Assembly: GCA_023819255.1 (NCBI GenBank) | Contig: JAMWBU010000018.1 | Coordinates: 1-37,378, forward strand | Direction: 5' to 3' | Length of the DNA: 37,378 bases | Source: Candidatus Omnitrophota bacterium | Lineage (GTDB): Bacteria; Ratteibacteria; UBA8468; B48-G9; DTJG01 | Shown: positions 1-37,378 of the stretch, in pieces | How positions within the stretch are numbered: the first letter of the stretch is position 1 | Layout: every line of letters starts with the position of its first letter | Position numbers and translations under genes: made by a program | Notes under the pieces: generated by a model | The model's input: the letters and a program-made list of their open reading frames with translations, nothing else | Database searches by the model: none | Told to the model about the DNA's origin: nothing

Positions 1-288
1 AAAGGTGATACAGGATATTTTGTCACGCATCCGATAGTATTTGATGGAGATAGATTAATTGTTAACTATTCGACATCAGCAGCAGGGCTGGTAAAGATAG
101 AGGTGATGGATATGGAGGGTAAACTAATAGAGCCATACACAGCAGAGCTTTATGGAGATTCGACAGAACAAGTAGTTGAGTGGAAAACAGGGCAAGATTT
201 AAGTAAAATAAAGGGAAAACCCGTGAGATTGAAATTCACAATGAAGGATGCTGATTTGTATTCAATAAGGTTTGGTTCCGAAGACTGA
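1..288 (+). CDS. C-terminal end of a beta-propeller glycosidase-like protein (5' truncated by window)
   Basis: The reading frame is open from base 1 and stops at 286-288, so only the last 95 residues are visible. They resemble the C-terminus of the protein at 16350-17891: both have a stretch on changing a sugar-binding or accessory beta domain (here FDGDRLIVNYSTSAAGLVKIE, shortened reading: GLVKIEVMDMEGKLIEPY; there YIVAEIIDRDGNVIQPF), then a KPVRLKF/KPVRIKF strand, then DADLYSIRF versus SSLYSFWV. This is a direct protein-level similarity seen by eye. The likely full protein is a cytoplasmic five-bladed propeller of the GH43/GH32-like kind, with this part as its C-terminal beta domain. The catalytic part lies outside the window, so function is inferred only from the paralogue. 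Confidence 0.6.
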   Translation, partial: KGDTGYFVTHPIVFDGDRLIVNYSTSAAGLVKIEVMDMEGKLIEPYTAELYGDSTEQVVEWKTGQDLSKIKGKPVRLKFTMKDADLYSIRFGSED

Positions 289-376
289 TACGGTTTATCC
301 TCATTGGAGTTTCATTTTCTAATTTCACCTGATACCCATTATTATAGAGGAAGACTCAAGTTATCATGATGCACAC

Positions 377-406
377 TTGACAAAAATTAGTCAAAGGGGC
401 AATATT
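377..406 (+). promoter_or_regulatory. Candidate sigma70 promoter with overlapping inverted repeat, upstream of the pseudopilins
   Basis: A perfect -35 box TTGACA lies at 377-382, and an 18-nt spacer leads to a weak -10 box AATATT at 401-406. The -35 box is the left arm of a perfect inverted repeat, TTGAC-N8-GTCAA (377-381 and 390-394), which could be an operator. The predicted start site near 413 leaves a leader of about 70 nt before the first pseudopilin. The rest of the 289-483 gap shows no hairpin terminator or other feature. Confidence 0.35.
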
Positions 407-483
407 TCTTTACCAATATAAAATGATATATACAAAGAATTCAGTTCTATGAAAACATAACCTGCGAAAAGGGGGTGAGAAAA

Positions 484-1125
484 ATGAGAAAAGGGTTTAC
501 TTTAATTGAGCTTCTCGTGGTAATTGCCATCATAGCAATTCTTGCCGCAATGCTTTTACCTGTGCTCGGCAAGGCAAGGGAAAGGGCAAGAAGCGCTGTG
601 TGCATCAGCAACCTGAAACAGATTGCGCTTGCGTCAAAGATCTACATTGAGGACTATCCTGGAACCCTTCCCAGAATGCCCAGCGTGATCGCCGGGGTTG
701 GATTTTGCTCAGGGCTCTATGACCTCAATTATGTAAAAAACTGGCAGGTTTTCAAGTGCCCTTCTGACCAGAGAAAGGTTGCATGGACAAGAGCCGCAGG
801 CAATGCAAGTTATAGCATGAACACTGGCAGAGATTGGGAAGGCTATTGGGGTTTCCCTGATGTTTCATCTGACGGGACTGCGGATGAAGAAGGGACAATC
901 TATATTTATTGTACGCGCGATTATACAGGAAATGGCGCAGTACATCCTGATTCCTGGAGGCAGGCATATCTTGCTGGAACAGCAAAAGATCATAATGGAT
1001 TGATCAATATTATTTTCTGCGACCTGCACGTTGGCACACTTGGCGCAAGATACCTGACCACACAGATGGACGCGCCAGGATGCATATGGGGTTTTGGCCC
1101 ATGGTCGTATTCAAAAAATAATTAG
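484..1125 (+). CDS. Type II secretion/type IV pilus-like pseudopilin, H-X9-DG type
   Basis: A 213-residue prepilin. The leader is only four residues (MRKG), cut before Phe in G|FTLIELL, followed by one hydrophobic helix that would anchor it in the inner membrane and the pseudopilus. The C-terminal part has [12 protein letters not shown], which fits the H-X9-DG processing-associated motif except that Gly is Leu. I chose ATG 484 over GTG 475 because the ribosome-binding site GGGGGTGAG (471-479) overlaps the GTG and is correctly placed for the ATG. The gene is followed 20 nt later by a second pseudopilin with nearly the same N-terminal helix, so the two are probably co-transcribed. In PVC-type bacteria such proteins occur in large numbers and their individual roles are unknown. 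Confidence 0.88.
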
Positions 1126-1145
1126 TAAATGAGGAGGTGATAAGG

Positions 1146-1907
1146 ATGTTTAAACTAAGCTTAAAAAGCGCAAGTCATTGTGGCAAGAAAAATGGATTTA
1201 CCCTTATTGAGCTACTTGTGGTGATTGCAATCATTGCAATTCTTGCCGCGATGATGCTACCAACTCTTGGCAGGGCAAGGGCAAAGGCAAGAATGACTAC
1301 ATGCCTGAACAACCTTAAACAGATAGGCCTTGCGGTCCAGCTTTATCTGAGTGATTACAATGAAACCTGGTATCCTCATCTCAATGGGGTTGACCAGCTT
1401 GGCTATACCTGGGAATGGGGATTGAACTATAAGCCCGGCAAGGCAGTAACAGCATTTCTTTATACCCTGCTTGAAAAAGGTTATCTTACCGGAACAATGA
1501 CATATGGAACAAATGCATACTATGGCGATCAATATAATTATTATCTTGCAGCATCAACAGGTATGGTTCATTGTCCGTGTCTTGACCCTTACTGGGAAAA
1601 TGGATACAGAAGAACTGGATATCCTGGATGGTGTGACTATGCGTATAACAGAAATCTTCCGGTTAACGCAAAAAAGCTTGGCAGGGTTCCAAAACCAGCA
1701 GAGACACTTCTATTTTTTGAAAGCAGGGCAGGAGAGGTTGATCCACTGTATCCTGATCCGGGATTTAACAGGGTCTGGTACCAGAACTGGATGTACTATG
1801 GCTATGGCAGACACTGGCAGTTTGAATTGATAAACGCAGTGTTTGTTGATGGACATGCAAGTTCACTAACCTGGAATGATTTTATAAAGGCAGGGTATCC
1901 TCAATAA
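1146..1907 (+). CDS. Type II secretion/type IV pilus-like pseudopilin
   Basis: A 253-residue prepilin with a 17-residue basic leader ending KKNG, cut before FTLIELLVV, then a hydrophobic helix and a globular domain rich in Tyr and Trp. Near the end, a His precedes [13 protein letters not shown], which is the DG-containing end of the H-X9-DG family, although 11 residues rather than 9 separate His from DG. ATG 1146 is chosen over GTG 1137 because the strong site AGGAGGTGAT (1132-1141) covers the GTG and sits 8 nt before the ATG. It is probably in one operon with the preceding pseudopilin; the divergent globular domains suggest different partners rather than a simple redundant copy. Confidence 0.88.
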
Positions 1908-1914
1908 GGGGTTT

Positions 1915-2865
1915 TCAGTCGTTTAGCTGTTCAGGGTATGGGTTTAAGTACCTTTGAAAAAGAAGGTATTGTGTACTGAACCTGAGGGCAAAGTTTCTAA
2001 CCATTTCAAGCACAATGTCATACTGGGCTTTGCCCTCAGAATATTTTTTGAGCAAATTAAGAAAGTGCCTTTTTTCTCCTTGATTCAATCCTGTTTTAAA
2101 ATAGCCGTATATGTGTTGAATAACATTGACCTGTTTTTTTACTCCGGGTTTTCTTTCAAAGGCAGTGTAAAAAACCCTGGAATAATCTGAAACAGTCGAT
2201 GAAAGATTTCCCTTTTTGTATCCTGCGACAATTTTTCCAAGTTGAGTAAGCTTGCTTTGACTGTAAAGCATCAAGAGATACTTGTATCTTGTGTGGAATT
2301 CAATCAGCTGATTAATGGAATGGATTTTTCTTTCAAGACTTTTCATTTCAGAGATGGCAAATATTCTTGTCAAAAAGTGCTTTTTTATTTCACTGTCCCT
2401 CAATCTTAATTCATCTTCAATCGGCTTATCCGGGAATTTTTCTTTCACAATTTGCGCAAAAAGACCTGTACCTTTTTTTACGATGTCTCTGGCGTTTTTG
2501 TTACTGTAGATTTTTGTTCCTGAGAAACCGCAGGAAGGCGATTGCCCTTTAAGAAGAAAACCATCAACATCTTTCAATCCGTCAAGAAAACCGACTGAAA
2601 ACTTTTCCATTTTTTCAGTAAGGTCAATGCCTGTTTTTGACTGATAGATCCTGTACCTTTCATTTTCAAGATAAATTTTTATCGGGTCTCTGGGCACACC
2701 AAGACCTATAGAAACTTCAGGACAAACCTTTATGATTTCAGCAGATTCTTTCAATTTTTCAACAAGGTCATTGTGCAGGATTTCGCCATTGTATCTTACA
2801 GGTTCTCCATCGAGGCACGCGCTTAAAACAATCACAGGTCTCGCAAAGTTATTTTCAATTTCCAT
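1915..2865 (-). CDS. DUF523-DUF1722 fusion protein (YbgA/TudS-like, possible thiouracil desulfidase)
   Basis: A 316-residue protein with two domains. Residues 10-160 are DUF523, with SACLDG (Cys17), VCPEVSIGLGVPRDP (Cys48) and SPSCG (Cys112). Three such cysteines bind a [4Fe-4S] cluster in TudS, a DUF523 enzyme that removes sulfur from thiouracil. Residues about 200-310 are DUF1722, the domain that makes up E. coli YbgA. The two-domain form is widespread in bacteria but its cellular substrate is not established. The start ATG 2865 has no ribosome-binding site; a candidate promoter lies just upstream (-10 only 9 nt from the ATG). The gene is divergent from the small protein at 2947 and convergent, with a 7-nt gap, with the second pseudopilin. 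Confidence 0.85.
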   Translation of the reverse strand: MEIENNFARPVIVLSACLDGEPVRYNGEILHNDLVEKLKESAEIIKVCPEVSIGLGVPRDPIKIYLENERYRIYQSKTGIDLTEKMEKFSVGFLDGLKDVDGFLLKGQSPSCGFSGTKIYSNKNARDIVKKGTGLFAQIVKEKFPDKPIEDELRLRDSEIKKHFLTRIFAISEMKSLERKIHSINQLIEFHTRYKYLLMLYSQSKLTQLGKIVAGYKKGNLSSTVSDYSRVFYTAFERKPGVKKQVNVIQHIYGYFKTGLNQGEKRHFLNLLKKYSEGKAQYDIVLEMVRNFALRFSTQYLLFQRYLNPYPEQLND

Positions 2866-2874
2866 GTTGTTATT

Positions 2875-2904
2875 ATTTTAACACTTTTTTTCCTTTTTTG
2901 TTAA
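2875..2904 (-). promoter_or_regulatory. Candidate sigma70 promoter for the DUF523-DUF1722 gene
   Basis: On the minus strand, TTAACA (2899-2904) is followed by an 18-nt spacer and TAAAAT (2875-2880). Only 9 nt separate the -10 box from the ATG at 2865, so the mRNA would have almost no leader. The -35 box overlaps the -35 box of the divergent promoter for 2947. Confidence 0.4.
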
Positions 2905-2925
2905 ACAGGATGTGAGTGATATAAT
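2898..2925 (+). promoter_or_regulatory. Candidate sigma70 promoter for the small protein at 2947
   Basis: TTGTTA (2898-2903), a 16-nt spacer and a perfect TATAAT (2920-2925). A start near 2932 leaves a short leader that contains the ribosome-binding site AAAGGAGG (2937-2943 region). Confidence 0.45.
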
Positions 2926-2946
2926 TTTATCGCACAAAGGAGGAAT

Positions 2947-3243
2947 ATGGTTTTTTCAAAGGATACTCTTGAAAGAATCAAAAAAATCCACAATCTTTCG
3001 CTCAGGGTTAACACAAATAATCACAGGAAAAAGTTGTTGGTTCTTGCGCAAAAACACATAAAAGAGATTAATCAGCTCTACAGCGAAAAAAATCCGCATG
3101 CTGATATTGAAACAGGAGACCTTGCGGTGCTTTGTTTCGAACTTATCCTTGAAAGCGGTAAGAACCCTGATGAAGTTCTGGAAAAATGTTTTGAAAGATA
3201 TGAGAAAAAATTGAATGAGCTTTTAAAACAAGATTCTTTATAA
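2947..3243 (+). CDS. Small helical protein, weakly MazG-like
   Basis: A 98-residue, highly charged, predicted all-helical protein with no signal peptide. Residues about 53-93 (ETGDLAVLCFELILESGK, then NPDEVLEKCFERYEKKL) resemble the C-terminal half of MazG-type nucleotide pyrophosphohydrolases, with E-x-x-D present in IETGD. The upstream EXXE metal motif is not visible, so enzymatic activity is doubtful. An AGGAGG site lies 3 nt before ATG 2947, somewhat close, and a TATAAT box is upstream. It converges on and overlaps the MFS gene by 6 nt (3238-3243), sharing the bases of both stop codons region. I would call it a hypothetical protein. Confidence 0.7.
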   Translation: MVFSKDTLERIKKIHNLSLRVNTNNHRKKLLVLAQKHIKEINQLYSEKNPHADIETGDLAVLCFELILESGKNPDEVLEKCFERYEKKLNELLKQDSL

Positions 3244-4449
3244 TTCTGAAATCTCTGGAAGTTTCTCCTTTCTCACAAGCTCTGTTTTTTCAAGCAAAAC
3301 CGGGCACAAAGCGCCTGTTAAAATAATCAGTATGCCGCTGAAAACAAAACTGGTTTCCAGTGAATAAATTGAAGCGATAGCGCCGCCAATCATTGGTCCA
3401 ACACCTGCTCCAAGAGAAGATATGCCGCCAGCCACTCCAAAGTTTCTGCCCAAATGGCTTCTTTTTGTTTCAAGGTTTATATGGGTGTTGATTGTTGGAA
3501 TGATGCCGCCTGCTGAAAGTCCGGCCAGTATCCTTAAAAACATCAATTGGCCTGCTGTTCTGGCAAGAAAACTCAAAATCGTAATAACTCCCGCAATTGA
3601 AAGCATTATGCTTAAAAGAGCTCTGTGGTCTTTTTTGCTTGCGAGGTTTCCGGCAAAAACCGCTCCAAAAACACTTGCAATGCCAGACGCTGCCAGAATT
3701 GAGCCTGCTATTGTGGCAATTTTTCTTGCTTCAGGAGAAATTTTCTTTACAAAAAGCGCAAGGACCGGAGAAATAAATGTTGAAGCGCACTGGAAAAGGA
3801 AAAGAACTACAAGGAGAAAGAGAAGATTGTTTTTTGAGCCATCAGTTTGATGTTGTTCCTCTTCTTGCTGGTGATTGTTTTTTTCTGGCTCCTGCACGAA
3901 AAACATAACCAAGCAACCTGCTATTCCAACAAGAATTCCGGAAAAATAGAATGTGTTTCTGTATCCCCAGATGTCAGAAAGGACTCCGCCAAGAAATGGT
4001 CCTATCGTTGCCGCGATAAAAATGGATGTTTGCATCAGTCCCAGTCCATAACCTGATTTTTCCTTTGGAATCTGACTTGCAGCTAAAACTATTGCCGCAG
4101 TAAAGGTGCCTGTGAAAAATCCCTGCAGTATTCTCAATATCAAAAGCTGCTGAACTGTTCTGACAAAACTCATCAGGACAAGCACAACAAATCCAGAAAA
4201 CATTGCCCTCTCCACCATTATTTTTCTTCCAAATCTGTCTGAAAGCACGCCCCAGAAAGGAGAAGAAATCACAAGCATCAAAGGTCCAACTGTTTGCAAA
4301 AGCCCTGTCCATAATGCTGCCTGTTTCAAGTCAGCAGGTCCAAGTTCCTGAACATAGTAAGGCAAAAATGGCAGACAGAAGTGAAAACCGATCATTGAGA
4401 TTGTTTCAGCCAGCCATATAATATAAAGATGTTTTTTCCAGTTTTCCAT
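3238..4449 (-). CDS. MFS transporter, drug:H+ antiporter-like
   Basis: A 403-residue major facilitator with about 12 hydrophobic segments. The signature loop between helices 2 and 3 is present (GVLSDRFGRKIMV), with a repeat of this in the second half (ASKKDHR region). The N-terminal half has LRILQGFFTGTFTAA and the C-terminal half LRILAGLSAGGIIPTINT, which is characteristic of MdtG/YceE-type 12-helix efflux pumps. The substrate cannot be read from sequence. ATG 4449 lies 1 nt after the GspF stop codon, with a weak GAGTG site; a TTG at 4458 is the longer alternative. It is the last gene of the six-gene minus-strand cluster that begins with the sulfatase-like gene, so it could export a sugar or a by-product, but this is a guess from position. 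Confidence 0.88.
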   Translation of the reverse strand: MENWKKHLYIIWLAETISMIGFHFCLPFLPYYVQELGPADLKQAALWTGLLQTVGPLMLVISSPFWGVLSDRFGRKIMVERAMFSGFVVLVLMSFVRTVQQLLILRILQGFFTGTFTAAIVLAASQIPKEKSGYGLGLMQTSIFIAATIGPFLGGVLSDIWGYRNTFYFSGILVGIAGCLVMFFVQEPEKNNHQQEEEQHQTDGSKNNLLFLLVVLFLFQCASTFISPVLALFVKKISPEARKIATIAGSILAASGIASVFGAVFAGNLASKKDHRALLSIMLSIAGVITILSFLARTAGQLMFLRILAGLSAGGIIPTINTHINLETKRSHLGRNFGVAGGISSLGAGVGPMIGGAIASIYSLETSFVFSGILIILTGALCPVLLEKTELVRKEKLPEISEL

Positions 4450-4450
4450 T

Positions 4451-5485
4451 TCACTCAAGTAGAGAATTTATCTGATAATAATAGCCTCTGTAAAACGAAA
4501 TCACGATTGAGGCAACATAAAGGGCAACAAGAAGATACACGACAACAGGGATAATTTTCAATACGGCTTCTACCGCTAAATTTACTTCCTGTTGAAGATA
4601 TGATGCCGCCTTTTCAAGCATCCGGTCCATTGTTCCACTCTGATGGCCTGTCTGAAGCATATCAATCACAATGGGTGGCAAGATTGAATTGGCTGAAAAT
4701 GCTTCAGAAAAACCAATACCCTGCTCAACAAGTTTTCCTGTTTTGACGATTTCTTTTTCAATGATTTTATTTCCAGAAGCTTCAGCAGAAATTTTTATCG
4801 CTTCTGTAATTGGAACGCCGGCTGAATAAAGGCAGTTCAATGCATGCAAAAACCTTATCACAGAAACTTTCTTTAAAAGTTTCCCAAATCCAATAGGGAT
4901 TTTTAAAACAATAAAATCCCTGATTTCTTCCATCTCTGGTTTAGAAAGTGCCCTGTATGAAAAAAATATGACAAAAGCGCATCCATAAATGAAGATAAAT
5001 ATCGGAAGAATCCTCGCCAGAAAAGCGAGAATTGATTTTGTAAAAAGCAGAGGCACAGCAGGAATTATGATTGCGGCGTGAAGAAGTATCGCAGGATAAA
5101 CCATTCCGCTGATAAGCCGGTATTTCACATCCTGAATTGTTTCAAAATAAGAAGCGAGCTTTTCCAGAAGCTCCACAAGATTCCCGGATATTTCTCCGGC
5201 TGAGATGGTTTTTATTTCAAGATTGGTGAAAAAATTCCTTGAGTTTTCCATTGCATAAGACAACTTTTCTCCCCTTTCAACACTGGATAAGAGATTTTCA
5301 GAGATATCAGACGAACCTGAAAGGGTTTTCAGCTGCTTCAGACATGCCACAATTGAGATTCCGCTTTTCAGCATCACCGCGAACTGGCGATAAAAGAGCG
5401 CCTTTTTCTGATGGATTGTAATGAACTGGATAAAAGCGCCTTTTATCTTCTGGGGCCGAATATCGCTGTGCCAATTCTGATGCAT
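4451..5485 (-). CDS. Type II secretion/type IV pilus inner-membrane protein, GspF/PilC family
   Basis: A 344-residue GspF-family protein. The first F domain starts with FYRQFAVMLKSGISI (31-45), and the second with IRFLHALNCLYSAGVPITEAI. Hydrophobic segments lie near 125-178 and 305-332, which gives the usual three membrane spans. Such proteins link the assembly ATPase to the pseudopilus in the inner membrane. The first 20 residues are shorter than in most full-length GspF proteins. ATG 5485 overlaps the end of the upstream gene by 43 nt, but GAAGGAG (5490-5496) supports it. No GspE, GspD or PilM gene is nearby; the pseudopilins at 484-1907 are on the other strand, so assembly genes must be elsewhere. 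Confidence 0.88.
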   Translation of the reverse strand: MHQNWHSDIRPQKIKGAFIQFITIHQKKALFYRQFAVMLKSGISIVACLKQLKTLSGSSDISENLLSSVERGEKLSYAMENSRNFFTNLEIKTISAGEISGNLVELLEKLASYFETIQDVKYRLISGMVYPAILLHAAIIIPAVPLLFTKSILAFLARILPIFIFIYGCAFVIFFSYRALSKPEMEEIRDFIVLKIPIGFGKLLKKVSVIRFLHALNCLYSAGVPITEAIKISAEASGNKIIEKEIVKTGKLVEQGIGFSEAFSANSILPPIVIDMLQTGHQSGTMDRMLEKAASYLQQEVNLAVEAVLKIIPVVVYLLVALYVASIVISFYRGYYYQINSLLE

Positions 5486-6087
5486 GTTGCTCCTTCTTCA
5501 ATCGCTATGCGCCATGTGTCGCTCATTCCCATTGAAAGAATCTTCATCTCAACATTTGGTTTTTTGGTTTTTTTGCAGGATTCAAACAGTTGTCTTGTTA
5601 TCTTGAAGTAAGGTCTGATATCCTGCGGATTTTCAACTGCTGGCCCCATTGTCATCAGTCCCTGAATAATGACATTTGGCAACTTCGAGATTTCTTCAAT
5701 GAGTCGTTCTGTTTTATCAGGAAAAACGCCTGATTTTTGCGGCTCTCCTGCGCTATTGACTTCGATCAATACAGGATATGGTATCTGGCTGTGCTTTGAA
5801 ATCTCCTGCGCAAGTTCGAACGAATCGACTGTTTCAATGATGTCAAAGATTTTGACTGCTTTTTTTACCTTGTTTTTCTGAAGATGCCCAATGAGATGCC
5901 ATTTAACCGCCCTGCCAATTTGATTAAATTTTTTTTCGGCCTCCTGAACATAGTTTTCGCCAATGTGTGTGATTCCGCATTCTATGGCCTGCCTGATTTC
6001 TTCAATGGACCTTGTTTTTGTGGCGGCTACTATTGTAACACCCTTGGGAACTTCCTTCAGTATTTTCTCGATGTTTTCTTTTATCAT
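5443..6087 (-). CDS. yggS: YggS-family pyridoxal-phosphate homeostasis protein
   Basis: A 214-residue single-domain fold-type III protein (alanine-racemase-like barrel). The PLP-binding lysine is Lys24 in VAATKTRSIEEI. Other family marks are GENYVQEAEKK, WHLIGHLQKNKVKKAV, and SMGMSDTWRIAIEEGATCIRIGTAIFG at the end, which cups the PLP phosphate. The family (YggS/PROSC/YlmE) carries PLP, regulates vitamin B6 balance and has no clear catalytic activity. The ATG at 6087 overlaps the radical SAM stop as ATGA. In many bacteria this gene sits beside cell-division or pilus genes, and here a GspF gene follows. Confidence 0.95.
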   Translation of the reverse strand: MIKENIEKILKEVPKGVTIVAATKTRSIEEIRQAIECGITHIGENYVQEAEKKFNQIGRAVKWHLIGHLQKNKVKKAVKIFDIIETVDSFELAQEISKHSQIPYPVLIEVNSAGEPQKSGVFPDKTERLIEEISKLPNVIIQGLMTMGPAVENPQDIRPYFKITRQLFESCKKTKKPNVEMKILSMGMSDTWRIAIEEGATCIRIGTAIFGPRR

Positions 6088-6857
6088 AATTTTTTGCCAC
6101 GCCTTTTCACTGTGTCAGAAAGGCTTATTGGCTCAACATTTTTCTTCTGGGCGCGAAAGACAGAAAGATGCGGAATATCTTCGAATGCCTTTTCAACAGA
6201 TGAAAAACTTTCTTCAGAAAGGGGTAAAACCGCGCTGTCTCTTAACGGAGTATTAAGATAGACGATATCAGGTTTTAGTTTTCTGCATATTCGGGCGATG
6301 TCCTTTGCTTCTTTAAGATTTTCTTCAACAAACATTGATTGTATTGTAAAAATTCCTCTGTAAATTTTTCTGAAATCCACGAGCGCCTCGATTATTTTTT
6401 CAATCCTGATCTCGCAGCACGGACTATTCATTTTTTCAAAGGTTTTTTGCGTTGCGGCGTCTATTTTGAAGGAAATAAGGTCCATCGCAATAATATCCTG
6501 CTGGACTGAAGCATCTGTGATTGTGGAGCTATTTGTAAGAAGGGCGCACCTTCCTTTTTTCTCTTTTTTTATCCACAAAGCCACTTCCTTGAGGTTTCTG
6601 GCAAGAGTTGGTTCTCCCCTTCCCGAAAATGTGTAATAATCAATTTTAACTTCAGGGATCTGCTTCAGTTCGTTAATTATATCTGCAGTTGGTACGAAAA
6701 TTTTTCTTTCGCAAGAACAAGTATCTGTCTTTCCCACCTGGCAGTAGACGCAGTCAAAACTGCACATCTTTTCTGATTGTGATAGTAGATCAATTCCGAG
6801 TGAACTGCCCAATCGCCATGAACTTACTGGACCATAAATATATCTAAACACTGACAT
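6084..6857 (-). CDS. Radical SAM protein of the COG0731 (wyosine-synthase-like) family
   Basis: A 257-residue protein beginning MSVFRYIYGPVSSWRLG, the standard start of bacterial COG0731 proteins (YGPVPSRRLG-type), then the iron-sulfur motif C32-x3-C36-x2-C39 (CSFDCVYC). GRGEPT is the usual SAM-binding GGE-like strand. The archaeal relative makes wyosine on tRNA-Phe, but bacteria lack that modification and the bacterial role is unknown. I chose ATG 6857 rather than the upstream ATG at 6902 because the family motif starts here; this leaves a 14-nt overlap with the kinase gene. No clear ribosome-binding site is visible, so translation may be coupled. Confidence 0.85.
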   Translation of the reverse strand: MSVFRYIYGPVSSWRLGSSLGIDLLSQSEKMCSFDCVYCQVGKTDTCSCERKIFVPTADIINELKQIPEVKIDYYTFSGRGEPTLARNLKEVALWIKKEKKGRCALLTNSSTITDASVQQDIIAMDLISFKIDAATQKTFEKMNSPCCEIRIEKIIEALVDFRKIYRGIFTIQSMFVEENLKEAKDIARICRKLKPDIVYLNTPLRDSAVLPLSEESFSSVEKAFEDIPHLSVFRAQKKNVEPISLSDTVKRRGKKL

Positions 6858-8352
6858 TGTATTTTTCAAGGATGAGCGCGCCATCCGCTGCGTTGCAAAC
6901 ATATATCGCTGTGGTAAGTCCCATTGGGATGTAATATTTTTTTTCTAATGTTTCAACAACTTTATCTGTGCTTGATAAATCCGCCATTATCACCACGCAC
7001 CCTCCAAGCCCTGCCCCTGTTAATTTTGCTCCATACACACCCGGTATTTCTTTCACACAGTCAACGATAAAATCAAGCTCCTTTCTGCTGCACCTGTAAC
7101 ATCCTGGCTGCAAATGAATCTCTGCCTCCCTGATTTTTTTTCTTACCTTTTCCTTAAGTGTCAATAATGTCTTATCATCGGCATGCCATTCCCATGGATT
7201 TTCAATCCCATTTTTATATCTGACAACTCTGTCGCCATCATGTGAAACATACATCAGTTTCCCAAAGCCGTATACATCTTCTTTCTGAAGATATTCAGCG
7301 CATATCCTGCTTCTTTCACATTCAAAAATTCCGTAAGAAACAACATCCCTTATTCTGTATTGCCCGGTATCGGGGTGGGTCTGGAAAAGGATGTTAAGTT
7401 TCTCACAGGACTCAAAAAGAGCCTGATATATATTTTCTCTTGTTGCACTTTCCGGAAGAGAAAGCAATAGATCATAGATTCTGTCATGGCTTCCAAGTAC
7501 TTCCGGATTAATATCCCTCAGAAACCTGATGTCAGCAGGTAAACTGTTATTAAATTTCTTTAGCATTTCCAATCCTATTTCATAACACGCGATTCGCTGA
7601 TTAAAAATTCCCTTCGCCTCAGTAGATTTTTTTGCTTCAATCAAAGTGTTTGCAATTATGACCCTGATGTTTTTGAAAAATGGGAAATATTCAACAGTGA
7701 ATGGATAAAACCTTATATGAGATATTGTGTCTTTTTTACAGAAAACCATTGCAGCATGGTCTCCCCACCCTCCCCGAGTTCCTACAAACCATTCTGCCCT
7801 TCCTGCCCATTCAACAAGATCCGCCAAGGGAAGTTCAATACCACTTGCATGACATGCTGCAATCATTGCGCCTGTTACCAGGGTTGATGAGGAACTTAAT
7901 CCTGCACCTTGAGGAACGTTTCCCCAGCAAACCAGATTACAGCCGACTATTTTTTTCTCAGGCATTTTATGCTGAAGGTAGACAAAAGCGCATTTTATGT
8001 AATTAGCCCATGAATGTTCAACCTTAACATTCCTTATGGCTATTTCCCAGTCAAAAGAACTATCAGGTGTTTCATTTTTGATATCAAATTCAAATGGCTT
8101 GTATGCTGAATCAAGATTCACCGCAGAAACCCTGGTGTCTTTTCTTTTACTTCCAACAATCCAGAAATTTTTGTCCACTGCAACATAATTCAACCATCCA
8201 CCCCTGTGGTCAATATGGGTTCCAAGAAGGTTCACCCTCGCAGGCACTCTGATCAAAAATACTTCATTCTGGTTGAATTTCTCATAAAAGGCTGAAAACA
8301 TGCTTCGAACTTCATCGCTCAAGGAAAATTCTGAAATGTTTTTAGCTTTCAT
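6844..8352 (-). CDS. GHMP sugar kinase, galactokinase-like, long form
   Basis: A 502-residue kinase with all three GHMP motifs: RVPARVNLLGTHIDHRGG (35-52), GAGLSSSS (149-156, phosphate loop) and KLTGAGLGGC near 450 (motif 3). GTRGGWGDHAAM (191-202) contains Asp198 at the place of the catalytic base. Galactokinases are about 390 residues and read R-A-P-G-R-V-N-L-I-G-E-H-T-D-Y-N-G-G; the extra 110 residues here are mainly between motifs 2 and 3, and HIDHRGG departs from HTDYNGG. It should phosphorylate a sugar at C1, but the sugar could be galactose, galacturonate, arabinose or another. ATG 8352 overlaps the sulfatase-like stop as ATGA, pointing to coupled translation in one operon. Confidence 0.9.
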   Translation of the reverse strand: MKAKNISEFSLSDEVRSMFSAFYEKFNQNEVFLIRVPARVNLLGTHIDHRGGWLNYVAVDKNFWIVGSKRKDTRVSAVNLDSAYKPFEFDIKNETPDSSFDWEIAIRNVKVEHSWANYIKCAFVYLQHKMPEKKIVGCNLVCWGNVPQGAGLSSSSTLVTGAMIAACHASGIELPLADLVEWAGRAEWFVGTRGGWGDHAAMVFCKKDTISHIRFYPFTVEYFPFFKNIRVIIANTLIEAKKSTEAKGIFNQRIACYEIGLEMLKKFNNSLPADIRFLRDINPEVLGSHDRIYDLLLSLPESATRENIYQALFESCEKLNILFQTHPDTGQYRIRDVVSYGIFECERSRICAEYLQKEDVYGFGKLMYVSHDGDRVVRYKNGIENPWEWHADDKTLLTLKEKVRKKIREAEIHLQPGCYRCSRKELDFIVDCVKEIPGVYGAKLTGAGLGGCVVIMADLSSTDKVVETLEKKYYIPMGLTTAIYVCNAADGALILEKYNVSV

Positions 8353-9767
8353 TTTAAAAAGGGGATTTTACCCCTTGCGGCAAGATCGCTGCAACCAGGG
8401 GCATCCTGTTGTTTCCTTGCCAGTTCGACGAGCCACTCAGGGAAGGTGCCTCCTGCATCATCAATGGCAATTTTCATCAGTTTTTTCACTATTTGTGGAT
8501 ATTTTAAAGCATAGTTAACCCTGAATGCGTCTTTACCTTTTCTTCTGTAAAGCAAAATCCCTGTCATATCCATCTTGAAGTTAAGCCACCAGTCTTCTGT
8601 AATCACAGTAGGATTTGCTCCCCAGCCAACCGTCACATGGTCTCTGATTGATTTTCCCTTTAAAGCATTTTCTAAAAATGGTTTTCCATCCACAGACGGC
8701 CTGACTTTAACTCCAGCCATTTCAATTATTTCAGCTGCTATGTCATGGTGCTGAACAAAAATGTCGCTGGTTTTTCCACTGTATTTTGCCTGAGGCATTC
8801 TTATCATCAAAGGTACTTCAAAAACCTCTGGCATAGATGGATAGCCGCGTTTTCCTATATAAGAACGATCACCAATCGAATGGCCATGATCAGCAGTAAA
8901 TATGATCAGGGTATTTTCTAAAAGCCCCATTACCCTCATTGTTTCCATAAAATAGCCAAACCATCTGTCGCACATTGTTACTTCTCCGCTATAATTTGCC
9001 TGAGTGCGTCGCAAAAGGTAACTATCAAGTTGTTGCTGCGAGTATCCTGATTTAATCTGTTCAGGTCCGTCTTCTTTCAGATACATCTTTCTGTAATAAG
9101 GTGGAACAATCCATGGTTCATGGGGATCAAATGACTCGACTACAAGGAAAAATTTTTCTGCGTCCTGGTTCTGCGTAAGCCATTTTGATGCCTCTCGAAG
9201 AACCTTCGGCGCAAAAAATTCCTCTTCCTGCCACCTGTCATGCATATTCATAATACATTGCTGGATAAACCTGATGTTATTTTCATTTTGCATTTTTTCA
9301 GCAAGCCAGTAATCAATCTGGTTTTTTGTCAATTTTGGACCAGAACGAGCAGGGTCTGTTTCTTGACCGCGAAGAAAAGTCCACTGGTCAAACCCGCGCC
9401 AGAAATTTTTTGATGGTTTAAACATATGATAGACATCAGAAATAAGGGCAGTGCGATAACCGGATTCTCTGAGGATTTCTGATAATGTTGGCTGGTCTTC
9501 TGGAATTGGTCCCCAGCCTGCAGCGCCTACAAAATCTCCCTTAAGCCTAAAATCACCATTGAAAAAAGGATAAACCCTTTTCCCGGTATAAATGGCTCTG
9601 CGGGCAGGAAGCGTGGGAAGAGATTCAGGAAAAGCTGAATTGAAGATAATGGATTGGCTGGCAAAACTGTCAAAGTGCGGAGTATGAACCTTACCCCAGA
9701 AGGGTCTGCCATATGCTCCGATGCAATCTTTTCTCAAAGAGTCAAAGATAACAAGAACTATGTTCAT
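8349..9767 (-). CDS. Sulfatase-family protein with Thr at the formylglycine position
   Basis: A 472-residue alkaline-phosphatase-superfamily protein. Metal and substrate residues are in place: FDSLRKDCIGAYG (Asp9), DPHEPW, FTADHGHSIGDR and GKRG. The nucleophile motif, normally C/S-x-P-x-R-x4-TG, reads T52-LPARRAIYTG (codon ACG, checked on both strands), so formylglycine cannot form. It may use Thr directly, like nucleotide pyrophosphatases and some phosphodiesterases, or it may be inactive. There is no signal peptide, so it acts in the cytoplasm. A GGGGGGAAGA site precedes ATG 9767, with a sigma70-like promoter upstream. It heads the six-gene minus-strand cluster and is followed by a sugar kinase, which suggests a decorated sugar as substrate. 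Confidence 0.9.
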   Translation of the reverse strand: MNIVLVIFDSLRKDCIGAYGRPFWGKVHTPHFDSFASQSIIFNSAFPESLPTLPARRAIYTGKRVYPFFNGDFRLKGDFVGAAGWGPIPEDQPTLSEILRESGYRTALISDVYHMFKPSKNFWRGFDQWTFLRGQETDPARSGPKLTKNQIDYWLAEKMQNENNIRFIQQCIMNMHDRWQEEEFFAPKVLREASKWLTQNQDAEKFFLVVESFDPHEPWIVPPYYRKMYLKEDGPEQIKSGYSQQQLDSYLLRRTQANYSGEVTMCDRWFGYFMETMRVMGLLENTLIIFTADHGHSIGDRSYIGKRGYPSMPEVFEVPLMIRMPQAKYSGKTSDIFVQHHDIAAEIIEMAGVKVRPSVDGKPFLENALKGKSIRDHVTVGWGANPTVITEDWWLNFKMDMTGILLYRRKGKDAFRVNYALKYPQIVKKLMKIAIDDAGGTFPEWLVELARKQQDAPGCSDLAARGKIPFLK

Positions 9768-9785
9768 TCTTCCCCCCTACGCAGG

Positions 9786-9814
9786 ATTGTACAATGTGAA
9801 TTTTAACCTGAAAA
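9786..9814 (-). promoter_or_regulatory. Candidate sigma70 promoter of the six-gene sulfatase-kinase cluster
   Basis: On the minus strand, TTTTCA (9809-9814), a 17-nt spacer and TACAAT (9786-9791). The predicted start lies near 9779, leaving about 11 nt before the ATG at 9767, just enough for the GGGGGGAAGA site. It is back to back with the promoter of the SGNH hydrolase. Confidence 0.45.
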
Positions 9815-9860
9815 ATGATGTATTGCAAGAAAAACAGGAAAGAATCTGGAAATGGAAACA

Positions 9861-9869
9861 TGGTATAAT
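9861..9869 (+). promoter_or_regulatory. Extended -10 promoter of the SGNH hydrolase gene
   Basis: TGgTATAAT (TG at 9861-9862, TATAAT at 9864-9869) is a perfect extended -10 element; no good -35 box is present. The start near 9876 leaves a leader of about 26 nt with the ribosome-binding site AAGGA (9891-9895). Confidence 0.55.
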
Positions 9870-9901
9870 GCATTCAGGAAAAAACATTAAAAGGAAACAA
9901 T

Positions 9902-10933
9902 ATGGAAGAAAAGATAATCTGGTTAAACCCAAAAGAAAAGCCCTTTGAAGTCAGGGGTTTCGCCTGGTTTGATAAGGAAAAAATATACAGAAGATTGCCA
10001 CAAAAGTTTCCATACAAAATTCCGCAGGCAGTTGATGAACTTGCAGACTGCACTGCCGGAGGACTGATCAGGTTCAAAACTGATTCAAGATTTTTGTGTG
10101 TCAGGGTTGTTCTAAAAAACACTATCAGTATGCCGCATATGCCAGCGACTGGAAGCAGTGGTTTTGACTGTTATATTGGAAGACCCGGGAAACAGACCTA
10201 TTGCAGCACAGCAATTCCTGAAATGGGGAAAAAGGATTATGAAAGGATGCTTTTTCAGTTTGAAAAAGCCATAACCAGGGATATTACCCTTTATTTTCCG
10301 CTTTACAATGGAGTGAACAAACTTTTGATAGGAATTGAAGAAGGTTCCAGAATCCTGAAGCCAGAGCCGTTTCCTTTGAAAGGAAGGGTTGTTGTATATG
10401 GAACATCAATCACTCAGGGCGGTTGTGCTTCAAGGCCAGCAATGGCTTACACAAACATTTTGAGCAGATGGCTTGGAATTGAATTTATCAATTTAGGTTT
10501 TTCAGGAAGCGGAAAAGGCGAGCCAGAACTTGCTCATCTTGTCACAATGATAAAAGATGTTAGGTGCGTTGTGCTTGATTACCAGGCAAACGCAGCAATA
10601 GAAGGATATATTTCAACCCTTCCAGAGTTTGTGAAAATCCTGCGATCAAGATTCAAAAATGTGCCTTTGATTATTCTATCAAGGCCCGGTGTTGCCGGAT
10701 GGTTCTTTGACAGGAAAACAAAAGATAAGATGGACAGGTTATATGAATTTCAGGAAAAACTTGTAAGAAGCTATAGAATACAGGGTGATAAAAAAATCTT
10801 CTCTCATTGTGGCGCTGAGATTTTTAAGGATATGTGGCAGGAATCGACTGTCGATGGTGCTCATCCGACTGACCCTGGCTTTATGACGATGGCAAAAAAG
10901 CTATTGCCGATCATCAAAAAAGCGATAAAATAA
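9902..10933 (+). CDS. SGNH/GDSL hydrolase with N-terminal GxDLY-like domain
   Basis: A 343-residue cytoplasmic protein without a signal peptide. Residues 1-155 form a beta domain with SGFDCYIG (87-93), a variant of the GxDLY motif. Residues 160-343 are the SGNH part: block I YGTSITQGG with nucleophile Ser169, block II GFSGSGKGE, an Asn in YQANA (block III), and DGAHPTDPG with Asp318 and His321 (block V). The pair corresponds to the Pfam families GxDLY and Lipase_GDSL_3. The role is probably deacetylation or de-esterification of a sugar, as in many glycan operons. It is divergent from the sulfatase-like cluster and converges, with a 3-nt gap, on the FlgD-Ig protein. Confidence 0.88.
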   Translation: MEEKIIWLNPKEKPFEVRGFAWFDKEKIYRRLPQKFPYKIPQAVDELADCTAGGLIRFKTDSRFLCVRVVLKNTISMPHMPATGSSGFDCYIGRPGKQTYCSTAIPEMGKKDYERMLFQFEKAITRDITLYFPLYNGVNKLLIGIEEGSRILKPEPFPLKGRVVVYGTSITQGGCASRPAMAYTNILSRWLGIEFINLGFSGSGKGEPELAHLVTMIKDVRCVVLDYQANAAIEGYISTLPEFVKILRSRFKNVPLIILSRPGVAGWFFDRKTKDKMDRLYEFQEKLVRSYRIQGDKKIFSHCGAEIFKDMWQESTVDGAHPTDPGFMTMAKKLLPIIKKAIK

Positions 10934-10936
10934 ATC

Positions 10937-12466
10937 CTATTTTTTCACAGTTATTTTGCACACATCTTTTTCCTGATCAAAAATCAACCTGTATTTGCTT
11001 ATTCTGTTTTTTCCCGCAGGATTGACATTTGCCTTTTTCATTTCTTCCAGTGTTCTTCCGATAGGAGAAGCGCCATCTTCAACAACATAGAGATATTCGC
11101 CGATCATCTTTACAGCGTGCGTAGGTCCAAGTTCGTTGTCTTTTAATCTCCAGAGCTCATTGAGTAAAAATCCAGTATCGTGAAGGACTGCGATTTCACC
11201 TGAAACTGTTCTCAGCGCCGCAAACAAAACTTCTGTATCTGCGTCAAGGCTCATTCCAACAGGGCTTCCATTAATATGTACATTGTAAAGCTCAGAAAAA
11301 CCGCTTCCTGTGTCTTTTATTTTTGAAATATCAGAGTAATAAGAACTTGCATAGAAACAATCTGGTTGCCGGGCTGATTCCATAGATGGACCCCAGTAGT
11401 TATCAATCAATGGCGCATATCCTGAGTGTTTTATAGGGTTTTCCCTGTATAAAAATCCTTTGTCTTTCTCTTTTGTTCTGTCGTATGCTGAAAAGCCGCG
11501 GATATAAATTTTTGTGCCTGTTTTATCAATCGCAATACCTGCCGGGTAAACTGTTGTTCTCGGGTCAGAAGATCCTGAACCAAACCAGCCGCCAATTTCA
11601 TATAGAAACGCGCCTGTTTTCAATGAGAAAACTCCTGTTCCATGGCTGCTTGTTGCGCAGATATAGATTCTTCCTTCTTTTTCATTGACTGTGACCTGAT
11701 TTGCATGGCCTGAAAATGGACCTATTTTCCCGTCAGAGCCAAAATCATCAACAATTTTTTTGCCATCAGGAGAGACTTTTACCAGTGTTGTCGCTGGATA
11801 CTTCATTGATGCGGTTTTCCATTTATAAAGGACATAAAGGTTTCCTGCCTGATCAACATCAATAGCCCAGGGGTTTTCAAGATAAAATGGATTGTAGTAT
11901 TCAACATTTACAATGTCATCTTTTTTGGCGCCCCCGGTTGGATTGATCTGGATATTTCCATCTTTTATGACATAGTTCGGTCCAGCGATTGAAAGGTTAT
12001 CGCTCTTATAATATTCTGTTTCTCCGACAGTGATTCTTTTAATTTCACCAGGAACTTTGAACACAATTTTTTCAGGGTCTGTCACCTTGATTTGCATTGT
12101 TTCAATACCTATCCTGCCTTTTATCCCGAATTTTTCATCAAGAGCCCATGAAATGCCCGTAACAACGCTGACGCTGTAGTCTCCTTCTTCGACAATCCTG
12201 CCTGAAAAATCCTTTCCATCCCAGTCGATAAATGATTGACCGGCTTCATTAAGTATTGATGAAAGTGTTTTAACAATGTTTCCTTTTGAGTCCCTGATAA
12301 TAAAAAGCAACCCACATTTTGAATCTGCGTTGAAAACTATTCTTGCGATTTTTCCTGCTTCTTTTTCAGGATAAACCACAATGGACTTTGTGATAACATT
12401 GACCTTTGACTGCGCCATCGCACATACCAGCACCATACAGGAAATCATCAACCATATTTTTTTCAT
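10937..12466 (-). CDS. Secreted FlgD-Ig plus beta-propeller (NHL-like) protein
   Basis: A 509-residue protein from ATG 12466. A signal peptide covers about the first 20 residues (MKKIWLMISCMVLVCAMAQS). Residues 36-107 look like a FlgD-type Ig domain: IIRDSKGNIVKTL, then FIDWDGKDFSGRIVEEGDYSV, the usual W-D-G-x-D-x-x-G-R motif. The rest has repeated strands of an NHL-type propeller (ENPWAIDVDQAGNLYVL; GIAIDKTGTKIYI; GMSLDADTEVLFAA). No catalytic residues are recognised, so it may bind polysaccharide or other cell-surface material. The start with GGAGG (12471-12475) is preferred to ATG 12478. It lies 18 nt downstream of the GH42-like gene and is probably co-transcribed with it. Confidence 0.75.
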   Translation of the reverse strand: MKKIWLMISCMVLVCAMAQSKVNVITKSIVVYPEKEAGKIARIVFNADSKCGLLFIIRDSKGNIVKTLSSILNEAGQSFIDWDGKDFSGRIVEEGDYSVSVVTGISWALDEKFGIKGRIGIETMQIKVTDPEKIVFKVPGEIKRITVGETEYYKSDNLSIAGPNYVIKDGNIQINPTGGAKKDDIVNVEYYNPFYLENPWAIDVDQAGNLYVLYKWKTASMKYPATTLVKVSPDGKKIVDDFGSDGKIGPFSGHANQVTVNEKEGRIYICATSSHGTGVFSLKTGAFLYEIGGWFGSGSSDPRTTVYPAGIAIDKTGTKIYIRGFSAYDRTKEKDKGFLYRENPIKHSGYAPLIDNYWGPSMESARQPDCFYASSYYSDISKIKDTGSGFSELYNVHINGSPVGMSLDADTEVLFAALRTVSGEIAVLHDTGFLLNELWRLKDNELGPTHAVKMIGEYLYVVEDGASPIGRTLEEMKKANVNPAGKNRISKYRLIFDQEKDVCKITVKK

Positions 12467-12484
12467 ATCGCCTCCCATGTTTTA

Positions 12485-14929
12485 TTAAAAATCTATCAAA
12501 AGCATTGTAGCGCCTTTGAATTTAACAACATATGAGTCCTTGTCTTTATGAATTTCTCCATTCAAACATTTTACATTTTTTGCCTGTTTTATTTCAAGTT
12601 TTACTGTTGTTTCTCCAATTGTTTCCCAGACAGGCATCACTGGTTTGTCGCTTCCAAATCCATAGTCAAAGATTGCTATACACTGACGATTTTTCCCTGT
12701 TCTTTTTCTTGCCACAACCAGATTTTTATCTATATCGCAGACCTTTTTAATTTTACAAATACCTGCTGGTTCAGTTGTAAAAATTCGCATTTCAGGAGAA
12801 AAACTGTGATATAGCAAAATATCTCCCCATTTAGAATTGTCTCTGTTTTCCTGGTCCCAGATATATGAAAGCCCCTGATAGAATCCTGTGATTCTCACAG
12901 CCCCTTTGCCTTTTGAAACCTGTACCGCAGCAGGCGACTGGTCTTTATATCTCAACAGACATTTTCCTTTTTCAGGAACTGTAAGGTTATACTTTGAACA
13001 TATGACAGGAAAATAAACTGGTTCTGTCGAATCAAGCAATTTCTGCTTTGGAAGTTCAATTGGCAGCCGTCCAACAGATTTAACTCTTTCAATCCTTTTT
13101 GTTGAAAATCCCTTGAGCCAGGATCCTAAATCTATTTCCCTGTTGCATTCATCTCTTAGAAATCCGCCTTCTATAACAAGAAATCCACCTTCTTCAACCC
13201 AGTTTTTTATTTTTTCCCAGGCAGAATTTTCAACATAGGAAAACGGCATAAAAAGAACTCTGTACTTTTTGAGACGATTAGATTCAACATCGTAGCTTGA
13301 GATAAAATCAACGTTGTAGTTTGAGTGAAGCAGCATATAATAAAGCGCAATGATTTCGATATGATATTCAGGTTCCCAGATTTCCTGGGCAGGAGTCCAT
13401 AGTATCGCGATTGACGCTGGTTCTAATTCAGTATTCAAAAGATATTCTTCCGCCTCGCCGGCATCCCGGTTCAAAAGAGCGATTTCCCGAACAATATCCG
13501 TTTTAATCTCCCAGGGCTTGGATTCGTTTCCCCGCAGACATCCATAACTGTACCAGAAAATCTCTGTAATTCCATTTATTAACTGCTGAAAAAATTTGTA
13601 TCTTGCGTAAACAGAAGAATGGTTGGCTTCAACGACATTATAAATTCCCACAGGAAGACCCTTTGCCTGACATCTCATCATATCAACAAGGTACGCGTCG
13701 CCTCCGCGAAGCCATACTTCATATCCTGGCCAGTCCTCGCCCCAGATGCCGTCAAGGTATTGATTATCATATAGATGCCAGAGATCCCATCCATACCCTC
13801 CATAACCGCCTTCGAGATAAGCGATGACAGGCCAGTTCGGACTGCTCCAGGCATATGGAAAATATTTTTTATTTGCCTTTTTTGCACAATCCCACAGGCT
13901 ATTTATTCTCTCCATTCTTACGCGATTTATCCAGTAATAAAGACAGGGATTTTCATTGCGAATGATTGACGCGGGCTTAAGTTCAATTTTTTCTGCTTCT
14001 GATAACTGAATCTTTTTGGTTTTCAGATACTCAATAACTTCAATGCGGGTTTTTTCACCGCCAGCAATATATTCCTGCAAAAGACCTGATGAAATTTCGT
14101 CTCCGAGTTTGAGGTTTCTTACATAGTTGATGGCATTATATCTCTCAAAAACGCCTGAAAGATTGAGAGATGCGCTTTTTATTGCTGGTTCTATTTCCTG
14201 CTGTATTTTGTAATAATCCTGGTATTCGATGGTTCCGCCGCCGTATCTGAAGTACAAAAACCCTTTTTCCATTATTTCTGGTATCAGTTCAGGGTCACAA
14301 TATTGCAAACCATTGATACCAAGGGTCCTGAGAAATTTGTATTGTTTTTCCCTGTACTGTGAAGGGTTTGAAGCACTCAGAAAGCAATCTGTGTATATGG
14401 CAATTTTTTCTGGCGTTTTTTGCCTGTTTTTTATTGTCTGTTTAACAATTTCAAGATTTCTATCAACAATCTCTTCGGCTGTAAGCAATTCAGGTCTTAT
14501 CGGTCCAGGGGAAGATGGCACTGTATAAAGGTAGATATATTCAGTCATTGTTTTTTCAGAAAACTCAAAAGACCTTGAGATTGTATTTCCGCCTTCTGTA
14601 ATTTTCACATCCAGCTTCCATTTTACTGGATTTTCGCTTATTCTTTTGCAAACAAGAATTCTTGCAGATGATGGAATTTTAATCCATCCTGATTGTTTAC
14701 CTGGTTGTATGAAATTTTCTACCCGTGGTTTTTGTTTCAAAAGCGTTCCTTCTGAAATAAATCCGAGATCCGGCCACCAGTTGCCATGTTCATCAGTAAA
14801 AGTTCTGACAAGGGATATATTGCAGGTTATTGGAATGTCAGAAGGGTTTTTCAAATTAACTTCAATTTCAAAGCCATAGGAAATTCCTGAGAAAAATGCG
14901 ATAACTGCTATGAAGCTGGCGATTTTCAT
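12485..14929 (-). CDS. Secreted GH42-like (beta-galactosidase-type) protein
   Basis: An 814-residue exported protein with a signal peptide (first ~19 residues, ending GISYG). Residues about 130-490 look like a TIM barrel of the GH42/GHA type. Around 500-590 comes a GATase-like beta-galactosidase trimerisation domain (PASIAILWTPAQEIWEPE; KYRVLFMPFSYVENSAWEKI; GGFLVIEGG). The last part is a beta domain with KGAVRITGFYQGLSYIW. The same order and a similar GFxxGLxY segment occur in the protein at 30153-33191. Exact sugar specificity cannot be read and I could not pick catalytic acids with certainty. Start ATG 14929 lacks a ribosome-binding site and lies 6 nt from a perfect TATAAT, so its mRNA may be leaderless. 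Confidence 0.8.
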   Translation of the reverse strand: MKIASFIAVIAFFSGISYGFEIEVNLKNPSDIPITCNISLVRTFTDEHGNWWPDLGFISEGTLLKQKPRVENFIQPGKQSGWIKIPSSARILVCKRISENPVKWKLDVKITEGGNTISRSFEFSEKTMTEYIYLYTVPSSPGPIRPELLTAEEIVDRNLEIVKQTIKNRQKTPEKIAIYTDCFLSASNPSQYREKQYKFLRTLGINGLQYCDPELIPEIMEKGFLYFRYGGGTIEYQDYYKIQQEIEPAIKSASLNLSGVFERYNAINYVRNLKLGDEISSGLLQEYIAGGEKTRIEVIEYLKTKKIQLSEAEKIELKPASIIRNENPCLYYWINRVRMERINSLWDCAKKANKKYFPYAWSSPNWPVIAYLEGGYGGYGWDLWHLYDNQYLDGIWGEDWPGYEVWLRGGDAYLVDMMRCQAKGLPVGIYNVVEANHSSVYARYKFFQQLINGITEIFWYSYGCLRGNESKPWEIKTDIVREIALLNRDAGEAEEYLLNTELEPASIAILWTPAQEIWEPEYHIEIIALYYMLLHSNYNVDFISSYDVESNRLKKYRVLFMPFSYVENSAWEKIKNWVEEGGFLVIEGGFLRDECNREIDLGSWLKGFSTKRIERVKSVGRLPIELPKQKLLDSTEPVYFPVICSKYNLTVPEKGKCLLRYKDQSPAAVQVSKGKGAVRITGFYQGLSYIWDQENRDNSKWGDILLYHSFSPEMRIFTTEPAGICKIKKVCDIDKNLVVARKRTGKNRQCIAIFDYGFGSDKPVMPVWETIGETTVKLEIKQAKNVKCLNGEIHKDKDSYVVKFKGATMLLIDF

Positions 14930-14935
14930 AGAAAA

Positions 14936-14964
14936 ATTATAATAGGTTTAGCGTAAAAAATCAA
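14936..14964 (-). promoter_or_regulatory. Sigma70 promoter of the GH42-like gene at 14929, apparently leaderless
   Basis: On the minus strand, TTGATT (14959-14964), a 17-nt spacer and perfect TATAAT (14936-14941). Only 6 nt separate the -10 box from the ATG, so transcription should start at or next to the A of ATG. No Shine-Dalgarno site is present in the gap. Confidence 0.65.
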
Positions 14965-14987
14965 TTTTTTTGTTGACAAACGCACTT

Positions 14988-15520
14988 TTTCTCCCCTCTT
15001 TCTTAAAGAGGGGCGGGGGGAGATTTTCCAGTTGTTGCTCATTCTCAAAATCCCCCTACTGTCCCCTTTTAGAAAAGGGGGAAACTGCATCTTTCTCCCC
15101 TCTTTCCTAAAGAGGGGCGGAGGAGATTTTCCAGCTGTTGCTCATTCTCAAAATCCCCCTGCAATCCCCCTTTAGAAAAGGGGGAAACTGCATCTTTCTC
15201 CCCTCTTTCTTAAAGAGGGGCGGAGGAGATTTTCCAGTTGTTGCTCATTCTCAAAATCCCCCTACTGTCCCCTTTTAGAAAAGGGGGAAACTGCATCTTT
15301 CTCCCCTCTTTCCTAAAGAGGGGCGGAGGAGATTTTCCAGTTGTTGCTCATTCTCAAAATCCCCCTGCAATCCCCCTTTAGAAAAGGGGGAAACTGCATC
15401 TTTCTCCCCTCTTTCCTAAAGAGGGGCGGAGGAGATTTTCCAGTTGCTGCTCATTCTCAAAATCCCCCTGCTGTCCCCTTTTAGAAAAGGGGGAAACTGC
15501 ATCTTTCTCCCTCTTTAAAG
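14988..15520. repeat. Tandem array of five 103-bp double-hairpin units plus a partial sixth
   Basis: Units start at 14988, 15092, 15195, 15298 and 15401, and a broken sixth begins at 15504. Lengths are 104, then 103 for the next four. Each has a hairpin CCCCTCTTT-NNN-AAAGAGGGG (unit 1: 14993-15001 and 15005-15013), a conserved middle around TTGTTGCTCATTCTCAAAA, and a second hairpin CCCCTTTT-AG-AAAAGGGG (unit 1: 15063-15070 and 15073-15080). Units 1 and 3 match each other best, as do 2 and 4, so the array seems to have grown by copying a two-unit block. This fills most of the 14930-15525 gap between divergent genes. The same unit occurs again at 34387-34620. I see no protein-coding content of its own. 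Confidence 0.92.
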
Positions 15521-15525
15521 AATGA

Positions 15526-16347
15526 GAAAGTAAGCAGCTATGTGAGGAAGCAGGATTGACAGGTTTCATAATTCGGGTTAATCTTTCTGGAATAGAAGAA
15601 ATTTTTGTGCGCTCTTCAATTGATGGCACAGACCAGCCATCGTTTTTCTGGCGTTGCAATGACCACAGAGATTTACCACTTCTTGTGGGACTACATACCT
15701 GGAGCACTGACAGGTACAATCAGGTTAAATCCTTTTATCCGCTTGCGCTAAAAAACCGCTGGCATCTATTGCTTTTTGAATTTCGAGGTCCGAATCTGAA
15801 TACAAATCCACGTGCCACAGAAGCCTGCGCTAGTAAAATTGCGATGCAGGATGTGATAGATGCAATTGAAAAGATCTACTATATTGCAAAAGTGGACAAA
15901 AAACACATCTTTCTCATTGGAGGAAGCGGCGGGGCGCATATGGCATTGATGCTTGCCGGTTATCGTCCTGAGCTGTGGCGAAGCGTTGCCTCTTTCTGCC
16001 CGATTACTGATCTTGCGCCTGGCATAGTGAAAACCCGAATTACGCTGCGCACATCGAAGCGAGCTGCGGTGGCTCACCATGTGTTAAAACGATTGAAAAA
16101 TACAGAAATCGTTCTCCTTTTTTTTGCTGACAGCATCGCAAAATGCAAGCAGGTTTATATCTACCACGGGAAATTTGATCGTTCAGTTCCTTTTACCCAT
16201 TCTCTCAATATTTTCAAAAAAATATGCGAGATTGATCCGAAGGCGAATGTTTTTTTTGAGATTTTTATCGGTCATGAAATGATAATTGAAAGAGCAGAAA
16301 CCCAGTTTATCTGCGCTGCGTCAAAAAATTCTACTATTACTGGTTGA
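15526..16347 (+). pseudogene. Alpha/beta hydrolase (prolyl-oligopeptidase-like esterase), damaged by two frameshifts and probably 5'-truncated
   Basis: The frame from TTG 15556 gives 263 residues of an S9-like esterase: PLLVGLHTWS, LLLFEFRGPNL, and GGSGGAHMA with nucleophile Ser124, plus YHGKFDRSVPF and GHEM near the end for Asp and His. Between PITDLA (about 16016) and ADSIAK (about 16126) the main frame reads unlike the family. The third frame there reads AWHSENPNYAAHIEASCGG, then KYRNRSPFF, which is the expected family sequence. So one base is lost near 16017 and one T is gained in the run of eight T at 16118-16125. Upstream, coding-like frame continues back to 15526 and meets a stop at 15523, next to the repeat array, so the original start seems lost. 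Confidence 0.8.
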
Positions 16348-16349
16348 GA

Positions 16350-17891
16350 TTATTCATCCCTGTTGCCTTCAAATTCAGGTCCGCCTGCAGCCACAAACCC
16401 ATTGCTTTTCCCGGAGGTATCATTGGAAACCCAGAAAGAGTATAATGAGCTGTTTTTCAGATAGAATTTGATTCTTACCGGCTTTCTTGAAACATCTGAA
16501 AGATTTTCAACATTTTGCCATTTTACTGGCACGCTGGTAGAATTACAGGAAACAGCAATACATCTTTCTTTTGAAAACGGCTGTATGACGTTTCCGTCTC
16601 TATCAATTATTTCAGCGACAATGTAGCCATTTCTTGAATCCACATTTATAAAAAGGTGTTTTCCTGAAAAATTGAGTTTCCTGGTGGTGAGTGTCAACTC
16701 GCTCTCTCCTGCCTCCATTGAAGCAAAACCATCTCTTCTCAAAATCGCGACAGAACTGCTGCATAATTCTGATTTCTGCTTTCCGGTCGCAAATTTCCTT
16801 CCACTTACATAAAAATAAAGCTTATCATTAACAACAAGACAGCATCCTCCCGCGCTCTGGACATTTCCCCAGTTCCAGTCATCCTTATTTTCAGAAACAC
16901 CGATAAACGGCCGCCTATCAGGTCTGTGCCAGAAAAATCCATCCCTGCTGAATCCGGTGCATATCTCGCATATTTTTGGCCTGTCAGATGGTTGACCGCG
17001 CCATATTGAAAAAAGCCCGAGCATTATACTTTCGTATGCGACGCAATCAAGATTATAAAGCTGGCACCTTGTTTTCAAATCGTCCCTTATAAAGTCAAAC
17101 CTGTCAGAACCGATCCAGACAGGAAGTTTTTCAAGCTCCCACATTGAACCATTGATAATATCGGCTGTTTCATGATATCTTCTAAATCTTCCAGGACCAG
17201 CAGGAATAAAATCCCTTACGCTATAAACCCATAATTTTCTGAAAGGATTGTAAAAAACAGTCGTTCTGTCTCCGGTCTTTCCGGTCTGGAGAATTTTGTC
17301 ACTCCAGTGTATTCCGTCTTTTGAAAAATAAACAGAAATTGTTCCTGTGCCTTTTGCTTCCTTCTCAAGTTCGAAAACAAAAAGCTTGTATCGTTTGTTT
17401 TTATCTTTTTCTTCAAGGTCAAGCCAGACGGTTGATGAATCCCGCATTGATGTGTGCACAATGTTTGTTTCGTTGACAATATCAAGAGCTGGTTTTTCCC
17501 ATCTGATCCCATCCTGAGATATTGCATAACATGTGCTTTTGAGAAATCCGCCCATATACCACATCTTGAAAAGTTTTTCCTCAGGATCATACCAGACTCC
17601 GTCGCTGAACACCATTGATGATGGACCTGCAAGCTGGTGGGTGTCATATGTTTTTTCCCACGGCTTATCAGGAACAAGAACCGGGCTGGATGGATGGAGT
17701 TCCGGCCTGTGAAATACTCTTTTCGTTTCGGTTTTTTCAATAAGAAAATCATCAACAAAAAGTTGTCTGCCGACATCTATATTGACTATCTCCGGCGGTT
17801 TGAGCGGTTCGTGCGGTTCAGAAAGGGACTCTAATGAAAGAACGGGTGGCCATTTTTCCGGCATTTTCAGTCCATTATAAAGTATTTCCAT
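16350..17891 (-). CDS. Cytoplasmic beta-propeller glycosidase-like protein (GH43/GH32-like fold)
   Basis: A protein of about 513 residues from ATG 17891 (538 from the upstream ATG 17966, which overlaps the preceding gene by 55 nt). It starts MEILYNGLKMPEKWPP and then NIDVGRQLFVDDFLIE, which is common in cytoplasmic propeller proteins of PVC-type genomes. Propeller blades recur as MVFSDGVWYDPEEKLFKMWY, YFSKDGIHWSD, GFSRDGFFWHRP and NDKLYFYVSGRK. The end (about 450-513) is a beta domain shared with the gene fragment at 1-288. No signal peptide is present. The reaction is not known; the fold fits an arabinanase, fructosidase or inverting hydrolase. It is last in a three-gene group with the UroD-like and jelly-roll genes. 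Confidence 0.78.
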   Translation of the reverse strand: MEILYNGLKMPEKWPPVLSLESLSEPHEPLKPPEIVNIDVGRQLFVDDFLIEKTETKRVFHRPELHPSSPVLVPDKPWEKTYDTHQLAGPSSMVFSDGVWYDPEEKLFKMWYMGGFLKSTCYAISQDGIRWEKPALDIVNETNIVHTSMRDSSTVWLDLEEKDKNKRYKLFVFELEKEAKGTGTISVYFSKDGIHWSDKILQTGKTGDRTTVFYNPFRKLWVYSVRDFIPAGPGRFRRYHETADIINGSMWELEKLPVWIGSDRFDFIRDDLKTRCQLYNLDCVAYESIMLGLFSIWRGQPSDRPKICEICTGFSRDGFFWHRPDRRPFIGVSENKDDWNWGNVQSAGGCCLVVNDKLYFYVSGRKFATGKQKSELCSSSVAILRRDGFASMEAGESELTLTTRKLNFSGKHLFINVDSRNGYIVAEIIDRDGNVIQPFSKERCIAVSCNSTSVPVKWQNVENLSDVSRKPVRIKFYLKNSSLYSFWVSNDTSGKSNGFVAAGGPEFEGNRDE

Positions 17892-17911
17892 TTTCGTTAT
17901 TTTCGCAAAGT

Positions 17912-18955
17912 TCAAAACAGGTTTCTGTTGATTACCCTTGATATCGCGCAAAGATTTTCCTGCCATCTATCTTGGGGGATATCTTCTGTTATTCCGATGA
18001 TTAACCTGGATCCACCTGAGGCATCGATGATTTCCTGCGTTGCATTTTCAATTTTTTCAATTGAATAAAGATGCAAAGAAGATGGAAAGTTTATCCACAA
18101 TATCTTGTCTTTCCACACATCAAACGCTTCTTTGATTGTCATATCTGTGTCTGGCGCAGGAGAAAATGCTTCAATATAATCAAGGCCTGATTTTGCGACA
18201 AGGTCTGCCCAGATTTTATTGTTTCCGTCAAGATGGCATCCAAGAAGTTTCCCATGCCTGTGAAAAACTTCAGCAGCTTCATTGTGATGGGGCAAAACAT
18301 ACTTCTGGTATCTTTCTCTTCCCATAACATTTCCTGTCTCATTTCCTCCAAAGTTTGCAATCAATGCAGGAGATTTTGCGACAATTTCATAAATTTCCAT
18401 CAGCTTTTTTACCTGTATCTCAACGAGTTTTTCAATCTCATCCCTTCTTTCAGCCCATTCAATAGCAAATGTCTCAACGTCCATCCAGCCGATCATAATC
18501 TGATGAAGCGGAGAAGAACCAATTCCTGCCCTCAAAATCACATCTTCTCCAAGCTCCTTTTGCGCTTTAAGAAAGCCATCATAATCAGGTTCATACCTCT
18601 GGTCCTCAATCATCGCGTAAAGTTTCCTGTAATCCTGAGGCCCTTTGAAGATTTTTTCGACTGTCCAGGAGGTAAATCCTGCTGGTTTTGTCAGGTATGT
18701 TAATTCACCGTATTTAGTTTTGATAATGTGCCTGACGAAAGCTGTGCCATTTTCAGTATAAGAACGCGATTCGTAAGAAACATTATTGGAAATCGTTTTG
18801 AAAACAGGATAGTGCCTGTTGACGATACACAGGCCTTCATTCCTTAATTGTCTTTCGACACTGCACTGCGGAATTTTCGACTCATAAATTGTAAAAGGAA
18901 TTTTATCTATCTTTTCACCCTTCAGTACTGCCTCAACCCTTTTTCTCGGTGTCAT
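17912..18955 (-). CDS. UroD/MtaA-superfamily protein in a glycan operon
   Basis: A 347-residue barrel protein of the uroporphyrinogen decarboxylase superfamily from MTPRKRVEAVLKGE, a typical family start, with an AGGGG site (18960-18964) and TATTT before ATG 18955. It is not a heme UroD: it lacks the usual N-terminal RQAGR motif of that enzyme. The methyltransferase relatives MtaA/CmuA bind zinc through H-x-C; here the region reads LLGCHLDGNN, so that motif is changed. GWMDVETFAIEWAERRDEIEKL and GGSRLIIGITEDIP near the end are standard for the uncharacterised branch. It overlaps the upstream gene by 23 nt. A role in moving a methyl group from a methylated sugar is possible but unproven. Confidence 0.85.
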   Translation of the reverse strand: MTPRKRVEAVLKGEKIDKIPFTIYESKIPQCSVERQLRNEGLCIVNRHYPVFKTISNNVSYESRSYTENGTAFVRHIIKTKYGELTYLTKPAGFTSWTVEKIFKGPQDYRKLYAMIEDQRYEPDYDGFLKAQKELGEDVILRAGIGSSPLHQIMIGWMDVETFAIEWAERRDEIEKLVEIQVKKLMEIYEIVAKSPALIANFGGNETGNVMGRERYQKYVLPHHNEAAEVFHRHGKLLGCHLDGNNKIWADLVAKSGLDYIEAFSPAPDTDMTIKEAFDVWKDKILWINFPSSLHLYSIEKIENATQEIIDASGGSRLIIGITEDIPQDRWQENLCAISRVINRNLF

Positions 18956-19661
18956 AAATACCCCTATTGAATTCAATCTCTGCCTCATCAAGCATTACAT
19001 AACCAGATGGAAGCTTTTCTCTGTCAACTTCATAATCCCTTTCTGCCCATCCTTTATAAGGGTCGACATTTTTATCAACTGGCGCAACATTGAGCGGAAA
19101 AAGAACAAAGATTATATCTCCATTGACATTAGCCAGAAGCTTTTCAATGGGTCCTTCTCCATAGGTGTTTTTTCTGTCTTCCCTTGAACCAAGCTGAGTC
19201 CAAAATTTCTGGTCAGGAATAAGGGTGAAGCTCTGTATTGACCAGTCTTTTGTGATTTTTATCGGGTATCCGGTAAAAATCTGATTGACCCATATCTTTC
19301 CTGTATTTCCCTGAACAAGAAGATAAAGATTTGAGCCCTTAAGATCAACTTCGCCTTTTATTTTCAATGTGATCTTCGCGCCAGTAAAATCAGTTGGAAA
19401 ATTGCCATCAACAAATCTATTTCTGTCCGCAACCCTGATTAATGGTTCAGGATTTATGTTCTTATGGCTTGTATGCAGGGCAAAAAGTATATGCAGAAAA
19501 CCCGCTCCAGGGAAACAGTGATTGCAATCAATCCACCACGGACTTTCAGAAATTATTGAGCTATCCTTTATTTCCAGTCGAAAAGCGCCGTTTTTATCCC
19601 ATCCAAGCCAGCCGCCAGGACCATCGTCAAATGTTTCAGTATAGATTATTTTTTCCATCAT
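18933..19661 (-). CDS. Uncharacterised jelly-roll-like (carbohydrate-binding-type) protein
   Basis: A 242-residue protein without a signal peptide. It opens MMEKIIYTETFDDGPGGWLGW, a pattern (FDDGPGGW) common at the start of beta-sandwich domains in PVC-type glycan proteins. Alternating strands follow (KITLKIKGEVDLKGSNLYLL; KITKDWSIQSFTLIP). No catalytic motif is seen. It is first in a three-gene minus-strand group with the UroD-like and propeller genes, so it probably binds or shapes the same substrate. The two first codons are both ATG (19661, 19658); no ribosome-binding site is visible, and a promoter lies 9 nt upstream. Function unknown. Confidence 0.75.
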   Translation of the reverse strand: MMEKIIYTETFDDGPGGWLGWDKNGAFRLEIKDSSIISESPWWIDCNHCFPGAGFLHILFALHTSHKNINPEPLIRVADRNRFVDGNFPTDFTGAKITLKIKGEVDLKGSNLYLLVQGNTGKIWVNQIFTGYPIKITKDWSIQSFTLIPDQKFWTQLGSREDRKNTYGEGPIEKLLANVNGDIIFVLFPLNVAPVDKNVDPYKGWAERDYEVDREKLPSGYVMLDEAEIEFNRGIYDTEKKG

Positions 19662-19670
19662 AATACCATA

Positions 19671-19698
19671 ATTTTACTACCATGTATTAATTTTGCAA
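19671..19698 (-). promoter_or_regulatory. Candidate sigma70 promoter for the jelly-roll/UroD/propeller operon
   Basis: On the minus strand, TTGCAA (19693-19698), a 16-nt spacer and TAAAAT (19671-19676). The -10 box ends 9 nt before ATG 19661, so the leader would be only a few nucleotides. Confidence 0.45.
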
Positions 19699-19731
19699 GC
19701 GCTCTTTTTTTTCTAGTATACACCACAAAAA

Positions 19732-19750
19732 AATACTAACATTTGGTATT
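19732..19750. promoter_or_regulatory. Candidate operator: 19-bp near-palindrome between divergent operons
   Basis: AATACTAA-CAT-TTGGTATT has 8-nt arms with one mismatch and a 3-nt centre, a size typical of dimeric regulator sites. The core ATACYA also occurs at 19663-19668 and 19783-19788 on the plus strand and at 19714-19719 on the minus strand, so the regulator may bind several times across this gap. No regulator gene is adjacent. Confidence 0.4.
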
Positions 19751-19755
19751 GAAAA

Positions 19756-19784
19756 TTGCGAAAAATGTGGCAAGGAATTAAAAT
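19756..19784 (+). promoter_or_regulatory. Candidate promoter of the hexuloisomerase gene, apparently leaderless
   Basis: TTGCGA (19756-19761), a 17-nt spacer and TAAAAT (19779-19784). The next ATG (19792) follows after 7 nt, with no ribosome-binding site. This supports ATG 19792 over the upstream TTG 19756 or ATG 19765. Confidence 0.5.
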
Positions 19785-19791
19785 ACTAATT

Positions 19792-20301
19792 ATGAAAAGC
19801 AAAATCATAAAAGAGATTTCAATCGCAATAAAAGCCATTCCAGATGGCTATGTTAAGCAGCTTATCGATGAAATAAAAAATTCTTCCAGGGTGTTTTTGT
19901 GGGGACTTGGAAGAAGCGGTATGATGGCTCGTGCCTTCGCGATGAGGCTGCGACACCTTGAATTGGAAAGTTACTTTATTGCAGGGTTGTGTCCGCCTGT
20001 CAGAAAAGGTGATCTGTTGATAGTTGTTTCAAAAACAGGCAGGTCAAAAATGCTTCTTCCACCTGTTGAAGCAGCGATAAAATCAAAAGCAAAAACACTC
20101 TGCATAACCACGACAAATAACAAGATTTCCAGGATTTGCAATAAATCCTTAATCCTGAAGCTTCCAGAATCAATCCAGTTTGGTGGTTCTCTTTTTGAAC
20201 AAACAGTTCTTATTTTCTTTGACGAAATAGTTGAGAAATACAGGCAAAAGATGGGCATTTCTTTCGAAAGAATGAAAAGAAATCACGCAAACTGGGAATA
20301 A
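19792..20301 (+). CDS. hxlB: 6-phospho-3-hexuloisomerase-like SIS-domain protein
   Basis: A 169-residue SIS-domain protein that matches 6-phospho-3-hexuloisomerase end to end: RVFLWGLGRSGMMARAFAMRL (here split as WGLGRSGMMARAF and AMRLRHLELES), GDLLIVVSKTGRS (usual ISGSGET), GGSLFEQTVLIFFDEIVEKY, and the C-terminal RNHANWE (usual RHANLE). That enzyme interconverts hexulose 6-phosphate and fructose 6-phosphate in formaldehyde fixation and in archaeal ribose synthesis. Its partner hexulose-6-phosphate synthase (HxlA) is not in the window. VSKTGRS departs from the usual sequence, so the substrate may be a different ketose phosphate. ATG 19792 is chosen from the -10 box and the family start. It is followed 3 nt later by the 20305 gene. 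Confidence 0.85.
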   Translation: MKSKIIKEISIAIKAIPDGYVKQLIDEIKNSSRVFLWGLGRSGMMARAFAMRLRHLELESYFIAGLCPPVRKGDLLIVVSKTGRSKMLLPPVEAAIKSKAKTLCITTTNNKISRICNKSLILKLPESIQFGGSLFEQTVLIFFDEIVEKYRQKMGISFERMKRNHANWE

Positions 20302-20304
20302 CTT

Positions 20305-21963
20305 ATGAAAACAGTTGTTCTTTGCGACAGCAGCGACTTTGTCAGTTATCAAAGATTTGAAAACTCAGTGTTGAACGCCCTTGATTTCTACCAGATTCTT
20401 TTCCAGCCCATAGACATCTCTTATACCCTGATTGATTCTGTTGAACTTGATGATGTTGGTCTTCTGATTATTGCTCAGGAAACAACAGCAAAAAAACTCA
20501 GCAGTACTGACTGGAGAGTAATTTTCAAGCAGGTCTACGCGGGGATGGGCCTTGTAATTTTTGATGGCATGGTAAATTCCTATCAGGGATTGATTTCCCA
20601 GTACACTGGAATACCTGAATTCAAGATTGAGAAAACCTCTGAAATTTTACTCGAAGAATCCTGGATTAATTCCATAGCGGCATCAAAAAAGATACGCGCA
20701 AAAATTCCTGTGTTAATCAATACGCCTTCAGAACTTGACGGGGGCTGGAATATCTTTTTGAGGGACCACAGGTTTAATCCTGTTGGGATGTGGAAAAAAT
20801 ATGGAAAAGGAAAGATTGCCATAATAAGCGTTTCCCAGGGAATATGGCACAAAAGTTGCCTTGGACACACTAATGGCTTTGACAGCGTTTTCTGGCGAAC
20901 GCTTGTGTATACAGCAAGAAAGCCCTTTGTTTTCAAAGCAGTTCCACCTTTTGTCCTGTGCAGAATAAACGATGCTTCGGGACTAACTGAAATTGATTCT
21001 CCTGTAAAAAACTTTGGTTATGTTTCTATTCTCAATGAGGCAGGATTTACTCCGCACATTGGTCTTTGCATCCGCGATATTGCGCAACAATCCATTTCCA
21101 CTATAAGAGAACTTTATTACCAGTCAAAAGCAGAGTTTTCTGCTCATTCCTTCACTAAAAAAGCGGAAAACGCAGACCCATCCATATATCTGGGAAGCGA
21201 TGGCAAGGAGTTTTCTTTCGACCTTCTTAATTCGCACTTTCAGGAGATTGAGGATTTTTTTGTCAGGCTCAACATAGCTCCTGCAAGAACCATCAATGCC
21301 CACAGATCTCAGCTTGGCTATAATGCAATTTCTTTTTTCAAAAATCATAACCAGCTTTTTGCGATGAATCTTTTGAAACCAGGAAGAATTTTTTCTGACG
21401 TGCGCGCTCTTTCGTGGGAACCAAAACCTTTTGGGGTTCAGAATTTTTGCATTGACTACCTTGATGAAAATCAGGCCATCTTTAATGCTGTCTTTCATCC
21501 TGGTAAGATTACTGATTCCGGGGCAGACATTGATTTCTTAAATGGTTCTTCTGAGAGATTTTCTGTTATTTACGCAGCGGAAAAAGGGATTTTTCAGATA
21601 AAAAACGGTCTTGAAAATCTTACCTGCGGATGCCTGATGTTTCATGAAAGAAATCTTGAAGAATTGACCTTTGCGGAGTTTGAGACGATCATTGGCATTA
21701 TAAATTCGGAAATAAGAAAACATCCGCACATATATAAATCATATGACTATGTCGCATCTTATCTGAAAAATCAGCTGGATTCAAAGATTGTCAGAATCCA
21801 GCACAAGGATTCGAATCTTCAGGTAATCATTTCAGGAAAAAGTGCAATGGTCCAGTTTATGTTTTGTTTTCTTGAAGATGGTGAAAACATCATTCAGAAT
21901 TTTCTTGAGATTCCGCCGTTTGAAAAATCCATTGAACTTTCTTACAGGATTCCGAAACTCTAA
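20305..21963 (+). CDS. Uncharacterised protein with amidotransferase-like N-terminus and NodB-like C-terminus
   Basis: A 552-residue cytoplasmic protein. Residues 1-200 resemble a class I glutamine-amidotransferase-like (ThuA-type) Rossmann domain: MKTVVLCDSSDF, GLLIIAQETTAKKL, MGLVIFDGMV and GKGKIAIISVSQGIW. Residues about 205-420 look like a polysaccharide-deacetylase (NodB) barrel: FVLCRINDASGL (metal Asp), VSILNEAGFTPHIGLCI, AEFSAHSFT (His) and RTINAHRSQLGYNA. The last 130 residues are a beta-rich tail. The order suggests a sugar-processing enzyme, but I do not recognise a characterised family. It follows the hexuloisomerase by 3 nt and converges on the TIM-barrel isomerase with a 4-nt stop-codon overlap. 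Confidence 0.7.
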   Translation: MKTVVLCDSSDFVSYQRFENSVLNALDFYQILFQPIDISYTLIDSVELDDVGLLIIAQETTAKKLSSTDWRVIFKQVYAGMGLVIFDGMVNSYQGLISQYTGIPEFKIEKTSEILLEESWINSIAASKKIRAKIPVLINTPSELDGGWNIFLRDHRFNPVGMWKKYGKGKIAIISVSQGIWHKSCLGHTNGFDSVFWRTLVYTARKPFVFKAVPPFVLCRINDASGLTEIDSPVKNFGYVSILNEAGFTPHIGLCIRDIAQQSISTIRELYYQSKAEFSAHSFTKKAENADPSIYLGSDGKEFSFDLLNSHFQEIEDFFVRLNIAPARTINAHRSQLGYNAISFFKNHNQLFAMNLLKPGRIFSDVRALSWEPKPFGVQNFCIDYLDENQAIFNAVFHPGKITDSGADIDFLNGSSERFSVIYAAEKGIFQIKNGLENLTCGCLMFHERNLEELTFAEFETIIGIINSEIRKHPHIYKSYDYVASYLKNQLDSKIVRIQHKDSNLQVIISGKSAMVQFMFCFLEDGENIIQNFLEIPPFEKSIELSYRIPKL

Positions 21964-22775
21964 AGAATTTTTGAAAAAAACTCAATCGCCCTCTTTATGT
22001 CCTGGATCTGTCTTTCTCCTGAGATTTCTCTTTCTATAATGATAGGGCCCTCAAAACCCAAATTTTTCAATCTCCTCAACAATAACGGGAAATTTACCAT
22101 ACCCTGACCAACAGGAACCTCTTTGCCCAGATACTCATCTCTGTTGGGCCATAATCCATCCTTGCCATGGATACTTTTAACATATCTGCCGAATATCTCA
22201 ATAGCGTCTATCGGGTTTGCCTTTCCATAAAGAATGAGGTTTGCCGGGTCAAGGTTTATACCAGTGTTTTCAAGACCGATGTCATTGATTGTTCTTTTCA
22301 GGGTTGAAGGAAGTTCCTGGCCTGTTTCAAAACAAAAAAACTGTCGGTTTGACCTGCACTTTTCAACAAATTCTCTCATCACCGGAATGAATGATTGATA
22401 AACAGGGTCCTGTTCATCGTCAGGGATAAAGCCAACATGAGAAACAATGTATTTTGTCCCGATTTCTCTGACAAAATCGGAAAACTCCAGCGCCAGCTTC
22501 AACCGCTCCGCTCTGAAATCCGGCGCAACAAAACCCATTGTTGCAGGCCCATCTTTGAGATTGAAAATTTGCCCTTTAAAAAGAAGGAACACAGAAAAGA
22601 TTTCAATCTCGTATTGAGCCGCTTTCATTTTTATTTTCAATGGATCAAATAAAGACATATTTTCAGCAATGAAAGACATCTGACATAAAGGAAAATTGAA
22701 CATCCTTACCTTTTGAAAAATCTCATCAAGATTTTCACCTGCGCCAACAATAATACCAAGTTTTGATTTATTCAT
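21960..22775 (-). CDS. Xylose-isomerase-like TIM-barrel sugar isomerase/epimerase
   Basis: A 271-residue AP-endonuclease-2/xylose-isomerase-like barrel. The usual metal ligands are visible as FETGQE (Glu), NLDPAN (Asp), SIHGKDG (His) and IIIERE (Glu). SHVGFIPD gives a further His. Members interconvert ketoses or sugar phosphates such as erythrulose, tagatose or hydroxypyruvate, and the specific sugar is not predictable here. ATG 22775 has an AAGGA site (22782-22786). The gene converges on 20305 and is divergent from the HAD phosphatase; sugar-related context on both sides supports a role in catabolism. Confidence 0.88.
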   Translation of the reverse strand: MNKSKLGIIVGAGENLDEIFQKVRMFNFPLCQMSFIAENMSLFDPLKIKMKAAQYEIEIFSVFLLFKGQIFNLKDGPATMGFVAPDFRAERLKLALEFSDFVREIGTKYIVSHVGFIPDDEQDPVYQSFIPVMREFVEKCRSNRQFFCFETGQELPSTLKRTINDIGLENTGINLDPANLILYGKANPIDAIEIFGRYVKSIHGKDGLWPNRDEYLGKEVPVGQGMVNFPLLLRRLKNLGFEGPIIIEREISGERQIQDIKRAIEFFSKIL

Positions 22776-22861
22776 AACATATCCTTTTTTTCAAGAAAAT
22801 AACATACAATAAGATACCTGATAAAAAATTTTCATGCAAGAGGGTCTCCAGAACGCTAATG

Positions 22862-22870
22862 TGATAAAAT
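22862..22870 (+). promoter_or_regulatory. Extended -10 promoter of the HAD phosphatase gene
   Basis: TGaTAAAAT (TG at 22862-22863, TAAAAT at 22865-22870) with no clear -35. The predicted leader is about 18 nt and contains no Shine-Dalgarno sequence. Confidence 0.4.
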
Positions 22871-22894
22871 ATTTATATTTAACGGTATGTTCCT

Positions 22895-23542
22895 ATGGAA
22901 ATTGAGGCAATCATATTTGATCTTGACGGAGTAATTTTTGATTCAGAGATTTTGCATAAGATCGCGTGGGAAAAAGTTTTTGCAACACGCGGAATCTTTC
23001 TCAACCAGCAGGACTACGAAAAAGGCATTGGAATTTCTGACAGGGATTTTCTAAAAATTCTTGCAGAGCAAAAAAAAGTTCCTGAAGAAATAGATAACCT
23101 GATTTCTGAAAAAAAAAGATGCCTTCTTGAGATTTCATACCAGGCAAAACTGATAGACGGAATAGAAAATTTTATTAAAGAACTGCATCGAGATTTTAAG
23201 CTTGCGGTTGCATCAAACTCTGACAGAGATTTTGTCCTCAATCTTATTGAAAACGCGCAAATTAAATCATTTTTTTCTGCCATAATGGGATTTCAGGATA
23301 TTTCAAAACCAAAGCCAGACCCTGAAATATACCTGAAATGCGCCCGGGCTCTTGGCGCTGCTGCAAATCAATGCGTTGTGATTGAAGATTCTCCAGCAGG
23401 GATAAAAGCGGCAAAAAGCGCTGGAATGAAATGTATTGCGTTTTCAACAAATCTCGAAAAAGACAGGCTTCAAGAAGCGGATTTAATTTTGGAAAAACCG
23501 GATGTTGAGCGGGTGAAAAGGTTTTTTGAATTTTTCAAATGA
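22895..23542 (+). CDS. HAD-superfamily phosphatase/beta-phosphoglucomutase-like protein
   Basis: A 215-residue HAD-IA enzyme. Motif I is FDLDGVIFDSE (Asp9 nucleophile, Asp11), motif II LAVASNSD, motif III SKPKPDPEIY (Lys), and motif IV VVIEDSPAGIKAA. The cap domain between motifs I and II is helical, as in beta-phosphoglucomutase and sugar-phosphate phosphatases. Lacking the mutase-specific arginine check, I cannot say mutase or phosphatase. No ribosome-binding site is visible. It overlaps the TRIC gene by 4 nt (ATGA at 23539), so the two are coupled. Confidence 0.9.
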   Translation: MEIEAIIFDLDGVIFDSEILHKIAWEKVFATRGIFLNQQDYEKGIGISDRDFLKILAEQKKVPEEIDNLISEKKRCLLEISYQAKLIDGIENFIKELHRDFKLAVASNSDRDFVLNLIENAQIKSFFSAIMGFQDISKPKPDPEIYLKCARALGAAANQCVVIEDSPAGIKAAKSAGMKCIAFSTNLEKDRLQEADLILEKPDVERVKRFFEFFK

Positions 23543-24150
23543 CAGAAGAAGCTTATCTCGTTGCTTTAAATATTATCGGACTGATTGCGTTTTCCTTTTC
23601 AGGCGCGATAAAAGCGAGGATTCACGGGCTTGACCTTTTCGGCGTCATAGTGCTTGGATTTTCAACCGCTCTCGGCGGAGGAGCAATAAGGGATGTTATG
23701 GTGCAGAGGATCCCTTTGATGTTGATCGACATAAGCTACGCGATTTTTAGCGCGCTTGGCATCATATCAGCTCTGACGCTGAAAAAAAACATCAATACAG
23801 TAATCTATACAAAGGTTTTTCTTTTTTCTGATGCCATCGGTCTTGCTTCTTTCACTGCGACAGGTTGCATCGTCGCTTATCAGGCAGGTCTTGGCATAAT
23901 AGGCATTATTGTTCTTGGAATGAGCACTGCAATCGGCGGCGGTATTATCAGGGATATTCTTGTAAATGAGATACCTATGGTGTTGAACAGAGAACTCTAT
24001 GCAACATGTTCTTTTGCCGGTTGTATTGTCTTCCGTATGTTCTGCGAAAGCGCTGGAATTCAAATCGCAGCTTATCTTTCAATGTCTGTGGTCTTTATTT
24101 TCCGTCTTTTCGCAATCATATTTAAGTGGAACCTGCCAAGATTTTCCTGA
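23539..24150 (+). CDS. TRIC-family (UPF0126) cation channel
   Basis: A 203-residue membrane protein with about six helices and the family's internal repeat: ALGGGAIRDVMVQRIPL in the first half and AIGGGIIRDILVNEIPM in the second. Members form trimeric potassium channels in bacteria; UPF0126 proteins have also been linked to glycine uptake. It overlaps the HAD gene by 4 nt. A weak -10-like TAAAAT at 24167-24172 and an AGGAG site belong to the tyrS gene downstream. Confidence 0.9.
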   Translation: MTEEAYLVALNIIGLIAFSFSGAIKARIHGLDLFGVIVLGFSTALGGGAIRDVMVQRIPLMLIDISYAIFSALGIISALTLKKNINTVIYTKVFLFSDAIGLASFTATGCIVAYQAGLGIIGIIVLGMSTAIGGGIIRDILVNEIPMVLNRELYATCSFAGCIVFRMFCESAGIQIAAYLSMSVVFIFRLFAIIFKWNLPRFS

Positions 24151-24190
24151 AAACCTTGCTTTGAGGTAAAATAATAACACAGGAGCTATT

Positions 24191-25393
24191 ATGAAAGAGG
24201 TTGACAGACAGATTGAAATTATTAAAAGAAACACTGTTGATGTGATTGAAGAATTTGAATTAAGAAAAAAGATTGAAAGGAGCATTTCATCAGGAAAGCC
24301 GATGAGGGTAAAATATGGAATAGACCCGACAAGCCCTGAGATACACATCGGGCATATGGTTGTTATAAAAAAACTGCGAGAATTTCAGGATTTAGGACAC
24401 AAGGTTTTCTTTCTCATAGGCGATTTTACTGCAAGAATCGGCGATCCTACTGGAAGGAACGAAACAAGGCCAATTCTGTCAAGGGAAGAGATAAAAAAGA
24501 ACCTTGTCACATATGTTGAGCAGGTAAGCAAAGTTCTTGATGTTGATAAGGCGGAATTTGTTTATAATGGAAACTGGTTAAGCATCATTTCCCTCGAAGA
24601 GTTTATAAAAATCGCTTCCTGTTTCACTATTGCCCAGATTCTTGAAAGAGATGATTTCTCTGCAAGATACAAATCAGGAAAGGCAATTTATTTCCATGAG
24701 TTTATGTATCCTCTGTTGCAGGGATACGACTCTGTTGTGCTTGAATCAGACATTGAGATAGGAGCAACTGAACAGAAGTTCAACCTCCTTGCCGGAAGAA
24801 CCCTGCAGGAAAGTTTTGGACAGGAAAAACAGGTCGTTATCACGATGCCAATACTTGTGGGGACCGATGGAAAGATGAAGATGAGCAAGACATACAGAAA
24901 TCATATTCCAGTAACAGCGACACCACAGGATATGTTTGGCAAGATTATGTCTATTCAAGACGATCTGATGGAATCATACGCGGCGCTTCTTACAGATCTT
25001 GATATTGAAAAGTTCAGAAAAGAGATAAAGAAAAACCCGAGACAGGCAAAGGCGCTACTTGCCAGAAACATTGTCGGCCAGTTTTTCTCTGAGACAGAAG
25101 CAGAAATGGCAGAAGAAAACTTTGATAGAGTGTTCAAAGATAAGAAACTTCCAGACCAGGTTCCTGAAATAAAGATTCCTGAATCTAAATTTGGAGGTAA
25201 AAAAGCAGGTATTGTTGACATTTTATTTTTTTCCGGCCTTGTGAGTTCAAAGTCAGAAGCAAAAAGAATGATAAGTCAGAACGCGGTAAAGGTCGATGGA
25301 GAAATAATAAAAGACATTAATGTACAAATAGAACCGGATGGAAAAATTTTCAAGGTCGGAAAAAGGAAATTCGGGAGGGTAAGGATTGTGTAG
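24191..25393 (+). CDS. tyrS: Tyrosyl-tRNA synthetase
   Basis: A 400-residue class I synthetase that attaches tyrosine to tRNA-Tyr in the cytosol. HIGH is at residues 52-55 (IHIGHMV), the KMSKS loop reads KMSKT near residue 232, and the last 60 residues (RMISQNAVKVDG) form the S4 RNA-binding domain. YGIDPTSPEIHIGH and GDFTARIGDPTGRNETRP place it in the TyrZ-like branch of bacterial TyrRS. The AGGAG site (24181-24185) fits ATG 24191. No T-box leader is visible in the short upstream gap. Confidence 0.97.
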   Translation: MKEVDRQIEIIKRNTVDVIEEFELRKKIERSISSGKPMRVKYGIDPTSPEIHIGHMVVIKKLREFQDLGHKVFFLIGDFTARIGDPTGRNETRPILSREEIKKNLVTYVEQVSKVLDVDKAEFVYNGNWLSIISLEEFIKIASCFTIAQILERDDFSARYKSGKAIYFHEFMYPLLQGYDSVVLESDIEIGATEQKFNLLAGRTLQESFGQEKQVVITMPILVGTDGKMKMSKTYRNHIPVTATPQDMFGKIMSIQDDLMESYAALLTDLDIEKFRKEIKKNPRQAKALLARNIVGQFFSETEAEMAEENFDRVFKDKKLPDQVPEIKIPESKFGGKKAGIVDILFFSGLVSSKSEAKRMISQNAVKVDGEIIKDINVQIEPDGKIFKVGKRKFGRVRIV

Positions 25394-25473
25394 CTTATTA
25401 AACCCCAACCCCTATACTTCCATTCTTTCTTTTCGCAGTGAATCGCTGGATCAAAGCAGAAAAAGGAGAATCT

Positions 25474-26127
25474 ATGGATAACATAAAGAAACAACTGTGC
25501 AAATATGGAAAACTTGTTCTTGAAAAAAATCTTGCTGCTGGTCCTGGAGGAAACATCAGCGCCAGGGTGGGGGATTTTGTTTATCTTTCTCCAAGCGGGT
25601 TTGCTCTTGACGAGATAAAAGAAAACCAGTGGGTAAAGGTGAACCTGAAGACAGGAAAGCAATACGGCAGGCTAAAGCCAACTTGCGAGATATCAATGCA
25701 TCTGGGCTGTTATATTGCAAGAGACGATATAAAGGCGGTAATTCACACGCATCCACCTGTTGCACTTGGCTTGATTTCAGCAGGAGTTGGTTTAAAGCCA
25801 TTTTATCCAGATTTTGTTGCAATGCTCGGAAGGGAAATTCCAATGGTCGAGTATGTCATCCCTGCCGGAGAGGAAATAAGGCAGGCAGTTGTCGAGCAGA
25901 TAAAAAAATACAATGTTGTGCTTCTGAAAAACCACGGAGCGGTTAGTGTCGGAGAAACTTTGAAAGAGGCGTTCACACGCGCCTGGATGATAGAGGAAAG
26001 CGCGAAAATGCAAGTTGTTGGAATGATTGCAGGCAAAATCAGATATTTTACGGAAAAAGAGATTGAGGGAATTGAAAACCTTAAGGCAGAGGATTACAGA
26101 AAGGCGCTTCTGAAAACACTGAAATGA
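25474..26127 (+). CDS. Class II aldolase/adducin-domain protein (fuculose-phosphate aldolase-like)
   Basis: A 217-residue zinc aldolase. Glu72 (PTCEISMH), His91 and His93 (HTHPP) and His154 (KNHGA) match the metal and catalytic residues of L-fuculose-1-phosphate aldolase; AAGPGGNISAR is the substrate-loop motif. It probably splits a sugar phosphate into DHAP (or glycolaldehyde phosphate) and an aldehyde. AAGGAG (25463-25468) supports ATG 25474 over the longer GTG 25438. It overlaps folP by 4 nt (ATGA at 26124). Sugar class is unknown; it might feed on the sugar kinase product. Confidence 0.9.
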   Translation: MDNIKKQLCKYGKLVLEKNLAAGPGGNISARVGDFVYLSPSGFALDEIKENQWVKVNLKTGKQYGRLKPTCEISMHLGCYIARDDIKAVIHTHPPVALGLISAGVGLKPFYPDFVAMLGREIPMVEYVIPAGEEIRQAVVEQIKKYNVVLLKNHGAVSVGETLKEAFTRAWMIEESAKMQVVGMIAGKIRYFTEKEIEGIENLKAEDYRKALLKTLK

Positions 26128-27338
26128 ATACAAGGGTTCTTTCTTCTTCCACAATAGTTCGGGAATTTCAAAAAATAGATGTCCACCCTGAGGGCATTCG
26201 CTTGATGGAGCCGAAAAGTCGTCTGTATTGCGTGAAAATTTCAGGTATCAATATCAAACAAGCAAATGTTCTAAAACAGGAAGCCCTCGCAGTAGGCGCG
26301 GATGCCGCAGTTCCGTATTCTGTTTTGAATCTTCAGGACAGACCTGTCGATGTCATTTTGATCGCAAACTTCAAGCAGTACAGAAAACTTGCTGAAAAGC
26401 TCAAGCATCAATTTTTTAATCTCAAGGAAGCAGGCAAAAACATTCTTGAGGTGATCAGGCGTTATGAAATGCCAGCGTTTCAATTTTCAATTTCGAAAGG
26501 TAGGGTTAGGATTAAGGATTTTATGTTAATGGGCATTCTCAATATCACTCCTGACTCCTTTTCGGATGGTGGAAAATACTATAACGACATTGGTCTGGCC
26601 GTTGACAGAGCAATGGAAATGGAATCAGAAGGTGCTGAAATCATTGATATTGGCGGAGAATCAAGCAGGCCAGATGCGAAGGTTATCGATGAAGAGGAAG
26701 AAATAAAAAGGGTGATTCCGGTGATAAAGGCAGTGAGGAAAAAAACAAAATGCCTGATTTCCTGCGATACTTCCAGATATAATGTTGCAAAACTGGCGAT
26801 TGAGTACGGCGCAGATATCATCAATGATGTTTATGCGCTCAGGCGCGACAGTAAGCTGTGTAAACTTATAGCGGGGAAAAAATGCGGTTTGATTCTGATG
26901 CATATGAAAGGCACGCCGCAAACGATGCAGAAAAACCCTCATTATGGCGATGTTATAGGTGAAATATGCGAATTTTTCAGGGAAAGAATTGAATTTGCAA
27001 GCCACAATGGCATAGAAAAAGATAAAATAATCATTGACCCTGGAATTGGCTTCGGCAAGCGGATTTTTGATAATCTTGAAATCATCCACAGATTGAGGGA
27101 ATTTACCTGTTTCGGCTTGCCTATTTTGCTTGGGACATCAAGAAAATCATTTATTGGAAGGATTGCAGGAGATGCGCTGCCAGAAGCAAGGCTTGGCGGA
27201 ACAATAGCAAGCTGCGTGGCTGGATATATTCAGGGAGCCAGAATTTTCAGGGTTCATGATGTAAAAGAAATTGTCCAGGCATTAAAGGTTATTTCAGGGA
27301 TAACAAACTATGGAAAAAACGAGAGTTCTCGGACTTGA
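26124..27338 (+). CDS. folP: Dihydropteroate synthase with a 130-residue N-terminal extension
   Basis: A 404-residue protein. Residues 133-395 are dihydropteroate synthase, which joins p-aminobenzoate to a pterin in folate synthesis: GILNITPDSFSDGG (137-150), ISCDTSRYN, LMHMKGTPQTMQ, IIDPGIGFGK and LLGTSRKSFIG. The first 130 residues (EGIRLMEPKSRLYCVKISGI, here shortened) form an extra alpha/beta domain seen in many deep-branching and anaerobic bacteria; its job is not known. It overlaps the aldolase by 4 nt and ruvX by 29 nt (27310-27338), so these genes form one coupled group. Confidence 0.93.
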   Translation: MNTRVLSSSTIVREFQKIDVHPEGIRLMEPKSRLYCVKISGINIKQANVLKQEALAVGADAAVPYSVLNLQDRPVDVILIANFKQYRKLAEKLKHQFFNLKEAGKNILEVIRRYEMPAFQFSISKGRVRIKDFMLMGILNITPDSFSDGGKYYNDIGLAVDRAMEMESEGAEIIDIGGESSRPDAKVIDEEEEIKRVIPVIKAVRKKTKCLISCDTSRYNVAKLAIEYGADIINDVYALRRDSKLCKLIAGKKCGLILMHMKGTPQTMQKNPHYGDVIGEICEFFRERIEFASHNGIEKDKIIIDPGIGFGKRIFDNLEIIHRLREFTCFGLPILLGTSRKSFIGRIAGDALPEARLGGTIASCVAGYIQGARIFRVHDVKEIVQALKVISGITNYGKNESSRT

Positions 27339-27747
27339 CCTTGGTGAGAAGAGAATTGGAGTTGCAGTCAGCGATGAATTCAGAACTGTGGCAAGAGGTC
27401 TTGGCACAATTGATGTTAATGGAAAGGAACACGATAGAATAAGAGAAATTGTGAATCGGTACAATGTCAACAAAATAGTTTATGGTTTGCCTTTGAAAAA
27501 TGATGGTTCGTTGAGTCACAGGTCAGAGAAGATGCTTTCTATCGTAACGAGATTGAAAAGCATCATCAAAGCGGAATTTATTCCCTGGGATGAAAGGATG
27601 ACAACCATTGAAGCAGAAAATATACTGTTGATGGCGGATTTGAGCAGAAAAAAAAGGAAAAAACTCAGGGATAAACTTGCAGCTCAGATTATTTTGCAAA
27701 GTTACCTTGATGCGATATACCTTAAAAACACGCCTGTTGAAGAATGA
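27310..27747 (+). CDS. ruvX: Pre-16S rRNA nuclease/Holliday junction resolvase-like RuvX (YqgF)
   Basis: A 145-residue RNase-H-fold nuclease: GLDLGEKRIGVAVSD with Asp10, YGLPLKNDGS, and IPWDERMTTIEAE near the end. E. coli YqgF matures 16S rRNA and is essential. The start overlaps folP by 29 nt, which suggests translation from within the folP coding region. It overlaps the RNase D gene by 4 nt (ATGA). Confidence 0.95.
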   Translation: MEKTRVLGLDLGEKRIGVAVSDEFRTVARGLGTIDVNGKEHDRIREIVNRYNVNKIVYGLPLKNDGSLSHRSEKMLSIVTRLKSIIKAEFIPWDERMTTIEAENILLMADLSRKKRKKLRDKLAAQIILQSYLDAIYLKNTPVEE

Positions 27748-28949
27748 TAAAAAAAACACTGAAACATTATACCAGTATAATGTCAAAATTGTTTAATGGC
27801 ATTTTATCTTCCAGCGATTCGCAGAGCAGTGGCATAGTTGATGTGAATTTTATTGACGATGAAAAGGATTTGCAATCTCTTGTTAAAGACCTGAAAAAAG
27901 AAAAAGAAATCGCTTTTGATATAGAAGGCAATTCTCTTTACAGTTATCACTCAAGGATTTGTTTAATACAGGTGTCAACAAGAAACAAGAATTTCATTAT
28001 TGACGTCCTTAAAATGAGGGATATTTCGCCCTTGAAAGAGGTTTTCTTTAATCCAGGTGTTTTGAAGGTGCTTCATGGCTCGGTGTACGATATACGTATG
28101 CTCTATCACTGCGTAGGGATTCAAATAACCAATCTCTTTGACACTGAAATTTCGGCTCGTTTTCTTGGAGAGAAGAAGACATCGCTTGCAACTATGGTTG
28201 AAAAGCATTTCAATGTGAAACTGAAAAAGCAATACCAGAAAAGCAACTGGGCTATAAGGCCTTTGCCGCTTGAGATGCTTGAATATGCAGTAAACGACAC
28301 AAAATATCTGCTGTCATTGAAGGATAGATTGAAGGAGAAACTGGTAGAGTTAAACAGGCTTGGATGGGTGATAGAAGAATGTGAAGCGCTTGCATGTTCA
28401 GTTTCGCAACCGCAGGAAGAGAAAAAAAAGATAATAAAAGGCGCCGGAAAAATCCCTGAGAAAAAGATAAAAGCTGTTGAAGCGATAGCTGAGATAAGAG
28501 AAAAAATTGCGAGAGAAAAAGACATTCCGGCCTTTAAGGTGCTTGACAAAGACACAATATTGAAAATCGCCGCTACAGAAGACCTCGACCTTAGCAAACT
28601 GAGAAAAATCACGGCAAAATACAAAATCGTTGACACTTATCTCATAGAGATGCTTGAAAAAATAAAACGCTCAAGGTGTGCGAAACAGGAAAATAGACGC
28701 ACCTTTCATCGTCATAAAAAAACAGTCAATCCTGAATTTCCCCGCAGGGTTGAACTGTTGCAGCAGTGGAGGAACTCAAAAGCAGAAAAACTTGGAATAC
28801 AGAGTTATCTTGTGCTTTCTCATAGCCAGATTGTTTCACTTGCTGACTCAAACATTGAGACAATTCACGATATTGAAAACAACCGCCACCTCAGAAAATG
28901 GCAGAAAATTGAGTTTGGAAGAGAAATACTTTCGCTTTTTCAGAAATAA
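27744..28949 (+). CDS. rnd: Ribonuclease D-like 3'-5' exonuclease with HRDC domain
   Basis: A 401-residue DEDDy exonuclease. Metal residues are Asp59 and Glu61 (FDIEG), Asp116 (HGSVYD) and the pair Tyr181/Asp185 (YAVND). The C-terminal half has two HRDC-like helical regions (about 240-310 and 330-400; e.g. PRRVELLQQWRNSKAEKLG). The enzyme trims the 3' ends of tRNA and other small RNAs. ATG 27744 overlaps the ruvX stop; MSKLF at 27780 is a possible later start. It lies convergent with the dolichol-kinase-like gene, 13 nt away. Confidence 0.9.
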   Translation: MIKKTLKHYTSIMSKLFNGILSSSDSQSSGIVDVNFIDDEKDLQSLVKDLKKEKEIAFDIEGNSLYSYHSRICLIQVSTRNKNFIIDVLKMRDISPLKEVFFNPGVLKVLHGSVYDIRMLYHCVGIQITNLFDTEISARFLGEKKTSLATMVEKHFNVKLKKQYQKSNWAIRPLPLEMLEYAVNDTKYLLSLKDRLKEKLVELNRLGWVIEECEALACSVSQPQEEKKKIIKGAGKIPEKKIKAVEAIAEIREKIAREKDIPAFKVLDKDTILKIAATEDLDLSKLRKITAKYKIVDTYLIEMLEKIKRSRCAKQENRRTFHRHKKTVNPEFPRRVELLQQWRNSKAEKLGIQSYLVLSHSQIVSLADSNIETIHDIENNRHLRKWQKIEFGREILSLFQK

Positions 28950-28962
28950 AGGCCTCGCATTA

Positions 28963-29541
28963 TCATAAAATAAAAAGAATTGTCATCAGGATACCCGGGA
29001 TTAATCCCACTGTAAGGTTATCGTCAATTTTTATCGGAAGAACCTCAAGAACGCAACCTGTCAACACACCTGCAAACAAAATTTCAAAAGATACTGCAAA
29101 GTGGAAAGCAAAAAAAATTCCAATGATTGTGTTGACAATTATTCCTCCAAGCATGCCTTCAACTGTCTTACCAGGGAAAATTTGGAGTTTTCCATATCTT
29201 ACGCCGATAATTGCGCTTGCTGCGTCTCCGAATGTGAGAAAAAGAAGATTTGCAACAGAGATTGGAAATGGAAAGTATAAAACAGAGACAAAACTTGCAA
29301 TCATAAAATTTGTGTCGCCTGTCAAAATTCCTGGTCTTGTTTTAAAAATGCCCGGAGAATGTTTCAACAACCAGTTCCAGAACCCAGGATGTAAATATCT
29401 TTCAAACTCCATCAGCAATAACCAGAACAGGAAGAAAGAAGCGATTAGCGCCGGCGCCAGAGGATCCTTTGTAAGTAAATACACAAATGGAATAAGTCCT
29501 CCAAAGATAACCCTGTAAAGTTTCCTTTTCCACAAAATCAT
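28963..29541 (-). CDS. Dolichol-kinase/phytol-kinase-like CTP-dependent lipid kinase
   Basis: A 192-residue, multi-helix membrane protein of the SEC59/CDP-diglyceride synthase superfamily. Marks are ILTGDTNFMIAS, FGDAASAIIGVRYG, PGKTVEGMLGG and LPIKIDDNLTVGL. Related enzymes use CTP to phosphorylate a lipid alcohol such as phytol, dolichol or diacylglycerol. It overlaps plsY by 4 nt (29538-29541), so a lipid made near glycerol-3-phosphate acylation is its likely substrate. The exact lipid is unknown. Confidence 0.85.
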   Translation of the reverse strand: MILWKRKLYRVIFGGLIPFVYLLTKDPLAPALIASFFLFWLLLMEFERYLHPGFWNWLLKHSPGIFKTRPGILTGDTNFMIASFVSVLYFPFPISVANLLFLTFGDAASAIIGVRYGKLQIFPGKTVEGMLGGIIVNTIIGIFFAFHFAVSFEILFAGVLTGCVLEVLPIKIDDNLTVGLIPGILMTILFIL

Positions 29542-30113
29542 TCTGGCGGCCTCATTTCTTTTAACGCTTTACGATTGATAATTATACCGGTGGCTATCAA
29601 TAAGATTGTTGAAATAGAAAGATTAAGAAAAATACGCGGATATATCTGCCATAGCAGAATAAAAAATAACAGCACCTCGACAAGAACGACCTTTAACGAA
29701 CGAGGATTGATAGTTTGAGCAATAAACCAGAGCCCGATGATAAAAGGAAATACAAGCGGTGCAAGATAAAGCATCACGCCACCCATTGTCGCCACGCCCC
29801 TGCCGCCTTTAAATTTCAGGAAAACTGGATAGCAATGTCCAATAATGGCGAAAATTCCAATGACTGTCAGAATAATTTCATTTGTTATTCCATTATACTC
29901 TGCGATTGCCATACTTCCTGCGCCTTTCAGAGTATCTCCAATCCAGACTAGTATTCCCCATTTTTTCCCGAGTTGCCTTGCGACATTAGCAGCGCCCGGG
30001 TTTTTTGTTCCTATCTGGCGAATATCAGCTCCGATAAGGAAATAGGTGAAAAGCCATGCAAAAGAAATGCTTCCAATAAGGTATGCAAGCGCAATGAAAA
30101 GGAATTCTTTCAT
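29538..30113 (-). CDS. plsY: Acyl-phosphate:glycerol-3-phosphate acyltransferase PlsY
   Basis: A 191-residue membrane enzyme that acylates glycerol-3-phosphate with acyl phosphate, the first step of phospholipid synthesis. Family motifs are AYLIGSISFAWL, IGTKNPGAANVAR, DTLKGA and IGHCYPVFLKFKGGRGVAT. Five membrane spans are expected. ATG 30113 is preferred to TTG 30116; it has no ribosome-binding site and lies 7 nt from a perfect TATAAT. PlsX is not in the window. The neighbouring dolichol-kinase-like gene overlaps by 4 nt. Confidence 0.96.
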   Translation of the reverse strand: MKEFLFIALAYLIGSISFAWLFTYFLIGADIRQIGTKNPGAANVARQLGKKWGILVWIGDTLKGAGSMAIAEYNGITNEIILTVIGIFAIIGHCYPVFLKFKGGRGVATMGGVMLYLAPLVFPFIIGLWFIAQTINPRSLKVVLVEVLLFFILLWQIYPRIFLNLSISTILLIATGIIINRKALKEMRPPE

Positions 30114-30120
30114 CAAAAAG

Positions 30121-30126
30121 ATTATA
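30121..30126 (-). promoter_or_regulatory. Candidate -10 box of plsY, apparently leaderless
   Basis: Perfect TATAAT on the minus strand, 7 nt before ATG 30113, with no Shine-Dalgarno site between. The -35 region is poor (TTTTTC at 17 nt). Confidence 0.4.
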
Positions 30127-30152
30127 CATCAAATTCAATTATAGAAAAACTG

Positions 30153-33100
30153 TCAGTAAAGAATCTTGATGAAATCAGTTTGTTTCAAGGGCATAGAAAA
30201 CTTGACTGAGTCTTTTCCCTGAACAAATTTTATTTTCCCGCAATGTGCCGATTCAATTGATCTCACAGGTTTTTTTACCACCACCTCAAAATTGACCCTT
30301 TCCTTAGGTTGAAGGGTATAGTTTGCCACAGGGACAAGAATCCCTTTTTCGCATTCCATTGCAACAGCATCAATAAGCGCTGTATCGCACACAACAGGCA
30401 TTTTAAGCTTTGCTTCTTTTGCAGGAGTTGTAATCAGATTCCTGATGTGCTGCGGGTATTGCCAGGGGTTGTAGGAGCGAACCAGCAATTGTGTTTCAGT
30501 GGCAATTTTATCGGATTGTGGCGCAACAACCTGCTGAATGTTGACTCCCTGAGCGATTTTGTTTCTGTGGACAAGCGCCTGATAAGCATAAGCAAGGCCA
30601 GGTAAAAACCCAGAGTAATAAACAGTTCCCTTTCCTGCCTTTCCTGAAACGATTGCAGGGGTTTTGTCTGAAAATGTTGCGAGAATTTGAGAATCTGATT
30701 CTGGTTCAATCTGTTGTTTTAAAGACAGAACCGGAATCTCCTGATCATTCAATAAAATCCTGTCTTGAGGCTTAAGCATATCGAGATACCTTCCACTTGA
30801 AAGATATGTTTGAAGAACCTGCAATTGCTGTCGTTTTGCAGGCAAAATATCGTCCAGAATATTAATCGGTTTATTGTAATGGTCTTTTGAACCGGCGCCA
30901 GCGCTTAAAAACAAAATTCCGCCATTTTTTACCCATTGCTTCAATTTTTCAGCTGCTTCAGGGATAATATTTTGTCCGGAAAAGTAGCAGACCTTATATC
31001 CAGAGAGCCCTTTTTCAATAAGTGTTTGTTCAGAGATAAAATCCACTGGAATCTGGCTGTGTGTCAGCGCAAGCCATGTGAACATTCTTTCAAAGCCAGG
31101 GCTGTAATTTTTCTTCAGGTCCCATATATCAGAACTTTGAGAATATATGATGGCAACCTGCGATGGAATTTTCTTTGCTGGCACCAGCATATCTTCAGCC
31201 CAGCCAATCTCCCTTATTATTTCTGCCTGTGAATACCACTTTTCGGGATGCGAATACAGGGCAGAGCACTTCCAGGGCGGTCCTCCTTCATGTCCTGCCC
31301 AGGAAGGACCATAATAAAAGCTCTGAAATACCTTAACATCCCTTGCGACCTGGCTTGCAGTAATTGTTTTAAAATCCCAGGGCAGCCTACCCGCATAAAC
31401 AATCAGATAATGCCCGAGTACCTGGTTGTTTTTCATTGCCGCAGAGCGCATCAGCTCAACATTGTAGGTGGTTGCTTCCCTTGAAAGGGAGCCGTTTCCC
31501 CAGTTTTCGCTCCACAAAGCGTTCATTCCGCCAGGTTCAAGAATTTCAAAATAATCCACGCCCTGCGCATAGAAATTTGCCACATATGTTGCTCCATCAG
31601 AAAAGTTCGGACAGCAGGGTATGTCCCTTCCATAGGTTTCCTTTATAATGTCCTTTTGCGTTATCATAAAATCAGCAAGCGCTCGAGATCTGAATCTCTG
31701 GCTCCAGTAATAAAGGCCAGGATATTGTTCTGCCTGGTCTTCTGTAACCGGTTTCACTTCTTCCCAGCTTTTTACAAGTAGCTCAGATGGGGTTTTTCCA
31801 AGTTTCTTCAACCACTGAACAAATTTTTCAGTGCACGCGTTGCAGTTAGCAATGTGAGAAAGTGGCTGACCGCCTGGTTCGTCCATAAGGACCGCAAAGG
31901 CAATCCTATCAACTGGAATATTTTTTTTCTTCAACTCTTCTATGTCCGATGTTGCCTTTGCCTTCATTTTTTCAATATCAGGCTGGCTGTAGCATTCATC
32001 TTTGTTAAACCAGAGCCCACCAATCCTTATTCTATCTTTATTTGAAAATCCGAAATAATCGAGTGTTTTCCATTCTCTTTCAACAAGTTTTTTATCATGG
32101 GGTGCAAAGCCACTTTCTCCTGAGTGGAAGCTTGCGAAAAATGGGAAAAGTTCTGGTTTCTTACCGATTGTGGGCCATTTGAATGAGTCGGCGATTTTTC
32201 CTGTGGTCAGAGCAATTTCAAGATCATCAGTAAGTTTTTCTGCTCCCTGCGGAGTATTAAAATCAGGCGGGATAATGATGTGGATACCAGATGGCTCTGC
32301 GTCCCGTTCAATGACCTTTACAATGCTTTTTTCGTCTGGTTCAGAAGCAAACTCAAACTTTACCTTAAATCTCGGAGCAACCTCTGTATAGGCAAATCTT
32401 GGTGAAATTAAAAGATTTACGCCTGTGTCCCAGTACATAAGTTTTGCAATGTTAATCCAGTCGGTTTTTGTGTTGTTTTCAAATCTTTTCCTTCCTTTTG
32501 CCGGAGAAATACCAGTATCAAGGCCATCAGGGGTTAAAGAAAAATGGCCATACCACGGGCTTCTGTAATAGTCAGCGAAAATATGGATATAGAATGGTTT
32601 TTCATAACAATCCCCCACGCTCACTCTTACATAAATACCGGGTCCATATTCAGTATGATCGGGCTTTTTTTCTAAGTCTTTTGTGATAAGGACACAGTCG
32701 ATGCACCTGCTTAACCTGTGAACTGTTTTCTGGCCGGTTTTTGTAAATTCAAGAAGGATTTTGCCTGAAGGAACTTCAGCATCAAGATAGTCCCAGACAT
32801 AGTCCATTCCCAGACGGCTATCGCGCGCTTTTTCTCTATCAGATTTCGTGTCAAATTCTTTTGATGCAATCTCTTTTTCATTATGAAAAATTGACAACTT
32901 AAATGTTCCGCGAACATCAGGTTTTTGAGAATATCTCACCCAGAATCTGTACAGGCCTTTCTCAGCGATATCTACTTTTTGATACGCGAAAGATTCAAAC
33001 TGTCCTGAAGAACCCTGCAGAACCTTTAAGTTTGAAGCAGAGCGAGCAACATCGCCTTCAGCAATCTTCCATCCATTACCTTCCACATTGAAATTTTCTG

Positions 33101-33191
33101 CCTCAAAAAAAATGTCTCTCGAAAAACACGGTGTACAAAATATGGCTGACAAAAACAGAAAATACAGTATCGCAGTTTTTTGCATATTCAT
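30153..33191 (-). CDS. Secreted GH42-like protein with N-terminal CBM-like domain
   Basis: A 1012-residue exported protein from ATG 33191, with an AAGGAG site (33197-33202) 5 nt upstream. Signal peptide about 1-24 (ending PCFS). Residues 28-165 resemble a CBM35/CBM6-type jelly roll that begins FFEAENF. The middle (about 320-660) is a TIM-barrel-like part (VLMDEPGGQPLSHI). About 675-770 is a GATase-like trimerisation domain (PSQVAIIYSQSSDIW; GYKVCYFSGQNIIPEAAEKL; GGILFLSAGAG). The tail includes KGTVYYSGFLPGLAYAY, which matches the 12485-14929 protein. Both may cleave beta-linked sugar chains outside the cell. Substrate unknown. The gene precedes plsY on the same strand but has its own promoter. 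Confidence 0.8.
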   Translation of the reverse strand: MNMQKTAILYFLFLSAIFCTPCFSRDIFFEAENFNVEGNGWKIAEGDVARSASNLKVLQGSSGQFESFAYQKVDIAEKGLYRFWVRYSQKPDVRGTFKLSIFHNEKEIASKEFDTKSDREKARDSRLGMDYVWDYLDAEVPSGKILLEFTKTGQKTVHRLSRCIDCVLITKDLEKKPDHTEYGPGIYVRVSVGDCYEKPFYIHIFADYYRSPWYGHFSLTPDGLDTGISPAKGRKRFENNTKTDWINIAKLMYWDTGVNLLISPRFAYTEVAPRFKVKFEFASEPDEKSIVKVIERDAEPSGIHIIIPPDFNTPQGAEKLTDDLEIALTTGKIADSFKWPTIGKKPELFPFFASFHSGESGFAPHDKKLVEREWKTLDYFGFSNKDRIRIGGLWFNKDECYSQPDIEKMKAKATSDIEELKKKNIPVDRIAFAVLMDEPGGQPLSHIANCNACTEKFVQWLKKLGKTPSELLVKSWEEVKPVTEDQAEQYPGLYYWSQRFRSRALADFMITQKDIIKETYGRDIPCCPNFSDGATYVANFYAQGVDYFEILEPGGMNALWSENWGNGSLSREATTYNVELMRSAAMKNNQVLGHYLIVYAGRLPWDFKTITASQVARDVKVFQSFYYGPSWAGHEGGPPWKCSALYSHPEKWYSQAEIIREIGWAEDMLVPAKKIPSQVAIIYSQSSDIWDLKKNYSPGFERMFTWLALTHSQIPVDFISEQTLIEKGLSGYKVCYFSGQNIIPEAAEKLKQWVKNGGILFLSAGAGSKDHYNKPINILDDILPAKRQQLQVLQTYLSSGRYLDMLKPQDRILLNDQEIPVLSLKQQIEPESDSQILATFSDKTPAIVSGKAGKGTVYYSGFLPGLAYAYQALVHRNKIAQGVNIQQVVAPQSDKIATETQLLVRSYNPWQYPQHIRNLITTPAKEAKLKMPVVCDTALIDAVAMECEKGILVPVANYTLQPKERVNFEVVVKKPVRSIESAHCGKIKFVQGKDSVKFSMPLKQTDFIKILY

Positions 33192-33210
33192 TCTGTCTCC
33201 TTTTGTCAAA

Positions 33211-33219
33211 ATGATAGCA
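33211..33219 (-). promoter_or_regulatory. Extended -10 promoter of the 30153-33191 gene
   Basis: On the minus strand, TGcTATCAT (TGc at 33219-33217, TATCAT at 33216-33211). The start is about 20 nt from the ATG and the AAGGAG site lies between. No strong -35 box. Confidence 0.4.
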
Positions 33220-33254
33220 TATTAAAAACCAGAAAGTCCATAGAAGCTTTTTTG

Positions 33255-33263
33255 TGTTATGAT
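33255..33263 (+). promoter_or_regulatory. Extended -10 promoter of the oxidoreductase gene
   Basis: TGtTATGAT (TG at 33255-33256, TATGAT at 33258-33263). The leader is about 36 nt and carries AAAGGA (33293-33298). It is back to back with the promoter of the 33191 gene. Confidence 0.45.
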
Positions 33264-33305
33264 AGTGTAAGGCTGAAAATTTGTTAAACATTAAAGGATA
33301 AGAAA

Positions 33306-34358
33306 ATGAAATTAAAAATGGCAATTGTCGGATTCAGACACGGGCATATTTTTGACATAGTCGCAAGAATTAAAAAATTTCCAGATCTTATCCTTGTTGC
33401 CGCCTGCGAGCAAGACGAGCAAACAAGGGTGTTTGTTGAAGAAAAAGGCATTGTGAAAATTACCCACACTGATTACAGGAAAATGCTTGAATCTGTCGAA
33501 TGCGATATTGTTGCTATTGGAGATTGTTATGGCAAAAGAGGCGAAATCGCAATAGAAGCTTTAAAGAAAGGAAGGCATATTATTTCTGACAAGCCATTGT
33601 GTACAAAGATTTCAGAGATAAAAGAGATCGCCAGAATTGCTGCAGAAAAAAACCTGAAGGTTGGTTGTCAGTTAAATATGAGAAATATGGCGCAGTTTAT
33701 TGGATTGAGAAATCTAATAAAATCAGGTGATACTGGAGAAGTTCACAGCATTATTTTCACAGGACATCATCCTCTGATGATTGATTCAAGGCCTTACTGG
33801 TATTTTCAACCCGGAATGCACGGTGGCACAATCAATGATATTGGCATTCACGCGATTGATTATATTTTATGGGCAACAGGAATGAAATTTTCTAAAATTA
33901 ACGCTGCAAGGTCATGGAACGCCTTTGCAAAAAAATATCCTCATTTCAGGGATGGGGCTCAGATGATGCTCACAATGGAAAATGGATGCGGGGTTCTTGG
34001 CGATGTTTCGTATTTTTTGCCTGATAGTCATGGATACGGCCTTTGTTTTTACTGGAGATTTGTTGTTTACGGAACAGGAGGAATTGCCGAGACATCCGCC
34101 ACAGCAAAAAACATTATTTTTGCGCAGGCAGGGAAAAAAGAGGTTAGCAGTTTACAGCTTCCTGCTTCTGATGATGGCGGTTATCTAAGGGACTTTCTTG
34201 ATGATATCACGGGAGCAACAGGTCCGGAAAAATTAAAAACACAGGATGTTATAACTGCCTCTTATATAACACTTTTGATTCAACAGGCAGGGGATGAAAA
34301 CAAAAGGGAGATAGATATAACTGACCTGCCTTTTACCGGTTCGTCTGCGAAATTGTAA
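33306..34358 (+). CDS. Gfo/Idh/MocA-family NAD(P)-dependent oxidoreductase
   Basis: A 350-residue Rossmann oxidoreductase. The dinucleotide site reads AIVGFRHGHIFD, where the usual G-x-G-x-x-G is changed at the last Gly (His). DKPLCTKISE matches the EKP motif with catalytic Lys, and GGTINDIGIHAIDY holds the second-domain His. The family oxidises or isomerises sugars and inositols. The HGH form is common in PVC-type relatives. It stands alone between the GH42-like gene and the 34387 repeat, and probably shares their glycan role. Confidence 0.88.
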   Translation: MKLKMAIVGFRHGHIFDIVARIKKFPDLILVAACEQDEQTRVFVEEKGIVKITHTDYRKMLESVECDIVAIGDCYGKRGEIAIEALKKGRHIISDKPLCTKISEIKEIARIAAEKNLKVGCQLNMRNMAQFIGLRNLIKSGDTGEVHSIIFTGHHPLMIDSRPYWYFQPGMHGGTINDIGIHAIDYILWATGMKFSKINAARSWNAFAKKYPHFRDGAQMMLTMENGCGVLGDVSYFLPDSHGYGLCFYWRFVVYGTGGIAETSATAKNIIFAQAGKKEVSSLQLPASDDGGYLRDFLDDITGATGPEKLKTQDVITASYITLLIQQAGDENKREIDITDLPFTGSSAKL

Positions 34359-34386
34359 TATTTTTTTTCTCTATTCTTCTGCTGCC

Positions 34387-34620
34387 TTCTTTCTTAAAGA
34401 GAGATCGGGAGAGATTTTTCAGTTGTTGCTCATTCTTAAAATCCCCCTGCCATCCCCCTTTTTCAAAGGGGGAAACACTTTGTTCTCCCCTCTTTCTTAA
34501 AGAGGGGCGTGGGGAGATTTTTCAGTTGTTGCTCATTCTCAAAATCCCCCTGCCATCCCCCTTTTTCAAAGGGGGAAACTACTTTCAAAAATCCCCCTTT
34601 GTGAAAGTGGGAGAGTGAGA
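34387..34620. repeat. Second locus of the 103-bp double-hairpin repeat
   Basis: Two units: a worn one (about 34387-34482) and a clean one (34483-34582), followed by a shortened piece to about 34620. The first hairpin, middle and second hairpin are as in the 14988 array: TTGTTGCTCATTCTCAAAA in the clean unit, with a second hairpin ending CTTTTTCAAAGGGGG. Spacing of the units is about 102 bp. The locus lies between the convergent genes 34358 and 34679, so its hairpins may end both transcripts. The rest of the gap 34359-34678 is low-complexity and has no gene. Confidence 0.88.
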
Positions 34621-34678
34621 GAAAAAAAAGAAAAAATTGAAGATATTTTTATAATCTTTCTTTAAGGACACCCTGCAT

Positions 34679-37378
34679 TCAAATTTGTGATTTTCCATGC
34701 CAGTTTATATAAGCCTGCGGTTCATAATCTCCAGTAAAGGCAGAAGAATTTTTCTTTACCCTGGAATTTTTTTCGTCCCAGTCGCTTTCGACAGTCCAGA
34801 TGTCGGTTTTTGGTCTTATGGCGCAGGTTTTACATCCAGGGTAACCCTTTATTTTGCCCTTCAAAAACTTCTCGATAATTTTCCTGCATACCTTCATATC
34901 AATCACAAAAACATCCGCATTCCCAATCTTTCCTTTTTTCAAAAGATTGTGTTTCAGCATAAACTTCATATAGGCAGATTTATCGGTTATTTCACAGGTT
35001 CCGTTTCTCCAGGTCCAGCTTCTAATCTTTACAATTTCGCCTGAAGGCAATTTAACCGGATATTCCTGCTGTCTCTTTCCAAGGCAGGCGACATTGTTTG
35101 TTGTTTCAACAACATGATGGAATGTGTTTGAATCAAGCGCATCAATCAAAACAATTTTGCCATTGTTTCTTTCAAGTAGTTCCAGGGGACTTCCTTTACC
35201 CATTGTCAGCACCTTATGGTGGTTTCTGACATACTCTTTTGCGTTTTTCCCCCAGACTGCGAAAGAATGGGTTGGGTCCAGCGATCGAAAGACATTTTTC
35301 ATCCTCCAGAAGGCATCAGCGATTACCCCATTGATGCTCGGAGTTTCGACAGGAGAAAAAAAGGCATCCTTATTTTCTTCAAAGATTTTGCCATGATTGA
35401 ACGATGGCATCATCAAAACACCGTTTTTTCCAACAAGTTCCATCAATGCTTCGCACACCGCTTTTGCGCCGCCTCTAACAAAACCGATAGAAGAAAGAGA
35501 AGAGTGAACAATAATTTTGTCCCCTTTTTTTATGCCCAGTTTTCTCAAGTTTTTTATGATGTCCTCTTTTGATACAATGGCTTTATGTTTTAATTCAAGA
35601 TAATCGTATTTAGCAAGGTATTCAATGTATTTGCGAAAATCTCTTTTTTCTTTTTCATCAAGAGCTGGCAGTCCATAGAGTTCTCTTTCAAAATTAAACT
35701 GGCTGAAAATCTGATAAAGATCCTTCTTTCCATCTGCTTTATTGATGATATTATAAAATCCTTCAGGCAGGTGAATCCTTTCCTTATGCGGGACCCCAGC
35801 AAGAGAAAAAATGAAAACCCTTTTTCTTTTGGTAATCAGGATATTTTGCGCCTTTCTGTCTTCCCGGGTTGGAAAAATGACATTTTCTGACAGATGAGCG
35901 AGTTTTGAATTGATGTCTTTTATAAAATCTCTGGCAATACGATCAACTTCATTTCGAAAATCACTTCTAATCTTAATTCCAAAATCCCGCGCAGAAAAAT
36001 ACTTTTTCTTAATGTAATTTGCAAAATACTCCACCCTATTTATCATTCCGGTTCTATCAAAATCTTCACTTGAAACAATAGCCTTTGAATAAAGATTCGC
36101 AAGGTATGAAAAAAATTCCTGTTTTGCCGAATATTCAAGCATCGGGGTATGTTTTTCAAGCAAAAAAGCGAGGGTCAAAAAATATGTTCCAATTACGCAC
36201 AACGCCTGTTTTCCCTGCCGCCAGTTGACTGCTTTTTCCAGATATGAATTATGATGAAGTTTTTCTGGATGAGAAATAAAATATCCTGAAGGAATTCCAA
36301 TGGAAGAATCAGAGATGAAAGCGTCGTCTTCGTATTCAGGCATCTTTTTTTTCCATGGATAAATGAAAAAATCAGTCAGTGTCTTTTCAAAAATCCAGTC
36401 CCCGAAAAATGGAAGGTTGAAAGGACTTCCGTAGAATGTGTAATGCATTGATCCTGTTTTTGCAATGTCATCAGAGATGCTGTCCACATTAAATGCATAG
36501 ATGACATTGTGTTTGCTTTCAAAAAATTGCATCATTCCGTATCTTTCCATTGAAAACAAAAATCTTATTCCAAACTCTGGAACGATTTTCTTTTCTTTAA
36601 TCAAAATGTTAAAAACCCTGCACAACTCAATAAGTCCTGCAACACCTGTCGCATTATCAGTAATCATCGGTTCATAAAGATGCGCCAGAAAGCAGATTTC
36701 TTTTTTGCTTTTTCCTGGAATTAATCCTGTAATTGAATAAATGTCTCCATCATAAATTCTGCTTTTTACATACGCTTTTACCTTTACAGTTGTTCTATCA
36801 AGAATGCGCTGAAGCATTTCTCCATCTGATGGAGTAATTGAAAAACAGGCCATTTTTCTGTCCTGTTTTGTGTGGTACCATCCAGAATTCTTTACCCAGC
36901 CATTGACCCAGAAGATACCATTTTTTTTATCAGGCGCTTTTGAGAAAGATGAGATAATGCCTATTGCACCTGTTTTCTCAATTTCATTTCTGCATTCCCT
37001 CGGATGGATATTTCCACAGAAAACAAAACAAGCGGATGGGTTTTTGTAATGCGATATCTTTTTTATGTCAACAACTTCAAAAACATTTTCTTCAATATTG
37101 CACGAACGATTTGCGATATGAAATGGATGTTTTTCAGTATCCGCCAGTATTTTGCCCTTCAATTCTACCGGCTTAACAAGTTCAAGCGCTGCTTTGTCAA
37201 TATCCCACGCCTGAGGCATAATAAAGTCGCCATAGGTTGTTTTTCCATCGGTTTTGAGGCTGATTAATTCAACATTTTTGGCGCCAGAATGTTCAAGCTC
37301 ATTTTTGCATAGTTTTGCGGATTTTTCAAAGTCCTGATAGCAGAACCTTCGTTCAATACTGTAAATTTTGAGGGAAAG
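34679..37378 (-). CDS. M28-like peptidase fused to an AAC(3)-type N-acetyltransferase (5' end outside window)
   Basis: The frame is open to 37378, with at least 899 residues; the ATG at 37219 is not the start, because LKTDGKTTYGDFIMPQAW upstream continues the family sequence. Numbered from that ATG: 165-345 is an M28/DUF4910-like peptidase with His180, Asp188 (HLYEPMITDNATG), Glu225, Asp246 and HHNS. A PA-like stretch precedes it. About 478-545 is a winged-helix-like segment (NIINKADGKKDLYQIF). About 550-810 is an aminoglycoside 3-N-acetyltransferase domain (IIVHSSLSSIG; LMMPSFNHG; DPTHSFAVWG). The last part holds GYPGCKTCAIRP with CxxC. The acetyltransferase probably acts on amino sugars or peptides, not drugs. 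No signal peptide is visible. Confidence 0.85.
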   Translation of the reverse strand, partial: LSLKIYSIERRFCYQDFEKSAKLCKNELEHSGAKNVELISLKTDGKTTYGDFIMPQAWDIDKAALELVKPVELKGKILADTEKHPFHIANRSCNIEENVFEVVDIKKISHYKNPSACFVFCGNIHPRECRNEIEKTGAIGIISSFSKAPDKKNGIFWVNGWVKNSGWYHTKQDRKMACFSITPSDGEMLQRILDRTTVKVKAYVKSRIYDGDIYSITGLIPGKSKKEICFLAHLYEPMITDNATGVAGLIELCRVFNILIKEKKIVPEFGIRFLFSMERYGMMQFFESKHNVIYAFNVDSISDDIAKTGSMHYTFYGSPFNLPFFGDWIFEKTLTDFFIYPWKKKMPEYEDDAFISDSSIGIPSGYFISHPEKLHHNSYLEKAVNWRQGKQALCVIGTYFLTLAFLLEKHTPMLEYSAKQEFFSYLANLYSKAIVSSEDFDRTGMINRVEYFANYIKKKYFSARDFGIKIRSDFRNEVDRIARDFIKDINSKLAHLSENVIFPTREDRKAQNILITKRKRVFIFSLAGVPHKERIHLPEGFYNIINKADGKKDLYQIFSQFNFERELYGLPALDEKEKRDFRKYIEYLAKYDYLELKHKAIVSKEDIIKNLRKLGIKKGDKIIVHSSLSSIGFVRGGAKAVCEALMELVGKNGVLMMPSFNHGKIFEENKDAFFSPVETPSINGVIADAFWRMKNVFRSLDPTHSFAVWGKNAKEYVRNHHKVLTMGKGSPLELLERNNGKIVLIDALDSNTFHHVVETTNNVACLGKRQQEYPVKLPSGEIVKIRSWTWRNGTCEITDKSAYMKFMLKHNLLKKGKIGNADVFVIDMKVCRKIIEKFLKGKIKGYPGCKTCAIRPKTDIWTVESDWDEKNSRVKKNSSAFTGDYEPQAYINWHGKSQI

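Follow-up and report, generated by a model that had tools for sequence, protein, structure and literature searches.

The locus and its genes

The window analysed here, a stretch of 37,378 nucleotides from a Candidatus Omnitrophota bacterium, carries on its reverse strand a gene with an ATG start for a threonine-type sulfatase-like hydrolase of 472 amino acids (8349-9767), recognised from its open reading frame and Pfam match. The Sulfatase domain (PF00884) covers the protein from end to end, with 121.9 bits against a cut-off of 25. At the C/S-x-P-x-R site, which holds the nucleophile, the motif reads T52-LPARRAIYTG-62 (9582-9614, reverse strand). This threonine, reported in an earlier note on the same DNA, is confirmed by the translated reading frame and by the letters themselves: its codon is ACG at 9612-9614, where the forward strand has CGT. 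The cytoplasmic location given in that note is also a fair reading. No signal sequence is visible, and there is no room for one, because the protein starts directly with its first strand and the predicted metal ligand Asp9. The protein has no membrane segment and is soluble.

Next comes a GHMP (galactokinase-like) sugar kinase gene (6844-8352, reverse strand), whose start shares 4 nt with the hydrolase stop. The sugar kinase described earlier as the next gene is thus present, but its position is conserved no further than the genus, and one orthologue locus (L008, genome G003) has no such gene downstream. A functional link to the kinase was therefore set aside. A divergent gene (9902-10933, forward strand) encodes a GxDLY plus SGNH/GDSL-type esterase (PF14607, PF14606).

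Elsewhere in the window, three genes without Pfam match (16350-17966 and 18933-19661 on the reverse strand, 20305-21963 on the forward strand; 538, 242 and 552 amino acids) sit in a carbohydrate-metabolism neighbourhood. Two distant paralogues with 24% identity (12485-14929 and 30153-33209, reverse strand) have weak matches to the beta-galactosidase trimerisation domain (PF08532), and their products are likely glycoside hydrolases of uncertain family. An unusual fusion is encoded at 34679-37219 (reverse strand): this protein of 846 amino acids has a 560-residue part without Pfam match ahead of a region, residues 570-785, that matches aminoglycoside 3-N-acetyltransferase (PF02522, 150.7 bits).

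Conservation of the threonine

Scanning of GTDB genomes identified 33 orthologue loci with 51-99% identity. Their records carry the labels Omnitrophota, Latescibacterota, Chloroflexota, Hydrogenedentota, Poribacteria, Spirochaetes, KSB1, Phycisphaerae and Burkholderiales, among others. Threonine is present, at identities of 51-83%, in 31 of the 32 loci that cover the site. The sole exception (L025) reads proline, and as its codon CCC lies inside a run of C, it reflects either a sequencing error or a local loss. A wider set, drawn from further genomes and a plasmid collection, comprised 54 threonine representatives, 18 proteins of a cysteine clade of PF00884, here called PCMPARR after its motif, and 20 classical cysteine sulfatases. 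The nucleophile site is threonine in all 54 family representatives, with all four threonine codons in use, versus cysteine in all 20 classical relatives. The threonine is therefore not unique amid Cys/Ser orthologues, but a family trait, kept in the orthologous clade and beyond. Together with a dN/dS of 0.05-0.07 for the hydrolase gene against its congeners, which indicates strong purifying selection, this conservation rules out a lone mutation or decay. In the broadest sample, a match with an E value of 1e-35 or lower turned up in 31 of 386 genomes, which shows a wide but uneven distribution of the family. Judged by its sequence, the window gene is a member of a large, unstudied sulfatase-like branch with a constant threonine at the nucleophile site.

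Some threonine members differ at the motif proline, which is glutamine in L130, L149, L150 and L135 (T-L-Q-x-R-R) and cysteine in L034-L037 (T-L-C-A-R-R). The genome of the window itself holds seven PF00884 loci, four of which read cysteine and two threonine (C2, the window, and C41). The C41 gene (G000:C41:26974-28062, L064) is a further family member whose site reads SFPTVPNRRDLFTG. The seventh locus (G000:C24, L007) is without its N-terminus in the reading frame found, and groups with the threonine family.

Predicted fold and active site

The AlphaFold2 model, based on 29 orthologues (pLDDT 86.3, pTM 0.90), shows an intact fold in which helix 52-61 begins with T52, in agreement with the earlier view that the fold is not decaying. 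According to a review, the superfamily nucleophile sits on this same helix (PMC11677397). The nearest PDB folds are the phosphonate monoester hydrolases (PMHs) 2W8S, 4UPH and 2VQR, the ulvan sulfatase 6HHM and the arylsulfatase EfAS (9KOQ), with TM of about 0.7 and 19-21% identity to the window protein. The best 50 listed fold matches are all sulfatases or PMHs.

The earlier note also described the remaining metal and substrate residues as kept. This stands for Asp9, 214-DPHEPW-219, 291-TADHGH-296 and 305-GKR-307, but not for the sulfatase LysA, which is replaced by Asp111 (9435-9437; this and the following coordinates are on the reverse strand). The position is aspartate in 51 of the 54 threonine proteins and 18/18 PCMPARR proteins, and lysine in 18/20 classical sulfatases. 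Asp9 (9741-9743), an aspartate in all 92 aligned sequences, and Asp293-His294 (8886-8891), invariant in the threonine and PCMPARR groups, are the predicted metal ligands. His216, the sulfatase HisB, is invariant in all 92 sequences and is followed by the family-specific Glu217 (9117-9122 for the pair), found in 54/54 threonine and 18/18 PCMPARR proteins and absent from the residues common to classical sulfatases. Lys306 (8850-8852), the equivalent of sulfatase LysB, is kept in 54/54, 18/18 and 17/20 members of the three groups. Essentially all three groups thus retain the D9/D293/H294 metal set, R56, H216 and K306.

Residue conservation in the alignment points to R133-G-Q-E-T-D138 (9354-9371) as a family signature and probable substrate pocket. 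Among the 54 threonine proteins R133 occurs in 53, E136 in 49 and D138 in 50, and each of the three is present in 18/18 PCMPARR proteins and unconserved among classical sulfatases. Altogether, the threonine and PCMPARR proteins share P51, W85, D111, R133, E136, D138, N174, F213 and E217, which, D111 aside, are missing or unconserved in classical sulfatases. The window protein carries the full set, T-x-P-x-R with D111, R133, E136, D138, N174 and E217. The shared signature therefore unites the threonine and PCMPARR proteins in a single subfamily, whose members have a common pocket type but either of two nucleophiles.

A cysteine clade with the same pocket signature

The PCMPARR clade, with members from an Enterococcus faecium plasmid (L080), Rhizobium (L074, L076) and Halomontanus (L075), resembles the threonine proteins in pocket signature, metal residues and sugar transporter neighbours. 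It differs in its cysteine nucleophile site, and in the E. faecium plasmid and a Streptomyces plasmid (L082) a gene for a formylglycine-generating enzyme (FGE) lies about 4 kb or less from the PCMPARR gene. The enzymes of these two plasmids belong to an uncharacterised cysteine sister clade with aspartate in place of LysA.

With the classical group as root, the best tree places the PCMPARR clade within the threonine proteins, supported at 98/95 and 100/97, which implies two changes, Cys to Thr to Cys. However, trees in which all threonine proteins were held together were not rejected by the AU test, either with all columns but the site (p 0.076) or with the two motif regions left out (p 0.37), and for this reason a regain of formylglycine is kept only as a possibility. 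The PCMPARR clade may be sister to the threonine subfamily or descended from it. We consider it rather unlikely that the threonine and PCMPARR enzymes cut the same kind of sugar sulfate, with plain threonine having replaced a formylglycine that was later regained. If true, one pocket would serve two interchangeable chemistries, and a formylglycine-free type I sulfatase would follow.

Gene neighbourhood and maturation enzymes

Cysteine sulfatases occur near the threonine genes at 0.29 per 10 kb, versus 0.03-0.12 in whole genomes. One lies within 6 kb in 11 of the 58 threonine loci and none in the other 47, with the loci not all independent, since G179 and G450 are from the same genus and several genomes give two or more. 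On one strand, G018 and G023 have threonine gene, cysteine sulfatase and anSME in this order; G032 has cysteine sulfatase, threonine gene and anSME, also on one strand. This clustering with cysteine sulfatases, three times also with an anSME, speaks against a role confined to phosphodiesters or phosphonates. It ties the threonine family to sulfated-glycan use, and the genomic context favours sulfur. Among the 31 other threonine loci, genes for sugar ABC importers are found near eight, enolase-superfamily (MR_MLE) dehydratases near six and uroporphyrinogen-decarboxylase-like proteins near five, and no phosphonate genes were identified among the scanned neighbours.

The window's own genome encodes one anSME (406 bits, contig C32), adjoining a cysteine sulfatase, and an FGE was not found there. 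Neither maturase was found in three of the 29 examined genomes, all with threonine proteins, although one may be missed because these genomes are incomplete (G026 81%, G017 90%, G439 89%). The PF00884 matches found in G026 and G017 are all of threonine type or fragments of that type. Because some threonine-bearing genomes show neither maturase type, formylglycine is probably dispensable for these proteins. A PF00884 protein of G439, L204 (G439:C42:9692-10564), reads C-M-S-S-V at the C-x-P-x-R site; neither anSME nor FGE was detected in its genome.

Proposed function and alternatives

On balance, we lean toward a cytoplasmic hydrolase of the alkaline phosphatase superfamily that is active with a single metal and would use its threonine directly on an imported sugar ester, either phosphate or sulfate. 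A metal, Mn or Ca by analogy, would be held by Asp9, Asp293, His294 and Thr52. The side chain of Thr52, activated by the metal, would take the place of formylglycine and attack a small imported sugar ester at its phosphorus or sulfur, assisted by Arg56, His216 and Lys306, and water would then release the enzyme from the Thr52 intermediate. Asp111, Glu217 and R133/E136/D138/N174 would form the family-specific pocket for the sugar part. We infer the nucleophile, the identity of the metal and the reaction alike, and the conservation pattern would also suit a binding role. The chemistry favours phosphorus, the genomic context sulfur. By analogy, direct threonine catalysis would be ordinary for phosphorus on this fold, as in the ENPPs, and unusual for sulfur. 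We place phosphorus slightly ahead as the target, because a threonine-sulfate intermediate would be without the usual formylglycine exit route.

The earlier note read the protein as a phosphodiesterase or phosphonate monoester hydrolase proper, in which threonine is a direct nucleophile as in nucleotide pyrophosphatases and sulfate is no substrate. The threonine nucleophile of ENPPs (PMC11677397), the PMHs as nearest folds and the loss of LysA, tyrosine in PMHs (PMC5488252), all speak for this reading, and it is a serious, if minority, candidate. Yet it does not sit well with the enrichment of cysteine sulfatases around the threonine genes, the anSME genes in three of these clusters, the pocket held in common with a cysteine clade that has FGE neighbours, or the lack of identified phosphonate genes in the scanned neighbourhoods. 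The same pocket and the operon-like pairing with cysteine sulfatases would instead be expected of a formylglycine-free sulfatase, with threonine in formylglycine's place and the same kind of sulfated sugar as the PCMPARR clade. A choline sulfatase whose cysteine stays unmodified, without formylglycine, is still capable of many turnovers (PMC6189696), whereas mutation of formylglycine to serine cost the tested arylsulfatases and PMHs much of their activity (PMC5488252). Given also the missing elimination route from a Thr-O-sulfate, we regard such a sulfatase as rather unlikely.

Loss of both the modifiable residue and LysA, and the pairing at some loci, could also be explained by a catalytically dead, ester-binding relative or a partner subunit of adjoining cysteine sulfatases. 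This is improbable, as the metal and anion residues are invariant across 54 divergent members, no cysteine partner was found in G026 and G017, and 47 of the 58 loci are without a cysteine sulfatase within 6 kb. Oxidation of the threonine itself to a ketone, through a maturase of its own, is scarcely credible. Its one point in favour is the anSME gene near some members (G032, G018, G023), for which the cysteine sulfatase alongside is the obvious client. Moreover, threonine genes are present in genomes (81-90% complete) where a maturase was not found, and the SulfAtlas authors state that threonine would give a ketone and that conversion to formylglycine has not been shown (PMC5066984).

Returning to the direct use of threonine, this branch probably cleaves a sulfate or phosphate ester linked to a sugar, with simpler chemistry and no need of a maturation enzyme. 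Automatic annotation names these proteins sulfatases though they are unable to make formylglycine, and sulfatase counts, as well as the glycan diets deduced from them, include them. The threonine family and its cysteine sister clade, with their shared pocket, are well suited to testing why formylglycine is needed in sulfatases at all, as the Thr/Cys swap can be tried either way within a single scaffold.

Comparison with known enzyme classes

The window protein resembles the S1 formylglycine sulfatases, including the Mn-dependent EfAS (9KOQ), in the PF00884 fold and domain, the motif arginine (R56), HisB, LysB and the DHG metal motif; Asp9 corresponds to D20 of EfAS, and Asp293/His294 to D311/H312 (PMC12421950). 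It differs in having threonine instead of Cys/Ser in [CS]-x-P-x-R, and Asp111 instead of LysA. Membership in the EfAS-type Mn arylsulfatases was rejected, as EfAS has Cys61 and Lys110 (PMC12421950). SulfAtlas keeps out PF00884 proteins with threonine at the site, which its authors note for 30 of the 59 Pfam seed sequences (PMC5066984).

The PMHs (2W8S, 2VQR, 4UPH; S1_0) give the best fold matches and share the single metal site of Asp/nucleophile/Asp/His. They have also lost LysA, with tyrosine in its place, but keep a formylglycine formed from cysteine (PMC5488252), where the window protein has Thr52. The latter has neither the PMH tyrosine at LysA nor the Thr/Asp at HisA, where the placing of a one-residue gap decides between Tyr113 and His114, and it scores 102.9 bits with the NCBIfam PehA model (cut-off 900). 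The ENPPs are the precedent for a threonine nucleophile on the alkaline phosphatase fold (PMC11677397). In positions only, their nucleophile and shared Asp/Asp/His metal site agree with T52, D9, D293 and H294; ENPPs bind two zincs, the second through Asp, His and His, whereas the window protein keeps Lys306 as sulfatases do, a hint against such a second site. Full-length NPP membership was rejected, as PF01663 matches only residues 259-297.

Threonine nucleophiles also occur within PF00884 in the lipoteichoic acid synthases (LtaS) and phosphoethanolamine transferases (EptA/MCR), which are membrane-anchored transferases with a T-x-N-x-E type motif. The window protein, in contrast, is soluble and has T-x-P-x-R. 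In our literature search, work on T-x-P-x-R sulfatases was not found beyond the SulfAtlas remark. Known before were threonine members of PF00884, noted in bulk (PMC5066984), and threonine nucleophiles in ENPPs (PMC11677397). New, as far as this search goes, is a T-x-P-x-R subfamily with the sulfatase active site retained apart from LysA, with a pocket in common with a cysteine clade, and often located in sulfatase clusters.
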